Shown in pieces: positions 1-64,000 of a stretch of 64,000 nucleotides of DNA (the stretch's first letter is position 1; each line of letters starts with the position of its first letter). The DNA comes from Bacteriovorax stolpii (lineage in GTDB: Bacteria; Bdellovibrionota; Bacteriovoracia; Bacteriovoracales; Bacteriovoracaceae). The position numbers were made by a program, and so were the translations under genes. The notes below the pieces were generated by a model. The model saw only the letters and a program-made list of their open reading frames with translations, did no database searches and was not told the DNA's origin. The stretch is from contig CAMDQH010000001.1 in assembly GCA_945905815.1 (NCBI GenBank), positions 62,001 to 126,000 on the forward strand, written 5' to 3'.

Positions 1-537
1 TAGAAGTTCCTCATCGACTAATTTCATCGCTGCTAGCATTCGGCTAAAAAGTTCAGCTGTTTTATAAGCGAAAGCAGGAAGCAATTGATTGATAAAATCG
101 CTTTGAAGCTCTGCTTGAAAATCCTCGAAACTTCTAAAAGTCTCTGGAACAAACATAATTCTAACTTTTCCAGGTGCTTTCATTTTAAGGCAAATATCTA
201 AGATTCTGTCTTCAACTGTTAGGTCTTTTTTAAGGTCAGAAAATTGAGCATATTGAGGGATACCTTCCCAAGTAGGCTCTGGCTTAACTCCAATCTCGCC
301 GCCAGAAATTTTAATTGTAGCCGCTGGATTATCACCTAATTTCTCCTGAGCATATCGCTCAAGTGACTCCATGACCTGAGTTTTCTCAGAAAACTGGGTA
401 GCCGCAAGCTTATTTGCAACCTTTCTTGGGATCATCTTCTGAACCCATGCCACTTGGCCAAACAGTGCCTCACCAAACGATGTGGGTGCTTGAGGATTGC
501 GCATTTTCAATAAATTTTGCTTAAACAAGTCGTCCAT
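1..537 (-). CDS. hypothetical protein, 3' end beyond the window
   Basis: An open frame runs on the minus strand from an ATG at 537 off the left edge with no stop, which is why the ORF track omits it. The visible 179 residues begin MDDLFKQNLLKMRNP and end VDEELL. The protein looks soluble, with no signal peptide or membrane segment, mixed charge and an amphipathic-helix feel in the last 40 residues. A second in-frame ATG lies 15 bases upstream at 552; neither start has a strong Shine-Dalgarno sequence. I do not recognise the family. It diverges from the small zinc-ribbon gene at 636. Confidence 0.6.
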   Translation of the reverse strand, partial: MDDLFKQNLLKMRNPQAPTSFGEALFGQVAWVQKMIPRKVANKLAATQFSEKTQVMESLERYAQEKLGDNPAATIKISGGEIGVKPEPTWEGIPQYAQFSDLKKDLTVEDRILDICLKMKAPGKVRIMFVPETFRSFEDFQAELQSDFINQLLPAFAYKTAELFSRMLAAMKLVDEELL

Positions 538-635
538 AACTATTCTTAGCATAAACTGGCCGATATTTCCTAGCCATAATAAACCTCAGCTCACAGCTTC
601 AATCCTCCGAGAAAGTCTCTAAGTGAGGAGAATAT

Positions 636-845
636 ATGTCTGACATTGATTTTAAGTTTGAAAATTTTGAAGAATACTTTGGTGGAGCTGAGCAAGTTAA
701 GAAAACTATGGACGATTGCAAAGTCTGTGGTTCTAAGCTTCTTCTTTCTCATATGCCAGATTACAAAAATTTATTGGTACAGGAAACGGCTCGATGTATG
801 GATTGTGGCTGTGGAAATCGACGAGTCATTCACATTCTAAATTAA
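636..845 (+). CDS. small zinc-ribbon protein
   Basis: A 69-residue acidic protein with CKVC at residues 28-31 and CMDCGC at 54-59, the spacing of a small treble-clef or zinc-ribbon fold that would bind one zinc ion. The start is supported by a GAGGAG sequence about six bases before the ATG. No catalytic residues are evident, so a nucleic-acid or protein contact role is inferred only from the zinc motif. The last four bases overlap the stop of the convergent uvrC. Its overlapping frame at 646 is a shadow. Confidence 0.75.
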   Translation: MSDIDFKFENFEEYFGGAEQVKKTMDDCKVCGSKLLLSHMPDYKNLLVQETARCMDCGCGNRRVIHILN

Positions 846-2710
846 TTATCACTGTCTTCATGCAAGTAAGCTCTAAGTGCTTTTGCCTGAGGACTTTTGA
901 TTCCAAAATAATTCATTAAATCATTAACTGAATAATTTTTTAATTCTTCTTGAGTCATGGACAAGTTCATCAGAACTTTTTTCTTTGCCTCTTCACCTAA
1001 GCCTTTTACGTCATCTACCCACGTAGATAAAACTCTTTTTGATTCGGCTTTATGATGAAGTTTCCTCGAGAAACGATGGGCTTCATCTCTCATAGTAACA
1101 ATAATTTTAAAAAGTGATGGGCACTTCGTAAGAATATAAGGATTTAATCGTCCAGGTATAATAAGTCTTTCCTCAGACCGCACAACCTCGGTAGCTCTTA
1201 AATTTCCAGAGGTAAGGTCCTTAGATTTTGCGATTCCAACCACTGGTAATTCAATTTTTAATTCATTCAAAACTGCCATCACGGTATTAACTTGGGCGAC
1301 CCCTCCATCAATAACTAAAACATCTGGTAGATCACCATGAACAACACGCCTTGATATAACTTCTCTCATCATAGCAAAGTCATTATTACCTTCAGGAAGA
1401 ACCTGAAGATGATAATAGCGATACTTGCTTTTGTCTGCCTTCCCTTCTTCAAACACAATCTGTGCAGCAGTAGGCGATTGTCCCTGCCAAATGGCAACAT
1501 CATAGCATTCAAGAATTCGTGGTCGCTCTTTAAGATTTAAAAGATCCTTCAATTTATTGAGTCCAATGAAAACACTGTCCAAATTTGCCATACGAACACG
1601 TTGCGTTTCTTCAGCATGTTTACGACTCATTTCAATTAATGGCTGGTACTTTTTCGACAACCCCTGAACTTTATCAACTCCAAAAGTTCTCAAGGCTTCG
1701 GACATATCAATAATCTCATTTTCTTCAAAATCCAAAACAACCATATCGGGAGTTATCTCTTCAGGATCAGAATAGTATTGAACAATTTTGGATAAAATCT
1801 CCTGATCAATTTCTTCAATCACTTCGCCTTTCACAAAATTAAAATTTTTATGCCCTAAAAGTAAACCCGAACGGATCATGTAAACGGTCATATCAACTTC
1901 TTCACTTCCATTCCAATATGACCAGACATCAATATTTTTGTCGGTTTGGAGTGACTCAACTTTTTGATCGTATGACTTTTGTAAAAACTCGTCTAAAAGC
2001 AATATGTGGTCACGAATAATCGCCGCCATTTCAAATTCTTCATTTTCGGAATACTGCTTCATCTTGTCTTCAAGACGTTGAATGGCGCGTTTAGCTTTTA
2101 TGGGCCCCTGAAAAAATCCAATCGCAGTATTCAGCACTTCCTCGTACTGTTTTTCATCAATTAAGCCAACACATGGAGCCAAACATTGTTTCATTTGATA
2201 AAGCAAACAAGGGGTCTTGCGACTTTTGAATTCACTTAAAGAACAATCCCTAAGTCCGAACGACTTAGTGAGCACCCTCATAATCATGGAAATATTAGAG
2301 CCTGTAGGGTATGGCCCATAGAGCTCCTTGCCTTTGGCTTTCTTAGGTCGTCTCACATATTCAATTCTCGGAAATGGCTCATTTCTGTTTATGAGAACAT
2401 AGGGGTAACTTCTATCATCGCGTAAACGAATGTTGTATTTTGGCGAATGTTCTTTAATGAGATTGTTTTCTAAAATAAATGACTCAGCGTCAGAACGGGT
2501 AATAATAAAATCAAAACTCTCAACATGACCCACCATGTATTCGGTCTTCAAGCCTTTAGCTGATTTATTAAAGTAGGAAATGACCCTGGATTTTAGTTTT
2601 TTTGCCTTTCCAACGTAAATCACCCGACTATTCTTGTCTTTCATCAAGTAACATCCCGCTTCTTGCGGTAGGGATTGGGCCTTCTTAAGTAGTTCGTCGT
2701 TCTTCGTCAT
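842..2710 (-). CDS. uvrC: UvrABC system protein C (excinuclease subunit)
   Basis: 622 residues, close to the usual 600-620 of UvrC, the nuclease that cuts on both sides of a lesion after UvrA/UvrB recognition. An N-terminal GIY-YIG nuclease domain (about residues 13-92, with CYLMKD and IYVGKAKKLKSR) is followed by a Cys-containing linker, a UVR motif near 205-240 (AIQRLEDKMKQYSENEEFEMAA) that contacts UvrB, the RNase-H-like second nuclease (about 380-540, including VLVIDGG) and a C-terminal helix-hairpin-helix region. It stands alone here, with uvrA and uvrB not in the window, and is flanked by two zinc-ribbon genes. Assignment is firm. Confidence 0.97.
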   Translation of the reverse strand: MTKNDELLKKAQSLPQEAGCYLMKDKNSRVIYVGKAKKLKSRVISYFNKSAKGLKTEYMVGHVESFDFIITRSDAESFILENNLIKEHSPKYNIRLRDDRSYPYVLINRNEPFPRIEYVRRPKKAKGKELYGPYPTGSNISMIMRVLTKSFGLRDCSLSEFKSRKTPCLLYQMKQCLAPCVGLIDEKQYEEVLNTAIGFFQGPIKAKRAIQRLEDKMKQYSENEEFEMAAIIRDHILLLDEFLQKSYDQKVESLQTDKNIDVWSYWNGSEEVDMTVYMIRSGLLLGHKNFNFVKGEVIEEIDQEILSKIVQYYSDPEEITPDMVVLDFEENEIIDMSEALRTFGVDKVQGLSKKYQPLIEMSRKHAEETQRVRMANLDSVFIGLNKLKDLLNLKERPRILECYDVAIWQGQSPTAAQIVFEEGKADKSKYRYYHLQVLPEGNNDFAMMREVISRRVVHGDLPDVLVIDGGVAQVNTVMAVLNELKIELPVVGIAKSKDLTSGNLRATEVVRSEERLIIPGRLNPYILTKCPSLFKIIVTMRDEAHRFSRKLHHKAESKRVLSTWVDDVKGLGEEAKKKVLMNLSMTQEELKNYSVNDLMNYFGIKSPQAKALRAYLHEDSDN

Positions 2711-2818
2711 AGTTAGTTAGCTTTACTGATAACGCTCTCCTAGGGTATACTAGATAGATTATGCCCCATTATGAAGCGTCATTTGTGTTCGCCTCAATGA
2801 TAAACTAAAAGGAAAATT

Positions 2819-3235
2819 ATGTCCCAGTTAACAGTTGGCAAGGATGTGCTCTCGTATTGCACAAAGTGTAAACTAAACCTAGGCCACATTATAGTTGCGA
2901 TGAAAGATGTTAAGCATATTGCTAAAGTTAAATGCAATACTTGTGGCACACTTCAAGCTTATAAAGACCCTTCCATTTCTTCTAAGCAAAACAAAACTCG
3001 TACTAAAAAAACGTTAATGACTCCGTCTAAAATCATTTCTGTTTCTGAATTGTGGATGGAGAAGATGTCGAGTACAAAGAAAAAATCAACACCTTACGCT
3101 ATGGATGCCCATTTTGTTAAAGGCGACATCATTGACCATACAAAATTTGGTCCTGGTATCGTTGAAAAAGTTGTCGATGATAAAATTGAAGTTATTTTCC
3201 GACACGAAATTAAAACTCTGGTTCATAACAAATAA
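2819..3235 (+). CDS. zinc-ribbon protein with UvrD/PcrA-like C-terminal Tudor motif
   Basis: 138 residues. The N-terminus has CTKC at 14-17 and CNTC at 39-42, a four-cysteine zinc ribbon. A basic Lys/Ser/Thr linker (about 50-90) follows, then residues 101-138 read GDIIDHTKFGPGIVEKV and IKTLVHNK. That tail resembles the small Tudor-like module at the end of UvrD/PcrA helicases (pattern GDxVxHxxFGxGxVxxV...V.F...KxL), which in PcrA binds RNA polymerase. The pattern match is direct; an RNA-polymerase or nucleic-acid contact is inference. It has an AAGGAAAATT leader and is followed by a strong terminator. It diverges from uvrC. Confidence 0.8.
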   Translation: MSQLTVGKDVLSYCTKCKLNLGHIIVAMKDVKHIAKVKCNTCGTLQAYKDPSISSKQNKTRTKKTLMTPSKIISVSELWMEKMSSTKKKSTPYAMDAHFVKGDIIDHTKFGPGIVEKVVDDKIEVIFRHEIKTLVHNK

Positions 3236-3265
3236 AAAAATGGGAGACTCGGTCTCCCTTTTTTT
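3234..3265 (+). terminator. Rho-independent terminator
   Basis: A seven-pair stem GGGAGAC-TCG-GTCTCCC is followed by seven T residues directly downstream of the zinc-ribbon/Tudor gene. The A-run before the stem could let it also serve the convergent gene at 3268-3603. Confidence 0.85.
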
Positions 3266-3267
3266 GC

Positions 3268-3603
3268 CTACGTATATCGACTCCCCTGACCGTCTTCCAA
3301 ATCATTTTCATCTTCGAGCTCATAATCAAGATTTGTGGTTACTTCATCAAAGAAATAAGACTTATCTTGCATGGATGCATCTTCATTATCCCAGACTAAA
3401 TCCTGAGCATCAGTATGAGATAGTTTCGTTCTAGGTGCAGTTGAAACTTGATCATCAGGAGCAAACTCATAAATATCTCCTTGAGATAACTCTGATTCAT
3501 CTGAAGTATTTCTCTCAACGTTAGAATGTAATCTTTCTAAAAAGTGTTTTACCCCACCCTTGAGGTCCTGGAATTTTTCACGAATTTCATTTGCATAAAT
3601 CAT
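3268..3603 (-). CDS. hypothetical acidic protein
   Basis: 111 residues, beginning MIYANEIREKF with a strong AGGAGG six bases upstream of the ATG, so the start is well supported. The N-terminal 30 residues look helical and the remainder is acidic, Ser/Asp/Glu-rich and probably disordered. No motif, signal peptide or membrane segment was recognised. It converges on the terminator at 3234-3265 and is followed upstream by the Gly-rich secreted protein, transcribed the same way but separated by its own terminator. Confidence 0.65.
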   Translation of the reverse strand: MIYANEIREKFQDLKGGVKHFLERLHSNVERNTSDESELSQGDIYEFAPDDQVSTAPRTKLSHTDAQDLVWDNEDASMQDKSYFFDEVTTNLDYELEDENDLEDGQGSRYT

Positions 3604-3700
3604 ATAGTCCTCCTGCTGTTAAAAGTATTAACAAGCATAAGTCATGCCAATACAGGATAAGCTAAGAGGGGGTAAAAGTGGTGTGAGGAAAAGTTCCCCA

Positions 3701-3729
3701 AAATAAAAGGGACATCCGAAGATGTCCCT
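3701..3729 (-). terminator. Rho-independent terminator with UUCG loop
   Basis: On the minus strand GGGACATC-TTCG-GATGTCCC is a perfect eight-pair stem closed by a stable C(UUCG)G tetraloop and followed by TTTTATTTT. It lies 28 bases after the stop of the Gly-rich gene. Confidence 0.88.
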
Positions 3730-3756
3730 GAGTTAATCATTTAATTTAAATCGTTC

Positions 3757-5781
3757 TTACCAACCGCCGCCCCATCCAGCATTGAAATTGATACCCGCGT
3801 TCATTGGACCGAAACCAGCCCCACCGCCGTATCCTCCACCATAGCCACCACCGTATCCGCCTCCAGATCCCATCTGGTAAGCAACACCTTGTCCTTGAAG
3901 TGATTGATCATATCCTGAAGTCTGTTGACTTGCGTTCCAGTAATTTTGTTGTCCACCCCATTGTCCAGTACCAGATCCCCAGCCACCTTGACCGTATCCA
4001 CCACCGTTGTATCCGCCGCCATTATAGCCACCTTGAGCGTATCCACCGTTAAAACCACCAGCGACTGAAATACCGTTGACCATACCGCCACCCTGGTATC
4101 CGCCTTGAGCGTATCCACCAGCATATCCGCCTTGAGCGTATCCACCAGCAAATCCGCCTTGTGCAATTCCGCCAACAATTCCACCAACGATTCCGCCTTG
4201 AAATCCACCTTGAGCGTAACCACCAGCATATCCGCCTTGAGCGTAACCACCAGCATATCCGCCTTGAGCGTAACCACCAGCATATCCGCCTTGGCCAATT
4301 CCGCCGACAGCACCACCAATCATTCCGCCCATTCCGCCCATTCCGTAAGGATTATAACCACCGTAAGGACCCATCATGCCGCCAAGATATCCATTAGAAT
4401 ATCCAGCACCATTCCAAGCACCCATCATTCCGTTACCCATACCACCAAACTGATTCAACTGAAAACCATTACAGCCCATAGCTGCTTGTTGTTCAGGAGA
4501 TACCGCCGGCAATTCTTGAGAAACTGTATATTGAAGATAATTATTATTATTAAGCTGACACTGTTCAAATCCTACTGAAGCAGCACCTGCCCATGCCTCT
4601 TGTCCTTGAACATATGCTTGTCCATTGAAGTAGGACTGGGCCACGCCTCCCGCACTTACAAATAGACCTGTGAGAGCATCACCAATCCAACTATTATCTT
4701 TTCTCTTACCGCCACCACCGCAGTTTACGCAGTCACCATAATAACGACTTTGAACATCGTTCATATGATCTCCGCCCATACATCCCGCAGCGTTTCCGCT
4801 CGAAGAACACTGAAAGCGAGTATTATTCATTAACCATGCATCACATTTTTTTTGATCTCTTCTTTTACCTGTCTGACAAAATGAAGGGAGTGCGAGACCA
4901 GAGTTTGTGTTTCCACCAGCATTAATCACAACTGTTCCACTGCCGTTGCCTGAACCTGAAGTTGCACCCGAAACTGTACCGCCGACAACTACAACACCAC
5001 CGGCACTTGTTGATGAACCATTTGGACAAAGACCACCTGTGCCTGAACCAGTTCTACTTACAATGGCACCAGTTTTAATGTCATAACAAATGATCTCGCC
5101 GGTTTTCACCTGGACACCACCGACATGAACATCTTTTTTGCTGCTCGGTTTTCCACCTGGAATTTTTGACCAATCAACAATCAAGTCTCCACCATTTTCA
5201 GAAGAATATCTCTCAATACATTCACGACATTTTTTTCTTTCTGTTCCTTCTCTCCCAGTTAGCCACTGCTTCTTACAGTATTTAGCGCATGGGTGGCTTC
5301 CAGACAGAACACCTGAAAGTACGTACTCACAACGGATACCACCGGAACCATCTTCAGAACCTGAAGCCGCGCCCGAAACAGAACCTGAAGTTGAGCCACT
5401 GGTTGAACCTGATGTTGAGCCACTTGTTGAACCTGATGTTGATCCACTGGTTGAACCTGATGTTGATCCACTGGTTACCCCAGAGCTAGATCCACCAGTC
5501 GCCACTACAACACCACATATTTTTAAAACGGCCTTGGCACAGCCAGCAGGAATTGTTTCTGATTTAATATCAACATCACAGGTAGTTCCACCTGGCCGGC
5601 TATCAATTGAGCAACTACTCGTCACACAAGTCTGACCCGTTCCAGGATCTACAGTTGCGGTGGGAGTATATTCAATCTTTCCTGCTTTACTCTGACAAAA
5701 GGAGTAAATATCCTCCGCCAGTCCTGCCCAGACTGAGCCTGAGAGTAGAGTTAAGAGGATAAAGGCTAATTTTTTATTCAT
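3757..5781 (-). CDS. secreted Gly-rich repeat protein
   Basis: About 674 residues from the chosen ATG at 5781, where MNKKLAFILLTLLSGSVWA is a clean signal peptide preceded by AGGA. The track start at 5808 is a GTG that would put nine residues before it. The mature protein has a Cys-containing N-terminal part, a (GSTS)n linker of about 30 residues, two further Cys-rich segments, and a C-terminal third dominated by Gly, Tyr, Gln and Met with repeated QGGYAGGYA units. Such composition suggests an exported, flexible, possibly self-associating surface or matrix protein; no enzyme domain is visible. Long shadow ORFs on both strands arise from the repeats. Confidence 0.85.
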   Translation of the reverse strand: MNKKLAFILLTLLSGSVWAGLAEDIYSFCQSKAGKIEYTPTATVDPGTGQTCVTSSCSIDSRPGGTTCDVDIKSETIPAGCAKAVLKICGVVVATGGSSSGVTSGSTSGSTSGSTSGSTSGSTSGSTSGSTSGSVSGAASGSEDGSGGIRCEYVLSGVLSGSHPCAKYCKKQWLTGREGTERKKCRECIERYSSENGGDLIVDWSKIPGGKPSSKKDVHVGGVQVKTGEIICYDIKTGAIVSRTGSGTGGLCPNGSSTSAGGVVVVGGTVSGATSGSGNGSGTVVINAGGNTNSGLALPSFCQTGKRRDQKKCDAWLMNNTRFQCSSSGNAAGCMGGDHMNDVQSRYYGDCVNCGGGGKRKDNSWIGDALTGLFVSAGGVAQSYFNGQAYVQGQEAWAGAASVGFEQCQLNNNNYLQYTVSQELPAVSPEQQAAMGCNGFQLNQFGGMGNGMMGAWNGAGYSNGYLGGMMGPYGGYNPYGMGGMGGMIGGAVGGIGQGGYAGGYAQGGYAGGYAQGGYAGGYAQGGFQGGIVGGIVGGIAQGGFAGGYAQGGYAGGYAQGGYQGGGMVNGISVAGGFNGGYAQGGYNGGGYNGGGYGQGGWGSGTGQWGGQQNYWNASQQTSGYDQSLQGQGVAYQMGSGGGYGGGYGGGYGGGAGFGPMNAGINFNAGWGGGW
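4105..4300 (-). repeat. in-gene tandem repeats encoding GGYAQGGYA units
   Basis: The plus strand shows CAGCATATCCGCCTTGAGCG recurring with small variants every 24-30 bases. On the coding strand this encodes the repeated Gly-Gly-Tyr-Ala-Gln units of the secreted Gly-rich protein. Unit number could vary by slippage. Confidence 0.75.
5385..5475 (-). repeat. in-gene 12/24-base repeats encoding GSTS linker
   Basis: Repeated GAACCTGATGTTGATCCACT-type units, with GTTGAGCCACTTG variants, encode the GSTSGSTSGSTSG linker of the same secreted protein. The repeats are nearly identical at DNA level, which suggests recent expansion. Confidence 0.75.
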
Positions 5782-5985
5782 ATGTCCTACCCAATTTATG
5801 TTCTCCACTTATATTCTGGAGAATTTCTTACTTTAAATCATAACACTTGATAGAAATGGGGCATGTCTGGGCAAAAAACTCCAAACCAGACCCCACCTTC
5901 ATGTTCATATCGGCAGAAGGGCCCCAGGACTTTAGTGTTACTATTGCTGGTTTTTTTTAATAATTTGCAGTAATCTCAATCTGTT

Positions 5986-6570
5986 ATGGAAATTCTTACG
6001 TCTCATCTTCTGGAATGGTTTATTTTGATTACCCTTTTGGGTAGCGCGATTTATACCCTGAAAATTATCGGACAAGAGAGGTCTACTTTTAGAGACGATT
6101 CATACGAGGTCCAGTTTGGTGATCTCTCGTTAATGATTCCGAATTGGTGGACTCTCTCCGAACAATCGCAAACTCAATTAAAGTTTGAAAGAACAGATAG
6201 TCGCTATGACTGGTATTCACACTTTACCTATTTTCCAGATCACGAAGGAAAAACATTACCTCTTATTCTCGAAGAAAAATTAAATCAGGATGGGCTTGAA
6301 TTTGATAAGGATGTTGTTTTTGAAACAGACTCAAGAGTACTTTTTCGTGATGATAAAATTCAGGAAGCTTTCCAAGAAGTTATTCGAGTGGAAGGGCAGG
6401 CAACTCAAAACATTGAAGATCGCATCTATTATGATGTATATTTAATGCGCAGATTGAATGATAAGGGCTATTTTATTTTTGAAAGTCGAAGTTCAGTACT
6501 AAATGGGCTCGTAGAAGGCCCATATTTTGAAGAGAGTCTATCGGAACTAAGTTTCATCCGTGAGTCTTAG
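5986..6570 (+). CDS. hypothetical membrane-anchored protein
   Basis: 194 residues with one N-terminal hydrophobic segment (about 8-27, WFILITLLGSAIYTL) and a soluble remainder with alternating hydrophobic and charged stretches suggesting beta structure. It is probably a signal-anchor protein with an exposed domain. There is no recognisable family motif and no good Shine-Dalgarno before the ATG. It ends near a short GC hairpin shared with the convergent gene at 6612. Confidence 0.65.
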   Translation: MEILTSHLLEWFILITLLGSAIYTLKIIGQERSTFRDDSYEVQFGDLSLMIPNWWTLSEQSQTQLKFERTDSRYDWYSHFTYFPDHEGKTLPLILEEKLNQDGLEFDKDVVFETDSRVLFRDDKIQEAFQEVIRVEGQATQNIEDRIYYDVYLMRRLNDKGYFIFESRSSVLNGLVEGPYFEESLSELSFIRES

Positions 6571-6611
6571 TTCCGCTAAACTTATATTGCGTCCAGAGGA
6601 CGCATCAATAA

Positions 6612-7055
6612 TTAGTTACGCTTAGGCGCAAAACCGCGAATTCTATCTATTACAAAATCAATTATTTCTTCATCAGATGAGAACACATCTTCAACGAGCT
6701 CGTTCGAAAGAAGAAAATTCTTCACACGAATTGCGATATTATGAAGAGATTCCATTAAATAAAGTCCGCCAATGTTTTCACCATTAAAAGACTTAATGAT
6801 TTCCTTGCGAGCATGGTTAAACATTTCTGTTTCAGTAATGTCGCCAGGAATATCTTCGCCGAATTTTTCTTCGACTTCTTCAATTGCCTGTTCTTTAATG
6901 TTTTCATCAGTAGCAAAGCTGACACCGTACTCAGTAGCAAGAGCTTCAATCAAATCAGCACGGGAATCGGCAGCAAAATCTATCATTTCGGCTTGTTTAA
7001 GGTGATTGATCGTGTATGACGACAGCCCCTTAAGCGTTTCAAAATCAGTTTTCAT
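6612..7055 (-). CDS. hypothetical helical acidic protein
   Basis: 147 residues, strongly acidic and predicted helical throughout, with no Cys, signal peptide or membrane segment. The tail FVIDRIRGFAPKRN and the helical layout are faintly reminiscent of the DUF507 family found in related bacteria, but the match is too weak to claim. It sits downstream of murJ on the same strand with a 78-base gap, so it may share that transcript. Confidence 0.65.
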   Translation of the reverse strand: MKTDFETLKGLSSYTINHLKQAEMIDFAADSRADLIEALATEYGVSFATDENIKEQAIEEVEEKFGEDIPGDITETEMFNHARKEIIKSFNGENIGGLYLMESLHNIAIRVKNFLLSNELVEDVFSSDEEIIDFVIDRIRGFAPKRN

Positions 7056-7133
7056 CAGACATCCTTATATAGGTATTACCGTTTTAGAATAACCAAAAAG
7101 TGCTTGCCATACAAGTTAAAGCGTTGATTTATT

Positions 7134-8696
7134 TTACTTTCGTTTGAATTTTTTTGTTATTTTACCTACCAAAGCCATCACTGCCGCTCTCTCGCCAAGA
7201 ATTATCAATATTGCTCCGTACAGGAGCCCTACAGCACTAATTTGTGCTGCAACAATTAAACATTTCACCATCAATGGTTGAGTAAAAAATTCGACTTTTA
7301 GCCCAAAACTCACTATCAACGCAGAAACCAATGTTGCTGCGAAGACCTTAAGCACCTTCGGAGAAAAGAAAAAATCCCAATCCAGATCTAGATCCTTCTT
7401 CAGCATCCAGCTTTGGAAGCCTGCATTTACAAGCATCGATAAAGTTGTACCTAGCGCTAAAACCTTAAATCCATAGATCGGCGTCAAAAGTAGACAAAAT
7501 GTGATATTAAACCCAATGGACATAAGTGAAGCGATAACTGGAACTCTTTGACGATTGAGTGCATAAAAAGTCGGCACCCAGATTTTATTTAAACTATAGA
7601 AAGGCAAACCAAGGGCGTACATTCTCAAGGCCTCAGCTGTCATAATCGTGCTGTGCCTATCAAATTTCCCTCGCTCAAAAATCAAATTTACAATTTCTTC
7701 CGAGAAACAATATAAGATTGCCAAGGAAGGTAATACTGTCAAAAAAGAGAGATAGTAGCTCGACTTAAGTAGGTCTTTTGCTCCCTTTTCATCACCTTTT
7801 TTCCACGCCTCAGAAAAATGAACTAAATTTGAATTACCAATAGAAACAGAGAGGATCCCCACTGGAAGTTGAAACAATCTAAAACTATAGTTCAGCCAGG
7901 AAGTTGCACCTACTATCGTTCCCGTGGCCAAAATAGTGTTAATTAATAAATTAATTTGAGCAGCCGCAAAACCTATCATGCCTGGCCCAATCAGTTTAAC
8001 GACCTTAATCGCCCGAGGTGACCACAACTTTTTTGGCCACATGGGTTTAAAGCCATACTTATATAAGATAGGGAATTGTACAGCGGCTTGAACTAGGCCT
8101 CCTAACATGGCCCCAATACCTAAAGAGTAAACCGCAGGATAACCATGAGAATCTAAAAAACCACTCATTGTTAACATGACTAACACGCTGACGATGTTAA
8201 AAAATGCTGGCGCTAAAGAGGGAAGGAAAAATACTTTTAGTGAATTTAGAGCTCCCATAAAAAGAGCAGCTAGTGAAACGAAGGTCAGAAAAGGGGCCAT
8301 GATACGAGTGAGAACGACTGTTATGTGAAATTTTTCCGGATCTTTTGTAAATGAAGGAGCAAAGATTTCAATCAACTCAGGGGCAAAAATGCCTATCAAT
8401 AAACAGATTGTTCCAGTTGTAATCGTCAGTAGCCAAAAGAGTGTCCATAGAAGTTCGCGACTCTCTTCTTTTGATTCTTGGTTGGCCTCAACAAATGTAG
8501 GTACGAACGCAGAAGAAAAAGCTCCTTCAGCAAACAAGTCTCGGAGCAAATTTGGAATACGAAAAGCCACCAGAAAGGCATCAGTAATTCCTGATGCCCC
8601 AAAGTATGCGGCCATCACTTGTTCTCTCACTAGTCCGAGAATACGTGACATGAAAGTGGCAATCGCCATTTTAATTGTGGATTTAATAATCGACAT
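7134..8696 (-). CDS. murJ: lipid II flippase MurJ
   Basis: 520 residues, the normal MurJ/MviN length of about 510-530, with some 14 hydrophobic helices. The opening segment contains ATFMSRILGLVREQVMAAYF, matching the conserved first helix of the family; RIPNLLRDLFAEGAFSSAFV and the later YALNRQRVP segment are also family hallmarks. MurJ flips the lipid-linked peptidoglycan precursor across the inner membrane. No other cell-wall genes lie beside it. The assignment is firm. Confidence 0.96.
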   Translation of the reverse strand: MSIIKSTIKMAIATFMSRILGLVREQVMAAYFGASGITDAFLVAFRIPNLLRDLFAEGAFSSAFVPTFVEANQESKEESRELLWTLFWLLTITTGTICLLIGIFAPELIEIFAPSFTKDPEKFHITVVLTRIMAPFLTFVSLAALFMGALNSLKVFFLPSLAPAFFNIVSVLVMLTMSGFLDSHGYPAVYSLGIGAMLGGLVQAAVQFPILYKYGFKPMWPKKLWSPRAIKVVKLIGPGMIGFAAAQINLLINTILATGTIVGATSWLNYSFRLFQLPVGILSVSIGNSNLVHFSEAWKKGDEKGAKDLLKSSYYLSFLTVLPSLAILYCFSEEIVNLIFERGKFDRHSTIMTAEALRMYALGLPFYSLNKIWVPTFYALNRQRVPVIASLMSIGFNITFCLLLTPIYGFKVLALGTTLSMLVNAGFQSWMLKKDLDLDWDFFFSPKVLKVFAATLVSALIVSFGLKVEFFTQPLMVKCLIVAAQISAVGLLYGAILIILGERAAVMALVGKITKKFKRK

Positions 8697-8935
8697 CCGA
8701 ACATTTTCACTCAGAGCGTCTTCGTTGGAAATGAAAACTCTTACATTTTTGTACTTTTTTACTCAAGATTTGGTCCTGTTTTGCCCCTATAGCGCATGGG
8801 GGCAAGTGCTTTAAATGATAGATTCTTTTTTGTAAGAGACTTTTTGATACTGGTTATCTCTGTCATTTACTCTACAAAAGGCTAGTCGATGTTAGTAGAA
8901 ACTTACTTACAATCGTAGGGGCGAAGTTGATATGA

Positions 8936-9064
8936 TGATCTCAGGCAGGATGCTGAATAGGTGCATTCAAAACTTCAGGATGAAGTAAACGGCATGCACC
9001 TAAATTGAAAATACACACACCGAGATCAAGCGACAGGATGTTACTTGAGCGAGAGACAAGGAGG
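8936..9064 (+). promoter_or_regulatory. structured leader with three CAGGATG hairpins (CsrA-target-like)
   Basis: Between murJ and the gene at 9069 lie nested inverted repeats: TGATCTC (8936-8942) with GAGATCA (9022-9028), and inside it AGGTGCAT (8959-8966) with ATGCACCT (8994-9001). Within these is a perfect hairpin ACTTCA-GGA-TGAAGT (8972-8986). CAGGATG occurs three times (8946, 8976, 9034), each with GGA flanked by short complementary arms, and AAGGAGG before the start adds a fourth GGA. GGA in a hairpin loop is the known CsrA/RsmA binding signature. Whether this is a 5' leader or a separate small RNA cannot be decided. A tiny frame from 8932 (18 codons) also overlaps it. Confidence 0.5.
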
Positions 9065-9068
9065 CCCT

Positions 9069-9413
9069 ATGAATCTTGCAATCGCCGTTGAATCAAAACA
9101 GCATCCAAAAAATCAAAATGACTACCGCGTTTGGTACCTCGAAATTGATGGATGCGGGCAAGTCGTTGGAGTGGGAGCAAAGAGCAAGCAAGAGATGGTA
9201 GAAAATTTGTTCGAAAACTACCGCAAGTCTGGAAAGTCGAACTGGAGGGCCTTTCAAAAAGGTGCCGAAAGTTCAACACCAGTAGAGATTTTCGATTTTT
9301 GCTCAATGAACATGCATGAGAATACCCATTTCGGAAATTTACCAAGCTTGAATGAATTCCAAAATGTTCTCGACACTCTGCAAAGTCGATTAGAATTTAG
9401 ATCAATTGCCTAA
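9069..9413 (+). CDS. hypothetical small protein with structured leader
   Basis: 114 residues from the ATG at 9069, chosen because AAGGAGG lies five bases upstream; the track start at 9045 is a TTG inside the leader. The protein starts MNLAIAVESKQHP, includes VWYLEIDGCGQVVGVGAKSKQE and ends RLEFRSIA. It is soluble, of mixed charge, with no signal peptide. I do not recognise the family. The unusually structured leader suggests post-transcriptional control. A strong hairpin follows at 9454. Confidence 0.7.
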   Translation: MNLAIAVESKQHPKNQNDYRVWYLEIDGCGQVVGVGAKSKQEMVENLFENYRKSGKSNWRAFQKGAESSTPVEIFDFCSMNMHENTHFGNLPSLNEFQNVLDTLQSRLEFRSIA

Positions 9414-9453
9414 TGCATTATTCTCCCAGGAATTGCATGAAGGCCTTTCAATT

Positions 9454-9481
9454 AGGGAAGGGATTTAAAAGTCCCTTCCCT
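9454..9481. other. strong 10-pair hairpin without T-tail
   Basis: AGGGAAGGGA-TTTAAAAG-TCCCTTCCCT is a perfect ten-pair inverted repeat 40 bases after the stop of the 9069 gene. No T-run follows on either strand, so it is an mRNA 3'-end or stabilising hairpin rather than a classic terminator. Confidence 0.5.
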
Positions 9482-9486
9482 ACCTA

Positions 9487-9535
9487 CCGACTCTTTGGCA
9501 TCCTGCCACCGTCGGAATACAATGCATCCTGCATC
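9487..9535. repeat. intergenic palindromic element, copy A
   Basis: CCGAC...GTCGG (9487-9491 / 9511-9515) encloses TGGCA-TCC-TGCCA, followed by ATGCA-TCC-TGCAT (9522-9534). A second copy with the same layout lies at 23691-23739. Differences between the copies fall in both arms of each stem so pairing is kept. On the minus strand the loops read GGA within CAGGATG. Confidence 0.7.
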
Positions 9536-9657
9536 TAATCTTTCAATAACTATCATCTCAAAATTACCTCTCTTCTCGCTTAAATTTCCCTATCAAAAGT
9601 CGTATGATGGGCCGACACACACATTAGAACTTCTTAAGTGAAGTAAAGGTCATACTT

Positions 9658-10923
9658 ATGCAAACAATGGCGATTATTGGTGCTCAATGGGGTGATGAGG
9701 GTAAAGGAAAAATTACGGACCTGCTCGCAGAAAAGAGCGATCTCGTTGTTAGGTACCAAGGCGGCCATAATGCCGGACACACCATTTGGGTAGACGGCAA
9801 AAAGACAGTCTTGCATGTGATACCTTCTGGAGTGCTTCATCCGCACTGCACGTCGGTTATCGGTCATGGTGTGGTGCTAGAGCCTGAAAATTTTTTATTT
9901 GAACTAAACCGAATTAAGAATGTCACAAAGGTAACTCCGGATAATCTGAAAGTCTCGGAAACCGCCACTGTCATCACTAGCTATCATAAGCTTTTAGATG
10001 CTGCTCGTGAGTCTCAAGGAACTGAAAAAATTGGCACAACTTGTAAAGGAATTGGACCGGCCTACGAAGACAAAATCGCCCGTCGAGCAGTTAAAGTGAA
10101 AGACCTTTTTGATAAAGACATTCTCACTCGCAGATTGGCAGTCGGTTACTCAGAAAAAGCGATGTTATTTAAAAATCTCTACCAAGTTGAATTCCCATCA
10201 ATAGAAGAAGAAGTTGAGCGTCTCTATAAATTCGGTCAATCCATGGAAGACTACGTTTGTGATACTTTCAGCCTGATTGATAACTCACTTTCTCGAGGTA
10301 AGCGTGTTCTCTATGAAGGCGCCCAAGGCATTCTTCTGGATGTTGATTACGGAACTTATCCATACGTTACTTCATCTTCAACTTCGGCTTCCGGAATTTA
10401 CAATGGTGCCGGTATTCCTAATCATAAACTAGAAGAAGTCATTGGTGTCGCTAAGGCCTATACGACTCGAGTAGGAGAAGGGCCATTCCCAACGGAATTA
10501 TTTGATGAAATCGGAAATACCATTCAAGTTAAGGGCAACGAGATTGGCGCCACAACGGGACGTAAACGTCGATGCGGTTGGTTGGATATTCCACTTCTTC
10601 GATACGCCATTAAATGCTCTCAGCTTACATCGATTGCTTTAACTAAACTGGACATCCTTTCAGACCTTTCAGAGCTTAAAATTTGTTATGCTTATGAAGT
10701 GGACGGCAAAAAAGTTGACTGCGCTTACCCTGGAATTAATCTTTATAACGCAAAACCGCTGTTTAAAAGTTTCAAACCTTTTAAAGATGATTTTACTGGC
10801 AAAAATTCCGCTGAACTTGATCAATATATGAGCTTTATTCAGGAAACCTTGGGGATTCCAGTTAGCATTTATGCCTATGGCCCTGACCGTAACCAGATTG
10901 TTTTTAAAAAGAATTTGTTCTAA
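9658..10923 (+). CDS. purA: adenylosuccinate synthetase
   Basis: 421 residues (family about 425-435). The enzyme makes adenylosuccinate from IMP, aspartate and GTP, the first committed step to AMP. GAQWGDEGKGKITD is the phosphate-binding loop with the catalytic Asp, GGHNAGHTI carries the catalytic His, and TTGRKRRCGWLD is the conserved C-terminal segment. AAAGG eight bases upstream supports the ATG at 9658, although MAIIGAQ three codons later would also fit the family. It stands alone between the palindromic element and a small secreted peptide gene. Confidence 0.97.
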   Translation: MQTMAIIGAQWGDEGKGKITDLLAEKSDLVVRYQGGHNAGHTIWVDGKKTVLHVIPSGVLHPHCTSVIGHGVVLEPENFLFELNRIKNVTKVTPDNLKVSETATVITSYHKLLDAARESQGTEKIGTTCKGIGPAYEDKIARRAVKVKDLFDKDILTRRLAVGYSEKAMLFKNLYQVEFPSIEEEVERLYKFGQSMEDYVCDTFSLIDNSLSRGKRVLYEGAQGILLDVDYGTYPYVTSSSTSASGIYNGAGIPNHKLEEVIGVAKAYTTRVGEGPFPTELFDEIGNTIQVKGNEIGATTGRKRRCGWLDIPLLRYAIKCSQLTSIALTKLDILSDLSELKICYAYEVDGKKVDCAYPGINLYNAKPLFKSFKPFKDDFTGKNSAELDQYMSFIQETLGIPVSIYAYGPDRNQIVFKKNLF

Positions 10924-10952
10924 CTAGAAGATGTTGCCCCTATGGTTTTTTT

Positions 10953-10982
10953 CCCTCGATCATAGATAATGATTCGAGGGAG
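10953..10982 (+). promoter_or_regulatory. hairpin overlapping a ribosome-binding site
   Basis: CCCTCGATCAT (10953-10963) pairs with ATGA-T-TCGAGGG (10969-10980) with one bulged T. The 3' arm contains the GAGGGAG that serves as Shine-Dalgarno for the tiny ORF at 10988, so folding would hide it. Seven T residues precede rather than follow the stem, so it is not a terminator for purA. Confidence 0.45.
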
Positions 10983-10987
10983 AATTC

Positions 10988-11122
10988 ATGGCCATTTTCA
11001 AGATGAGTATTTTTATTTTATGTTATTTTTGTGCTCGCGCCGCCCTATCAACCGCGGAACCCTCAAATGCCACATATGACGTAAGGCAAATAAATCAAAA
11101 GATCGCCCAAGTTATTGAATGA
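10988..11122 (+). CDS. very small predicted secreted peptide
   Basis: Not in the ORF track. The ATG at 10988 is preceded by GAGGGAG at good spacing and opens a 44-codon frame: MAIFKMSIFILCYFCARAA, then a short polar tail ending KIAQVIE. The N-terminal half is a convincing signal peptide or short membrane helix. It lies between purA and the tRNA genes. No family is recognised; the strong ribosome-binding site and signal-like composition argue it is real, but its shortness leaves doubt. Confidence 0.45.
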   Translation: MAIFKMSIFILCYFCARAALSTAEPSNATYDVRQINQKIAQVIE

Positions 11123-11206
11123 TTGCTCTTTAAATTCCACTACTAAGTAACTAAAAAAACTTGGTTTAGTGACAAAAAAAAAGCCTACATTTACCAATTT
11201 TAATGT

Positions 11207-11235
11207 TTGACAAAATTCTTCAGGTTCATTACTTT
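11207..11235 (+). promoter_or_regulatory. sigma-70 promoter for the tRNA pair
   Basis: TTGACA at 11207-11212, a 17-base spacer, and TACTTT at 11230-11235 place the start of transcription about 12 bases before tRNA-Lys. Confidence 0.7.
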
Positions 11236-11254
11236 GTAAGCCTTCGTTGACAGT

Positions 11255-11331
11255 GGTCTCTTAGCTCAGTTGGTTAGAGCATCTCCCTTTTAAGGAGAGG
11301 GTCCTGCGTTCGAGTCGCAGAGAGATCACCA
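11255..11331 (+). tRNA. tRNA-Lys (anticodon TTT)
   Basis: GGTCTCT pairs with AGAGATC as a seven-base acceptor stem; the D arm GCTCAGTTGGTTAGAGC, the anticodon loop CTTTTAA giving TTT, and the T arm GCGTTCGAGTCGC are all present. CCA is encoded. Total 77 bases. Confidence 0.95.
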
Positions 11332-11362
11332 TTAAACGAACAAAAGATTTAATACCGGTTAT

Positions 11363-11440
11363 GCACCCATCGTCTAGCCCGGTCCAGGACACTGCCTTTT
11401 CACGGCGGCGACAGGGGTTCGAATCCCCTTGGGTGTACCA
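11363..11440 (+). tRNA. tRNA-Glu (anticodon TTC)
   Basis: GCACCCA pairs with TGGGTGT in the acceptor stem; the anticodon stem CTGCC/GGCGG closes loop TTTTCAC, giving TTC; the T arm is GGGGTTCGAATCCCC and CCA is encoded. The D loop is two or three bases longer than usual. It is 31 bases after tRNA-Lys and is probably cotranscribed with it. Confidence 0.94.
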
Positions 11441-11451
11441 AAAATAAGAAA

Positions 11452-11479
11452 AGCCTCGCGAATGCGGGGCTTTTTTTTT
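11452..11479 (+). terminator. Rho-independent terminator of the tRNA operon
   Basis: AGCCTCGC-GAAT-GCGGGGCT (eight pairs with one G-T) is followed by nine T residues directly after tRNA-Glu. Confidence 0.9.
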
Positions 11480-11622
11480 CTGCATAAAATTAAATTCAAT
11501 CAACACCTTTTAGACATTTTCCATTTAGCGAATCTAAGAGAAAATAAAGTCAGTATTGGAAAGAGTTTCAAAAGGGCTCAGGAAACTAAATAAGCGATAG
11601 ACAATTATTTGAGCATATACTT

Positions 11623-11934
11623 TTAAGCAATATTCTCATCCGTCAGACGCTGTTTCATTAAATCGGTGTTTCTTGCCTGAACATAAACAATGTACAAATC
11701 ATGATCTTAAGGATTTTCACAATAATAAATTGAGTTACCCTGGACTACTAACTTTGAAAAAAGGGGATTCGCTTCAAGAATAGAACCAGCAAGAGGGTTC
11801 TTAAATAGAATGATCATAACTTCATCAATGATCTCATCTAGAGTGCTAATAGCAAGATCAACATTTAAATTGTGGGCAATATGCTCCCGAATTTGATCCA
11901 AGTCTTCCTTAGACTTGGAAGTCCACTTAACCAT
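11623..11934 (-). pseudogene. RelE/ParE-type toxin with in-frame stop
   Basis: The track ORF (75 residues) stops at 11707, ending IYYCENP. Reading on in the same frame gives DHDLYIVYVQARNTDLMKQR and ten more residues to a stop at 11623, which is just the C-terminal strand and helix expected of RelE/ParE toxins. The whole frame is 103 codons, the family length, with a single TAA where a Lys AAA codon would fit. The N-terminus KWTSKSKEDLDQIREHIA is typical of the family. Either a nonsense-inactivated toxin or a sequence error. It overlaps the antitoxin by eight bases, as in live modules. Confidence 0.75.
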
Positions 11935-12211
11935 ATTTTGCTCTTAACTTTTTTTCTTTCTCTTTCATGCGATTCTTAAGATCTTTGGTGGAAATCCCTT
12001 CCCCACGCATGGCCTGAGCGTAGCCAATCGCCAAGTTCTTATGCAACTCTATCTCTTGCTCCATCTCTTCAATTTTCGAGAGTGAAACCAAAGCAATGGC
12101 AGTTCCATTTTTATGAGTGATAATTTGTGAGTCGGCCGCTAAAACTTCGTCGAATGTTTCGAACAAGCTTCTTCTGAGTTAAGTAATCGTTTTGCGTTTA
12201 GGTGTTTTCAT
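11927..12211 (-). pseudogene. Phd/YefM-type antitoxin with in-frame stop near its start
   Basis: The track ORF begins at a TTG (12166) without a ribosome-binding site. An ATG at 12211, in the same frame and preceded by GAGGAG, opens MKTPKRKTIT, then a TAA, then LRRSLFETFDEVLAADS running into the main frame. The core IITHKNGTAIALVSLSKIEEME is the conserved Phd/YefM strand-helix that positions the antitoxin; the Lys-rich tail would bind the toxin. One nonsense change at codon 11 has therefore disrupted the antitoxin, unless reinitiation at the TTG occurs. Together with the toxin this makes a doubly interrupted module. Confidence 0.7.
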
Positions 12212-12236
12212 ATTGATCTCCTCATCTCAAATGAAC

Positions 12237-12252
12237 GTACATTATAAAGTAC
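12237..12252 (-). promoter_or_regulatory. palindromic operator over the -10 box of the TA module
   Basis: GTACATTATAAAGTAC is symmetric except at two positions and contains TATAAT on the minus strand, 26 bases before the antitoxin ATG. Toxin-antitoxin operons are normally repressed by their own complex at such palindromes. No good -35 box was found. Confidence 0.45.
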
Positions 12253-12413
12253 ACCAGCTCAACAACACTCATCGGATCCAAGCTCATAATTTTCGCAACT
12301 GCTGCTGCACACAGTTGAAAAATCCAGTACTTGGGTATACCAAATTTACAATAGAGCCTCACGAATAATCTATAGGGATTTTAAATTTCACGATAACAAA
12401 ATTGCGATTTTTC

Positions 12414-13043
12414 TTACGAAACAATTTTAAGACTATGATCTGCTCGATGAACACTCGCGTAGTCATGATGCGTGCGACGAGAGATTTCATTTAAACTTAT
12501 TTTTTGGTCTCCATTTAATTCTTGAAACGATTTTACATCGGAGAACACCGTTTTCACTCCTGCGAACCTTCTCATGACATGATAGTTTGAAAGAAGTCTT
12601 CTCTTATCAATAAATTTTTCCATTGGTTCAGCAAATGGTTGTCCCAACTTTCCCCAAATGGAATATCTCTTGTCAGGTTTGAAATGAGGAAAATAAATCT
12701 TTCTCGGAGTCGCTTTTGTAAACTCTTGATAAAGATCCTTGAGCTGAGCTTTTCCGATAGATTCACTGACAATATCTAGGTAATACCCAAGAAGAGAGCG
12801 ATCAAAAACGATCCCTGAAGCAAGAATTTTCTTTATTTTAAATGGTGCCAGGATAGGAGCAATAAATTTTACGAGGTTTGAAAAAGTACTGAAGGTTCTG
12901 GCATCGTGAAGAGAATGACTTATCCCATGACAAAAAAACTCTTCCAGATCGAACCATTCACGTCTGGTGCTCAATTTAGAAACATTTGAGCCTAATTGAT
13001 AAAAGGCCAAGTCCCAAACTCTAAATTCTGCTAAATTCTGCAT
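12414..13043 (-). CDS. partner of nucleotidyltransferase, unknown function
   Basis: 209 residues from the ATG at 13043 (MQNLAEFRVWDLAFYQ), chosen because AGAGGG lies at proper spacing; the track start 34 codons earlier sits deep inside the upstream gene. It overlaps the nucleotidyltransferase by 23 bases, a sign of translational coupling. It is basic, with an aromatic-rich first half and LLGYYLDIVSESIGKAQ and RRLLSNYHVMRRFAGVKTVF segments; no signal peptide. I do not recognise the family. The position resembles the second gene of AbiE/MenAT-like type IV toxin-antitoxin pairs, but that is inference from context. Confidence 0.65.
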   Translation of the reverse strand: MQNLAEFRVWDLAFYQLGSNVSKLSTRREWFDLEEFFCHGISHSLHDARTFSTFSNLVKFIAPILAPFKIKKILASGIVFDRSLLGYYLDIVSESIGKAQLKDLYQEFTKATPRKIYFPHFKPDKRYSIWGKLGQPFAEPMEKFIDKRRLLSNYHVMRRFAGVKTVFSDVKSFQELNGDQKISLNEISRRTHHDYASVHRADHSLKIVS

Positions 13044-13581
13044 ATAAGTGCCCTCTGAATTCTTTAATATCCTTAAAATGTCTTTTAAGTTCATCTGCTC
13101 CATGATGATGAGTAATTTGCAACTCAATAAACTTAATTCCTGCATCTATCAATTTTATAGAAGGATTTAAGAGTTTCAGATCTTCCATGTCTTTATTCGC
13201 CAAACGAGCGTAGTAGGCATAGATCTTGAGTTTAACTAAGTCTTCAGTAGAAAAAATCTGAAGACCAATGTGAGAGAAAGTATTTATCTTTTTTAGACGA
13301 AGCTCGTACCCATCGGGCAGTGGAGATATTGTCGATGAGCGATTATTGATCCAGTCAGAAACAAGATTTAATTCTTCAGCTACTTCCAAAAACAACGCTT
13401 CAACCCGTACAGGAAGTTTGTTTTCATAAAAATCAATATCACCAGTAAGATGAGTGCCTGAGATGCCGTGATAATAAAGGGCCATTGAACCAAGAACTGT
13501 AAGTTCAATACTTATCCCTTCTCTCTTAAGTTTTTTATTCAATAAACTTAAAGCTTGGTCAATTGATTCAGGTTGATGCAT
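13021..13581 (-). CDS. nucleotidyltransferase (AbiEii/DUF6036-like)
   Basis: 186 residues from ATG 13581 (MHQPESIDQALSLL). The GTG at 13587 overlaps the GAGGTG ribosome-binding site, so the ATG is preferred. VLGSMALYYHG followed by TGDIDFYE gives the GS...DxD signature of the polymerase-beta nucleotidyltransferase fold, and FSTEDLVKLKIYAYYARLANKD matches the helix that follows in AbiEii/DUF6036 proteins. Related enzymes act as toxins that transfer nucleotides to tRNA or as modifiers in abortive infection. The substrate here is unknown. First gene of a two-gene operon behind a palindromic promoter. Confidence 0.8.
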   Translation of the reverse strand: MHQPESIDQALSLLNKKLKREGISIELTVLGSMALYYHGISGTHLTGDIDFYENKLPVRVEALFLEVAEELNLVSDWINNRSSTISPLPDGYELRLKKINTFSHIGLQIFSTEDLVKLKIYAYYARLANKDMEDLKLLNPSIKLIDAGIKFIELQITHHHGADELKRHFKDIKEFRGHLYAEFSRI

Positions 13582-13590
13582 TTTCACCTC

Positions 13591-13625
13591 TATGATATTA
13601 TATCATATGCTCTTTTTGATGTCTA
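13591..13625 (-). promoter_or_regulatory. promoter with 17-base palindrome, nucleotidyltransferase operon
   Basis: TATGATATTATATCATA (13591-13607) is a perfect palindrome about a single central base and contains TATAAT on the minus strand. TAGACA lies 17 bases upstream (13620-13625) as a -35 box. The predicted start is only about ten bases before the ATG. The layout suggests an autorepressed operon. Confidence 0.6.
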
Positions 13626-13740
13626 TGGTTGACATTAAGTGGCTGAAAATGCTGTTCAGGCTCAAACTAAAGGATCTATTATCTTCAAAAAATGATCCCA
13701 GATATCCCGATGATAAAATCCGAGTAAAAGTGAGGTATCC

Positions 13741-14232
13741 ATGAACTCCGCTGATACAAATGAAACACGCTGTATCTATTGGGAGACTCCTGTTTCAGGT
13801 CTCGAAACCTTATGGCTATCCAACCAGCTCCACACTGGGTCTAATAACTATTTCTTTTTCGAAAATGGCATATATGACCAAGTCAGATTTATATACGTCT
13901 TAACCATTAGGTCTCTTGATCCCTTTAAGCTCTCTGATGAAAGCGATGCCTCTATTAGGATAAGCAAGCTTTTAGATAATAAACTTCCAGAAAACAGAAA
14001 GTGGGCCAGATCTTATAAAATCTGGAATAGCCCTTATGCTTTGGAGGCCTCCTACACACTAGGCATGACTTCCAAAGAATATGATGAAATGGAAAAGTTA
14101 CAATTTCTAATTGTTACTCAAGCTGTAACTATAGAATTTGTGACAAGTGCTACCCCTGTATGGGAAGTGCATGAGGGAATGAATCTCGAAGATCTAGTCA
14201 TCCAGTATTTGAAAAAGGATGCTTCGGAATAG
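13741..14232 (+). CDS. hypothetical protein
   Basis: 163 residues with GAGG at good spacing before the ATG. It is soluble, has many aromatic residues (CIYWETPVSGLETLWLSNQ, NNYFFFENGIYDQVRFIYVL), a likely compact alpha/beta fold and an acidic tail. No motif is recognised. It diverges from the nucleotidyltransferase pair and precedes an orphan coding fragment. Confidence 0.65.
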   Translation: MNSADTNETRCIYWETPVSGLETLWLSNQLHTGSNNYFFFENGIYDQVRFIYVLTIRSLDPFKLSDESDASIRISKLLDNKLPENRKWARSYKIWNSPYALEASYTLGMTSKEYDEMEKLQFLIVTQAVTIEFVTSATPVWEVHEGMNLEDLVIQYLKKDASE

Positions 14233-14568
14233 ATAATACTTAAGAATCTCCGTTTATATAAGAAGCCTCATTCTCACTTCCCCATTTCAAAGTTATTCAA
14301 AGATGGATCATCGTTGAAAATCCTACGGGCAAACCTTTCGAGTTAAAAATTAAGTCTTTAAACGGTGAGCAAATTTCGATTAGTACAATGGGAAGTAACA
14401 TCACTCCTGCGTTATTTAGATAATCAATTCCGCGTCAGAGTGCAGTTGACTACAGCACTCCGATATTCTCATGTCTAAAAAATTAAATATGCTTGCAACT
14501 CACGATCATTCTTGACGTGAGTTTCCTAATTTTTAACAATCATTTTGACTCATTATCAGAGGTAATCC
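14233..14568. other. gene-free stretch before aceB
   Basis: Apart from the orphan frame at 14262-14423 I see no gene, RNA or clear hairpin here. The last 120 bases are AT-rich and presumably hold the aceB promoter, but no convincing -35/-10 pair was picked out. Confidence 0.4.
14262..14423 (+). pseudogene. orphan coding-like fragment without start codon
   Basis: After a TAA at 14259 a 53-codon frame reads EASFSLPHFKVIQRW, then IVENPTGKPFELKIKS and GEQISISTMGSNITPALFR before a TAA. The residue pattern looks protein-like (NPTGKPFELKI, alternating beta), but there is no in-frame start except an internal Met near the end. It may be the C-terminal remnant of a lost gene or chance. Confidence 0.3.
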
Positions 14569-16188
14569 ATGGATTTTAAGGATATCGGTTCTGGTGTAAG
14601 CATTTCTTCACGCGCGTGGAGAGAAAATATTCAGGATCTATTTCCAAAAGAGCTCATTTCTCTTTTGGCAGATTTACATTCGCAATTTCAACCACAACGA
14701 AAAAAATTATTAGAAGAAAGAGTTTCTCGTCAAAAAGTTTGGGACTCAGGCGTCCTTCCAACTTACCTAGATAAAAATAGTGATGCTGTTACTGGTGATT
14801 GGAAAATTAAAAGTATTCCACAAGATTTTAAAGTCAGAAGAGTAGAAATCACTGGTCCAGTGAATGATGCCAAAATGGTGATTAACATGTTGTCACGAAA
14901 TGCTGAAGGTTTTCGTGCTGACACGGCGATGTTGGATTTCGAAGATAGTATGAAACCAAGTTTTCCGAATGTACTTTCCGGTTACAAAAATGTACTGGGG
15001 GTGGCCAAGGGTAATTTGAGTTATGTAAAAGCTGACGATAAAGCAGCTAAGACTTATCAACTGAATCCGCAAGACATGGCCGCGCTGATGGTGCGTGTAC
15101 GTGGGCTTCATTTAGCCGAAAATAATGTGCGAGTAAATGGTGAAGCGATTCACGGTGGGTTACTGGATTTAGCAGTATGTTTTTTTCACACGGCGAAAAT
15201 TCTGGTTTCTCAAAATCGCACACCTAAATATTATATACCTAAGTGCGAGCACCATTTGGAAGCACGTTGGTGGAATGATTTATTCACGACTCTTGAAAAC
15301 AAACTTGCTCTACCTGTCCCTACTCTCCGAGCGACGTTCCTAATTGAAACTCTCCCAGCTGCTTTTCAAATTGAAGAAATTCTGTATGAAGGCCGCGACC
15401 ATATTATCGGTCTGAACGTGGGTCGTTGGGATAAGATTTTTTCTGATATTAAAGTCCTTCGTGAATTCAAAGATAGAATCAGTCCTGATCGTGCAGAAAT
15501 CACCATGAAGAAATTCTGGATGGAAAACTATGCTAAACGTCTGATTAAAATTTGTCACACCCGTGGAGCTTTTGCTGTTGGTGGGATGTCAGCCTTTACT
15601 CCTGGCAAAGATGCTAAGGTCAGAGAAGAGCAAACGGCCAAAGTTAGAGCAGATAAACAGAACGAAGCGAATATGGGCCATGATGGCTGCTGGGTTTCAC
15701 ATCCCTACTTCATTGGTCACGCTATCAGTGCTTTCACTCGCAACAGCCAACTCGATATGACGTTACCCGAGTTTGATAAATATCCTGACTTGTTAATGGA
15801 CGGAAAAGGTTCAAGAACTTTAAATGGTTTAAGAACCAATGTTCGCGTAGGCATTGCTTACCTGCAAGGTTGGCATAACGATCTTGGATGTGTGTCTTGG
15901 GATAATTTAATGGAAGATCTTGCGACACTAGAAATTTCACGCGCTCAAACCTGGCAGTGGCTTTATCATCAGATCAAACTTGATGATGGAGGAGTTGTTA
16001 ATAAAGAACTTGTCTCTAACATTTTCACTGAAGAATTTAACAAGATCGCAGACGAGCTAAGACAAAATAAAAACGACACATTAATAGATTCATACAACTT
16101 GGCTTGTGAAGAAGCTAAAAAATTTTTTTTACAAACAGATTTGAAGAGCTTTTTATCTCTTGAATCAGATATCTATAAAAACAACTAG
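14569..16188 (+). CDS. aceB: malate synthase A
   Basis: 539 residues, the size of MSA-type malate synthase (about 530-560). It condenses glyoxylate with acetyl-CoA to malate. [20 protein letters not shown] and [17 protein letters not shown] carry the family signature around the Mg-binding acidic residues; [20 protein letters not shown] and [13 protein letters not shown] complete the active-site barrel, and [12 protein letters not shown] is conserved. It is separated from aceA by 11 bases, forming the glyoxylate-shunt operon. No aceK is present. Confidence 0.97.
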
Positions 16189-16199
16189 GAGAAACATCT

Positions 16200-17480
16200 A
16201 TGAAAACGGCTAGTGAGATTACTGCTGACTGGAAAACCAATCCACGCTGGAAAAATATTGAAAGAACTTATTCTGCCGATGACGTATTAAAGCTTCGTGG
16301 AAGTGTCGAAATCGAATACTCACTTGCACGCCAAGGATCTGCAAGGCTTTGGAAATCATTACATGAAACTGACTACGTATGTTCACTTGGTGCACTCACA
16401 GGTAACCAGGCCGTTCAACAAGTACGTGCTGGTCTTCAGGCAATCTATCTTTCTGGTTGGCAGGTAGCGGCAGATGCAAATCTTGCAGGTCAGATGTATC
16501 CGGACCAAAGTTTATATCCTGCTGATTCAGTTCCAGCAGTTGTTAAAAGAATCAATAACGCTCTTTTGAGAGCTGACCAAATTAACGTTTCTGAAGGTAT
16601 CAAAGGTTTTAATTGGATGGTACCAATTGTTGCTGATGCAGAAGCTGGATTCGGTGGAGCACTTAACGCTTTCGAATTAATGAAGGGCATGATTGAAGCA
16701 GGAGCTTCTGCTGTTCACTTTGAAGATCAGCTTGCTTCTGAAAAGAAATGCGGTCACTTGGGTGGAAAAGTTTTAATTCCAACGAAACAGTTTGTTAAAA
16801 CATTAACTGCTGCTCGTCTAGCTTCAGATGTAATGAACGTTCCAAGCATCGTCGTTGCAAGAACTGATGCAGACAGTGCTCAATTGATTACAACTGATGC
16901 TGATGAATACGATCACTCGTATATTGATTTCGCTCGCGGTAGAACTCCAGAAGGATTTTTCTATATCAAAAATGGTGTTGATACAGCAATCAAGCGTGCT
17001 ATTGCTTACGCTCCTTACGCTGATCTAGTATGGTGTGAAACTGGTAAGCCAGACCTTGCTTATGCAAAGAAATTTGCTGAAGGTGTTCACAAACAATTCC
17101 CTGGAAAAATGTTGGCTTATAACTGCTCGCCATCATTTAACTGGAAGAAAAATCTTGATGATAAAACCATCGCCTCGTTCCAAAAAGAACTAGGCGCAAT
17201 GGGATACAAATTCCAATTTGTAACTCTCGCCGGATTTCACGCCTTGAATTACTCAATGTTTAGTCTTGCTCTTGATTACAAAGAAAGAGGCATGACTGCC
17301 TATTGTGAACTTCAGCAAGCTGAATTTGATAAAGAGAAGGTTGGTTACACAGCAACTAAACACCAAAGAGAAGTTGGAACTGGCTATTTTGATTCGGTTA
17401 GCACTGTAATCTCAGGCGGAAAATCTTCAACACTGGCACTTAAAGACTCTACTGAAAAAGAACAGTTCGACGAACACTAA
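16200..17480 (+). CDS. aceA: isocitrate lyase
   Basis: 426 residues, the standard bacterial length. It cleaves isocitrate to succinate and glyoxylate. The catalytic [13 protein letters not shown] loop with the essential Cys is intact; [19 protein letters not shown] binds the metal, and [12 protein letters not shown] and the C-terminal helices match the family. A ribosome-binding AGGAGA precedes the ATG. It follows aceB in one operon and a terminator lies 15 bases after its stop. Confidence 0.98.
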
Positions 17481-17495
17481 GATCTATCGATTTCG

Positions 17496-17531
17496 GGGTG
17501 GGAAATCTTTATGGTTTACCACCCTTTTTTT
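17496..17531 (+). terminator. Rho-independent terminator of aceBA
   Basis: GGGTGG...CCACCC with an inner AAA/TTT extension (one G-A mismatch) is followed by seven T residues. The T-run reaches the stop codon of the convergent gene at 17530. Confidence 0.75.
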
Positions 17532-18711
17532 ATGCCACTTTCATATCAAGCATTTGTGTCTCATTTTTTGGAACTCTCACCCTGGCCTTAGATTCTATCA
17601 AGCTAATCTCATGGCGAGCTTCGATCGCCTCACAAAGTTGAACAATATGAGTGACCAGTCTGCGAGACAACTCTGTATTTTTCTTTAAGTTAAGCTTTTC
17701 AAAATAATCCTCTAGCCTTGGAGCTGAAGAATTTAACTGATCAAGACTAAGATAAAAGTCCTGTTGATTTTCTGCTAAATTGAGTGCCTTGCGAGACTCC
17801 CTTAATTCGAAACCTAGATTTTTAAGATTGATATGTTCTTCTGTAAGATTATCTTCATTCATCTTAAAAGCATGCAGATTCGCCTCAAGTTGCTTAAGCC
17901 ATGCATAATAATCAAAGCCCTCGGGCTTAATATCACTTTGTTTTTTCTCACGGCCCTTATTCATTCCTTTAAAAATCCATTGCGATAAAACGGTTCCGAA
18001 CACTCCAATGAAAAGGATACCAGTCACAAGTACAATTAATTCAGACCTATGTATGCCCTGATAAATTGTTTTAACTTCAGGTACAGGAGGTTTATTATAT
18101 TCCTGAAGACTGTGAACGGAAACATTCAGGTGATTCAACTCCTGTGACAATTTTTCAATAACCGGATCAATGACTCTCAAACTTATATTTCGAGATTTTT
18201 CATCCCCTTTAAGAATCACATTCGCTATTTGTTTAACTCTATCCAGATGCCCGAGTAAAAGACCTGATCTGATCATGGCCCTGGCAGGAACATAGAAATG
18301 ATTATCGCGGAATTTTATAAATCTCTCTATATCGTTTTCGAAAAGAGTCCAGTCCACAGTCTGAACCAAATCTTCAATCTGGAAAGCACTCGATTCCATT
18401 TTAGAAAATGAAACTCTTAATTTTTCTGTAAGTGTTGAGGGCAACAACTCTTGCGGGGTATCTTTATTTACTGGCCCTGAAGGATCATGGGCCACCGCAA
18501 ACATTAAGTCTTCACGAAATTCTGTTAATTCTGGCCAGTTAAAATTTGCCGAAGTAACGAATAGCCTTTGATTATTTAGTTGCTTCTCAATTTGGTGCAA
18601 CTTCTTAGCTACGGCAGGCAAAACATCTTCTTGCCCAGATAAATCAATTCTGGCCTGAGCTGAACTCGCGAACACAAAAGTTATCAAAAAAAGGAATTTC
18701 AAATTAAGCAT
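17530..18711 (-). CDS. hypothetical exported membrane protein
   Basis: 393 residues. MLNLKFLFLITFVFASSAQA is a signal peptide; about 200 helical residues follow, then one membrane helix near 225-245 (LIVLVTGILFIGVFGTVLSQ) and a C-terminal helical domain presumably in the cytoplasm. The arrangement (periplasmic helical sensor, single helix, cytoplasmic coil) recalls sensor or scaffold proteins, but no HAMP, kinase or GGDEF motif is present. Function unknown. It converges with aceA. Confidence 0.7.
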   Translation of the reverse strand: MLNLKFLFLITFVFASSAQARIDLSGQEDVLPAVAKKLHQIEKQLNNQRLFVTSANFNWPELTEFREDLMFAVAHDPSGPVNKDTPQELLPSTLTEKLRVSFSKMESSAFQIEDLVQTVDWTLFENDIERFIKFRDNHFYVPARAMIRSGLLLGHLDRVKQIANVILKGDEKSRNISLRVIDPVIEKLSQELNHLNVSVHSLQEYNKPPVPEVKTIYQGIHRSELIVLVTGILFIGVFGTVLSQWIFKGMNKGREKKQSDIKPEGFDYYAWLKQLEANLHAFKMNEDNLTEEHINLKNLGFELRESRKALNLAENQQDFYLSLDQLNSSAPRLEDYFEKLNLKKNTELSRRLVTHIVQLCEAIEARHEISLIESKARVRVPKNETQMLDMKVA

Positions 18712-18933
18712 GGTTTGTTCTCCAGAGTGTAAGAACTCATCGAGAAAAATCTCAATTTACTTAGGCTAAAACACAAAATAAAAAGCTGAAATTTTGTTTA
18801 AATTTTCTTAATGTTGAAGAAAAATCCAGAGTTAGGATGCCCTACTAGAAATTAATTTAATTTAAATTTTAGAGAAAAGTTCGCATAGGTTTACTCACCT
18901 ATTTCTAACTCTCTAAAAACACGAAAAGGCGTC

Positions 18934-19326
18934 CTATAAATGATTTCTCTCGATCAGCTCTATTTTGTATCCATTTGGATCTTCTACAAAAGCAATCACT
19001 GTTGTTCCATGTTTCATAGGTCCAGGCTCTCTGGTTACTTTACCGCTGTCTGAATTTCGAACTTTATCGCAAACGATTTTTATATCGTTAGTGCTGAACG
19101 CAATATGACCAAAAGCGTCCCCTAAATTATAATTATCTTTTCCATAGTTATACGTAAGCTCAATACATGGGTCTTCTTTAGTCTTTCCATAACTCACAAA
19201 CGCTAGAGTGAACTTTCCCTCTGGGTAATCTGTATTTGAAACCAGATTCATTCCCAGGACTTCAGTATAAAATTTAATTGATTCATCCAGGTGATTAACC
19301 CGAATCATAGTGTGGATGTATTTCAT
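18934..19326 (-). CDS. gloA: lactoylglutathione lyase (glyoxalase I)
   Basis: 130 residues from ATG 19326 (MKYIHTMIRVNHLDESIKFY), matching the exact start and length of bacterial GloA; the track adds 33 residues upstream that are not part of the family. It isomerises the methylglyoxal-glutathione adduct to lactoylglutathione. Metal ligands are visible: His5, Glu in CIELTYN, His in FGHIAFS, and Glu in YKIELIE. EPGPMKHGTTVIAFVEDPNG is the family C-terminal signature. It stands alone. Confidence 0.95.
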   Translation of the reverse strand: MKYIHTMIRVNHLDESIKFYTEVLGMNLVSNTDYPEGKFTLAFVSYGKTKEDPCIELTYNYGKDNYNLGDAFGHIAFSTNDIKIVCDKVRNSDSGKVTREPGPMKHGTTVIAFVEDPNGYKIELIERNHL

Positions 19327-19446
19327 GGGACTATTTTGAGATAGATGCCCTGTAAAGTCTACAATGACGCAAAGCATCCTCTCTTTCAGAATTGAAAAAG
19401 TCCCTCCAAAATCATAGAAATTCACTTCAAATTTTAAAAGGCTTAA

Positions 19447-20193
19447 ATGAAAACATTCATTACTTCTATTTTATTATGTGCAGTTACTCCAGTATTCAGT
19501 GCTGGATACATAAAGGATTTTGACTATCAATTAACCGACATTGCTTTCAAAGGTTTAAGAAAAGAAACACTTTTTTCGAGAACAGAAACAAGTTTCATGG
19601 ATTTAGAAAAATCTATTTGTGCAAACCGTGCGCATGTCTGGGGCTACGACCTGACTCGCTTTAACAAAATTAATACCGGCAAAATATTTTTCTTCTTTGG
19701 TGCTTCTATTTGGAATAAAGATGATAAACACGGATATATGTACCATGTTGCTCCCTACATAATAGAGAATGGAACTGAGTACGTGATGGAAACTAGTTAT
19801 CCTTTAGAGCTCAAAGCACCTGTGACAGTCGAGGAATGGATGGAAAATGAAACCTATAATCGTATCAAAGCAACAGACTGTCTGGAAATTACAGCGGCAG
19901 ACACTGATCTTACTGAATATTTTTATGCGAGACAAAATCTTCCTGAAAAGCGTGGCGCAGGCAAACAGGGGGCCAGATGTTATTTTAGAAAAGTTCCAGG
20001 CCACTATTGGTTTCCAACCAGTATTGCCATTCACGACTTGAAAAAAGATGAAGATGGAAAAAAAGTTGAATTTGAGCCAAAGGCTTTTGACTTGGATGAT
20101 GTTCTTGAGGCTTGTATCGAAACAGCTTCAGGAAAGATTGGTAGATTCTTTGGTGGTGGAAAAGCTAAATGTAAGACCCACTTAAATCTTTAA
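19447..20193 (+). CDS. hypothetical exported protein
   Basis: 248 residues. MKTFITSILLCAVTPVFSA is a signal peptide, with AAAGG before the ATG. The mature domain includes CANRAHVWGYDLTRF, GKIFFFFGASIWNKD and ARCYFRKVPGHYWFP, with several Cys that may pair in the periplasm. The Cys/His (SICANRAHVW) placement hints at a papain-like fold, as in protein-glutaminase-type exported proteins, but this is only a resemblance. Its last four bases overlap the convergent lipoprotein gene. Confidence 0.7.
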   Translation: MKTFITSILLCAVTPVFSAGYIKDFDYQLTDIAFKGLRKETLFSRTETSFMDLEKSICANRAHVWGYDLTRFNKINTGKIFFFFGASIWNKDDKHGYMYHVAPYIIENGTEYVMETSYPLELKAPVTVEEWMENETYNRIKATDCLEITAADTDLTEYFYARQNLPEKRGAGKQGARCYFRKVPGHYWFPTSIAIHDLKKDEDGKKVEFEPKAFDLDDVLEACIETASGKIGRFFGGGKAKCKTHLNL

Positions 20194-20582
20194 TCCCAAC
20201 CTAAAACTTGGTACCCCTTATCGGCCAGACACTGATTCACAAAACGGTGCTTGATCTGATCAGGGGTAAGCGCTCCAGCGACTCCACCGCCAGCGGCACC
20301 GACAGCTCCACCTCTAATTAAGCCACGCCCCATATTCCCAGTGAGTAAACCACCTACTGCACCCATTGCCGCGCCAATTGCGGCCCCTGCGCCCGCACCT
20401 TTAGCAATATTTTTACCTTTTGAACTTTCCAGATAGTCATCAGCGTCTGCAATGCATCTATCAATGTCTTTTTTGGCGGCTTCTTTACCAACAGACTTGA
20501 GTTTAGTATTTGGATAAAGCTGAGGTCTTGAAGCGCAAGCAGTAATTAGTAAAATTAAAAACAAGGCGATCATTTTCAACAT
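20190..20582 (-). CDS. glycine-zipper lipoprotein
   Basis: 130 residues. MLKMIALFLILLITACASR is a lipoprotein signal with lipobox ITAC. Residues 60-105 form two Gly/Ala-rich helices (GAGAGAAIGAAMGAVGGLL and a second such stretch), a glycine-zipper arrangement like YMGG and 17-kDa surface-antigen lipoproteins. A conserved Cys near each end of the mature part may form a disulfide. Probably an outer-membrane lipoprotein. Confidence 0.8.
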   Translation of the reverse strand: MLKMIALFLILLITACASRPQLYPNTKLKSVGKEAAKKDIDRCIADADDYLESSKGKNIAKGAGAGAAIGAAMGAVGGLLTGNMGRGLIRGGAVGAAGGGVAGALTPDQIKHRFVNQCLADKGYQVLGWD

Positions 20583-20685
20583 AAAGACTCCTATGATTTC
20601 ATTCTAACAGCAGTTTGAAGGTAGTCAAAGAGCAGGACTTTTAGGAATATAAAGGTGAATGAATTGATCTATTAAGGAGCAGGGA

Positions 20686-21429
20686 ATGTTTGAACTAACT
20701 TCCGAAACGATTACAGCACTTCTGACATTAACGGCAATGGAAACAGTTCTTGGAATTGATAACATAATTTTCATCGCTATTCTGGTAGATCGCTTACCCA
20801 AAGATCAGCAGGTGAAAACCAGAAACATAGGAATTTCTATGGCCTTAGTCATAAGAATTGCTCTGCTATTCTCAATCAGTTGGATCATGACTTTAAAAGA
20901 GCCACTCTTCAGCGTAATGAGTCAGTCTTTTTCCGGACGTGATTTAATATTATTAGGTGGAGGTTTATTTCTTTTGGCCAAGTCTACATTTGAAATTCAT
21001 CACAAGGTAGAAGGTGATCCCCAAATTCATCTTCATGAAGCTGAAGCTCATGTCAAAAAGAAAGTTAATGCCAAAATGATACTATTACAAATTTTGGTAT
21101 TAGATATCGTTTTCTCTCTCGACTCTGTGATCACAGCAGTTGGAATGTCAGATAAAGTCTCCATCATGGTAGTTGCCATGCTGCTTTCAATGTTGATCAT
21201 GCTAATTTCGGCCGGAAAGATTAGTGGATTTGTTGAAAGACATCCCACAATTAAAATACTTGCTCTCTCATTTTTACTATTAATCGGTGTCATGCTGGTT
21301 GCAGAAAGTTTTGGGGCCCACATATCTAAGGGTTACATTTATTTCGCCATGGCATTTTCACTTGCCGTGGAAATGTTGAACATGCGCTTTCGTAAAAAAT
21401 CGTCAATAAAAGTTACTGATACTCTTTAG
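20686..21429 (+). CDS. TerC-family integral membrane protein
   Basis: 247 residues with about seven membrane helices, the size of the YgdQ/TerC group. The opening segment TAMETVLGIDNIIFIAILVD and the repeat ILVLDIVFSLDSVITAVGM hold the conserved acidic residues in the membrane that identify the family; a His-rich loop HHKVEGDPQIHLHEAEAH lies between. Members are linked to metal (notably manganese) export and tellurite resistance; the substrate here is not shown. The ATG follows AAGGAG. It overlaps the convergent XRE gene by 17 bases. Confidence 0.9.
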   Translation: MFELTSETITALLTLTAMETVLGIDNIIFIAILVDRLPKDQQVKTRNIGISMALVIRIALLFSISWIMTLKEPLFSVMSQSFSGRDLILLGGGLFLLAKSTFEIHHKVEGDPQIHLHEAEAHVKKKVNAKMILLQILVLDIVFSLDSVITAVGMSDKVSIMVVAMLLSMLIMLISAGKISGFVERHPTIKILALSFLLLIGVMLVAESFGAHISKGYIYFAMAFSLAVEMLNMRFRKKSSIKVTDTL

Positions 21430-21652
21430 GAAATAAATCGGCTTTGAAATGTCTCATAACTTTTAAAACTTTCGCGAGATGAAGATTTTCATCCCCGCCT
21501 TCAAGGCGTTTAAGAAAGGCCAGACCTACTCCTGAGAATTTTGCTAATTCTTCCTGAGTTATTCCACTTTCTTTTCTCCTTTTGCGGATAAAGTAAGCAA
21601 CTGTTCCAATACTTCTTTCTATTTCAGCGTTCGACCGACGAATAACTTCCAT
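21413..21652 (-). CDS. XRE/HipB-like DNA-binding protein
   Basis: 79 residues with a helix-turn-helix at about 20-60 (IRKRRKESGITQEELAKFSG, then AFLKRLEGGDENLHL), closely following the HipB/XRE pattern. HipB normally represses and neutralises the HipA kinase; no hipA gene is next to it in this window, so it is either a stand-alone regulator or an orphan antitoxin. It overlaps the 3' end of terC in the opposite direction. Confidence 0.8.
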   Translation of the reverse strand: MEVIRRSNAEIERSIGTVAYFIRKRRKESGITQEELAKFSGVGLAFLKRLEGGDENLHLAKVLKVMRHFKADLFPKEYQ

Positions 21653-21769
21653 GTTATTCCTCCTATTTATATCTATTTTAATGCCAAAAAAAAATTACGC
21701 AATGAACTTTAATTTGGCTCAGATTTAATCTATATCCTGACTAGTTTGCTTTTAGTATCTATTTAGATC

Positions 21770-22624
21770 TTAATCGCTAAATTCAGAATTAGCAGCCGTT
21801 TCGTTGGCCTCGTCAGGACGACTTGATGGCTCGATAAAATGGGCCCGATCTGCCAGAGAATCAGTGGGAATTTTTCTCTTATTATAAAAGTTAGGTGTCG
21901 CTACTTGAGTAACAACCTTGACCACTGTAACAGGGATTGTTCTATCCATAAATGATTCAGCAAATGCCATTAAGGCAGCATCTTTTTTCATCTTCAAAAT
22001 GGCCAAAGCACTCATGCCTCGCCCATCAGCCTTTTTAAAGTCTGCACCTTGCTCTTTGAAATAACTAAGCGCCTGAAGACAGCCTTCCTCTGCTGCAATG
22101 GTCAGTGCTGTAGCACCATTTTTTGACTTTAAATCCCAGGTCATCCCGGCATTGTATAAAACGTTTATGACTTTATAAGTGCACTGTGCACTCGCCATAT
22201 GAAGCAGGCTCCATCCCTGCTCACCGTAAGGCTTGAAGTTCTTATTTAGTTTTTGATCACCAAGGATAAGACTCAACATTTCAGGATTGTTCTGACTTAC
22301 TGAAAGTGAGTGTACATCAAAAGATTTGAGGGGATCGATTTCAAATGGCATCTTTTTATCTTTAGCATATTTCACAAAATCAATTCGATCGTACTTAACT
22401 AAAAGCTCTCCCACTGTATAGGTACTACTCTCCACCTCAATATTTGTTGCGATTTTTCCACCGGCCGCAATGAAATGTTCGAAACCTTTCTGATCATTTT
22501 TAATAATGGACAGAAGTGCTTCATCACTAAGATTATTTTTTCCAGAATTTTGAAAATAGAAGAATGAAGAAAATGCCAGACATGCTGTTACTCCAATCCC
22601 TAGAATGACACGCTTGTTTTTCAA
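21770..22624 (-). CDS. ankyrin-repeat protein with signal anchor
   Basis: 284 residues. An N-terminal hydrophobic segment (VILGIGVTACLAFSSFFYF) anchors or exports the protein. Residues 130-210 contain ankyrin repeats: WSLLHMASAQCTYKVINVLY, NGATALTIAAEEGCLQALSY and a third, degenerate unit MSALAILKMKKDAALMAF. The C-terminal 70 residues are polar. A periplasmic protein-binding role is likely, but the partner is unknown. Confidence 0.8.
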   Translation of the reverse strand: MKNKRVILGIGVTACLAFSSFFYFQNSGKNNLSDEALLSIIKNDQKGFEHFIAAGGKIATNIEVESSTYTVGELLVKYDRIDFVKYAKDKKMPFEIDPLKSFDVHSLSVSQNNPEMLSLILGDQKLNKNFKPYGEQGWSLLHMASAQCTYKVINVLYNAGMTWDLKSKNGATALTIAAEEGCLQALSYFKEQGADFKKADGRGMSALAILKMKKDAALMAFAESFMDRTIPVTVVKVVTQVATPNFYNKRKIPTDSLADRAHFIEPSSRPDEANETAANSEFSD

Positions 22625-22800
22625 GATTTACTCCTTTAAATTTTTGATCTCTTCATTTTAAGCCCCTACAACAAAGACTTTTTCAATAAAATTTTATAAA
22701 TCCCTTAAAATCATCACTTTACGTAAATTAATCCAAGCACGACTTCAAAAAAAGTGGCAGGAAAAATTGGCAGTTAGCAATAAAAGGCTACAATAATTCA

Positions 22801-23688
22801 ATGAGACACTTCTCATTAATTTTATTTATCTTGATGCCTAACCTATGTTTTGCCTCTCCTGCAGAAGAGCCTGAAGAATATTCTATTCCTATCTTAGAAT
22901 CGGTCCAGGGTCTTTTCGGCGGACAGTTCAATTACGTAGCAAATCGTCTAGACTCCTTTTTTGCAACAGAAAGAGCTGATGATGAATTTGGACGAAGCCG
23001 TATCCGTATTAAGTCTCAATTCTTCGTAAGAGAAAGGGCCACATCCAATCTTAAAACTCAGTACCGGATTAACTTGAAGCTTCCCCATCTGGAACAAAAA
23101 TTCAAGTATGACTTTGACGAAAAAAATAAATCTCAAGCATCTCCTGCAAGTGCTGCGATAAAAAAGCCCACTGAAAATAAAGGATGGATCTTCAACGCGG
23201 ATATGGGCGTAAGTCTTGCCATACCTCCCAAACTTGTTACTCGTGCCCGAGTTCGTAGAAACATTGTTACTGGAACTTTTGTCCACCGTTTTGTTGAACA
23301 GCTGACTTACACAACGGATGCCAGTGCCCTTGTAGAGGAAACAGGACTTAACTCAGATCGCCCAATTAAGACCACTCTTCTTTTTCGATTTCTTAATACC
23401 AAGCAGTGGCAAGTGCTTCAAAAAGAATTTACAACGAACCATGGTCCAACTTGGCTTCATAGTATTACTGAAAACGATGCATTTATTTATGGCCTAACAA
23501 TGCAGACGATAATTGATAACAGTGTTTGGTACACGAGTAATTATCGACTCGCCGTAAACTACCGGCATAACCTTTATAAACAATGGTTTTATTTAGATAT
23601 TGTGCCAGGTTTCGATTTTCCTAAAATTTGGTCTTTTAGAAGAACACCTTTCATCACTTTTCAGCTTGAATTACTTTTTGGTGGATAG
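22801..23688 (+). CDS. predicted outer-membrane beta-barrel protein
   Basis: 295 residues. MRHFSLILFILMPNLCFA is a signal peptide. The mature part alternates hydrophobic and polar residues as in beta strands, has few Cys, and ends FITFQLELLFGG, an aromatic-rich terminal strand typical of barrels. No family is recognised. Expression may end at the palindromic element that starts three bases after the stop. Confidence 0.65.
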   Translation: MRHFSLILFILMPNLCFASPAEEPEEYSIPILESVQGLFGGQFNYVANRLDSFFATERADDEFGRSRIRIKSQFFVRERATSNLKTQYRINLKLPHLEQKFKYDFDEKNKSQASPASAAIKKPTENKGWIFNADMGVSLAIPPKLVTRARVRRNIVTGTFVHRFVEQLTYTTDASALVEETGLNSDRPIKTTLLFRFLNTKQWQVLQKEFTTNHGPTWLHSITENDAFIYGLTMQTIIDNSVWYTSNYRLAVNYRHNLYKQWFYLDIVPGFDFPKIWSFRRTPFITFQLELLFGG

Positions 23689-23690
23689 AC

Positions 23691-23739
23691 GCCGACTCCT
23701 TCGCATCCTGCGACCGTCGGCATACCGGTCATCCTGACC
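23691..23739. repeat. intergenic palindromic element, copy B
   Basis: GCCGAC...GTCGGC (23691-23696 / 23716-23721) encloses TCGCA-TCC-TGCGA, followed by GGTCA-TCC-TGACC (23727-23739). It matches copy A at 9487-9535 base for base except at stem positions, where changes are paired. On the minus strand the loops are GGA within CAGGATG, and hppA transcripts would reach it only by reading through the terminator. Confidence 0.7.
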
Positions 23740-23741
23740 AT

Positions 23742-23766
23742 AAAAAAAGGCCCACCGAAGTGGGCC
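23742..23766 (-). terminator. Rho-independent terminator of hppA
   Basis: On the minus strand GGCCCAC-TTCG-GTGGGCC is followed by seven T residues, 12 bases after the hppA stop. It has the same UUCG loop as the terminator at 3701. Confidence 0.92.
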
Positions 23767-23778
23767 TCATGTTTGAAT

Positions 23779-25839
23779 CTAAAGAAGAGCGATTAACGGA
23801 GCAATTAAAAGAGAAACGACTGACATAACTTTGATCAGGATCGCAATACCTGGACCAGATGTATCTTTGAAAGGATCTCCTACCATATCACCAACAACTG
23901 CGGCTTTATGAGTATCAGAACCTTTCTTCTCACCAGCAAGCTTACCTTTTTCTATATATTTTTTAGCATTATCCCAAGCACCACCAGCGTTAGCCATAAA
24001 AAGCGACATTGTAGCACCTACGGCAAGTGATCCTGCAAGTAGACCAGCAAGCGAAGCTGGACCCATGAAGAAACCAACCAAGACTGGACCAAGAATCGCA
24101 ATGACTCCTGGAAGAATCATTTCTTTCATAGCAGCTGCAGTTGCAATCTCAACAATTTTCTTAGGCTCAGGCTCAGCTTTAAGTTCCATTAATCCAGGAA
24201 TCTCACGGAACTGACGGCCAATTTCGACAACGATCGCACCGGCAGCTTTACCAACGGCAAGCATCGTAGTTGAACCAATAAGAAATGGAAGAATTGAACC
24301 AAGAAGAATCCCGATAAGAATTTTTGGATCAGTTAAAACCAATTCAATTGCACCGAGACCGGCCATTGAACGAACATGGTTAATTTCAATGTTGTATGCA
24401 GAGAAAAGAGCAAGCACAGTGAGAATGGCTGAACCAATCGCATAACCTTTTCCGATAGCTGCAGTTGTATTACCAACCATATCAAGCTCATCAGTAATAG
24501 CGCGAACTTCAGGTCCAAGTGCCGACATTTCAGAAATACCACCAGCATTATCTGAGATCGGGCCGTAAGCATCTACAGTCATAACAACTGCTGTACCACC
24601 AAGCATACCGACCGCAGAGAGTGCGATTCCATATAGGCCAAGATATTTATTTGCAAGGAAAGCAACAATCGCAACCACAACCATAGGAATCGCAACCGAT
24701 TCCATACCAACAGCAAGGCCTTGAATAACGTTCGTTCCAGCACCCGTACGTGCTGCTTCTGCGATACGAGAAACTGGTTTTGAAGAAGTATAATAATCAG
24801 TAACAAGACCGATGATTGTTCCACCAAGAGCACCAACAGTAATAACAGCGGTCACTGCTTGAGTAATTCCAAGGCAACTCATGATGATATAAGAAGCAAT
24901 GGCGAGAGCAATCGGAGGAAGAATAAGAGCACCACGAAGAACTTTTGCTGGATCCATGTGCTTAAGCATTCGTGCAATAAAGATACAAATAATAGACACT
25001 GCAAGTCCAACAGCTGAAAGAACAAGCGGAAGGCCAATTGCTACAGTTTTATTCATTTCAAGATCTGCGGCTTGCATGAGCATAGGTAACTCAGCTGAAG
25101 TAAGTGCAATCGCCATAGCAGCTACAATCGCGGCAACCATTGATTCATAAATATCAGCTCCCATACCTGCAACGTCACCAACGTTATCACCGACGTTATC
25201 AGCGATAACACCTGGGTTACGAGGATCATCTTCAGGAATGTTTTCAATTACTTTTCCAGCAATGTCTGAACCTACGTCTGCTGCTTTTGTATAAATACCA
25301 CCACCAATACGAGCAAAAAGTGCGATCGATGAAGCACCAACAGCAAAGGCATGAAGAATAGGAGAAAGTTGAGCATCGTCTTTAAAGATAAGATAAAGAC
25401 CACCAAGTCCAATCCCACCAAGACCAGCAACCGCAAGACCCATAACCGCACCACCATCTAAGGCAGTAAGAAGGGCCATTGCTTTTGAACCGCCGCGAGC
25501 AGCTTGAGTTGTTTTAACGTTGGCATAAGTTGCAGCTTTCATACCGATGAAACCAGCAAGTAATGAAAGGAAAGCACCTAAAACAAAAGAGAGTGCAGGA
25601 ATTTTGCCTAAGCTAATTCCGATCAAGATCGCAACGACTACACCGAAAAAGGCGAGCACTTGGTACTGTTTGAATAAAAACGCCATGGCACCTTCGCGGA
25701 TATATCCTGCGATTCTTTCCATCGTTTCATTTCCTTTCTCCAATCCCAAAACGCGGAAATAGAAAAAGGCGGCAATTAAGAGTGCTAATACACCAAAGAC
25801 AACTGGGGTATTAAGCCATAAGTTCCAAGAATTCATCAT
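23779..25839 (-). CDS. hppA: membrane-bound ion-pumping pyrophosphatase
   Basis: 686 residues with about 16 membrane helices. It hydrolyses pyrophosphate and pumps H+ or Na+ across the inner membrane. The substrate-binding segments are intact: [20 protein letters not shown], then [33 protein letters not shown] and, near the C-terminus, [14 protein letters not shown]. The segment [16 protein letters not shown] has Ala where K+-independent enzymes have Lys, pointing to the K+-dependent subclass. Which ion is pumped cannot be read with certainty. The gene has its own terminator. Confidence 0.97.
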
Positions 25840-25957
25840 TCTGAGTCTCCCTAAGAAATAGCTAAAAATATGTATATGGATTTGTACTAAATCTGACTGT
25901 TTTCGTAAATCGTAAATCTGTAAACATAATTCGCTTAGCCTCTGCGCGTTAACAGAC

Positions 25958-26281
25958 TCAACGAGATAGTACGAGAGAAGCTTGAATCATAACGAGAAAG
26001 TTTGCGAAAGTTGTTGCTGGTGCCAGATGGCCATAACCAATAGTCGCCAAAGTCTGAACGCTAAAGAAAAAACCTGTGAGCCAAGAATCATCAGAGTTAA
26101 TTAGAGACCCGGGATTTAACCAATCGATTGTTGCAAACAATGAGTTAATGAACAAAAAGAATGCAAAGAAGTATAAAAAGTTCTTCCTCCAACTCATTGT
26201 TAATAAGTCATGATAAATGTCTCTTTTTTTTACTCTTGGTACGTTTATATGAATAACTTTAAACGGTAATGCTTCGGCCAT
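25958..26281 (-). pseudogene. truncated inward-rectifier (Kir) potassium channel
   Basis: 107 residues. HDLLTMSWRKNFLYFFAFFL is the bacterial Kir slide helix and first membrane helix; FFFSVQTLATIGYGHLAPAT contains the pore helix and the selectivity filter TIGYG (residues 80-84). The second membrane helix begins and stops at IQASLVLSR. Full KirBac proteins continue for about 200 more residues with a cytoplasmic gating domain. None of that is found in any frame of the 118 bases before hppA. A pore without a complete second helix cannot form a normal channel, so it is most likely a deletion remnant. Confidence 0.8.
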
Positions 26282-26367
26282 TTGGGTTCATTAATTCTAA
26301 TATAGAATGATTTTATAATCAGTTAGCTTGGATTGACTATCGGAAGGGATCATCTTACTTTGCTTTC

Positions 26368-26904
26368 ATGGATCCTTATTTAAGACGCAAAGTAATAATT
26401 GACCGGATGAATGAGCTCGAAAGTTCTGGAAAAGACTGTAAGGGCTGCTCTGGTACTTGTTGTACTTATGAAGCCAATTCCATGATGGTGACACCCATCG
26501 AAGCCGTAGAATTAGTTGATTACCTAAAGGCGAAAAATCTTTTTGATAATGAACTCAAAAGTCGACTACTGGTAACAGTTTCTAAATATCGTTTAGATCA
26601 AGCAGTTGGAGATGGAAAACGATCATTTCTACGCAGAACTTATACCTGCCCATTTTTTAATCACAAAGAATTAGGCTGCCCACTTCCAAGAGAAGTTAAA
26701 CCGTTTGGTTGTCTTGCCTTTAATGCTCATGATTTGGAAAAGAAGGCCGGCGAGTTTTGTTTCTCTGAAGAGAAAGTACTACTAGCGAGAGAGGCTGCTT
26801 CTTTAGATGAAGCTGCCTTAAATCAAAAAATTAAAACTGAGAATTCTCTATATTGGGATAAAACGCCTCTTCCATTGGCCCTGTTGGCATTTTTCGAGCC
26901 TTAG
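26368..26904 (+). CDS. YkgJ-family cysteine-cluster protein
   Basis: 178 residues. CKGCSGTCC near residues 24-32, TCPFF and GCPLP in the middle and FGCLAF later form the Cys cluster typical of the YkgJ/CxxCxxCC family, thought to bind iron-sulfur or zinc. Substrate and reaction are unknown. Its last 74 bases overlap the convergent acetyltransferase-like gene, an unusually long overlap. Confidence 0.85.
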   Translation: MDPYLRRKVIIDRMNELESSGKDCKGCSGTCCTYEANSMMVTPIEAVELVDYLKAKNLFDNELKSRLLVTVSKYRLDQAVGDGKRSFLRRTYTCPFFNHKELGCPLPREVKPFGCLAFNAHDLEKKAGEFCFSEEKVLLAREAASLDEAALNQKIKTENSLYWDKTPLPLALLAFFEP

Positions 26905-27655
26905 TATCAGTTATCTTTCTCTTCCATGTTTTTAAAATGTATTTGGGGTAAGAAAATAGACTAATTTTACCAATCTGAAGAACCTCATCACCATTTGTGA
27001 AATTAATCATTTCTTTATAGAAGTTATTCAATTCAACATCTCTGTGATAATAATGTGTGTCTTCTTTGTTTTTTTCAAACATTGTTCCAGTGACACTCTT
27101 TTCAAAAACAAATTTATCTGGTGAAAATGTAGCATTTTGATTTATGTAAAGTTCATGCCGAAAATTCTGATCGATGAATTTTGCTATTCGAATATGGTGT
27201 TCTGTAGGAAGCTTCATAAAGGGTGAAGGGTAAACATCTTCAAAATGCATTGCGACGTTACCTAAGCTTGAAAGAACACAGGCAACATTACTTATCCATG
27301 CAGGCCTAAAGAGAGAATATCGCAAGAGGTAAGTCGTAATAACCTTGCTTGTCAACTTGTGCGTTAAGCCTAAGCCTCTAGATCGAGGACTAACGCAAGT
27401 TAAACCCAAGTGAAGAATCTTTCCTTCTTTATCAGCATCCAGAATGTAAGAAGAACAGAACCCATTCATTCGATTAGTTTCGTCTCTTGAGACTGCTATA
27501 ATAAGTCGATCGTATTCTGATCTTTTTCCTGATAGGCACTGATAGTCTGGAATATCTTCCAGACACTCTTTAGCGATCTCAAGAATTTCCTGATGAAGTT
27601 TTTCCAGCTCAGTCTGGGGTAAATTGATACCAGGTTTATTATAAATCTCGATCAT
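26831..27655 (-). CDS. acetyltransferase-like protein, last gene of the lux-type operon
   Basis: 274 residues. The first half resembles a GNAT acyltransferase: FCSSYILDADKEGKILHLGL, then TCVSPRSRGLGLTHKLTSKV, where RSRGLG sits where the acetyl-CoA loop (R/QxxGxG/A) is expected. The second half is not recognised. The start ATG overlaps the stop of the PlsC-like gene by four bases, so it is translationally coupled in the operon. It may transfer an acyl or acetyl group in the pathway encoded upstream; no substrate can be read. Confidence 0.65.
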   Translation of the reverse strand: MIEIYNKPGINLPQTELEKLHQEILEIAKECLEDIPDYQCLSGKRSEYDRLIIAVSRDETNRMNGFCSSYILDADKEGKILHLGLTCVSPRSRGLGLTHKLTSKVITTYLLRYSLFRPAWISNVACVLSSLGNVAMHFEDVYPSPFMKLPTEHHIRIAKFIDQNFRHELYINQNATFSPDKFVFEKSVTGTMFEKNKEDTHYYHRDVELNNFYKEMINFTNGDEVLQIGKISLFSYPKYILKTWKRKITDTKARKMPTGPMEEAFYPNIENSQF

Positions 27656-28440
27656 AAAACCTCCATGGCAAGATATGAAAACCCTTTATAATTTGAATTC
27701 ACAAGGTGACGACTTTTCAGCGCAAGTTCAATTGAAGATAAAATTTCGGGAGCAAATGGTTCCGAAACATTAATCTCAACTAATATTTTCTTATGACTTA
27801 ACACTTTCAAAAAGTGACTAAAAAAAGTCATATCCCCATACCAGCAAACTATGTCCCTATTCAGTCTGTTAATTGCTTTGCCTTCGATTTCAAGATAGTT
27901 AATTGTTATAGGGAGGATTTTCTTTTGAGTTGCAATTGACGCTTCAAAAAGTGGTCTGCGAAACCGGAAAATCTCTTCTCCATTCGTTGATGTCGCTTCT
28001 GGGAAAAAAATTACGTTCATTCCCTCAGACAAGGCAGTTCTAATTTCTACAATTTCTAGTTTTAGATTTTTCCTATTATTGCGATCAACAAAGAGACAAC
28101 CTGCCAAACGAGTCAAATGTCCTAAGAAAGGAGTCTTTTTGACATCTGTTGATGTCACAAAACAAGAAGGGAATTTTGCAGCAAGTATAATAACATCTAA
28201 GTATGAAAGATGGTTTGAAACGATCAGATAGTTATCATTATTAATAAATGTATTTGGAATTTTATATTCAACGACTATATTTAAAACTTTAAGCAAAAAG
28301 CGAGAGGTCGTAGAAACAATTATTACTAAGTTTTTGCGCGCAAATGATTTAATGATGATCAAAAAGGGAAAAAACGGAATGCTTATTAGCATAAAAGTGG
28401 TTATGACAAAAAAGAATGCACATAATTTAAAAAATTTCAT
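27652..28440 (-). CDS. PlsC-like 1-acylglycerol-phosphate acyltransferase
   Basis: 262 residues. An N-terminal membrane helix (CAFFFVITTFMLISIPFFPF) is followed by the acyltransferase motif I NHLSYLD (NHxxxxD), the middle FVDRNNR motif and FFPEATSTNGEE (motif III FPEGT-like). Enzymes with this fold pass acyl chains to lysophosphatidate or related acceptors at the inner membrane. It lies 82 bases after the LuxC fusion gene and overlaps the next gene by four. It may be a specialised acyltransferase rather than the main plsC; a second PlsC-like gene occurs at 53819. Confidence 0.85.
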   Translation of the reverse strand: MKFFKLCAFFFVITTFMLISIPFFPFLIIIKSFARKNLVIIVSTTSRFLLKVLNIVVEYKIPNTFINNDNYLIVSNHLSYLDVIILAAKFPSCFVTSTDVKKTPFLGHLTRLAGCLFVDRNNRKNLKLEIVEIRTALSEGMNVIFFPEATSTNGEEIFRFRRPLFEASIATQKKILPITINYLEIEGKAINRLNRDIVCWYGDMTFFSHFLKVLSHKKILVEINVSEPFAPEILSSIELALKSRHLVNSNYKGFSYLAMEVL

Positions 28441-28522
28441 CTAAGAATATGAAAACAGAAGTTTAATACTGGAACAAGTAGGCTCAGCCAAAGCTAACCT
28501 TTTCTTTACACATTCCTGACAA

Positions 28523-30949
28523 TCAATGCCTGCTGTCAACTATTACACTGATTTTGCCAGTACGTGAGTTACGTCTAATTTCACCGTGTGATTTTGCAAC
28601 GATTTTCATGCAAGCTGTGAAGGCTTCAAAAGTAATTGTATCTTTTAGGTCTCTTGAATTGAGAAAAATTTCCTGAAGTAATGCCATTCTATCTAATTCA
28701 AGGCCACCGTGGATCTCATAAGTGAGTTCACAAGTTTCGCGTATTGTGCCTTCATTTTGTTCTTCACTTAGAATAATTTGATAGGACAATATTTCGGGAT
28801 TGAGATTTTTCAAAGATTTTTCTATATCCGTCAAGAGCATACGACAAGACCAGATCTGAATCTGATTATCAATACGACCCAAGAGTTTAAATTTCTTGTC
28901 TTTGCGTCCGCAATTACAGGCATCCTCAATCCATTCAACTCGGTCACCAGTGGCGTAGTTTTTAATGGCCATGGAGTCACGAGTTAAAGAAGAAACAACA
29001 GCTTCACCTTCAATAATCTTCATCTGAATGAGATCAGTAAATAGATGATGCTCACCAGGACCACAATTTAAGCACTGGTAACCAATCACTCCTGCATCTA
29101 CACTTGCATAACCTGCTGAACCAAAATATTCAGTCTTCCATGTTTTCCTTAAAAAATCACGACGAGTTTCAGACATCGCCTCACCAGCATAAAATACTTT
29201 TTTAATTTTGAGATCTATCCCCAAGCCCAATGCCTGCTCAGCATTCATAACGAGTAATGAGGGAATACCCATGACGACATCTGGTTTAAACTTAATTAAA
29301 TAAGTAAGAATATTCTCACTTGGACACAATCCACCAATTGGAAGTTGGATTGCCCCAATTTTTTCAAGGGCGTTCTCAACAGCCAAAAATGATGACCAGA
29401 GATTTCCTGCGACAAATAAATTTGCGACAGTAGTCCCCTTGCTGATTCCTTGTGCCCTAAAGTTATAAGCGAGCATGTCAGTCGTACGATCAAATTCTTC
29501 GTAACTAAAATGCACATACTTTGGATCACCAGTGGTTCCGCCGGATGAAAAGATATAACCTTGGGGATGACGATTTTTTTCGAAATGCTCTTTTAACTTT
29601 GTCGCGGTTTGAAGGTAAGTGTGCTTTTCTCCAAAATCTTGAATGCGGGCCTCGTCACCAATAAAGTTTACGAGTTCTCGTAAAACAAAACGTCCATCAT
29701 GAGGTGCCCCTTCCATTCCCCAGGTGATGGTTCCTAAAGGGGCAAATCTTTTTAGACCTGTCAGAGCAAGAGAATTGAGATAATCAGTTTTTTCAGCATC
29801 GGCAAAAAGATACGAGCAAGATTGAAGATAGTACGAAAAAGGTTCCAAATGATTATAAAGATCACTGGCATCTTTAAAGCGCTTAATAATTAGTGAACGA
29901 GCAAGAGGTGACGGCTTGATGAACCTATTCGATTCTAGGTGAAGAAGATGCTCTTTACCTTCCGAAACTCTACCACCATCCATTAATTCAGAATACAGGC
30001 CACGAAACTTCTCTTTGAGAATCTCGACGGCTTCATCATCAGAAATTTCGCCACGTTTAGGAGAGGCATTAAAAGCAGCATCTAAAGCGGACATAAATTC
30101 AACTTCATCAATCCCTTCTTGGATATACAAATTTTGAGGTGAAGCACAGGCCGACTGATCCCATGGAATAACATCTCTAACGACGGCTTCGGCCACCAAA
30201 GAAAGGAACTTATTATCCAGAGCTTGTTTCGTAATAACCTGAAGAGAAATTTTCGGACCAAAGTCCAGAAGCTTAACATTCTGTGGTAAATCTTTTTGGT
30301 AGCTCTTAATCATTTCCTCGCCGCCCCAAGCGATGATCGTGTTTACTTTAGACTTAATGAAGCTCTCAGTATCAACATCTCCACCTTTCCAGTGAAGAAC
30401 AGCGAATTTATCTGATAGTATTTTTTTTGTATCAAATGATTTAAGTTTTTCAGCAAAAAAAAGTGGAAAGAACTGATTGGAGCTACTGACTTTTAATACT
30501 GATATGTTTTTAGTTAAAAAGCCCATGATAAGGGAATCAATGCTGCTTAAAAAAACATTTCCGGCAGTTACGTGAAGTAAAATGCCTTTTGGAACAGCTT
30601 TTACTAAACCACCAAAATGAGGAAGCTTAGTGAATTGATCTAATACTTTATCATTAGTGAATTCAGCTCTGACTCTGGCCTCAAGACTTTCACGGCTTAA
30701 CAATCGTGGAAGAAGACTAAGTGTTGAGTTAACCTCTTCTTCTGAGAAACCTGACTCTTTAATTAGACGAGGCAGGGCTTCTTTGTAACATTTTGAGTCC
30801 GCTATCCAAAGTTTTGAAAATCCATCCAGAATAGTAATGATCTCTTCGAGTGAAGTTAGTGCAAAAGATTTTTTAGCAAGTGAAATCCCAGACCAATTGT
30901 CCGGTTGTTGCCATTCATCAGATTGAACTTCTTTACCAAACCAATACAT
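28523..30949 (-). CDS. LuxC-type acyl-CoA reductase fused to PaaK-like AMP-forming ligase
   Basis: 808 residues from ATG 30949 (MYWFGKEVQ), preferred because AAGG sits six bases before it and it begins one base after the luxE-like stop. Residues 1-390 are a LuxC domain: PKGILLHVTAGNVFLSSIDS binds the nucleotide and QSACASPQ (265-272) holds the catalytic Cys268 found in LuxC. Residues about 410-808 resemble phenylacetate-CoA ligase/CapK: SSGGTTGDPK (468-477) is the phosphate-binding loop and CNCGRKDKKFKLLGRIDN the C-terminal hinge. LuxC reduces activated fatty acids to aldehydes with NADPH. The fusion of ligase and reductase in one chain is unusual. Confidence 0.85.
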   Translation of the reverse strand: MYWFGKEVQSDEWQQPDNWSGISLAKKSFALTSLEEIITILDGFSKLWIADSKCYKEALPRLIKESGFSEEEVNSTLSLLPRLLSRESLEARVRAEFTNDKVLDQFTKLPHFGGLVKAVPKGILLHVTAGNVFLSSIDSLIMGFLTKNISVLKVSSSNQFFPLFFAEKLKSFDTKKILSDKFAVLHWKGGDVDTESFIKSKVNTIIAWGGEEMIKSYQKDLPQNVKLLDFGPKISLQVITKQALDNKFLSLVAEAVVRDVIPWDQSACASPQNLYIQEGIDEVEFMSALDAAFNASPKRGEISDDEAVEILKEKFRGLYSELMDGGRVSEGKEHLLHLESNRFIKPSPLARSLIIKRFKDASDLYNHLEPFSYYLQSCSYLFADAEKTDYLNSLALTGLKRFAPLGTITWGMEGAPHDGRFVLRELVNFIGDEARIQDFGEKHTYLQTATKLKEHFEKNRHPQGYIFSSGGTTGDPKYVHFSYEEFDRTTDMLAYNFRAQGISKGTTVANLFVAGNLWSSFLAVENALEKIGAIQLPIGGLCPSENILTYLIKFKPDVVMGIPSLLVMNAEQALGLGIDLKIKKVFYAGEAMSETRRDFLRKTWKTEYFGSAGYASVDAGVIGYQCLNCGPGEHHLFTDLIQMKIIEGEAVVSSLTRDSMAIKNYATGDRVEWIEDACNCGRKDKKFKLLGRIDNQIQIWSCRMLLTDIEKSLKNLNPEILSYQIILSEEQNEGTIRETCELTYEIHGGLELDRMALLQEIFLNSRDLKDTITFEAFTACMKIVAKSHGEIRRNSRTGKISVIVDSRH

Positions 30950-30950
30950 A

Positions 30951-32060
30951 TTAAACCTTAAGCAGCTCAAGGGCCTTTAAAGCACACCCTTTATGTTTAC
31001 TAATCCCAGCACGGCCTTCAAGAATTAATGTGTCTCCTTGAATCCCACAAGAACAAGTTCCAACTCTCCCGTAATCAGTCGTCAAAAGACTTGGAGCTGG
31101 ATAACTAAAATTATATGAGCATAAAAAATGCAATAGTCCCTTCTGCCCTTTAGGCAGAAGACTTAGATCTCTTGGAGAGCGGGTGTAGACTCGTGCATAA
31201 TTAGGAATATGAAGATTTCCATGAGCACAATCAACGTAAGGAATTCCGTGTTCTACCATGCCAAATAAATCACGTTGATGTTCAGCGGGAATTCCAAGCC
31301 GTTCCTGAACGAGTTTTCTAAATTCATGTTTAGGTATTTCTTTATCTGCCTTGCCTTTCCATCCACCACCGGTCTGAAGCCAAGAATCTTTTCCCAGGTT
31401 AATTTTAAGATTATTTTTTTCGATAATTTCATATAGCAACGCCGGAAATCCTAAAATACGAGTTGGAATATCCGCTGCTGCAAAACGATTAAGTGTTTCT
31501 AAAACCCCAGTCTCGTTTAACTCAAAATCCTTGATCTCTGCGTTCCATTGGATGGCGTAATAGACTTCGTTCTTTCCTGTAAAATTGGTTAACAATTCAT
31601 CTGTAAAGGCCGTCCCTAAATCATTGGCAACAGCTGGATCGTAAGTGAAGCAGAGATAATTATATTTTCTTGCATCCGCCATCCCCAAGGATTGATGAAT
31701 TGAGAAGGCCAGACGTTTAACATTTTCTAGACTCTTCTGATCAAGGAATTGCTGCGATTTTTGTCCACCCGTACCCGAACTTGTGAGAACTAACTTTAAC
31801 TCATCCCTGGGTACTGAACAAAGCTCATGTTCTTTATACAAATGGACCATTGTTCCTGGAACGTTGGCCAGATCTTCCTCACATTTAATCATATCAGGAT
31901 GAAAACCAAGTTTGTCCCAAAGCTTTCTTGTGAACTCATGTTTTAGATAGTGATGAGAGGCATTCTCTTTAAAACTTCTTAAAAATAAATCTTTGTTGCT
32001 TTGAGAAAAATCAAAAGGGTTAGATTCAAGTAATGTGTCGGTGAAAGGATGAGTGCTCAT
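30951..32060 (-). CDS. LuxE-type acyl-protein synthetase
   Basis: 369 residues, the length of LuxE, which activates fatty acids with ATP and carries the acyl group on a Cys for transfer to LuxC. SSGTGGQKSQ at 94-103 is the P-loop-like motif of the LuxE/PaaK family; LQTGGGWKG, DLFGMVEHGIPYVDC and LLTTDYGRVGTCSCG are conserved LuxE segments, the last with candidate acyl-accepting Cys residues. The ATG overlaps the stop of the GNAT gene by four bases. No luxD thioesterase or luxAB luciferase is nearby. Confidence 0.88.
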   Translation of the reverse strand: MSTHPFTDTLLESNPFDFSQSNKDLFLRSFKENASHHYLKHEFTRKLWDKLGFHPDMIKCEEDLANVPGTMVHLYKEHELCSVPRDELKLVLTSSGTGGQKSQQFLDQKSLENVKRLAFSIHQSLGMADARKYNYLCFTYDPAVANDLGTAFTDELLTNFTGKNEVYYAIQWNAEIKDFELNETGVLETLNRFAAADIPTRILGFPALLYEIIEKNNLKINLGKDSWLQTGGGWKGKADKEIPKHEFRKLVQERLGIPAEHQRDLFGMVEHGIPYVDCAHGNLHIPNYARVYTRSPRDLSLLPKGQKGLLHFLCSYNFSYPAPSLLTTDYGRVGTCSCGIQGDTLILEGRAGISKHKGCALKALELLKV

Positions 32061-33211
32061 ACCTCAAGGAGTTTTGGGTTTAGTGCCATACTCTTCCAGG
32101 CCTTAAAATATTCTTCTAGATAAACCTGATTAAGCCCCTTGAGTTTTACATTCTGGAAATCAAAAACTTCGAATGAACGACTTAATACTAAAAAATCATA
32201 ACGCTTATTATTCACTTTTTGAAATGCAGGAAAAAAGCCACAAGGAATGAATTTTGCTTTCATGATACTTTCAAGAATTTTAGGCCGGTCCGCTCTTACA
32301 ATGGCCTCAATATATCGGGCCCCAGCATCTCGAAGAAGTTTATTCGTTCTTAAAAATAGCTCTGTGAAGTCAAGATTGCTCGGCATTTTTCCGCCAATGA
32401 TTACACAGTATCCATCGATGGGAGACAAATGACAAAAAAGTTCAACACTTTGATCAGGAGTAACGATCATCAGGTTAGGCTGATGAAAGGGAAAAAATTC
32501 AAACTCTAATTTTTTATCTGCTTTCAAACTTGCATATCTAAAAGCTACAAATTTTGGAGACTGAAGAATTTCGAGTTCTCCAGGTATTTTTAATTCTTTG
32601 CTCGGTTTTTCTGGGACGATTGATTCCATTTCGCCCAGTCCAACTTCTGAAGCAACAACTTTGTAGAGTGATTCCAATTTAAAATGAAGCTTGTAGTCCG
32701 AGTAACGTTTTTCAAGTGCTTGCGGAGTGATGATGGCAGCTAAACAGTGGGTCTCGTAATCATTTGTACGGTGAGCGTTTGGAAAAATTCCAATTTTCTT
32801 GAAACCTAACTTTTCCGTAAGTGTCTGGGCCGCTTCGTTTACTGTTCTTGTAGTGGAATAGATAACATCTACGCCAGTTGTATTTTTTTTCAAATAATCG
32901 ATGGCAAACGCCAGCAATTCTTCCATGACTTTTTGACCGCGAAATTCAGTACGTACAACTGCGCCAAAAGCTTTTGCGAAGAGATTTTCTTCATCATAGC
33001 TGGCAAGCACTGAAGCAATAATCATCCCTTTTTCATTTTTACGGATAAACCAAAAACCTTCATGAGAACAAATAAAATTCTTGATCAAAGAAAAATCTTT
33101 CATCAAAGGGTCCGGATAGGTTCCCTGATATATATCAAAGTATAGTTGCGATATCTGGAAGATATCACTTTCTGTGGCCAGTCGTTGTTCCATGAGCTTC
33201 TTATACCCCAT
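32057..33211 (-). CDS. GNAT-family acyltransferase, first gene of the lux-type operon
   Basis: 384 residues. The first 165 residues are a GNAT domain: RLATESDIFQISQLYFDIYQ opens it, VVRTEFRGQKVMEELLAFAI contains the acetyl-CoA loop, and VNEAAQTLTEKLGFKKIG is the terminal beta-bulge motif. The C-terminal 200 residues form a second domain that may be a degenerate GNAT repeat (LRDAGARYIEAIVRADRPKI). Overlap with the luxE-like gene shows coupled translation. The acceptor is unknown; acylation of an amine or amino acid is one possibility. Confidence 0.75.
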   Translation of the reverse strand: MGYKKLMEQRLATESDIFQISQLYFDIYQGTYPDPLMKDFSLIKNFICSHEGFWFIRKNEKGMIIASVLASYDEENLFAKAFGAVVRTEFRGQKVMEELLAFAIDYLKKNTTGVDVIYSTTRTVNEAAQTLTEKLGFKKIGIFPNAHRTNDYETHCLAAIITPQALEKRYSDYKLHFKLESLYKVVASEVGLGEMESIVPEKPSKELKIPGELEILQSPKFVAFRYASLKADKKLEFEFFPFHQPNLMIVTPDQSVELFCHLSPIDGYCVIIGGKMPSNLDFTELFLRTNKLLRDAGARYIEAIVRADRPKILESIMKAKFIPCGFFPAFQKVNNKRYDFLVLSRSFEVFDFQNVKLKGLNQVYLEEYFKAWKSMALNPKLLEV

Positions 33212-33298
33212 TTCAGAGGCAAAAGAGTTTAACCTTCACCTTTTTACAAGGTGTTTGACCACCACCGGCCTTACGTAGTATTTTCCAATGAATTTTCT

Positions 33299-34123
33299 AT
33301 GAAAAATAACACTTTACCTACGGGCCTCTTCTACCAATTCCCCTTCATTGACCGCAAAGAACGGGCAAAGCTACTTTTTTGGCTTGAAACCTTAGTTCCG
33401 CTTTGGGAAATGCGCTTTTCTGAACACAATCCTCCTCCTGCAAATGACGAGCAAAGGCAACTCAAGCGACCTGTTTACTGGCTCGGGAACTGGCAGTTTG
33501 CTTGCCTGGATTATTACCATCCTCCACAAGGAATTCACAATCGATGCGTTAGGGCAGAAACTTATCCGGATCAATTACAAAAGTTAGTAGATCGAATTGA
33601 ATTCATCGCCAAGAAAAGATTTCCTAAAAGTTTTTTCCCAGAGAAATGGAAACTCAATACCTGCTTAATTAATTTCTATGGCAATAAGCTAGAGGAAGGA
33701 AAATGGGTTGATCGTGCCCGAGTTGGAGAGCACAAAGATTTCGAACCAGGCCCAGTGGGTTCCTTATCAATCGGAGATCGGGCCTTCTTTCAATTTGTGA
33801 ATGGGAAGACCCAGTTAGGTGATGAGAACATAGTACTCTCACAATGGTTGGAGGATTCTTCACTTCAAATTTTCGGTGGAGATAAATGGAAGAGTAAAGT
33901 TTTCCATCGTGTTCAAAGAGTCGAAGATAAACGCAATGAATTGATCGGGCCCCAAATAGAAGGTTTTAATACAAGAAGAATAAACTTCACTTTTCGCTAC
34001 GTCCCCGAAGAACACATCTATCCCTTAAAAGATCTGCCTAAAAATCTTCAGGCCGATATTCATCCTTACGTCCAAACCCTGTCCAAGTCATCTCAGACAT
34101 TTAGAAAGATGTTAACCACCTAA
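33299..34123 (+). CDS. AlkB-like 2OG/Fe(II) dioxygenase
   Basis: 274 residues from ATG 33299 (MKNNTLPTGLFYQ); the track start at 33251 is a GTG 16 codons upstream. Iron ligands are visible as GEHKDF (HxD) and the His of VFHRVQRV, and RRINFTFR gives the RxNxTFR segment that binds 2-oxoglutarate and the Arg pair of AlkB enzymes. AlkB proteins remove alkyl groups from nucleic acids oxidatively, with relatives acting on other substrates. It is about 274 residues against 216 for E. coli AlkB, with an extended N-terminus. It diverges from the lux-type operon. Confidence 0.85.
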   Translation: MKNNTLPTGLFYQFPFIDRKERAKLLFWLETLVPLWEMRFSEHNPPPANDEQRQLKRPVYWLGNWQFACLDYYHPPQGIHNRCVRAETYPDQLQKLVDRIEFIAKKRFPKSFFPEKWKLNTCLINFYGNKLEEGKWVDRARVGEHKDFEPGPVGSLSIGDRAFFQFVNGKTQLGDENIVLSQWLEDSSLQIFGGDKWKSKVFHRVQRVEDKRNELIGPQIEGFNTRRINFTFRYVPEEHIYPLKDLPKNLQADIHPYVQTLSKSSQTFRKMLTT

Positions 34124-34216
34124 ATTAACTCGAAAAAAAACCTCTTTTGATCAGAACGCTCAAGTTTTTAGCGATACCTGACGAAAAGAATCAAAACAAG
34201 GTTGCTAGGGGATTTT

Positions 34217-35377
34217 ATGTTTGGCAGGTGCTTAGGCCTGATCATATTGGGGCTGCTGTGCTTAAGTGCTTTTGGCTCTCCCAACTCCGATTTAAATACC
34301 AACTTAAAAACCCGGCTTCATACTCTTCCTCAAGGTGGGAAACTCATTAAGAGTTTCACTAATCATTCGCAAAGCTATATCTACGATCAGGCCCTCGCGA
34401 TCATTGCTTTTACAAAACAAGAGGATCAGGAAAATGCAAAAGATTTGCTCCATGCTCTTTCGAATCTACAAAAGATCGATGGTTCCCTCTACTTTTCCTA
34501 TTATCTAAATGGTGAATCGCCTTATCCAGTTGAAGGAGATAAACGTTATGCTGGTGCAATTGCTTGGGTCGCGCTTGCAGCTATAACCTATCAGCACAAA
34601 TTTAAATCAAAAGAATTCTTAGGATTTAATTCGCGGGTTTTAAAATACCTTGAAACACAAATGAAACCAGTCCTCATTGATGGTAAGAGCCTCAAGGCCA
34701 TAAGCTTCAGTCCTTTTGATATTTCAGAAACAATCTGGAATGAAAGTGAAACAGCGGCTCTTGAACACAACCTGGACGCATACTCTGCTTTTCTTCATTT
34801 TTCTCAAGTTAACAAACATGAAGGATGGAAAATACATGCTGCCGAATTAAAGAAATTTATTATGGCAATGTGGGACAGTTCTCGCTCGCATTTTTGGTCA
34901 GGCGCCAATTTAAAAAATGGAATTGTTAACAAACAAGAACTCTACCTTGATAACCAGACTTGGAGTCTATTGGCGTTAGATAAAAACATTCTGAAAGATC
35001 TAAATACTAAAGATGCTTTAGCCTTGAACTGCGATCAATTCCTGGTAGAACACGAGGGAGTGACTGGATTTATGGACAGTAAGCCCACAAGAAGACCCGC
35101 TTCTTCTCAATTTGTATGGTCAGAGGGTACGGCCGGACAAATTTTGGCGATGACCAAGCATAATGATCTTTACCAAGAAACGTTGACCTGCAAAGGTCAT
35201 AAGACCACGAGTTTTTTAGACAACATGAAGAAGATGAAAAAAGAGGATGGCGGCATAGCCTATTCAACTTCAACCCCTAACCCAGATTTTACAACATCTT
35301 CATCCGTCGCAGGGACAGTTTGGTACTATTTTGCTTCCAATAACATCAACCCCTTCCATTTAGACCAGCATAATTAA
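34217..35377 (+). CDS. exported alpha/alpha-barrel-like protein
   Basis: 386 residues from ATG 34217, chosen because AGGGG lies five bases upstream and CLGLIILGLLCLSAFG forms a signal peptide; the track start is a TTG. Repeated helical segments such as YIYDQALAIIAFTKQEDQEN, GAIAWVALAAITYQHK and FVWSEGTAGQILAMTKHND recall the (alpha/alpha)6 toroid of glycoside hydrolases and lyases. Catalytic residues cannot be assigned. Perhaps a carbohydrate-binding or -cleaving periplasmic protein. Confidence 0.7.
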   Translation: MFGRCLGLIILGLLCLSAFGSPNSDLNTNLKTRLHTLPQGGKLIKSFTNHSQSYIYDQALAIIAFTKQEDQENAKDLLHALSNLQKIDGSLYFSYYLNGESPYPVEGDKRYAGAIAWVALAAITYQHKFKSKEFLGFNSRVLKYLETQMKPVLIDGKSLKAISFSPFDISETIWNESETAALEHNLDAYSAFLHFSQVNKHEGWKIHAAELKKFIMAMWDSSRSHFWSGANLKNGIVNKQELYLDNQTWSLLALDKNILKDLNTKDALALNCDQFLVEHEGVTGFMDSKPTRRPASSQFVWSEGTAGQILAMTKHNDLYQETLTCKGHKTTSFLDNMKKMKKEDGGIAYSTSTPNPDFTTSSSVAGTVWYYFASNNINPFHLDQHN

Positions 35378-35454
35378 CCTTTGAATTTTTTACTATTAGA
35401 TTGATGTGGCGACTAACTTCTGAGAGATTCCTGTCCAAAATCAGGAGTTCTCTT

Positions 35455-35916
35455 ATGAAAGGTCTATTAACACTTATCGCTTTATGTTTTGCCTTATCGG
35501 CCTGGTCAGACGTGGTCTACCCAGTCAATAATTTTAAATATATCTCTGATTTGGATTACCAAGAAGAAGTTCAGAATTCTGATAAATATGTCGTCATGAT
35601 CTTTTCATCTAAGAGTTGCCTCGAGCGTACAATCATTGACCGCTCTTGTTTCATGTTTGAGAAAAAACTCGATTATTACGTTCCCAGTTTTTCCAAAAAT
35701 GTAAAGCTTGTCGGATTTAATACTTATTTTGAAAACTACTCTGTGGCGTCTCAATTTAACGTTCGAAACGTTCCAAGTGTTATTATTATTAAGAACGGCC
35801 AGATCATTAAAAGGTTTGAAACTACTTACGCACCAGCCGATATCAATAATGGAAGATTTGGTTGGCAGGATGAACTTTTAAGAGAAGTCTTAAGTACCAT
35901 TTATCAAATCTACTAG
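35455..35916 (+). CDS. exported thioredoxin-fold protein without CxxC
   Basis: 153 residues from ATG 35455 (AGGAG upstream), where MKGLLTLIALCFALSAWS is a signal peptide; the track start is 18 codons earlier. VVMIFSSKSC followed by RSC and VKLVGFNTYFENYSVASQFN, then RNVPSVIIIKNGQIIKRF, follow the thioredoxin fold including the cis-Pro. The two Cys at the active-site position are ten residues apart (CLERTIIDRSC) instead of CxxC, so redox chemistry is doubtful or unusual. Its stop overlaps the convergent ABC-F gene by four bases. Confidence 0.75.
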   Translation: MKGLLTLIALCFALSAWSDVVYPVNNFKYISDLDYQEEVQNSDKYVVMIFSSKSCLERTIIDRSCFMFEKKLDYYVPSFSKNVKLVGFNTYFENYSVASQFNVRNVPSVIIIKNGQIIKRFETTYAPADINNGRFGWQDELLREVLSTIYQIY

Positions 35917-37745
35917 GATTCCAGTTCCTTTAACTTCACTTCATATTTCGCCATCAGGTCATCATGTTTATTGGTGACCTCAGTTAAATCTTCAAATGCC
36001 TTATCTATCTTCTTTTTAACAACACCTAATCTTTGAGACGTTTCCTGGATTTTTTTAGAATCACCCTGAGTGGAACGCTCAATAAGTTCGGCCTCAAGCT
36101 TAGGCTGCTCTTCTTCAAGTTTAATAATTGTTTGTTCCAAGTATTCCATGCGCTTTTTCATGGGAGAACAATTGCGTCCTCGTTCAATAATCATTTCTGA
36201 TCGCATACGCTTAGTTTCTTGTCTCGAAGGTTTCTCTCGAGAGCCTCCTGGAGATGAAGACTCGTCTTCCTCCCAGCCAATTTTTCTCAAAAAATCATCA
36301 TATGTTTCAGAAAGATACTCGACCTTACCGTGATGATAAACAATCAGTTTAGTGGCAACTTCTCTAAGCATGGATTCGGAGTGGGTTACGATAACTACAG
36401 CACCAGGATAATTCTGAAGTTCAAGCGTAAGAGATTCAACAGACTCTTGGTCCAAGTGATTTGTCGGCTCATCTAATAGAAGCAAGTTACAGGGCTTTGC
36501 CAGAAGTTTTGCAAGAAGTACTCTTGCACGTTCACCACCAGATAGAACCTTGATTTTCTTTTTAGCGAGATCACCCGTGAACATCATTGTTCCACAAATA
36601 CTTCTGACTCTTTGTTGACCTAAATTTATATCGACAGAGCTTACTTCTTCCTCAATGGTACGTTCCATATCAAGTCGATTAATGTTGGTTTGCCCAAAAT
36701 GCCCAATGAGAAGATTTACATTGGGAGAAATCTGACCTTGCCTTGGATTTAATTCTCCGGCCAAGAGATTTAATAAAGTTGATTTTCCTTTACCATTTTT
36801 TCCTATGATTGCTATCTTGTCGCCTTTAAGGATTGGAAAACTAATGTCTTCAATAAGATTTTCTTTTGTGTATCCAAATGAAATATCTTTAACTTCCATT
36901 AAAGTTTTCCCAGGGCATTCTTTATGATTAAATTCAAAATCCAATGTTGATATCATCGCTAAAGCATCAAGTTCTGGCATTTTCTCAAGAAGCTTCATGC
37001 GTGATTGAGCTTGAGTTGCTTTACTGGCCTTGGCCTTAAATCTCGCAACGAAAGCTTCTAAATCTTTTCGCTTTTTCTCACTATTAACTCGAGTTTTTTC
37101 ATACATGTCTTCTTCAAGAAGGATTTGTTCAAAGTACTTAGATGAGGGTCCCTTGATTTTAAATACTTTTTGTCGCCAAATGCCCATCGTGTGGGTTGTA
37201 ACCTCGTCCATAAAACCACGATCATGGGTGATAATAACCACTTCTCCACGAAAACTTCTTAAAAACTTTGAAAGCCATCTCATGGAAACGATATCCAGAT
37301 AGTTGGTAGGTTCGTCCAAAAGTAAACAATCAGGGTCAGCAAGCAAGACTTTTGCAAGATTTAATCGGATTTGATAGCCACCAGAAAAATCTGAAGGAGG
37401 CCGTGAAAAATCATCTAATTTAAATCCTAGACCTAGCAACATCTTTTCAACTTTGTATTGATCAAATTCTGCTTCTCCCGTTAAAGCAGTCATACACTCA
37501 TCGAGGATTGTTGCATGAGTAAAATGTAAATGCTGCTTCAACGTACCTGTTTTATAATTTTTGGGAATAATAACATCCCCTGAATCGGGCAGCTCTTCGC
37601 CTAATAAAATTTTAAAAAGAGTTGTTTTACCTGTTCCATTTCTGCCAACAAGACCAACTCGTTCACCTTTTCCCAATGTAAAGCTGATATCTTCAAAAAG
37701 AATTTGAGCACCATAACCTTTTGCAAGGCCTACTACTTGTATCAT
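35913..37745 (-). CDS. ABC-F family ATPase
   Basis: 610 residues with two ABC ATPase domains in one chain and no membrane part. First domain: GRNGTGKTT (Walker A), SGGYQIRLNLAK (signature), LLLDEPTNYLD (Walker B). Second: GKNGKGKST, SGGERARVLLAKLL, LLLDEPTNHLD. A linker arm of about 80 residues separates them and a coiled-coil tail of about 110 residues ends the protein, as in Uup/YheS. ABC-F proteins act on ribosomes or tRNA. Coupled by ATGA overlap to the upstream membrane protein gene. Confidence 0.93.
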   Translation of the reverse strand: MIQVVGLAKGYGAQILFEDISFTLGKGERVGLVGRNGTGKTTLFKILLGEELPDSGDVIIPKNYKTGTLKQHLHFTHATILDECMTALTGEAEFDQYKVEKMLLGLGFKLDDFSRPPSDFSGGYQIRLNLAKVLLADPDCLLLDEPTNYLDIVSMRWLSKFLRSFRGEVVIITHDRGFMDEVTTHTMGIWRQKVFKIKGPSSKYFEQILLEEDMYEKTRVNSEKKRKDLEAFVARFKAKASKATQAQSRMKLLEKMPELDALAMISTLDFEFNHKECPGKTLMEVKDISFGYTKENLIEDISFPILKGDKIAIIGKNGKGKSTLLNLLAGELNPRQGQISPNVNLLIGHFGQTNINRLDMERTIEEEVSSVDINLGQQRVRSICGTMMFTGDLAKKKIKVLSGGERARVLLAKLLAKPCNLLLLDEPTNHLDQESVESLTLELQNYPGAVVIVTHSESMLREVATKLIVYHHGKVEYLSETYDDFLRKIGWEEDESSSPGGSREKPSRQETKRMRSEMIIERGRNCSPMKKRMEYLEQTIIKLEEEQPKLEAELIERSTQGDSKKIQETSQRLGVVKKKIDKAFEDLTEVTNKHDDLMAKYEVKLKELES

Positions 37746-38575
37746 GGTGCATTCCCTGGAGTTGGAGCTGGTACTGGATTTGGAACTGGAGCAGAAACTG
37801 GTGCAACGTCTGGGACAGCAACTGGAACTGCGACAACAGGTGGTGTTGCAGCTTCTTCAGCATTTGGTTCATTTTCAGCAGTTTCGCTTGGAGGTACAAC
37901 AGCTTTAAGTTTATTAATTTCCAAATTTAAGACGATTTGACATCGCTTAGCAAAAACTAAGAATGGTACTGCTTTTTCAGTTAACAAGAAGGCATCAAAA
38001 GCAATCAATCGTTCCTCTAGCTCATTATACTTTTCTTCATCTGAAAGATTATCCGCGACATAACCCATTATAATGCAATTTGTGTCGGTCGACTTTGAAT
38101 AGGAATTGAAAAAATCAATTAAATCGATATCAATCGCTAACGAGTAAAACCGCCTTACCATTTCAAGATTTTCACCTTTAATGTATTTCATCATTTCAAT
38201 CAAAAATTCATGTGCTGTCTTATTTTTCTGAATGAGGAGATCTCTCCAGAGATAGATAGAAGATTCCAGCTCAATATCAAGTTTATCTGAAAACATTGTT
38301 GTTTGAGAACGCAGGACTTCAATCGCCTTATTTTTCACATTTAAATCTGAAGTATTTTTAAAATCATTTAACATCGAAATAAACGTTTTATGTGGCGATG
38401 TTTTTAAGGAAAGATCATTATCCACAGAAACAAGATCACTACTTGGCTCAATGTCGCCAGTTTTAATTTCTTCACGACTATTCTGGTACTTACCAGCTGT
38501 TTTTTCAAATAACTTGAACACGACATCAATTCTCACTAGGATCACTATAACAACCAGAATAACTACATATTTCAT
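37742..38575 (-). CDS. hypothetical membrane-anchored protein with Pro-rich tail
   Basis: 277 residues. One N-terminal membrane helix (YVVILVVIVILVRIDVVF) is followed by a helical domain and, from about residue 225, a Pro/Ala/Val-rich tail (VAVPVAVPDVAPVSAPV), which looks like a periplasm-spanning or flexible linker as in TonB-like proteins, though no TonB C-terminal domain follows. Function unknown. Its stop overlaps the start of the ABC-F gene, so both are coexpressed. Confidence 0.7.
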   Translation of the reverse strand: MKYVVILVVIVILVRIDVVFKLFEKTAGKYQNSREEIKTGDIEPSSDLVSVDNDLSLKTSPHKTFISMLNDFKNTSDLNVKNKAIEVLRSQTTMFSDKLDIELESSIYLWRDLLIQKNKTAHEFLIEMMKYIKGENLEMVRRFYSLAIDIDLIDFFNSYSKSTDTNCIIMGYVADNLSDEEKYNELEERLIAFDAFLLTEKAVPFLVFAKRCQIVLNLEINKLKAVVPPSETAENEPNAEEAATPPVVAVPVAVPDVAPVSAPVPNPVPAPTPGNAP

Positions 38576-38609
38576 AGCAAAAGGATAAACGAAAACTTAT
38601 AATCTCGCT

Positions 38610-40013
38610 ATGGTTTCTCACGCAGATCTCTTGCAATATATTACCCCCGTCGATTGGATCGTCTTTTTCCTCGTTTTGGCGGCTACTTTGGCCTCAGTCC
38701 TTTATGGTCAGTCTCTAAAATCAAAATTATCTGAGAAAGAAAAGAATAGCACGGTTGAGCTCCTGCTTATGGGCCGTAAGCTAACTCTGCCCATCTTCGT
38801 GGCAACTTTGGTAGCAACTTGGTATGGTGGAATATTTGGTGTGACGGCTCTCACTTTTGAGAAAGGAATTTATAATTTTCTTACTCAAGGTGTATTCTGG
38901 TATCTAAGTTATCTTATTTTTGCATTTTTCCTGGTTAAAAAGATTCGACAACACAAGGCGATGACTATTGCCGGACTGTCAGGACAACTCTTTGGTCCAA
39001 AGGCTGAAAGGCTTACTGCAAGTTTAAATTTTTTAAACCTCTTGCCTTTGGCCTATACCATCAGTCTCGGACTTTTTCTTCAGGCACTATTTGGAGGCAG
39101 CCTACTTTTAAACACTGCTGGCGGAGTTGCTCTCGTAACCATTTGGTCATTGTGGGGTGGCTTTCGAGCAGTCGTTTTTTCTGATCTTGTACAGTTTGTA
39201 TTTATGATTTTAGGTGTAGTGTTGGTTGTAGTTTTTGCTTGGGCCAAGGTGGGAAATCCCCTCACATTAGTCGACAAACTTCCTGCGAGTCATTTGGAAT
39301 GGAGCGGTGGAGAAACAATTGGAGCAACTTTAGTTTGGGGATTTATCGCTCTTTCGACTTTGGTTGATCCCAATTTTTACCAGAGATGCTTGGCCGCCGA
39401 GTCTGATAAGGTTGCCAAAAGAGGGATACTCATTTCAACTGTCATTTGGTTTCTTTTTGACTGCTGTACCACTCTTGGTGCCTTATACGCTCGTGCGGCA
39501 ATTCCAGATGCTAATCCTCAAAATGCTTATTTACAATTCTCTATTCAACTTGTTCCAACTGGCATACGAGGACTTATTCTGGCGGGAATTCTTGCAACAA
39601 TCCTTTCGACACTTGATGCCTATTTATTCAACGCTGCTACTTGTTTGAGTTATGATTTTATTAAACTCAAAGATAGATTTAAAATTTGGCATCATCACAT
39701 TGCTCTGATTTTTGTTGCAGTCATTTCCATTTTCCTAGGTTTGTTTTTTGATGGAAATGTTGTTGAAGTTTGGAAAACTTTAGGTAGTTTTTCTGCTGCA
39801 TGTCTTCTCTTCCCTCTTCTACTTGCCCAGTGGCGCCCTGGAGTCATTTCTGACAATAATTTTTGCTGGGCAGTATCATTTGGTTGTTTTGGCATTGTTT
39901 CATGGCGCCTATTAAATCATATCTATAGTATTGCCCCCATAGATGAGTTTTATATCGGACTACTCCTTACAACTATTCCACTTTTGCCTGCTTTCGTTCG
40001 AAAAAAAGCCTAA
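38610..40013 (+). CDS. sodium:solute symporter (SSS family)
   Basis: 467 residues with about 13 membrane helices, the size and layout of the SSS/PutP group. The first helix VDWIVFFLVLAATLASVLYG, then TLVATWYGGIFGVTALTFEK, the middle SLWGGFRAVVFSDLVQFVFM (family signature) and LAGILATILSTLDAYLFNAA (Na+-site region) are visible. The substrate cannot be read. It diverges from the Pro-rich membrane protein and is followed by maeB after 95 bases. Confidence 0.9.
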   Translation: MVSHADLLQYITPVDWIVFFLVLAATLASVLYGQSLKSKLSEKEKNSTVELLLMGRKLTLPIFVATLVATWYGGIFGVTALTFEKGIYNFLTQGVFWYLSYLIFAFFLVKKIRQHKAMTIAGLSGQLFGPKAERLTASLNFLNLLPLAYTISLGLFLQALFGGSLLLNTAGGVALVTIWSLWGGFRAVVFSDLVQFVFMILGVVLVVVFAWAKVGNPLTLVDKLPASHLEWSGGETIGATLVWGFIALSTLVDPNFYQRCLAAESDKVAKRGILISTVIWFLFDCCTTLGALYARAAIPDANPQNAYLQFSIQLVPTGIRGLILAGILATILSTLDAYLFNAATCLSYDFIKLKDRFKIWHHHIALIFVAVISIFLGLFFDGNVVEVWKTLGSFSAACLLFPLLLAQWRPGVISDNNFCWAVSFGCFGIVSWRLLNHIYSIAPIDEFYIGLLLTTIPLLPAFVRKKA

Positions 40014-40114
40014 ACAAGAGCAAATGCTTCACGGCGCATGGGGTGTTTTATTTTGGTTTTCCTGTTATATTATTTTGATATTTTGAAGGGCTATTAGTTA
40101 ACCAAAGGATGCCA

Positions 40115-42430
40115 GTGAGCACACCGAATAATGAATCTACGTCAGCAGAAGAAAAATATCGACAAGCACTTGAATACCATTCTCAAGGACGCGTTGGAAA
40201 GATTGAAGTTAATCCAACCAAGCCTTGTTTAACTGCACGTGATTTAAGTCTTGCATACTCTCCCGGTGTAGCAGCTCCTTGCCTCGAAATTGCGAAGAAT
40301 CCGGACGATGTTTATAAATATACAGCGAAAGGAAATCTTGTTGCTGTTCTTTCAAACGGAACTGCAGTTCTTGGTTTGGGAGACATAGGTCCTCTTGCTG
40401 GAAAACCAGTAATGGAAGGCAAGGGAGTTCTCTTTAAACGTTTTGCAGACATTGATGTTTTTGACATTGAAATCAGTTCAAAAACAGTTGCTGAAATTGT
40501 AGCTGTAGTCAGAGCATTGGAACCAACTTTTGGTGGAATAAATCTAGAAGATATTAAAGCTCCTGAGTGTTTTGAAGTTGAAAGACAACTGCAAGATATG
40601 GACATTCCTGTTTTCCATGACGACCAACACGGAACTGCCATTATTGGTGGAGCTGCATTTATCAATGCCTGTGAAGTTACGGGACGTGATATTTCTAAAA
40701 CTAAAGTTGTCGTTTCTGGGGCCGGTGCTGCTGCCATAGCGACTGCCAAATTCTTTCTTGAATTAGGTGTAAAAAAACAAAATGTAATTATGTGTGATTC
40801 TAAAGGTGTGATCTGGGAAGGTCGTACTGAAGGAATGAATGAGTACAAAGCATTTTTTGCGAACAATACCAAGTGTCGCACTTTAGGCGATGCTATGAAA
40901 GATGCAGATGCTTTTATTGGATGTTCGGCAAAAGGTCTTGTTTCTAAAGACATGGTTAAGTCGATGGCAAAAGATCCAATCATTTTTGCAATGGCCAACC
41001 CTGATCCAGAAATTACACCTGAAGAAGTTGCTGAAGTTCGAAGTGATGCAATTATGGCCACTGGTCGATCAGATTATCCTAACCAGGTAAACAACGTTCT
41101 AGGATTTCCATTTATTTTTCGTGGCGCTTTAGATGTTCGCGCTCGCAAGATTAACGAGCCTATGAAAAAAGCTGCAGCGATGGCACTTGCAGCTCTTGCA
41201 AAAGAAGATGTTCCTGATGACGTTAAACGCGCGTACGGAAATGAAGATTTTAAATTTGGAAGAAACTATCTTATTCCTAAACCATTCGATAAACGAGTTC
41301 TCACTCGCGTTGCTCCAGCAGTCGCTAAAGCTGCAATGGATTCAGGCGTCGCTCGCCTAAAAATTGAAGACATGAATGCTTATGCAAAATCTCTTCAAGA
41401 GCGTCTAGGCCAGACTGGCTCAATCATGAGAAACATCCGTTCTCGTTTACCAGGTGCCGCTAAACCAAAAATCGTTTTCCCTGAAGGAACGAATGCACGA
41501 ATTCTCAAAGCTGTTTCTATTTTAAAAGAAGAAGGGCTCATTCACCCTATTCTTCTAGGTAGTAAAAAAATTATCCACAAGAAGATGGATGCCTTAGGTT
41601 TATCAAGTTTAAAAGACATCGACATTATGCACACTGAAGATTCAGAAAACTATGAACCTTACGTGAAAGAATACTTTCAGCTTAGACAACGCAAAGGTGT
41701 ATCTCTTAGTTTTGCCAGAGACACCATGAAGCGTGGTAACTATTACGGTTCAATGATGGTTAGAATGGGTGAAGCCGATGGTATGATTACGGGTGCGACT
41801 CAAAACTATCCTGAATGTATTAAACCAATCATGAAAGTGATTGGAACCAATGTTCCAGGACGACCTAAAGTTGCTGGGATAATGATTCTCGTGTTTAAGT
41901 CTCGAGTGGTATTTTTAGCTGACTGTACTGTTCAGCAAAATCCAGACGCTAACGATTTAGCTGATATCGCCATCTCAGCGGCCCATCTTTATCGTCGAGT
42001 GATGCAGACAGAACCAAGACTCGCTTTTCTCTCTTACTCAAACTTCGGTTCAAATAGAGATCCTCAGTCGATAAAAATGGCAGAAGCTGTCAAAATCGCC
42101 AAGAGCAAGGACTCAACTCTTATAGCTGATGGTGAAATGCAAGCAGATGTAGCAACAAACACAGAACTCATGAGAAATCTTTTTGATTTCTGCTCACTTG
42201 ATAAAGCAGCTGACGTTCTCATCTTCCCAGATTTAAATTCCGCCAACATCAGTTACAAGTTGCTAGCACAGCTTGGTGGAGCAACTCCAATCGGTCCGAT
42301 CTTGTTACCACTGAAACATGCAATTAATATTGTTCAGCGTACTTCCACTGTTGACGAGATTGTTAACATGAGTCACGTAACAGCGCTTGTTTCGCAAGAA
42401 ATCAAGGCCCACAAACTAGCAAAAACTTAG
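40115..42430 (+). CDS. maeB: NADP-dependent malic enzyme with phosphotransacetylase domain
   Basis: 771 residues from GTG 40115, chosen because AAAGG lies six bases before it; the track ATG at 40109 overlaps that sequence. The N-terminal malic enzyme (about 1-425) includes [58 protein letters not shown] and [16 protein letters not shown] (NADP site). The C-terminal half (about 440-771) is a phosphate acetyltransferase-like domain ([36 protein letters not shown]), which in MaeB regulates the enzyme through acetyl-CoA. It converts malate to pyruvate and CO2. Works with aceBA. Confidence 0.95.
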
Positions 42431-42439
42431 GAGATTATT

Positions 42440-42820
42440 ATGTTTGAGAAAAAAATGATAAACACAGATAAAGCACCGGCCGCTGTTGGAACTTATTCAC
42501 AAGGTGTATTTCATAATGGTGTTTTTTACTTTTCAGGCCAAATCGGTCTTGATGCTAAGACCGGTGAGATGGCGACTGGTTTTGATGCCCAGTTAGAAAA
42601 CGTCATGAAGAATATCGATGGTCTTCTTCTGTCTCAAGATCTAACTCGCGCAAACATTATTAAAACAACTGTTTTCATGACTGACCTTGCTCAGTTTGGA
42701 AAAGTTAACGAAGCTTACACAAAATTCTTCACTGCTCCTTTCCCTGCTCGCTCAACTGTACAAGTTGCAGCGTTGCCAAAGGGTGCTGTAGTTGAAGTTG
42801 AGGTTATTGCAGCCAAATAA
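42440..42820 (+). CDS. ridA: RidA-family enamine/imine deaminase
   Basis: 126 residues, the usual size. INTDKAPAAVGTYSQGV, FYFSGQIGLDAKTGEM, and FPARSTVQVAALPKGAVVEVEVIA hold the conserved Arg and Glu of the active site. It hydrolyses reactive 2-aminoacrylate enamines formed by PLP enzymes. An AGGAGA ribosome-binding site precedes the ATG. It is nine bases after maeB and two before the next gene, in one operon. Confidence 0.93.
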   Translation: MFEKKMINTDKAPAAVGTYSQGVFHNGVFYFSGQIGLDAKTGEMATGFDAQLENVMKNIDGLLLSQDLTRANIIKTTVFMTDLAQFGKVNEAYTKFFTAPFPARSTVQVAALPKGAVVEVEVIAAK

Positions 42821-42822
42821 AT

Positions 42823-43494
42823 ATGCTAGGAAAAAAATACACCTTCGAATCTAAGAAAACACGAATTCGCCGCTTACTTATAAGTGGCGCTTTTCTGTTT
42901 ATTGTCTCTTTTGGAGTGATTGTAAGTTTCATTATCTATATTCCAATCTATGCAAAGATGCAGAAAGGTCGTGCAGCAGGTGCATTCTATCAAAAGTCGC
43001 CTGATGCAATTGCCGTATTTACTGGCGACAGTGGCCGAATAGCATACGCCCTAGAGCTATTGAAAAAGAATCCATCAGCGAAACTCTTCATTTCAGGAGT
43101 TCATGCTGCAAACTCATTTAAAAGTTTAATCGAAAAGCAGGCCGGTCCAGTTACTGGCGGCGAAGTTGTTAACAATGTTGGCATGCAAGTCGATCTTGAT
43201 TACAAATCAAAAAACACTTTTGAGAACGTACGCGAAACAGCTACATTTTTAAAAAACAACCCTGGCTTCAATAAAGTTCTGATCATTTCGAGCGATTACC
43301 ATATCATGCGTATAAAACTCATCATTTCACATGAATTAAGCGGAGAGAAACCTGAACTCTACTTTGACAGTGTGACTAATTCTTACACAACTTGGAATGA
43401 TGTTAAAAAGCTTCTCATGGAAGCTGTCAAAATTTCACGTACATTTTTTCTCATGAAAATTTTGAGAGAAGATGTGATTTCTGAAGAAGATTAA
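42823..43494 (+). CDS. YdcF/SanA-like DUF218 membrane protein
   Basis: 223 residues. An N-terminal membrane helix (LLISGAFLFIVSFGVIVSFI) is followed by a DUF218 domain: PDAIAVFTGDSGRIAYALEL with the conserved D and G residues, LFISGVHAANSF, and a region KVLIISSDYHIMRIKLIISH carrying the D-H typical of the family. Members are linked to envelope integrity and polysaccharide steps, as with SanA and ElyC. It ends an operon with maeB and ridA and is only five bases from the convergent lipoprotein gene. Confidence 0.85.
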   Translation: MLGKKYTFESKKTRIRRLLISGAFLFIVSFGVIVSFIIYIPIYAKMQKGRAAGAFYQKSPDAIAVFTGDSGRIAYALELLKKNPSAKLFISGVHAANSFKSLIEKQAGPVTGGEVVNNVGMQVDLDYKSKNTFENVRETATFLKNNPGFNKVLIISSDYHIMRIKLIISHELSGEKPELYFDSVTNSYTTWNDVKKLLMEAVKISRTFFLMKILREDVISEED

Positions 43495-43499
43495 TTAAT

Positions 43500-44288
43500 C
43501 TAGAGCTCAGTCGAAAGAAAAGTCGTTGCCCCTGTAGCATCACAGGTTAGGTCAAAAGGAATTGCTGAAGAATTAACAATACACAAGGTAGTCGTAGGAT
43601 AGGCAGCGAGGTACTCGACATAAGTGTCAAACTCAGGAATGTTCGTTTCAGTTGTTGGAGCTGACAATGTTCCATTCATAGTACTCACAGTCCCAGTCGC
43701 ATCGCCATTGGTATCTAAAGGTTGATCTTTTCTAGATTCTTTATAGATACTCAAATAGGCAAGCAGGCTAAAGGAGTATGTGAAGGTATGGGTACTATCT
43801 TTGGTTGCGGAAATATTTTTGAACTGCTTATAAGTTTTGGCACTTGTCGAGAGAGAAAAATCAGTGTCACGGCTAGCAGTTTTATCGCAATACTTAGATT
43901 GAAGACTTGCAATCATCGAATCATTAGTCGCTTTTGGGATTTTTAAAAACTTATATATGTCAGTAGAATCATCAATATAAATTAATAAATAAACATCAGT
44001 GGCAGTGACCTTCCAAACAGTGATTTTGTGAGTGTAGTCAGTAACTGTTCCATCCTTAAACGTGTGGTTATAAGTAGTGCCTAATGCGTAAGCGGCTGAA
44101 CCATAAAAAAGATCATCTGAAGTAGTCATAAAAGAATCAAAATGATTAGCAGAGTCTGCCAAACACTGGTTTTGAGAACGGAGTCGAATAGCGTTCTGTT
44201 CTGCAAGACTTAATTTATCCCATATACCCTCTTCTTTATTACAAGAGAGAAATGAAAGAAAAATCAAACTAAGAATAAAATATTTCAA
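43500..44288 (-). CDS. hypothetical lipoprotein
   Basis: 262 residues. MKYFILSLIFLSFLSCNKEE is a lipoprotein signal with lipobox LSFLSC. The mature part is Thr/Ser/Asp-rich, probably beta, with Cys pairs (NQCLADS, KYCDK, TLCIVN, DLTCDA) that may form disulfides. No family is recognised. Its start overlaps the end of the barrel protein gene by four bases, so the two are likely to work together at the outer membrane. Confidence 0.7.
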   Translation of the reverse strand: MKYFILSLIFLSFLSCNKEEGIWDKLSLAEQNAIRLRSQNQCLADSANHFDSFMTTSDDLFYGSAAYALGTTYNHTFKDGTVTDYTHKITVWKVTATDVYLLIYIDDSTDIYKFLKIPKATNDSMIASLQSKYCDKTASRDTDFSLSTSAKTYKQFKNISATKDSTHTFTYSFSLLAYLSIYKESRKDQPLDTNGDATGTVSTMNGTLSAPTTETNIPEFDTYVEYLAAYPTTTLCIVNSSAIPFDLTCDATGATTFLSTEL

Positions 44289-45301
44289 AACTTATATCCC
44301 CCGCCAAGAGAGTATACCATAACTGGATCCAAGTCCGTGCTGGGGTCAGAAGCTACCGGAGCTGATGCATCACCATCTTTGTAAAAATAACCCTTTGTCC
44401 GTCTTTTCGTAATGTCATATCTGTTTTGCGTAACTTTTAAAGAAAAGAAAAATCCCTGGCGAGAAGTGAAGTTAATGCCTCCACCAAATTTGACGTTAGT
44501 TAGTTCATCATTAAAAGACTGGTCGTATTCTTCTACAACCACACCTGTATCATAGCTGTAGTCTTTTTTATTAAAGGCCCAAGCTTTTCCTATCCCACCT
44601 TCAATAAATGGTTCAACCGTAAGATAAGTCATTTCATCGATAAGTGGATTTCTAGTCTTCAATTCCCAAATGAAACTTAAAGTCTGAACAATATCTGCAC
44701 CATAAATTTGTCCCGCATCCTTAATCGTTGCTACAGTCTCATCTTCTAATTCCGGATCCGCCGTTTGTGCCGATTCAAATAAAGTTCCCAAGTAATAACC
44801 TTCAACTCGAGTCGAAGTCATTAATCCAGCACCAAGATAAATCTCTCCACCAAATCCAAGTCTCCCGCCATAAAGTTGTCTCTGTTCCTCAGGAAAAGTT
44901 TCTTTAGCACCACTGTATGAAAACGGAAGAAGATATTCCATTGCTTCGAAACCAAATGTTGCGTACCAATGACTTTCAGTGGCCTTGAAGCCACTTTTTT
45001 CTTTAATTTCCGTTTTTGAAATAGTTTCATCTTTTTGGGTTGGAACGACAACAGGAGTAACTGGAGTTTCTTCTTCCGTCACAACTGGTGTAGATTCTTC
45101 CGTCACATCTGATGCAGCTTCTTCCGTCACTTCTGATGCAGCTTCTTCCGTCACATCTGGCACAGTTTCTTCTGCAGCTTCTTCAGTCACGGACGGGGTA
45201 GATTCAAACCCTTCTGCATTTAACTCAGGAACAGTATCTTCATCCTGAGCATAAAGAGAAAATGAAAGCAAAACCATGAGAGAAAGAATTAATTTATTCA
45301 T
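44285..45301 (-). CDS. outer-membrane beta-barrel protein with Thr/Glu repeat linker
   Basis: 338 residues. MNKLILSLMVLLSFSLYAQ is a signal peptide. Residues 30-100 hold repeats of VTEEAAS/VTEEST, an acidic flexible linker; the following 220 residues look like an OmpA-like or porin-type beta barrel, ending VMYSLGGGYKF with a terminal aromatic as in barrel proteins. The DNA repeats (GTCACTTCTGATGCAGCTTC-type) are near-identical. It is followed by the lipoprotein gene in the same operon. Confidence 0.75.
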   Translation of the reverse strand: MNKLILSLMVLLSFSLYAQDEDTVPELNAEGFESTPSVTEEAAEETVPDVTEEAASEVTEEAASDVTEESTPVVTEEETPVTPVVVPTQKDETISKTEIKEKSGFKATESHWYATFGFEAMEYLLPFSYSGAKETFPEEQRQLYGGRLGFGGEIYLGAGLMTSTRVEGYYLGTLFESAQTADPELEDETVATIKDAGQIYGADIVQTLSFIWELKTRNPLIDEMTYLTVEPFIEGGIGKAWAFNKKDYSYDTGVVVEEYDQSFNDELTNVKFGGGINFTSRQGFFFSLKVTQNRYDITKRRTKGYFYKDGDASAPVASDPSTDLDPVMVYSLGGGYKF

Positions 45302-45356
45302 ACTTAAATTATAAAGAGCTTAGAGGTGAAGTCAAAACAATGTGTAAGTGAAGTTA

Positions 45357-47558
45357 CTATGCGCGGCTTACAGAAATGACTTCTTCCATTTGCTCGATTG
45401 ATGAGATGGTCTTTAAAAGTTCCGAATAGTCTTTAACTTCAATCTCGAAAACAAAATTACCTTTTTGGTCAGGCATTGATCTGGCAATCGCGGAACGGAT
45501 GTTGATACCAGAATTATTGATTGATTTTGAGATCTTAGAGAGGATTCCTGGCTTATCGTGGGTTGTAACTTTGATATTAACTGGATGAGAAAAGGTATAA
45601 TGTTTATTCCATTCCACAATTAGTGATCGGGCCTTTTCCATGTCAGCGATTCGCGGACACCCTATAGTGTGAATCGTAATGCCCCTACCACGAGTAATTA
45701 TTCCTGTAATTGGGTCACCCGGAATCGGGTTACAACAGCGGCCCATCTTTACGACAATGTCATCAAGGCCATCCACGATTACAGCATTATCATTACTGGT
45801 GCTCTTGCGGGCGGTTTGGGCCAGTTTTTTGTAATAGCTGTCTTCTTTATCCTCTTCCTTAACTTCCAGTTCATCAGTCTCGGTAAAAGCAATTGAAGGA
45901 ATAGCGACCAAAACATCTTTAATCGGTAGATGATTTGAACCAATATTTACGAATAATTCTTCAAGAAGTTTATAGTGATATTTATCGAGGATAGATTTAA
46001 ATTCACCTTTTTTATCAAGGGATTTAATTGAAGTATCAAAACGTTTTAAAGCTTTTTCAAGAATGTTCTCACCAACTTCTTTCTGTTCATCACGCTCAAT
46101 CTTCATCAAGTATTGTTTGATCTTAGAAATGGCACGAGAGGTTTTGCAAATTTTTAGCCAGTCTTTAGACGGAGTTTGAGTTTTTGAGGTTAAAACCTCA
46201 ACTGTATCACCGGACTTAAGACGATACTTAAGTGGTACCATTTTACCGTTAACTTTTGCTCCCACTGTTTTATTACCAACTTCAGTATGAACAGCATAAG
46301 CAAAATCTAGTGGAGTAGCACCATATCTAAGTTCTTTTACATCTCCAGTCGGAGTGAAAATAAATACTCCGCCGACATCAAGGTCATTTTTAACTGCATC
46401 CATGAACTCTGAAGAAGATGTAGAAGTCTGGTTAAACTCCATAAGTTCTTCAACCCATTTAAGTTTATTTCCCGGAGCATCAGTCTTATTGCGCTCTTTA
46501 TATTTCCAATGGGCCGCAACTCCTCGCTCAGCAACTTCATGCATTTCGAAAGTTCGGATCTGAATTTCAATTCTCTCAGCTTTGGGACCAATGACAGTGG
46601 TGTGAAGTGATTGGTAATTGTTTACTTTGGGTATAGCGATATAGTCTTTAAATCGACCTGGAACAGGTATAAAAGCCGAATGAATAATACCTAAAACCTT
46701 GTAACATTCAGTGATATTTCCAACTAGGACCCGGAAGGCCAACAAATCCTGAATCTGCTCAAAGTCCACTCCCCTCTGCTGCATCTTCTTATAAATTGAA
46801 TAAAAGTGCTTAGGACGGCCAGTGACTTCACCCACGACTGAGTACTCGAGCATTTTTTCTTCAACGAGGTTCAGTGTTTCTTCAATATATGATTCACGTT
46901 CGCGCTTTTTCATCGCGATTTTTTCAGCTAAACGATAATAAATTTCAGGATGAAGGTAGCGTAGACAAAGATCTTCTAACTCTGCTTTGACGGAGTTAAT
47001 ACCTAATCGACTTGCAAGAGGTACATAAATATCGAGCGTTTCTTGGGCCTTGCCCATTTGTTTTTCTTTAGAAACATATTGAAGTGTACGCATGTTATGC
47101 ATGCGATCTGCGAGCTTCACAATGATCACTCGAAGATCCTGCGCCATAGCGACAACCATCTTACGAAAGTTTTCGGCTTGAGACTCTTCTTTAGTCTTGA
47201 ATTTAATTTTTGAAATTTTAGTACAACCAACAACAATCTGGGCAACATTCTGGCCAAATAATTTACTAATTTCTTCCGGCGAAACATCGCAGTCTTCAAC
47301 CGTATCATGAAGAAGTCCGGCCATAATTGAATCGAGGTCCATTTTAAGCTTAATGAGAGTCGCTGCCACGTTAAGTGGATGAATAATGTAAGGCTCGCCA
47401 GATGAACGTTTATGATTGATATGCATTTTTTCGGCAAAGTCATAACACTTACGAAGGATCGTTAACTCTGTATCTGGTAATAACACTTCAGCGCGATTAA
47501 CAAGTTCGTTAATGGTAAGATTCGCCTCATGTGAAAAATCTATTCTTTCAGCAAACAT
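45357..47558 (-). CDS. bifunctional (p)ppGpp synthetase/hydrolase
   Basis: 733 residues, the length of SpoT/Rsh. HD hydrolase domain: HKRSSGEPYIIHPLNVA, GLLHDTVEDC, ADRMHNMRTLQY with all metal ligands, so hydrolase is probably active. Synthetase domain: GRPKHFYSIYKKMQQRGVDF and GRFKDYIAIPKVNNYQSLHT. TGS domain: FIFTPTGDVKELRYGATPLD. C-terminal Zn-finger-like region (CCNPIPGDPI) and ACT domain (KPGILSKISKSINNSGINI). It sets ppGpp levels in starvation. It is directly after gmk (no gap), giving a nucleotide-linked operon. Confidence 0.95.
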   Translation of the reverse strand: MFAERIDFSHEANLTINELVNRAEVLLPDTELTILRKCYDFAEKMHINHKRSSGEPYIIHPLNVAATLIKLKMDLDSIMAGLLHDTVEDCDVSPEEISKLFGQNVAQIVVGCTKISKIKFKTKEESQAENFRKMVVAMAQDLRVIIVKLADRMHNMRTLQYVSKEKQMGKAQETLDIYVPLASRLGINSVKAELEDLCLRYLHPEIYYRLAEKIAMKKRERESYIEETLNLVEEKMLEYSVVGEVTGRPKHFYSIYKKMQQRGVDFEQIQDLLAFRVLVGNITECYKVLGIIHSAFIPVPGRFKDYIAIPKVNNYQSLHTTVIGPKAERIEIQIRTFEMHEVAERGVAAHWKYKERNKTDAPGNKLKWVEELMEFNQTSTSSSEFMDAVKNDLDVGGVFIFTPTGDVKELRYGATPLDFAYAVHTEVGNKTVGAKVNGKMVPLKYRLKSGDTVEVLTSKTQTPSKDWLKICKTSRAISKIKQYLMKIERDEQKEVGENILEKALKRFDTSIKSLDKKGEFKSILDKYHYKLLEELFVNIGSNHLPIKDVLVAIPSIAFTETDELEVKEEDKEDSYYKKLAQTARKSTSNDNAVIVDGLDDIVVKMGRCCNPIPGDPITGIITRGRGITIHTIGCPRIADMEKARSLIVEWNKHYTFSHPVNIKVTTHDKPGILSKISKSINNSGINIRSAIARSMPDQKGNFVFEIEVKDYSELLKTISSIEQMEEVISVSRA

Positions 47559-48119
47559 TTATTGAAGAATCCTTTCAACGGCAGCTTTCAAACTAGTATA
47601 AGCTTTATTCACATCATCATTTAAAATGAGGTAATCAAAATCTTTTTTACGTTCAAGTTCTCGTCTGGCATTTTTAATTCTTTCTGTGATCACATGATCT
47701 GCATCAGTTCCACGTACTCGTAATCTTTTTTCCAACTCTTCGATAGAAGGTGGCTCAATAAAAATCACTTGAGCTTCACTGCCATAGATTTTTTTCATGG
47801 CATCAGCACCCTGTACATCTAGGTCAAACAACATTTCCTGACCATCGAGAAGGCCTTGATCAACAAAAATTTTCGAGGTCCCATAATAATTTGAATGAAC
47901 TTTCGCCCATTCTATAAATTGATTATCCTGGATTTGTTTTTCGAATTCTTCTTTAGAGATAAAATGATAATCTTTACCATTTGTCTCACCGGCCCGCATA
48001 GGACGAGTCGTGCATGAGACGGACCACTGCAATTCAGGGTGGTCATCCTTCAAGCGACTTATCAAAGTAGATTTTCCTGTGCCAGAAGGAGCACAGATAA
48101 CGATCATCTTTCCGGGCAT
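47559..48119 (-). CDS. gmk: guanylate kinase
   Basis: 186 residues (family about 190-210). It phosphorylates GMP to GDP. ICAPSGTGKSTLISRL is the ATP P-loop; WSVSCTTRPMRAGETNGKDYHF is the GMP-binding segment; DLDVQGADAMKK and RIKNARRELERKKDFDYLILN complete the fold. Its start is two bases after the yicC stop and its stop touches rsh, a compact operon. Confidence 0.96.
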   Translation of the reverse strand: MPGKMIVICAPSGTGKSTLISRLKDDHPELQWSVSCTTRPMRAGETNGKDYHFISKEEFEKQIQDNQFIEWAKVHSNYYGTSKIFVDQGLLDGQEMLFDLDVQGADAMKKIYGSEAQVIFIEPPSIEELEKRLRVRGTDADHVITERIKNARRELERKKDFDYLILNDDVNKAYTSLKAAVERILQ

Positions 48120-48120
48120 G

Positions 48121-48996
48121 TTATTCCAAGTTAAGGGCCTGTTCTCTTATTTTCTCTAATTGTACTTTCATCTCAACTACATTCGATGAAATATCTGGAT
48201 GGGCAGATTTTGATCCCATGGTGTTGGTCTCACGACCTAGCTCTTGGAGTAAAAAATCAATTTGACGACCTATTTCCCCACTGGAGTTAAGAACAGCCTT
48301 GAGTTTCCCTAGGTGAATCCTTGCCCGAGTAATTTCCTCTTCTACTTCAAGCTTTTCTAGGTAATAGACCACTTCCTGAAGAAAGCGTGACTCGTCGATT
48401 TTAAAGTCTTTAAGTTTTTCGGCCATCTTTTGAGTCAATTTATCCTTAATCATATCAGGATAGAGATTCTTCAATTTTTCTACTTCATTCAAGCACACTT
48501 CATAAACCCCAAGATGCTCTAGTAATTTTGAAACAAGTTTTTCACCTTCGGAGCTTCGAGAACTCTTTAATGCTACAATTGCGAGTGCAAAAGATTTTTT
48601 TGCGAGAACAGACATTTCATCATCTCTGTCGTTACCATCTTCCCAGTAAAAATCGCTTCTTAAGAATTCAACTGGTGAGACTTGAAAGCTAATTTTTTTC
48701 TCATCAAATATAGGCTTCATTAAATCAAGAAATGCTGCCACCTTTTTAGGATCAACTTGAAATTCAACGTTGGCTTTTTCATTCTTTTTATAACTAATAC
48801 TAATATCAAAGCTTCCTCGTTTAAATTCGTTTTCAACTTTGGAGCGAAGTTCTATTTCTATTGGATTAAAAAGGGAACTCATTCTGAATTTAAAATCTTT
48901 AAAGCGATTATTTACAGATTTAATTTCCGTCGTCAGCGTGTATCCTGAACCTGCTGACTCACCTTTTCCAAATCCCGTCATCGAATATACAGACAT
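48121..48996 (-). CDS. YicC-family endoribonuclease
   Basis: 291 residues, the YicC/YloC length. SVYSMTGFGKGESAGSGYTL matches the invariant N-terminus (MTGFG), and GRQIDFLLQELGRETNTMGSKSAH with the following segment is the family's C-terminal signature. YicC proteins are reported endoribonucleases affecting small-RNA stability. It lies between accA and gmk, a conserved neighbourhood with gmk in many bacteria. Confidence 0.93.
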   Translation of the reverse strand: MSVYSMTGFGKGESAGSGYTLTTEIKSVNNRFKDFKFRMSSLFNPIEIELRSKVENEFKRGSFDISISYKKNEKANVEFQVDPKKVAAFLDLMKPIFDEKKISFQVSPVEFLRSDFYWEDGNDRDDEMSVLAKKSFALAIVALKSSRSSEGEKLVSKLLEHLGVYEVCLNEVEKLKNLYPDMIKDKLTQKMAEKLKDFKIDESRFLQEVVYYLEKLEVEEEITRARIHLGKLKAVLNSSGEIGRQIDFLLQELGRETNTMGSKSAHPDISSNVVEMKVQLEKIREQALNLE

Positions 48997-48998
48997 AA

Positions 48999-50060
48999 TT
49001 AACCTTTTATTTCTTCAGAATTATCAAGGACAAGAGTCGTATTACCCATCTCGCGAAACTTTTCAAATCTCATTTGCATCATAAGATCTAGATCCAGACT
49101 CGTAAGGGAAGCAAGACTTTGGGAAATAACTTCTTTTACTTTCTGTATGGCAAGTTCAGGATGTCGATGAGCTCCGCCTGCTGGTTCTTTAATTATTCCA
49201 TCAATCACTTTTAGTTCTAAAGCTTTGTTCGGTGAAAGCTGAAGTGAGTTCGCTGCTGTTTCTGCCATTTTAGGATCTGACCAAAGAATTGATGCACAAG
49301 ATTCCGGAGAAATAACTGAATAAATAGAATATTCCATCATGAAAACTTTATCTGCAATTGCAATTCCTAAGGCCCCACCAGATCCACCCTCGCCAATGAT
49401 TATTGAAACAATTGGTGATTTGATGTTGAACATTTCTTCCAAGTTCTGAGCGATCGCAAGCGCTTGTCCACGTTCTTCAGCGCCAATTCCAGGATAGGCC
49501 CCCGGTGTATCAACAAATGTAACGACTGGTATTTGAAATTGTGAGGCAAGATTCATAATCCTCAGGGCCTTACGGTACCCTTCTGGATTGGCCATCCCGA
49601 AATTTCTTTTGATCTTATCCTGAGTTTTTCGACCTTTTTCAATTCCAATGACTGCAACTTTTCTACCATCAATAAATCCAAAGCCAGTGATCATTGACGG
49701 GTCATCTGAAAATCGACGATCGCCATGGACTTCATGAAAATCAGTCACAATTTTATCGATGTAATCAATTGTATGCGGACGTTGTGGATGACGTGAAAGC
49801 TGAGTTCTTTCCCAAGGTGTGAGCTTGGTATAAATATCCTCAAGCATACGATTAACTTTGCTTTGAAGCGCTTCAATTTCATGAGAGATATCAATATTCG
49901 GTGAATGAGATGTTTCTTTCAAAACACGAATTTGATTTTCTAATTCTGAAACAGGTTTTTCAAACTCTAAGGTAAAATCCATCATTAACCCCTTATAAAG
50001 GTCTAAAATTTCAAGTCTTTGGATAGAGGATAAATTACCTTGGATCAGAGGGAATTGCAC
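48999..50060 (-). CDS. accA: acetyl-CoA carboxylase carboxyltransferase subunit alpha
   Basis: 353 residues, somewhat longer than E. coli AccA (319) because of a longer N-terminus. LEKPVSELE-like helix, WERTQLSRHPQRPHTIDYI, then FHEVHGDRRFSDDPSMITGF, GRKTQDKIKRNFGMANPEGY and VVTFVDTPGAYPGIGAEERGQ are all conserved. IIGEGGSGGALGIAIADKVF forms the oxyanion region. It transfers CO2 from carboxybiotin to acetyl-CoA with AccD, which is not in the window. It is the first gene of the accA-yicC-gmk-rsh operon. Confidence 0.96.
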   Translation of the reverse strand: MQFPLIQGNLSSIQRLEILDLYKGLMMDFTLEFEKPVSELENQIRVLKETSHSPNIDISHEIEALQSKVNRMLEDIYTKLTPWERTQLSRHPQRPHTIDYIDKIVTDFHEVHGDRRFSDDPSMITGFGFIDGRKVAVIGIEKGRKTQDKIKRNFGMANPEGYRKALRIMNLASQFQIPVVTFVDTPGAYPGIGAEERGQALAIAQNLEEMFNIKSPIVSIIIGEGGSGGALGIAIADKVFMMEYSIYSVISPESCASILWSDPKMAETAANSLQLSPNKALELKVIDGIIKEPAGGAHRHPELAIQKVKEVISQSLASLTSLDLDLMMQMRFEKFREMGNTTLVLDNSEEIKG

Positions 50061-50096
50061 GAATTTACTCTACGAGGAAGGTCTAAGTAATTGTTT

Positions 50097-50735
50097 TTAT
50101 TCCCAACCTTGCACGCGGCCGGATTCAAAATAGATATACTTCGTTGCGCCATTGACACTATAAAGCCATCTTTCGTTCTCAAATGATGGATTTCCGGCAA
50201 CCTCTATACTATTAGGTTCACCCCAATTATTCATAACATCTGACTTAGACATACCGGTAACGGCATGACTTTTTCTAAGACCAAACATTTCTTCACGGGG
50301 TCTGGTTTCCTTTTTTTCATCTCTTAAAAACCCACGCGAGGCGAGATAATCTTTGCGCTCATAATGAGAAAGTTTCAGAAAATATATTCGCTCAGAAGTT
50401 GTCGCAAAACGAGATTTGAATTTATTATAAAATTCAACATCTGTTTCTGATTGCTTCCCTTCTAGGTTTCTTAGCTCCTGATTAAGAGATCTTTGACTTC
50501 TGTCATTCTGTTGATCACTGATCGAAGCTGGTGTCCTATGCTTTCTTTCTGTATTTGTTTCCCAGTCTCTTCCACTATCGCCTGATACAACTGGAAAATC
50601 TTCTCTCGGATGAAAAAATGAAGAATCATCATGTTCCATTTCAGACAGATAATCTCTGTGAGTCATAAGTCCACAACTCACACTACTCATGAGTAGAATA
50701 AACAGTGTGAGGGTTTTATAAGCTTTCATCATCAA
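50097..50735 (-). CDS. BamE/SmpA-like lipoprotein
   Basis: 212 residues. The signal TLTLFILLMSSVSC has lipobox SVSC, giving a lipoprotein after cleavage. A disordered polar stretch (about 30-100) precedes a C-terminal domain GMSKSDVMNNWGEPNSIEV and WLYSVNGATKYIYFESGRVQ, which follows the SmpA/OmlA pattern (GMs..dV...wG.P......ew.Y......y..F..grv). Function may be in envelope assembly; the usual BamE is shorter (about 110 residues), so this may be a related protein with another role. Confidence 0.75.
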   Translation of the reverse strand: MMMKAYKTLTLFILLMSSVSCGLMTHRDYLSEMEHDDSSFFHPREDFPVVSGDSGRDWETNTERKHRTPASISDQQNDRSQRSLNQELRNLEGKQSETDVEFYNKFKSRFATTSERIYFLKLSHYERKDYLASRGFLRDEKKETRPREEMFGLRKSHAVTGMSKSDVMNNWGEPNSIEVAGNPSFENERWLYSVNGATKYIYFESGRVQGWE

Positions 50736-50877
50736 ATCCTTAGTAAATTACAATTAGTTCATCGGACATTCACCACATCTCTTTGATATCCCGACCAAGC
50801 CCTAGGAAAATGTTGCCCATACCCGAGCGATACACTCTTTATTTAGTAATTCCCAAAGAATGCCGAAAAGGAAAGTG

Positions 50878-51741
50878 ATGGGCATATTTGAAAAGCTTGA
50901 AACATTTATTAACAACTTATTGATCCGCACTGGGGATCAATTTATGCGTATACTTATGAAGCTGATTTCGCCTAAGCTTCGTGAGTTATTAAAAAGAATA
51001 ATGAACTGGATGGTTAAGGCCATTGCTTGGTCTAAAAGTCTTCCCTCATTAGTGAAAAAAAATGGTCCGACTTTATTGGCCAAAGGAAAATCGTATTTTC
51101 TAAGCTTTAAATATAAAGAAAAATTTCAAGAAACATATATCGCAGCGATCTCACAATATAAAAAAAGTCAGCCTGGAGCAAAAGTTTCAGGTTTCAAAAC
51201 CTTACTTTTGACTCCATTTCTCTTGATGTGCCAGTGGTTAAAAGGTTTAAGCGCTTCTCAGGCGATGTTACTTCTCACCTTTACATCTGTTTCCGTATTA
51301 GCTGGTATTAATATGGTTTTCACTGGCAATCGATTAATTTACGAGCATATGAAAGAAACAAGATCTCCTGCAAGCGTTGAAGATGAAATCCTATATGATA
51401 GACCTGATTATTATAAAGAACAGTCAAGGCATTTGGAGATTTCTGGTCTTAGGCTTCCAGTTTATATTGCAAACTTAAATGATCTACGGTCTATCGATAT
51501 TGATTTCTCAGCTACAATGTCTAATCGCTTAAGTCGCATGACGTTGGAGAAGCTCGAATTTCAGTTACGTGATCACCTTGTCCTAAACGTTGAACCAATG
51601 TTGCCATCTTTTCCCCTCGAGGAAGAAGGTAAGATTATAATTAAAGAGAAACTGACAGTAGAGATAAAAAACTTCATGATCAGTCGTCACATTGAGGGCG
51701 ATGTTAAAGAGATTAAGCTTATTTATATTTTGGCAAATTAG
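50878..51741 (+). CDS. membrane protein with FliL-like C-terminus
   Basis: 287 residues from ATG 50878 (MGIFEKLETFINN), preferred because AAAAGGAAA precedes it; the track ATG at 50860 lacks a site. A basic amphipathic N-terminal region leads to one membrane helix at about 133-152 (AMLLLTFTSVSVLAGINMVF). The last 80 residues (RMTLEKLEFQLRDHLVLNVE, then KIIIKEKLTVEIKNFMISRH, VKEIKLIYILAN) resemble the periplasmic domain of the flagellar protein FliL. No flagellar genes are near, so a motor role is unproven. It converges with the sigma-54 activator. Confidence 0.65.
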   Translation: MGIFEKLETFINNLLIRTGDQFMRILMKLISPKLRELLKRIMNWMVKAIAWSKSLPSLVKKNGPTLLAKGKSYFLSFKYKEKFQETYIAAISQYKKSQPGAKVSGFKTLLLTPFLLMCQWLKGLSASQAMLLLTFTSVSVLAGINMVFTGNRLIYEHMKETRSPASVEDEILYDRPDYYKEQSRHLEISGLRLPVYIANLNDLRSIDIDFSATMSNRLSRMTLEKLEFQLRDHLVLNVEPMLPSFPLEEEGKIIIKEKLTVEIKNFMISRHIEGDVKEIKLIYILAN

Positions 51742-53012
51742 TCTTTCAAAACTAAAGCACGTACAGTTTTTTCATTAACGTGTAGCTTTCTCGCTGCCAT
51801 TGCTATATTTCCCTCACATAAACTCAAGGCCCGTTTTATATAATTACTCTTTATGCTATCCATGGATACAATTTCTTTGTCATCTTCCAAGCTCATAAGA
51901 TCTGAACTTTGTAGCAATAACTCTTCGTCAAAATGATCAAAGTCTAATTTATGCGATCTGGATAATATTTTCTTCTTTTCAAGATGCCCCAATAGCTGAC
52001 GTAAGTTCCCTGGCCAAGCGAGGGATTGATAAAAGTCTAAAAGATTTTTTGATAAAATGACGCCATTTTTGATAGCAAAGAGCTGACAGAATTCTCTAAT
52101 TCGTTGTACATCGTTTCGTAAACTAAGAAGTTCGACACTATGACCAGACTTGAGTCGATAAAATAAATCCTTACGAAAAGAACCTAGCTCTACCAATGCC
52201 TCCAGAGGGCGGCCGGATGCAAAGATTAATCTCGTTCGAATCATCTCTTCTTTTGTGTCACCAACCCTTCTAAATTTCTTATTGTCGATAAATGTAAGGA
52301 GTTTTGTTTGCAGATCCAGAGGCAGAGAATCTATCTCATCAAGAAAAAGAGTTCCGTTTTCTGCCATCTGAAATGCCCCTCTTTTGTCAGTAACAGCACC
52401 AGTAAAAGATCCTTTTATATGACCAAATAATTCAGATTCAATTAAGTGCGGATTAAATGAAGAAAGATTGATGGCAACAAATTGTCCTAATCTGCCACTT
52501 TTTTCATGAATTTTACCTGCGAGATGACTCTTTCCTGTGCCTGTTTCACCAGTGATAAGGATTTTTAACTCCGAATGAATCAGATTTTGTTCCAAAAGAA
52601 GCGGATGTTCTGACTGGCGATCAGTAAGTTCTTTTAGGTCAAATGGAGTAAAATTAATTTTATTATCGTCGATATAAAGACGGTCTTCTCTCTCAACATA
52701 GGCTTCCCGGGCGGCCAAACCATTTAACCAAAAGGGGCGCCCTTTGAGTGTTTTAAGTACGAACCGACCTTCATGATGACTTGTTTTCTCGATCTCGAGT
52801 CTATAATGAAATTGCTCTGCTTCACTTTTAGGTAATTCAATATAACTCATCGATAAATCTAGTGGCCGATAATGGGATGAAATAAGATCTATCTTTTGAC
52901 TCTTAAGGGTAAAAGCTTTCTTCCTTCCTTGAAACGGAAAAATACTACAGCTATCCCCTATTCTAACACCCGCGGCGTATAACTGTTCCTCCATTAATTT
53001 ACGTTGATACAT
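51738..53012 (-). CDS. sigma-54-dependent transcriptional activator with FHA-like N-terminus
   Basis: 424 residues. The first 125 residues look like an FHA-type domain (GRFVLKTLKGRPFWLNGLAA, DRLYIDDNKINF). The AAA+ domain follows: Walker A GETGTGKS at 155-162, GSFTGA at 201-206 where most activators have GAFTGA, Walker B TLFLDEID at 221-228, and the arginine-finger region FRKDLFYRLKSG. The C-terminal segment NIAMAARKLHVNEKTVRAL is a Fis-like helix-turn-helix. It would remodel sigma-54 RNA polymerase after a phospho-Thr signal binds the FHA domain, which is inference. Confidence 0.88.
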   Translation of the reverse strand: MYQRKLMEEQLYAAGVRIGDSCSIFPFQGRKKAFTLKSQKIDLISSHYRPLDLSMSYIELPKSEAEQFHYRLEIEKTSHHEGRFVLKTLKGRPFWLNGLAAREAYVEREDRLYIDDNKINFTPFDLKELTDRQSEHPLLLEQNLIHSELKILITGETGTGKSHLAGKIHEKSGRLGQFVAINLSSFNPHLIESELFGHIKGSFTGAVTDKRGAFQMAENGTLFLDEIDSLPLDLQTKLLTFIDNKKFRRVGDTKEEMIRTRLIFASGRPLEALVELGSFRKDLFYRLKSGHSVELLSLRNDVQRIREFCQLFAIKNGVILSKNLLDFYQSLAWPGNLRQLLGHLEKKKILSRSHKLDFDHFDEELLLQSSDLMSLEDDKEIVSMDSIKSNYIKRALSLCEGNIAMAARKLHVNEKTVRALVLKD

Positions 53013-53098
53013 TTGAAATTCCTTTATTTTGAAAGACGCTTTCTACTCATATCTGCTATACTGACAGCAATTGGAAAGATAGAAGTAGGGTGTTTGTT

Positions 53099-53749
53099 AT
53101 GAATATTCAAAAAGGAAACTGTGAGTTTTTGCTAGGGATCGATACTATCGACCAGCTAACTTCTTGGCTTAATGAGCATCATTTCATAAATGGAGTAGCT
53201 TTCATCGGACGATCCAATGTTGGAAAATCATCACTTATTAATTCCCTGTTTGGTAAAAGTACCGCCAGAGTTTCCAAAACTCCTGGTCGCACCAGACAAG
53301 TAAATATATTCAGGTTCGTAGTTGTGAACCGTGAAGCAAAAACGGAAGACAGCTTTTACCTATTTGACGTTCCAGGATATGGGCATGCTGAAGTATCAAA
53401 AGAAATGGCACTCAATTGGCAAAATCTTTTAGATACATTCTTTCAGCTTTGTAATGAAAAGATTTTACTTCTTAATATACAGGATGCTCGTCACCCTCTT
53501 CAAGAACCAGACATCGTTTTTCAGAACTATATAAAAAGCTTTAAGCTCGAAACTTACGTTATTTTCAACAAAGTTGATAAACTCAAAACTCAAAGCGAAA
53601 GAAGCCGTTTAAAAAATCTGATGCCCGAGATTTACAGTAGCTTTAAGTGGGTTAAACAAATTCATTTTGTGTCTGCGGAAAAAGGTGATGGACTTTTGGC
53701 GGTAGAGCAATCAATTGTAACTTATGTGATGCGCCAGATAGAAACCTGA
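53099..53749 (+). CDS. engB: ribosome biogenesis GTPase EngB (YsxC/YihA)
   Basis: 216 residues from ATG 53099, with AGTAGGG eight bases before; the track GTG is three codons earlier. GRSNVGKSSLINSL is G1, SKTPGRTRQ holds the switch I Thr, DVPGYGHAEV is G3 and NKVDKLKTQ is G4; VSAEKGDGL is G5. The TRmE-Era-EngA-YihA-Septin GTPases of this type assist 50S assembly. The length matches the family (about 200-215). It diverges from the sigma-54 activator. Confidence 0.95.
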   Translation: MNIQKGNCEFLLGIDTIDQLTSWLNEHHFINGVAFIGRSNVGKSSLINSLFGKSTARVSKTPGRTRQVNIFRFVVVNREAKTEDSFYLFDVPGYGHAEVSKEMALNWQNLLDTFFQLCNEKILLLNIQDARHPLQEPDIVFQNYIKSFKLETYVIFNKVDKLKTQSERSRLKNLMPEIYSSFKWVKQIHFVSAEKGDGLLAVEQSIVTYVMRQIET

Positions 53750-53818
53750 TCTTTTTTGTCTTTCAAAAATCAAATTTTCATCCTAGAGCTATTTCGTGTA
53801 CCGAGTTAACATAGCTAT

Positions 53819-54709
53819 ATGATAAATGAAGCTCATCATTGGTTTTTAAGCCCTGAAGACGATCAAAAGATTAGAGAAGTTTTTAAGGAGCTTCGTGTTC
53901 GTTATAAGGACTACAAGGATCCATGGGGTTTCAATTTAGATCTTTGTGAAAGTACTCTTCGCAAACTCATTCCCCTTTATCGATCATATTTCAAAGTTAG
54001 AGTTTTTGGACAAGAGAACGTAGAAAATAAACCCTACCTGGTTGTAGCAAATCATACAGGACAGATCCCACTGGATGGAATGCTTATAACTATTGCGTTC
54101 GCATTTGATATTTCTCCTCCTCGAATGTTAAGAGGTATGGTTGAGAGATTTCTTGCCCAAATGCCATTTCTAGGTGATCTAACTGCTCAGACAGGCGCAA
54201 TACTTGGTGACAGAGGTAACTGTGAGTACTTAATTGATCACGGAGAATCTATTTTAATTTTTCCTGAGGGAGTCAAAGGTATTTCTAAAAATACTCCTGA
54301 CTACTACAAACTTAGGCCTTTCTCTCAGGGCTTTTATCGTATCGCCCTCCAAAAGAAGACACCCATTCTCCCTATTTGTGTCATCGGCGCTGAAGAAATG
54401 TTTCCTTTTGTGTTTCATGCGAAGAAACTGGCTACGATGCTAAAAATGCCATCGCTTCCTTTATCTGCAAACCTTATTCCACTTCCATCACCTATCGATA
54501 TCTATATTGGAAAAGAAATTATTATTCCTGAACACATGAGTTTGGAATCTACAGATAAAGAGATAAAAGAAAACGTTTACCATATTGAAAATACAATTAA
54601 ACATATGATCGTTCACGGGCTTGCAAATCGACGACCATTTTTTGATTTCATCCGAAAGCCCGTTTCTAAATATTTAATTCGTGAATTTCGTACAAAAAAG
54701 AAAATATGA
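53819..54709 (+). CDS. PlsC-like acyltransferase
   Basis: 296 residues. VVANHTGQIPLDGMLITIAF carries the acyltransferase motif I (NHxGxxPxD), RGMVERFLAQMPFLGDLTAQ follows, and ILIFPEGVKGISK is motif III (FPEG). There is no strong N-terminal membrane helix, as in the group of larger PlsC relatives (sometimes annotated as 1-acylglycerol-phosphate acyltransferases). It overlaps the next gene by four bases, coupling it to the SDR enzyme. The acyl acceptor is unknown. Confidence 0.85.
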   Translation: MINEAHHWFLSPEDDQKIREVFKELRVRYKDYKDPWGFNLDLCESTLRKLIPLYRSYFKVRVFGQENVENKPYLVVANHTGQIPLDGMLITIAFAFDISPPRMLRGMVERFLAQMPFLGDLTAQTGAILGDRGNCEYLIDHGESILIFPEGVKGISKNTPDYYKLRPFSQGFYRIALQKKTPILPICVIGAEEMFPFVFHAKKLATMLKMPSLPLSANLIPLPSPIDIYIGKEIIIPEHMSLESTDKEIKENVYHIENTIKHMIVHGLANRRPFFDFIRKPVSKYLIREFRTKKKI

Positions 54710-55662
54710 GCTCAAAACATAAAATCCTCATTATTGGTATAGCTGGTGGTCTGGCCCAAATGACTGCAAGACTTATTCTTACAGAGAATCCAGAATGGGA
54801 AATAATTGGGATTGATTCAAGAAATATTTCAAATGTTCCGCCTCTTAAGGGCCTCACTTCGATTGAACTTAAATATTCACGTGGCAACTTCGAAAATCTA
54901 TTTCGTTCCCATGAATTTCAAACGGTTTATCATTTAGGAAGAATAAGTCATTCTTCAAATACCCATAACGTTCTTGCCAAACGAATTGAACTCTCAGTCA
55001 TGGGAACTAATCGAATCTTAGAATTATGTGAACGATCTGGTGTGAGTAAAGTGATTATACTTTCTACATTTCATGTATATGGCGCTCTCCCAGATAACTC
55101 TATTTTCTTAACTGAAAATGCTCCACTGCGAGCAAGTTTAAGACATCCGGAATTGAGAGACGTAGTCGAAATGGATCAAATCTGCACTAACTGGATGTGG
55201 AAAAACCAAAACAGCATTTCAACAATTGTTTTACGCCCGTGTAACATTATCGGCACACAAATTCACAATGCGATGACAAGATTTCTTGCTGGCCCAGTTG
55301 CTTTAAGTCCTATTGACTACAATCCTTTTTTTCAATTTATCCATGAATTTGATATGGCCCAAGTTCTCTACAAAGTTCTTCAAGATGTCCCTACCGGCAC
55401 CTATAATGTCTCAGGAAATGACTTTATTGCACTTAGAGAAGCCCTTCAAGTCATAGGCACCAAAGGAATTCCATTTCCCATGGTTCTCGCAGGAGGACTT
55501 AATAGTGCTTTAAAAAAATTAAATATCGATGTTCCAGAATATCTTTTGGATTATCTTAAATTTTCCTGTTTGATTTCAAATCACGAACTCAAAAAGCATT
55601 TGGGACCTAATTTCCTAAGATTCTCGATTCAGGAAGCCTTGGAAATGATTAAATTAAGGTAG
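54706..55662 (+). CDS. NAD-dependent epimerase/dehydratase family protein
   Basis: 318 residues with a Rossmann start LIIGIAGGLAQMTARLIL (GxxGxxA-like glycine motif) and LRHPELRDVVEMDQICTNWMW; the usual catalytic YxxxK is not clear. The segment VIILSTFHVYGALPDNS with STFHVYG is an extended-SDR hallmark. Related proteins act on sugar nucleotides or sterol-type substrates. It is coupled to the PlsC-like gene by ATGA overlap, so a lipid-linked substrate is a possibility. Confidence 0.82.
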   Translation: MSSKHKILIIGIAGGLAQMTARLILTENPEWEIIGIDSRNISNVPPLKGLTSIELKYSRGNFENLFRSHEFQTVYHLGRISHSSNTHNVLAKRIELSVMGTNRILELCERSGVSKVIILSTFHVYGALPDNSIFLTENAPLRASLRHPELRDVVEMDQICTNWMWKNQNSISTIVLRPCNIIGTQIHNAMTRFLAGPVALSPIDYNPFFQFIHEFDMAQVLYKVLQDVPTGTYNVSGNDFIALREALQVIGTKGIPFPMVLAGGLNSALKKLNIDVPEYLLDYLKFSCLISNHELKKHLGPNFLRFSIQEALEMIKLR

Positions 55663-55839
55663 TTTTCTCTTAGGCCATGGGTCTGGAATTGACTGCGATG
55701 AATAAAGTTCAATACAGATAATCTTCATTTTTCATTCTTTTCAAATTCGATTATAACCACCTGAATTAATGAAAGGTCTTCAAGAAAGCGTACTTTTACA
55801 CAGTCCCTTGAGACCGTTGTCAAGGAAGCTCCCAGTAAT

Positions 55840-56430
55840 ATGTGCCTTGAAGATGCTTTAAAAAAATCGAAACTTATTCAAAACATTCAAAATGATTCGA
55901 TCTACGGAAAACTCGTAAATGATATTCTGGACGAAGCTGAAGTGGGCGTTCACAAAACCCAACATAATTTGAGAAAGCGACAAGGATGGATCTTTATAAC
56001 CTCACCCGATGGAACGACTCCTTACCACCGAGACCAGGAAAGTGCGCACTACTTTCACATTCAAGGTAAGAAAACTTTTTGGCTTTGGCGCGTAAGTGAT
56101 AGAAAGGTTGTAACACAGGAAGAAAATGAATTTTTCCACGGAGTTTATGGTTTAAGTAAAACTAAATATCAAGAAGCCTGTATGGACAATGCTTTTGAAT
56201 TTCACATTCAACCTGGTGACGGAGTTTTTTTCCCTTACACAGCTCCTCACATGGTCCAGAGTGGTAATGAAGAATTTTCTATTTCATTTTCTGTTACCCA
56301 TATGACCGATGAAGATTTTGCGATACGCAGGGTTTATAAAATTAATCAGCTTTTAAGAAAGCTTGGAATTGCTCCGAGAGACCAAGGTGAATCACGTGTC
56401 GTCGATAGTTTAAAACTGGCCCTGCACTGA
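55840..56430 (+). CDS. JmjC/cupin-like dioxygenase, 5' end possibly frameshifted
   Basis: The track ORF of 196 residues starts at an internal ATG without a ribosome-binding site. In the same frame the sequence stays open upstream (QSLETVVKEAPSN) with no start codon, whereas an ATG at 55769 in another frame gives MKGLQESVLLHSPL; joining the two by one missing base near 55807 gives a typical JmjC N-terminus. PYHRDQESAHYFHIQGKKTF holds the HxD iron ligands and QPGDGVFFPYTAPHMVQSG the distal His. Such proteins are Fe(II)/2OG oxygenases with protein or small-molecule substrates. Confidence 0.72.
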   Translation: MCLEDALKKSKLIQNIQNDSIYGKLVNDILDEAEVGVHKTQHNLRKRQGWIFITSPDGTTPYHRDQESAHYFHIQGKKTFWLWRVSDRKVVTQEENEFFHGVYGLSKTKYQEACMDNAFEFHIQPGDGVFFPYTAPHMVQSGNEEFSISFSVTHMTDEDFAIRRVYKINQLLRKLGIAPRDQGESRVVDSLKLALH

Positions 56431-56500
56431 GTTCTACGGACAACATTATCCCCGTTTGCAAAAAATTGGCAAAACGCTTAACTTTACGCATTGCGCTCGT

Positions 56501-56529
56501 TTGACACCAAACCCTTGAATCATTAGAAT
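56501..56529 (+). promoter_or_regulatory. sigma-70 promoter for tRNA-Leu
   Basis: TTGACA (56501-56506), a 17-base spacer and TAGAAT (56524-56529) lie 16 bases before the tRNA, a near-consensus promoter. Confidence 0.85.
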
Positions 56530-56545
56530 CGAAGCTCGTCGTATT

Positions 56546-56630
56546 GCCCGGGTGATGAAATGGTAGACATAGGAGATTCAAAATCTCCCGACTAATAATC
56601 GTGGGGGTTCGAGTCCCTTCCCGGGCACCA
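56546..56630 (+). tRNA. tRNA-Leu (anticodon CAA)
   Basis: GCCCGGG pairs with CCCGGGC in the acceptor stem; GGAGA-TTCAAAA-TCTCC gives anticodon CAA; a long variable arm (CGACTAATAATCGT) marks a class II tRNA; the T arm is GGGTTCGAGTCCC-like and CCA is encoded. 85 bases. Confidence 0.95.
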
Positions 56631-56663
56631 TTCTTTAAAACAGCTTAAAAGAAATTAACCTTT

Positions 56664-58022
56664 TTATTTTTGGATAGACAATATTTTCCCAGAAAATAGT
56701 CTCGCATCAAGATGGTACTGGTGATAATCGTAGAGCGCTGTCCATCTTCTAGTGTCTACATCTGCGACATCCTGCTCACGCATATTAACCAAAAATAAAT
56801 CTGATGCACCTTGGGCCCAACGGCTTTTTTCTGCAACGGCCATCTTATTTGCTCCGTCAAATTCCTTGCTCGTGACTTCCCATCGCAATTTTGAATCTGC
56901 ACTTGCCTTGCTAAAGAAACTTAACTGTTGAAATAATTCCGCCTCTAGATATTGCTCATTTTTTTCCATTGCTTTTAATTTGTAGTTATATGCAACTGAC
57001 TTACCCTCGGCTTTATTGTTTTCAAGAGGAAAATCAAACTTAACTCCGACTTGAAGACTTTCTGGATCGTAAGCTGCATTAGCAGATAGTTCCTTGGCGC
57101 CTACAAGCTCAAGATTTAAGCCGGGAAGTTTTGATTGGTCAAAAAATGCAACCTCAAGATGTATTTTCTCTATTTCCATTTTTAATATTTTTAACTGAGG
57201 ATTCTGAGAAATGTCCGAGGAAAAATCAAGGTGTTCCTGTTTCTGAAGAATAAATTCAGGGTTAGACTCTAGAGGAATTAAAACAGGACCACCTGTTTCA
57301 TCTCTTACATAAATGGCCAACTCGGCCCGGATTTTATTGAGTTCAATTTCATTTTTAATGAGCTCACCGCTACGTTTATCAATGGCCCTTTGATTATCTA
57401 CGACTTTAAATCTTTCAATATCGCCTGCTTTGAACTTTTCCTCAATCATCTGTTGTCGATTTTTAGCTAGTACTAAAATATTCTTATTAATTTTTAGTTT
57501 TTGTGTTTCTAAAATCCATTTGTAATAAAGGGTCAGGGCTTTATGAAGATAAGTCATTTTTTTTAGTTCTAATTGCAAATCCGCTTGATCTTTATCTATC
57601 TTTTTAAGCTTCATATTAGTTCTAAATTCGTCCGTCTTAAAATTCCTTAAGATAGGAACTGAGAGTCCTGCAAAAATCTCCCCTGCTCCTGAAGTATTAT
57701 ATTTGCCATCATAGGCTGGGTAAGTACCTGAGCCTTGTCTATGACCGGCCATAAGGTTAGTTCCACCCCAAGTCGTTTGACGTTCTAATGTTGTTTCAAA
57801 ATATTGATTATCATACTGATCTTCGATTCGGTTTCTAGATTTGAAAACTAACTTATGATCAAAAGCTCCTTCGGCAGATGTTAATTCTCCCTTGGCCGAC
57901 TCAGCTTTTAATTGTGCTTCTTGGATCAAGGGAAAATATGTCAGCACCGATTTTACAATCTCTTTTTCAGTCAAAGCATTTGCAGATATTGAAATGAGAC
58001 ACAGAAGTACAAAGAAGTTCAT
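56664..58022 (-). CDS. TolC-family outer-membrane efflux protein
   Basis: 452 residues. FFVLLCLISISANA is a signal peptide. Long helical coiled segments (EAQLKAESAKGELTSAEGAF; KDQADLQLELKKMTYLHKAL; KNEIELNKIRAELAIYV) and short strand regions follow the TolC/OEP two-repeat pattern. TolC trimers form the outer-membrane channel of exporters. Its start overlaps the HlyD gene by four bases, the last gene of a three-part exporter operon. Confidence 0.88.
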   Translation of the reverse strand: MNFFVLLCLISISANALTEKEIVKSVLTYFPLIQEAQLKAESAKGELTSAEGAFDHKLVFKSRNRIEDQYDNQYFETTLERQTTWGGTNLMAGHRQGSGTYPAYDGKYNTSGAGEIFAGLSVPILRNFKTDEFRTNMKLKKIDKDQADLQLELKKMTYLHKALTLYYKWILETQKLKINKNILVLAKNRQQMIEEKFKAGDIERFKVVDNQRAIDKRSGELIKNEIELNKIRAELAIYVRDETGGPVLIPLESNPEFILQKQEHLDFSSDISQNPQLKILKMEIEKIHLEVAFFDQSKLPGLNLELVGAKELSANAAYDPESLQVGVKFDFPLENNKAEGKSVAYNYKLKAMEKNEQYLEAELFQQLSFFSKASADSKLRWEVTSKEFDGANKMAVAEKSRWAQGASDLFLVNMREQDVADVDTRRWTALYDYHQYHLDARLFSGKILSIQK

Positions 58023-59056
58023 TCCTTATCCTTGTTGCTTGGTTCAATGTCCGCTTTATCAATTAACATTTTATTAAGTTCATCCTTAATAGGCTCTAAG
58101 ACAGGAGGAAAACCATTAAGCTGCCTCCATACTTCTTTAAAGATAAATGAATCACGAAATTTTATATAGCCCTTTGCATGAACTCCCAATCTTAAGATTT
58201 TTTGGGAAGGCCAAATTGAATCAGGTGTTAAAAGGACTCTGAATTTACCCTCGTGAGAACTTGCCTGGTCAACCAAATGGACTTTGGCCTTGAAAGTTCC
58301 AATGGCAATCGAAGGCCAGCCAGCAATCTGAATAGCAGGCCACCCCTCAAATTGCACCTGAGCACTTTGACCGGGCCTAAGCATAGAAGCATCATTACCA
58401 TCAATCCATAATTCAACAGCTGGGGAAGTAACCTCTGGCGTAAATACCGCGATTGGGCTTCCGGCCTTAATCAGCTTCCCTCTTTCGCCAGGAAGAATCC
58501 GAGTCACAACACCATTACGAGGAGCTAGAATTCTTTGAGTTGACTGCCTTGAGAGCTGAGTTTCTGATTTAGTCAAAATTCCAATGTTCTTGGAATACTC
58601 TACACTAAGCTTAGAGAACTCTATTTTCGCTTTTTCATAATCTTTTCTAGAAGAAAGACCTTGGGCAAAAAGTTTTTTTTGCCGATCTAAATCTATTTTT
58701 GCGGTATCCATCATTAGTTGAGCAGAGGCGAGTCCTGATTTCGCTGCATCTTTTTCACGCTCAAGCCGCTCAAGAAAAGACGGATCATTGTCTACGATAT
58801 CTGCTATAACTTGCCCTTCTTTAACGACATCCCCTTCATTCACATGCCAAACTTTTATAAATCCGCCAACCGATGCAGTTATAGATTGAACTCTTTCATT
58901 AGGATTTATTGCGGTAACCTGCCCTTGCCCTACGGTGAAAGAAATCCATGGTAAGAATAAAATCATTCCGAGTGAAGCAAAAATAATTTTCTTTATTCTG
59001 GAATTTCTAAGTTTAATCGGAAGTACAGGTGTTAGAAGAAAATCTCTGTTACTCAT
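58019..59056 (-). CDS. HlyD-family periplasmic adaptor
   Basis: 345 residues. One membrane helix near the N-terminus (IKKIIFASLGMILFLPWISF), then a biotinyl-lipoyl-like half VGGFIKVWHVNEGDVVKEGQ, a coiled-coil hairpin (KDAAKSGLASAQLMMDTAKI) and the second lipoyl half IQ-type RILAPRNGVVTRILPGERGK. It bridges the inner-membrane transporter to TolC. It overlaps both neighbours by a few bases (59049-59056 and 58019-58022), so the operon is translationally coupled. Confidence 0.9.
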   Translation of the reverse strand: MSNRDFLLTPVLPIKLRNSRIKKIIFASLGMILFLPWISFTVGQGQVTAINPNERVQSITASVGGFIKVWHVNEGDVVKEGQVIADIVDNDPSFLERLEREKDAAKSGLASAQLMMDTAKIDLDRQKKLFAQGLSSRKDYEKAKIEFSKLSVEYSKNIGILTKSETQLSRQSTQRILAPRNGVVTRILPGERGKLIKAGSPIAVFTPEVTSPAVELWIDGNDASMLRPGQSAQVQFEGWPAIQIAGWPSIAIGTFKAKVHLVDQASSHEGKFRVLLTPDSIWPSQKILRLGVHAKGYIKFRDSFIFKEVWRQLNGFPPVLEPIKDELNKMLIDKADIEPSNKDKE

Positions 59057-59504
59057 GGTGGTGTCCCTTCATGGCCCCAGCAATCTTGTATTGACTAGTC
59101 TCATAGTCATAAACTGATTCTAGAGTTTTAGGAAGCTTAACGAGGGAAACAAATATACCAGAAATAATGAGCTCAGCCGAAACGAGTTGTCCCACGGAAA
59201 GCTGATTATTCAAAATAAGGTAACAACCTATCCCAAGAAGTATGACCTGAATGAATATTGTCAAAACAGATATCTTGAAAGAATTTTTCCGAGTAAAAGA
59301 AAAGTGTACATCTCTCGCACTCAAATATTTATCAATACCTTCATCACTAACACCTTTGCCCAAAACAACCTGATCATAAATATGATATTTCTCGTTAGAT
59401 TCTTGAATCGAAGTCTTAATTGCATATTCCGATGATTTATAAATCTGATATACTGTGAGGCCTATAATAAATGCCAAGATAATAAAAGCAGGGTGCCTAG
59501 TCAA
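59049..59504 (-). CDS. ABC exporter membrane domain, C-terminal half (split by frameshift)
   Basis: 151 residues beginning at a TTG (RHPAFIILAFIIGLTVYQIY) with membrane helices typical of helices 4-6 of an ABC exporter, and LSVGQLVSAELIISGIFVSL, then TLESVYDYETSQYKIAGAM, the region just before the nucleotide-binding domain. No nucleotide-binding domain follows; the frame ends GHHHE and the HlyD gene begins. It overlaps the N-terminal half by eight bases and becomes continuous with it if one base of a five-G run (plus strand 59507-59511) is removed. Confidence 0.75.
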   Translation of the reverse strand: MTRHPAFIILAFIIGLTVYQIYKSSEYAIKTSIQESNEKYHIYDQVVLGKGVSDEGIDKYLSARDVHFSFTRKNSFKISVLTIFIQVILLGIGCYLILNNQLSVGQLVSAELIISGIFVSLVKLPKTLESVYDYETSQYKIAGAMKGHHHE

Positions 59505-59937
59505 TTGGGGGCCAAAGCAAAATTATAATTGTTGAAATTCCGAACGTCATTACCAAAGCTATTTCGATCAGGCTTGTGTAGGATTTGGAAAAAGCTTTTA
59601 ACACATTTATCACTTCGAAATAATAATGAGCATATTTTTCGTTATTAAAATTTTTCCATTTCCTCATTTCTTCAATAAAAACCTCTCTCTCAAGAAATTC
59701 AATCAAAATGACTTGTGAATGCCTGACGATTTGAGAAATGACTAACCCTAATCCAATTAATACTAAGAATGATACTGTATTTAGCCAAATCCCAGACAAT
59801 GCAAGATTATTCACGAGGAACTGAATCCCAAAAGGTAAAATTAAAGAAGAAAGACCATAGGCTATAGAATAAAAGATATACGATTTATTTGATTTTAATG
59901 ACCGCATAGCTGTAGTAATACTTAATCTTTGCATCAT
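59497..59937 (-). CDS. ABC exporter membrane domain, N-terminal half (split by frameshift)
   Basis: 146 residues starting MMQRLSITTAMRSLKSN, with helices SYIFYSIAYGLSSLILPFGI, LNTVSFLVLIGLGLVISQIV and IALVMTFGISTIIILLW, which are helices 1-3 of an ABC-transporter membrane domain. It ends WPPID directly after the homopolymer. With four rather than five C residues on the coding strand the frame would read WPQLTRHPAF and continue into the next ORF, giving one chain of about 296 residues. First gene of the ABC-HlyD-TolC operon. Confidence 0.75.
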   Translation of the reverse strand: MMQRLSITTAMRSLKSNKSYIFYSIAYGLSSLILPFGIQFLVNNLALSGIWLNTVSFLVLIGLGLVISQIVRHSQVILIEFLEREVFIEEMRKWKNFNNEKYAHYYFEVINVLKAFSKSYTSLIEIALVMTFGISTIIILLWPPID

Positions 59938-60027
59938 GAGACCTTATAATTTTGTTACTGATCAGTATATAATAATGGCATAGGGCCATGTTATACGGTG
60001 CGAGAATCTTTCAAGTCTCAAAAAAAA

Positions 60028-60501
60028 TTATCTAATTTCTCTCATGAATAGCTTCATGTCATTTTCAAAACTTTCATTTAACTCATTGTTTTCTGCCATT
60101 TCAGTTATTTGAGAAACAAGAGAAAATATATTTTCGGCTTTTGATTCATAGACTGATTGTAAACGCTTCTTCATAGCTTGTTTATCACGCTGTTCAGCAT
60201 TAGTAAGTTGGTTTACCCTTAATGACTTACTTAAAAGAATCTGGACAATTTTAGACTCCTCGTCTTTTAATAATTGCTGTTTATTCAGGGCCTCATTAAT
60301 ATATTTTTTTACTTTTAATTTTGAGTCATTAGATAGTTCAGGATGAGCTTCTATAATCATTTCTGAATGCAGTTGAATCTCTTTCAAGGTCCTGACCTCT
60401 TCTGAAGCGATTCTGTTTTGAATCCTTAATGTGTCGTTTTTTTTCGAAGCACATGACGTAAGAAGCAGAAGAATAGAAACACGACATATTAAACATTTCA
60501 T
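60028..60501 (-). CDS. hypothetical lipoprotein, helical
   Basis: 157 residues. MKCLICRVSILLLLTSCASK has lipobox LTSC. The mature part is almost entirely charged helix (ASEEVRTLKEIQLHSEMIIE, KQAMKKRLQSVYESKAENI), probably a small coiled coil. No family is recognised. It lies upstream of the ABC exporter genes on the same strand, 90 bases away, and may belong to that transcript. Confidence 0.68.
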   Translation of the reverse strand: MKCLICRVSILLLLTSCASKKNDTLRIQNRIASEEVRTLKEIQLHSEMIIEAHPELSNDSKLKVKKYINEALNKQQLLKDEESKIVQILLSKSLRVNQLTNAEQRDKQAMKKRLQSVYESKAENIFSLVSQITEMAENNELNESFENDMKLFMREIR

Positions 60502-60872
60502 AGCTGCTCCAAATAAAGCTAAAGGCTTCGTTTATTAAGGTAAAAGGATAGGGCGCTAACCCTATTTGCGTCTTGAAAACTAGTTTCAAAGAAGCGACTT
60601 CTCATGCACCAATATACATTATTCTACATATTAATAAATGTGATAAATATAATCTAAACGATCACTTAAATCGATATCATGAACTTTGTTTTTTAGCAGT
60701 TGATCGAGGGCCACATTAAAGAAGAAAAGAACGCCCTACCTTTTTAACCAATCCCTGCCCAAAGTTTCAGGCGTGTTAAATTTTAACCATGCCAATTACC
60801 TGACTCACAAACTCTGCTTTATAAATAGTTCCAATAAGTTGAATAAAATCTAAAATGACTTAAACTATAAAT
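60502..60872. other. 371-base stretch without a gene
   Basis: I found no convincing ORF or RNA. It holds one small hairpin, ATAGGG-CGCTAA-CCCTAT near 60550, and is AT-rich, with TTGAAT about 35 bases before the FHA gene that might form a promoter with TATAAA, but the spacing is not clean. Confidence 0.4.
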
Positions 60873-62036
60873 ATGTACTTAGAAATTGTGATTGAGTCGC
60901 AAAAGCCTTTAATTTACCTACTTAACAAGCCTGAGATTTATATAGGGTCTCTCACCACTAATGACATTGTTGTTGGCTCTACCGGTATTAGCAGAAAGCA
61001 CGTAAAGATTTTAGTCCAAGACAAGAGTTTTTTTATTATTGATCAAGGAAGCACCAACGGCACTTACATCAATAATGAAAGGATTGCTCCAGGGAAGCGA
61101 TTTGAGTTTACGCCTTCGGAGTCTATAAGACTAGGAGAGCACGTTTTCTTAAACCTGACTCATGAAAGAGGGGAACTACTATCACCTCTTCAAGATTCAT
61201 CTGTGCCAGTTAGGAAAGTCACCATTGAGAATGAGAAAACTCAAGTCATTTCTCTTAAGGCGCTAGAAGCTGCAAAAAATAAAAAGGTCGAAAAAAAACG
61301 GGATGATCTTCTTAATAAAAGAATACTCGAAGCAAAGAAGCTAAAAGAGCAAAAAGATTCTTACAAGAAAATTGCAAAAGTTTTATTAATCATGTTTGGG
61401 ATTGTTGTCGCCATTAAATATTCGGGGGTATTCACATCAGACAAGTTCAATAAGAAATTCTTTCCAAAAAAGGAATTAGCAAAAGAAATTGTGTTTGAAG
61501 GTTTAGAAGAAGAAGCCGACTTTAAAATCCAAAGTAATTTTTTGATTACAAAAGATGAAATGCTCATACATTTTGCAACTCCAAAGTGTCTTGAAGTGGA
61601 AGAAAGTTACTTCTGCAACAGGATACCATCTTTAAAAGAAGCACCATCAGGTGTTCTCAAGGTAGACCAAAACTTAATCATGTTTGTCGACGAGAAAGAG
61701 TGGACAGGTCAAACAATGAAGCTGTTGAATTCCCGTATTGCTGCAAAAACGTTATTTGAAGAGTCCATAAACGAGGCATTTATTGGTAAACTAAATTTTA
61801 TCAGTTTCCTCAAGACTTTCCTTAATTCATTGCTTGATGCTAGCCACCAAAATTCTAATTTTTATATCGTATTTTATAAAGTGAAAGAGGGCAAACCAGA
61901 ACTGACGACCTTTTTTGCAACAAAAGGGACCATCGTTCCGGTTTTAGTGACAAAATACACAGAAAAAAGTTTAAAAAGTATTAAAGACTTCAGTGCATAT
62001 ATCATTTCTTTAGATAAGTTTTACCAGCAGTATTAG
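60873..62036 (+). CDS. FHA-domain membrane protein
   Basis: 387 residues. Residues 5-95 form an FHA domain: EIYIGSLTTNDIVVGSTGIS, RKHVKILVQDKSFFIIDQGS, TNGTYINNERIAPGKRFEF with the phospho-Thr binding Arg/Ser and N-G-T residues. A charged coil (about 130-165) precedes a membrane helix (KVLLIMFGIVVAIKYSGVF) and a 200-residue C-terminal domain of unknown fold outside the cytoplasm. FHA domains read Thr phosphorylation, so the protein may pass a kinase signal across the membrane. No kinase is nearby. Confidence 0.82.
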   Translation: MYLEIVIESQKPLIYLLNKPEIYIGSLTTNDIVVGSTGISRKHVKILVQDKSFFIIDQGSTNGTYINNERIAPGKRFEFTPSESIRLGEHVFLNLTHERGELLSPLQDSSVPVRKVTIENEKTQVISLKALEAAKNKKVEKKRDDLLNKRILEAKKLKEQKDSYKKIAKVLLIMFGIVVAIKYSGVFTSDKFNKKFFPKKELAKEIVFEGLEEEADFKIQSNFLITKDEMLIHFATPKCLEVEESYFCNRIPSLKEAPSGVLKVDQNLIMFVDEKEWTGQTMKLLNSRIAAKTLFEESINEAFIGKLNFISFLKTFLNSLLDASHQNSNFYIVFYKVKEGKPELTTFFATKGTIVPVLVTKYTEKSLKSIKDFSAYIISLDKFYQQY

Positions 62037-62097
62037 TTCTACAACTTCCTACATAGCCGCATTAGAAATTGGTATCATACTTGCTTTTTATTTCTTT

Positions 62098-62597
62098 GTG
62101 CGCGATCTAAAACTTGATTCATTCCTTTTCTTAATACTTATATCTTCTTGTTATGAAAATTTCAGTGGCAGAAGTCGTGTTGAGACGCCACCTCAAGAAG
62201 AAGAGCAGGTTGCTCCATTCCCGCGAGAGTTCAGGACTCGCTTAAATACCACATTATTAATTGAAGGTAATATTTGTCGAGAAGATGAGACAACACAGGC
62301 TTATGGACATGGAAGTCTATGCAACGCTAGCCAGTATTTAGTTTTCGGCCAATGGAATTGAAGAAACAAAAGTTGAGGCAAATTGGACTAAAAATCTTGG
62401 TAAAATCGCCACTAATAAGTTTTATCATGAACTTGCTCAAAAATTGATCAATGCAAAAGAACTAGTTATTATAGTACCAGCAATCGCGAAGGATCAATTT
62501 AAGCACCACAGTGAAAGTCATATAAGTACAACCTACGAAAGAGTTGATGCTTGAAAAGGCAAGTGAGTTTTTTGAAAATTATCATACTTGGACTTAA
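62098..62597 (+). pseudogene. frameshifted lipoprotein gene remnant
   Basis: The track ORF (GTG at 62098, 87 residues) starts with a lipoprotein signal (FLFLILISSC) and stops after QYLVFGQWN. One base further along another frame continues without break for about 70 codons (GIEETKVEANWTKNLGKIAT, KFYHELAQKLINAKELVIIV, YERVDA), and a third frame then gives MLEKASEFFENYHTWT before a TAA at 62597. Codon-like composition over three successive frames indicates a single gene with two frameshifts. No family recognised; sequence error is the alternative. Confidence 0.6.
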
Positions 62598-62599
62598 AA

Positions 62600-63121
62600 T
62601 TACTGAGTAACTTTGGTTTCATAGTCTTTCCTTTCCTTCTCAAGATAAGCTCGAATCTTTTGAAGGGAAGGCATATTCTTTAGGCAATTTAAAACATCTG
62701 CTTTTGTTTTTTGAACCTTTAAACCAGCAAAGCTCTTTTGATTTAAATCTGGATTTCGATCCAGAACTTCTTGGTAGAAATCACATTCACACTTCTTCAA
62801 GCAATTAGTGCTCACATTAGAAATCTTAGATTGATCCCATGTAGGGATTTTAAATGCGACCTCTGTGACTTTTTCATCCCAAAGAGGATGCAGAGGAAGT
62901 ATAAGTGTTTTTGCCGACTCTGGATTAACGATAAGATTCTTTTGGTGCTCTATTGTATCTTTCGGCCAATCAATAATTGCCGTAAGGGCATTTGTAGCAG
63001 CAATAACTTCTTCGGGAGAAAAATACTCTCCCCCGCTCTTTAATGTTGCAAAAGAAGTTTCGTTTGACTTACATGAAGCCAAAAGAAATATAAATAATCC
63101 TATTCTAATCACTGCTGACAA
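62600..63121 (-). CDS. hypothetical lipoprotein with Cys cluster
   Basis: 173 residues. VIRIGLFIFLLASCKSN has lipobox LLASC. The mature part includes STNCLKKCECDFYQEVLDRN with three close Cys and VLNCLKNMPSLQKIRAYL near the end, suggesting disulfides. The family is not recognised. It overlaps the upstream polysaccharide deacetylase by 13 bases, so the two are likely translated together. Confidence 0.7.
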   Translation of the reverse strand: MSAVIRIGLFIFLLASCKSNETSFATLKSGGEYFSPEEVIAATNALTAIIDWPKDTIEHQKNLIVNPESAKTLILPLHPLWDEKVTEVAFKIPTWDQSKISNVSTNCLKKCECDFYQEVLDRNPDLNQKSFAGLKVQKTKADVLNCLKNMPSLQKIRAYLEKERKDYETKVTQ

Positions 63122-63978
63122 GTTGCAAGCCCCTTGTTCAATTGATCAATGACGGCCTGAACAGAACAGACATTGATTTTTTGCTCCTCAAAATAATCCA
63201 TAAGTAGCTCCGACGCGATTACCGATTGGGCATGAATATCATGAAAAAGAACGACTCCACTATTTTTTGATGTAGCTTTCATTTGCTTAACAGCACGATT
63301 AAAAATACTCGTAGGGTTCTTATCCTGCCAATCAAGCGTGTCAACGTTCCAGAAAATATGGACCATGCCATGTTCAGCAATCTTTGCCCGAATTGAGGAA
63401 GAGCTCACACCAGCTCCGTAAGGAAGACGGAAAAGTTTAATTGTTTTACCAAGCTTCGCTTCAATAATTTTCTTCGCACCACCGATTTGTTTTTCAAGAG
63501 CGATAGGGCCAACTTTAGTTAATTGAGCATGGTCATAAGAGTGACTGGCGATATCCATTCCAGCATCGACAACAGATTTTGCAGTAGTTGGAAGACCTTC
63601 AACTTGTTTGCCTAACATGAAGAATGTGGCCTTCATATTATGGGCCTTAAGATTTTGTAAAACAGTAGGTGTTGTTTTCCCACCAGGTCCATCGTCATAA
63701 GTTATTGACCAAGTATTGGCCGGAAACCCGCTGCCAGTAATATTACCAGCCGAACCAGCATTAGGATAAATAGTGTCACTACTAGTTGTGCGATTTCGCT
63801 TCGCTATCCGGTTAAGCTTTCTCATCTCTTTTGATATTCTCTTAACATCAGATTTGAAGGTTTTGAAATCCTGATCTAATGCTTGCTCATTAAGCACCTG
63901 GTTTAAATCATCTTCATTAACATCATATTCATTATGCCCTTTAAAGAGCTTCCACTTCTTACCTCGAAGAAGAGCCAT
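63109..63978 (-). CDS. polysaccharide deacetylase (NodB domain), start may lie beyond the window
   Basis: 289 residues as given, with a NodB domain: SITYDDGPGG (motif 1 TYDDGP at 93-98 with the catalytic Asp), DIASHSYDHAQLTKV (motif 2 HxxxH), FRLPYGAGVSS (motif 3), FWNVDTLDWQD (motif 4) and VVLFHDIHAQSV (motif 5). It removes acetyl groups from an N-acetylglucosamine polymer, perhaps peptidoglycan. The N-terminal 80 residues are a charged coil. The frame stays open upstream to the window edge (ASFHKK before the Met), so a signal peptide may be cut off. Confidence 0.85.
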   Translation of the reverse strand: MALLRGKKWKLFKGHNEYDVNEDDLNQVLNEQALDQDFKTFKSDVKRISKEMRKLNRIAKRNRTTSSDTIYPNAGSAGNITGSGFPANTWSITYDDGPGGKTTPTVLQNLKAHNMKATFFMLGKQVEGLPTTAKSVVDAGMDIASHSYDHAQLTKVGPIALEKQIGGAKKIIEAKLGKTIKLFRLPYGAGVSSSSIRAKIAEHGMVHIFWNVDTLDWQDKNPTSIFNRAVKQMKATSKNSGVVLFHDIHAQSVIASELLMDYFEEQKINVCSVQAVIDQLNKGLATCQQ

Positions 63979-64000
63979 TTTCTTATGAAAACTTGCTACA

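Follow-up and report, generated by a model that had tools for sequence, protein, structure and literature searches.

The chemistry of LuxC and LuxE is familiar mainly from light production, and a locus in Bacteriovorax stolpii raises the question of what else such enzymes might make. Within the window (the whole 64,000-nucleotide stretch that was analyzed), the original prediction had described a luciferase-free, five-gene operon of LuxE- and LuxC-type reduction that could lead to a wax, an ether lipid or an N-acyl product. Profile searches of the encoded proteins recovered all five genes at 26831-33211 on the minus strand, and the GNAT, LuxE, LuxC-PaaK fusion and PlsC families were borne out. 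The second acetyltransferase-like protein, AT274, is present as a gene, but its match to the GNAT family falls below cut-off. The features are as follows.

32057..33211, minus strand: GNAT384, first gene of the core, with an N-terminal GNAT domain and a conserved C-terminal domain (PF00583, E 9e-11)
30951..32060, minus strand: LuxE-type acyl-protein synthetase (PF04443, E 1e-36; alignment to 7xc6 LuxE; invariant loops)
31755..31784, minus strand: LuxE ATP loop TSSGTGGQKS (from the sequence; invariant in 18 orthologs)
30984..30986, minus strand: LuxE Cys359 in KGCAL, predicted acyl-carrying cysteine (7xc6 alignment; invariant in orthologs)
28523..30949, minus strand: LuxC.PaaK fusion, 808 aa (PF05893, E 1e-69; PaaK models, AF2, Foldseek)
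29648..30949, minus strand: LuxC domain, residues 1-434 (profile, PDB and Foldseek matches)
30146..30148, minus strand: LuxC catalytic Cys268 in QSACASPQ (invariant in 48 fusions; aligned with 7xc6)
28526..29623, minus strand: PaaK-type ligase domain, residues 443-808, N-terminal part shortened (profile and PDB matches)
29522..29548, minus strand: ligase loop SSGGTTGDP (from the sequence; conserved among fusions)
28553..28555, minus strand: ligase Lys799 in RTGK (invariant in 48 fusions)
27652..28440, minus strand: PlsC-type acyltransferase, lineage-specific add-on (PF01553, E 1e-21)
26831..27655, minus strand: AT274, unassigned lineage-specific addition overlapping PlsC by 4 bases (GNAT match very weak, E 0.04)

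A three-gene core and its enzymes

The functional unit is a three-gene core of GNAT, LuxE and LuxC.PaaK, tightly encoded, and not the five-gene operon first proposed, which we rejected because PlsC and AT274 adjoin the core in only three close genomes (that of the window, G021 and G019). The predicted close packing held in part: GNAT overlaps LuxE, and PlsC overlaps AT274, by 4 bases each, and LuxE and the fusion lie 1 base apart (with ATG 30949 rather than TTG 30970 as the start of the fusion), but a gap of 82 bases separates the fusion from PlsC. The nearest NCBIfam model for PlsC was OlsA (116.8 of 300 bits, below cut-off), AT274 matched no family above cut-off and thus supplies no OlsB partner for PlsC, and a search of the PDB gave no useful match for AT274. 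With scores so far under the cut-offs, ornithine-lipid synthesis by this pair was also rejected.

Both lux-type enzymes belong clearly to their families, with PF05893 scoring 235.6 bits on the LuxC domain (cut-off 21) and PF04443 scoring 126.8 bits on LuxE (cut-off 24.9). Scores for the equivalog models were below cut-off: 129.7 of 750 bits for the long-chain fatty acyl-CoA reductase LuxC (NF052251) and 85.4 of 550 bits for the long-chain-fatty-acid-protein ligase LuxE (NF052244). The catalytic residues were predicted to be intact and are: all 48 aligned fusions share the LuxC Cys as well as the GD, GR and C-terminal Lys residues of the ligase, the LuxE loop is unchanged across its orthologs, and KGCAL around Cys359 aligns with KGCSL of the solved Photobacterium phosphoreum LuxE (7xc6). 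Profile comparison gave no support to a recent origin of LuxE by copying of PaaK.

The fused ligase domain has the ANL fold, ATP loop, GD and GR residues and C-terminal Lys of PaaK-like ligases, and matches paak_haloarch (E 1e-24) and PaaK1 (PDB 2y27, E 6e-14). It forms one subfamily with the stand-alone PaaK proteins of related loci, and the fold and catalytic residues of known PaaK-type ligases (PDB 2y27, 4r1l, NatL2 6siw, ClxA 9s3l) are common to fused and stand-alone forms. Unlike those ligases, it is joined to LuxC, lacks, in the window's lineage, much of the ~90-residue N-terminal part of stand-alone PaaK, and scores far under the PaaK equivalog cut-offs (68.2 of 646 bits for the phenylacetate-CoA ligase model TIGR02155). 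Despite the shortened ligase N-terminus, the AF2 model of the fusion is good (mean pLDDT 90.5), and its best Foldseek matches are LuxC (7xc6_A) and PaaK-type ligases.

GNAT384 is 62-83% identical to 16 orthologs of the same genus, and homologs of equal length occur in Streptomyces cassettes. Its likely start is codon 7 (33193), the point at which most orthologs begin. In the window's protein a Lys replaces the usual motif-A Gly94, which speaks against the pathway proposed below. The C-terminal half is modeled poorly by AF2, and an origin as a tandem GNAT by internal duplication was unsupported (hhalign probability 11%).

Conservation and distribution of the cassette

The search for further fusions and the comparison of their neighborhoods, both suggested in the original prediction, showed that gene order is kept. 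Of 61 loci, 58 have LuxE immediately upstream of the fusion, making it the most constant neighbor, and 55 have a GNAT nearby; 27 encode a stand-alone second PaaK and 15 an EntS/MefA-type MFS exporter. By its gene content, the window's locus is a reduced three-gene form of (MFS exporter) - GNAT - LuxE - LuxC.PaaK - (PaaK). Its lineage has neither an adjoining MFS gene nor a stand-alone PaaK, and its product may therefore differ or stay unexported.

Genomes across the Bacteriovoracaceae and from further Bdellovibrionota families carry the core, as do Streptomyces plasmids, and two Salmonella plasmids have it with a different GNAT; sampling beyond Bdellovibrionota covered plasmids only. A scan of named genomes gave one relative only, none was found among the viral contigs searched, and the Salmonella operon was not found in the E. 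coli genomes searched. Comparisons with unsaturated dS gave dN/dS values of 0.03-0.14, indicating purifying selection. This constraint, together with the same gene order in ~60 loci over many flanking contexts, argues for an association beyond chance. Literature searches on LuxC/LuxE/PaaK clusters were unproductive, and no LuxC-PaaK fusion was described in the open literature searched. The gene set is widespread and apparently undescribed.

In trees, the cassette LuxE forms a branch distinct from true lux LuxE and from the LuxE of glycan clusters, and the glycan-type LuxC likewise stands apart from that of the cassette. Two unfused LuxE-LuxC pairs, from a RiPP-like cluster of Streptomyces europaeiscabiei and from a Chloroflexota locus, nest within the cassette clades; both are devoid of PaaK and GNAT, yet in each LuxE directly precedes LuxC. 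The persistence of these nested pairs suggests that LuxE is the reduction partner of LuxC and that PaaK and GNAT are separable. The LuxE and LuxC of the S. europaeiscabiei cluster are both sister to those of the Streptomyces cassette, whereas its LuxC is unfused and a YcaO protein and an MbnB/TglH-like enzyme take the place of PaaK and GNAT.

A candidate pathway and its alternatives

We consider it probable, on the strength of sequence comparisons, that LuxE and LuxC together act as a carboxylic acid reductase whose substrate is made or modified by PaaK and GNAT, yielding a small and often exported metabolite. Following known LuxC/LuxE chemistry, LuxE would adenylate a carboxylic acid and hold the acyl group on Cys359, from which it would pass to Cys268 of LuxC for NAD(P)H-dependent reduction to the aldehyde. 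More tentatively, the PaaK domain and GNAT may act apart from the reduction to produce or alter the acid, with PaaK activating a carboxylate and GNAT coupling an acyl group to an amine; the assignment of PaaK as substrate maker draws mainly on the RiPP-like cluster and the Chloroflexota pair. The product would likely be a small aldehyde or a derivative, perhaps an N-acyl amino aldehyde, which the neighboring MFS pump would export in many relatives.

How far the resemblance to luminous bacteria extends was examined against the LuxC-LuxE fatty acid reductase of P. phosphoreum (7xc6). The cassette shares with it both enzymes, their adjacent genes, the LuxC catalytic Cys and the acyl-Cys and ATP loops of LuxE. 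The luminous system differs in having a luciferase and a LuxC without a C-terminal PaaK domain; the cassette has a LuxE of a separate branch and co-encodes a GNAT and, in relatives, PaaK and MFS proteins. That the locus is part or a remnant of a bioluminescence system was rejected, and we give the idea practically no chance. Homology of LuxC and LuxE to lux enzymes is what speaks for it, but the genome holds no match to the luciferase family PF00296 (a control match was obtained in 10 of 14 genomes), the LuxE branch differs from that of lux, and neither the fusion nor the gene order was found in lux operons. A search of the genome for LuxD (PF02273) gave no match, but neither did its control. 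The original prediction had named lost gene order, an inactive LuxC and a luciferase elsewhere as evidence against it; all were looked for and none was found, and its reading of a non-luminous LuxE/LuxC-type reduction operon, supported by the intact fusion and the conserved order, stands as a sequence-based assignment.

Its lipid pathway fared less well. A route in which a long-chain fatty acid is reduced to its aldehyde or alcohol, which PlsC and the acetyltransferases then incorporate into a wax, an ether lipid or an N-acyl lipid, would fit the fatty acid substrates of true LuxC/LuxE and the adjoining PlsC-type gene, but we regard it as unlikely. The core persists outside the three genomes with PlsC and AT274, the cassette LuxE is not of the lux branch, relatives of the cassette carry an exporter and a second ligase, and close relatives of its LuxE and LuxC are found in a RiPP-like cluster. 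These latter features suggest that the substrates are no less likely to be small or peptidic acids than fatty acids; wax or ether lipid is unsupported, and an N-acyl product is one of the live options. The fusion itself suggests another division of labor, in which the PaaK domain adenylates the acid for the LuxC domain to reduce, with LuxE in an accessory role or activating another acid. Ligase and reductase are indeed parts of a single polypeptide, in which neither active site varies. EhpF and EhpG, a carboxylate reductase pair, offer a precedent: in phenazine (griseoluteic acid) operons, an AMP ligase gene likewise adjoins an aldehyde-dehydrogenase-type gene in an exported antibiotic pathway, although that pathway is aromatic, its proteins are separate, and no LuxE or GNAT of the cassette type is present. 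We nevertheless think such a self-sufficient fusion improbable, as LuxE retains its acyl-Cys, is the most constant neighbor and accompanies LuxC even in loci that have lost PaaK.

Non-luminous use of LuxE and LuxC also occurs in glycan loci, including Aeromonas flagellar glycan islands (PMC7874193) and, with RfbN, Vibrio cholerae (PMC4772473). By analogy with flagellar-glycan and tetronate loci, where such pairs exist, the cassette might supply a small hydroxy- or acyl group to decorate a surface sugar. This is very unlikely: the LuxE and LuxC of glycan loci lie on separate branches, LuxC there is unfused, a carrier protein, SDR and AMP ligase replace GNAT and PaaK, and glycosyltransferases accompany them, whereas the neighborhoods of cassette loci showed no recurrent sugar genes.

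Beyond the probable acid reductase, we put forward a broader and more doubtful possibility, that the cassette represents a hitherto unrecognized, compact class of NRPS- and PKS-free biosynthetic gene cluster. PaaK and GNAT would build an N-acyl (amino) acid, LuxE and LuxC would reduce its carboxylate, and the cell would export the resulting aldehyde as an antibiotic, an inhibitor or a signal; the class would be mobile among actinomycetes, enterobacterial plasmids and Bdellovibrionota of the predatory type, with one branch redeployed for the reduction of ribosomal peptides. What LuxE and LuxC can reduce may also be approached independently through the nested RiPP-like cluster, and the core provides a defined operon for expression, with testable predictions. 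Collectively, a cassette that spans three phyla and is retained by the majority of the genomes sampled in a predatory-type family points to small molecules from relatives of bacterial predators.

A three-gene core with a variable flank

Five genes had been predicted at window positions 26831-33211, in the order GNAT, LuxE-like synthetase, LuxC-PaaK fusion, PlsC-like acyltransferase and second acetyltransferase-like protein, and this order held, with all five on the minus strand:

32057-33211, minus strand, GNAT384, the GNAT-family protein, overlapping the LuxE gene by 4 bases
30951-32060, minus strand, LuxE, the LuxE-type acyl-protein synthetase
Start at ATG 30949, minus strand, LuxC.PaaK, the LuxC reductase fused to a PaaK-type ligase, one base past the LuxE stop
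27652-28440, minus strand, PlsC, the PlsC-type acyltransferase, 82 bases beyond LuxC.PaaK
26831-27655, minus strand, AT274, the fifth protein, overlapping PlsC by 4 bases

Pfam and NCBIfam assignments agreed with the predicted families except for AT274, which had no match above cut-off and whose gene shares a 74-base overlap with the convergent gene 26368-26904. A longer LuxC.PaaK frame from TTG 30970 is unnecessary, because orthologs start at the same methionine.

The conserved unit comprises three genes, GNAT384-LuxE-LuxC.PaaK. The fusion is present in nearly all sampled genomes of the window's genus, and the core order is kept there, flanked by an AlkB-like gene on one side and the convergent 26368-26904 gene on the other. 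PlsC and AT274 adjoin the core only in the window and the two closest genomes; elsewhere in the genus, unrelated genes occupy their space or the fusion adjoins the convergent gene directly. The window's lineage lacks stand-alone PaaK and MFS genes next to the core, and its linker ahead of the ligase loop is shorter than in full-length fusions.

In six loci (L037-L040, L044, L046), a ~370-residue secreted protein with a HEARHSDG motif, possibly a metallopeptidase, recurs in the PlsC/AT274 space between the fusion and the homolog of gene 26368-26904, followed by a ~178-residue lipoprotein-like partner. Separately, in one same-genus genome a second, divergent LuxC.PaaK fusion lies, along with MFS and GNAT genes, on a 65% GC contig (L051, G020:C433) that probably represents contamination or recent transfer.

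Integrity of the core enzymes

Residues 7-363 of LuxE align with chain E of the solved Photobacterium phosphoreum LuxC-LuxE structure (PDB 7xc6); the aligned region takes in the TSSGTGG loop as well as TGGGWK and the acyl-Cys (KGCAL here, KGCSL in 7xc6). The LuxC domain aligns with chain A, catalytic Cys268 included, and fusion residues 466-732 align with PaaK1 (PDB 2y27). Modelled with AlphaFold2 from 48 sequences, the full-length fusion reached a mean pLDDT of 90.5 and a pTM of 0.77, and the model's top solved-structure matches were LuxC (7xc6_A) and PaaK-type ligases. Gln265, Cys268, Gly470, Gly471, Gly668, Asp669, Gly691, Arg692 and Lys799 are invariant across 48 fusions, the most divergent sharing 23% identity with the window protein. 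Pairwise dN/dS among close relatives, leaving out pairs with saturated dS, was 0.04-0.14 for the LuxC and PaaK domains, 0.05 for LuxE and 0.03 for GNAT. Together, the invariant residues, the model and the low dN/dS indicate no decay in either fusion domain.

Residue 94 of GNAT384 (32057-33211) is Lys (RGQKVM), a position held by the motif-A Gly (RGQGIM) in at least 90% of orthologs from the genus; the enzyme may be weaker, or the substitution may be a local variant.

A cassette shared across and beyond Bdellovibrionota

In the class sample, 79 of 129 genomes (26 of 48 genera) gave a match to the fusion profile, and in the phylum sample 106 of 369 (46 of 182 genera) did so, counts that may take in genomes matching by single domains only. 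GNAT-LuxE-LuxC.PaaK recurs across many genera and flanking contexts, frequently with 4-base overlaps, and many neighbourhoods also hold a stand-alone PaaK and an MFS gene. LuxE lies directly upstream of the fusion at 58 of 61 loci and GNAT nearby at 55, several exceptions being truncated at contig ends and Salmonella having a more distant type of GNAT; stand-alone PaaK occurs at 27 loci and MFS at 15. Fused and stand-alone PaaK form a single subfamily, and the cassette MFS resembles EntS/MefA-type exporters.

Variants were also seen. Three cassettes (L105, L106, L109) encode a ~485-residue GNAT whose N-terminal region matches no Pfam family but by eye resembles an RsbW-type HATPase; in L106 the gene after it encodes an RsbU-like phosphatase. 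Another recurrent Bdellovibrionota set (L116 5398-11871; L103 158-1464) pairs a ~226-residue unassigned protein with a haem-oxygenase-like diiron protein (PF14518); it occurs twice in L116, whose version adds a PaaK-like ligase.

Beyond Bdellovibrionota, the arrangement on Streptomyces plasmids is PaaK-MFS-GNAT-LuxE-LuxC.PaaK, with GNATs homologous to GNAT384. Two conjugative IncF plasmids of Salmonella enterica (CP053580.1, CP054717.1) carry LuxE-LuxC.PaaK-PaaK, one with an annotated 294-residue GNAT downstream. Both Salmonella loci (L091, L095) adjoin IS3-type transposase genes. In the LuxE tree, cassette sequences form one clade (support 95/98), separate from lux and glycan-cluster LuxE. 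Because the Salmonella and Streptomyces sequences nest within this clade, horizontal transfer of the cassette is the simplest reading of their placement.

Two unfused LuxE-LuxC pairs also fall inside cassette clades, one on a Chloroflexota plasmid and the other on Streptomyces europaeiscabiei plasmid NZ_CP109155.1 (L096, locus 1992-10692); in the LuxE and LuxC trees alike, the latter pair is the sister group of the Streptomyces cassette. The L096 cluster is RiPP-like, with YcaO and an MbnB/TglH-like enzyme accompanying LuxE and LuxC. Next comes an open frame of 53 residues that contains four FPFR repeats and may represent a precursor peptide; LuxE/LuxC could act by reducing a peptide C-terminus. 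In a Priestia megaterium plasmid (L098, NZ_CP085443.1), a LuxE homolog lies beside genes for a carrier protein, AMP-ligases, an IscU-like scaffold and a cysteine desulfurase.

A putative carboxylate-reduction route

Judged by homology to established LuxC/LuxE enzymology and by the intact residues, LuxE would adenylate an acid, keep the acyl group as a thioester and pass it to the LuxC cysteine, where NAD(P)H reduction would yield an aldehyde. LuxE is taken as LuxC's partner because the two stay together even at loci that lack PaaK and GNAT; since such pairs persist, PaaK and GNAT are assigned to substrate synthesis or modification. For the single RiPP-like cluster, a ribosomal peptide would serve as substrate, hence PaaK and GNAT would be dispensable. 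The original prediction considered wax or ether lipid as a possible product. Such a product may still be made, but it lost its specific support once PlsC was recognised as an add-on. The predicted gene arrangement stands with corrections, and its interpretation in part.

Ligases also sit beside aldehyde-dehydrogenase-like enzymes in phenazine operons (ehpF/ehpG) and in grixazone synthesis (GriC/GriD). Non-luminous LuxE/LuxC genes are known from Aeromonas glycan loci (PMC7874193) and, as RfbN, from a V. cholerae glycan locus (PMC4772473). As far as seen, the glycan loci, ehpF/ehpG and GriC/GriD contain neither the LuxC-PaaK fusion nor the cassette's gene set, and a full-text search confined to the open literature returned no description of such a fusion. 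The cassette is best read as LuxE/LuxC-type carboxylate reduction within a widely shared, apparently undescribed gene set.
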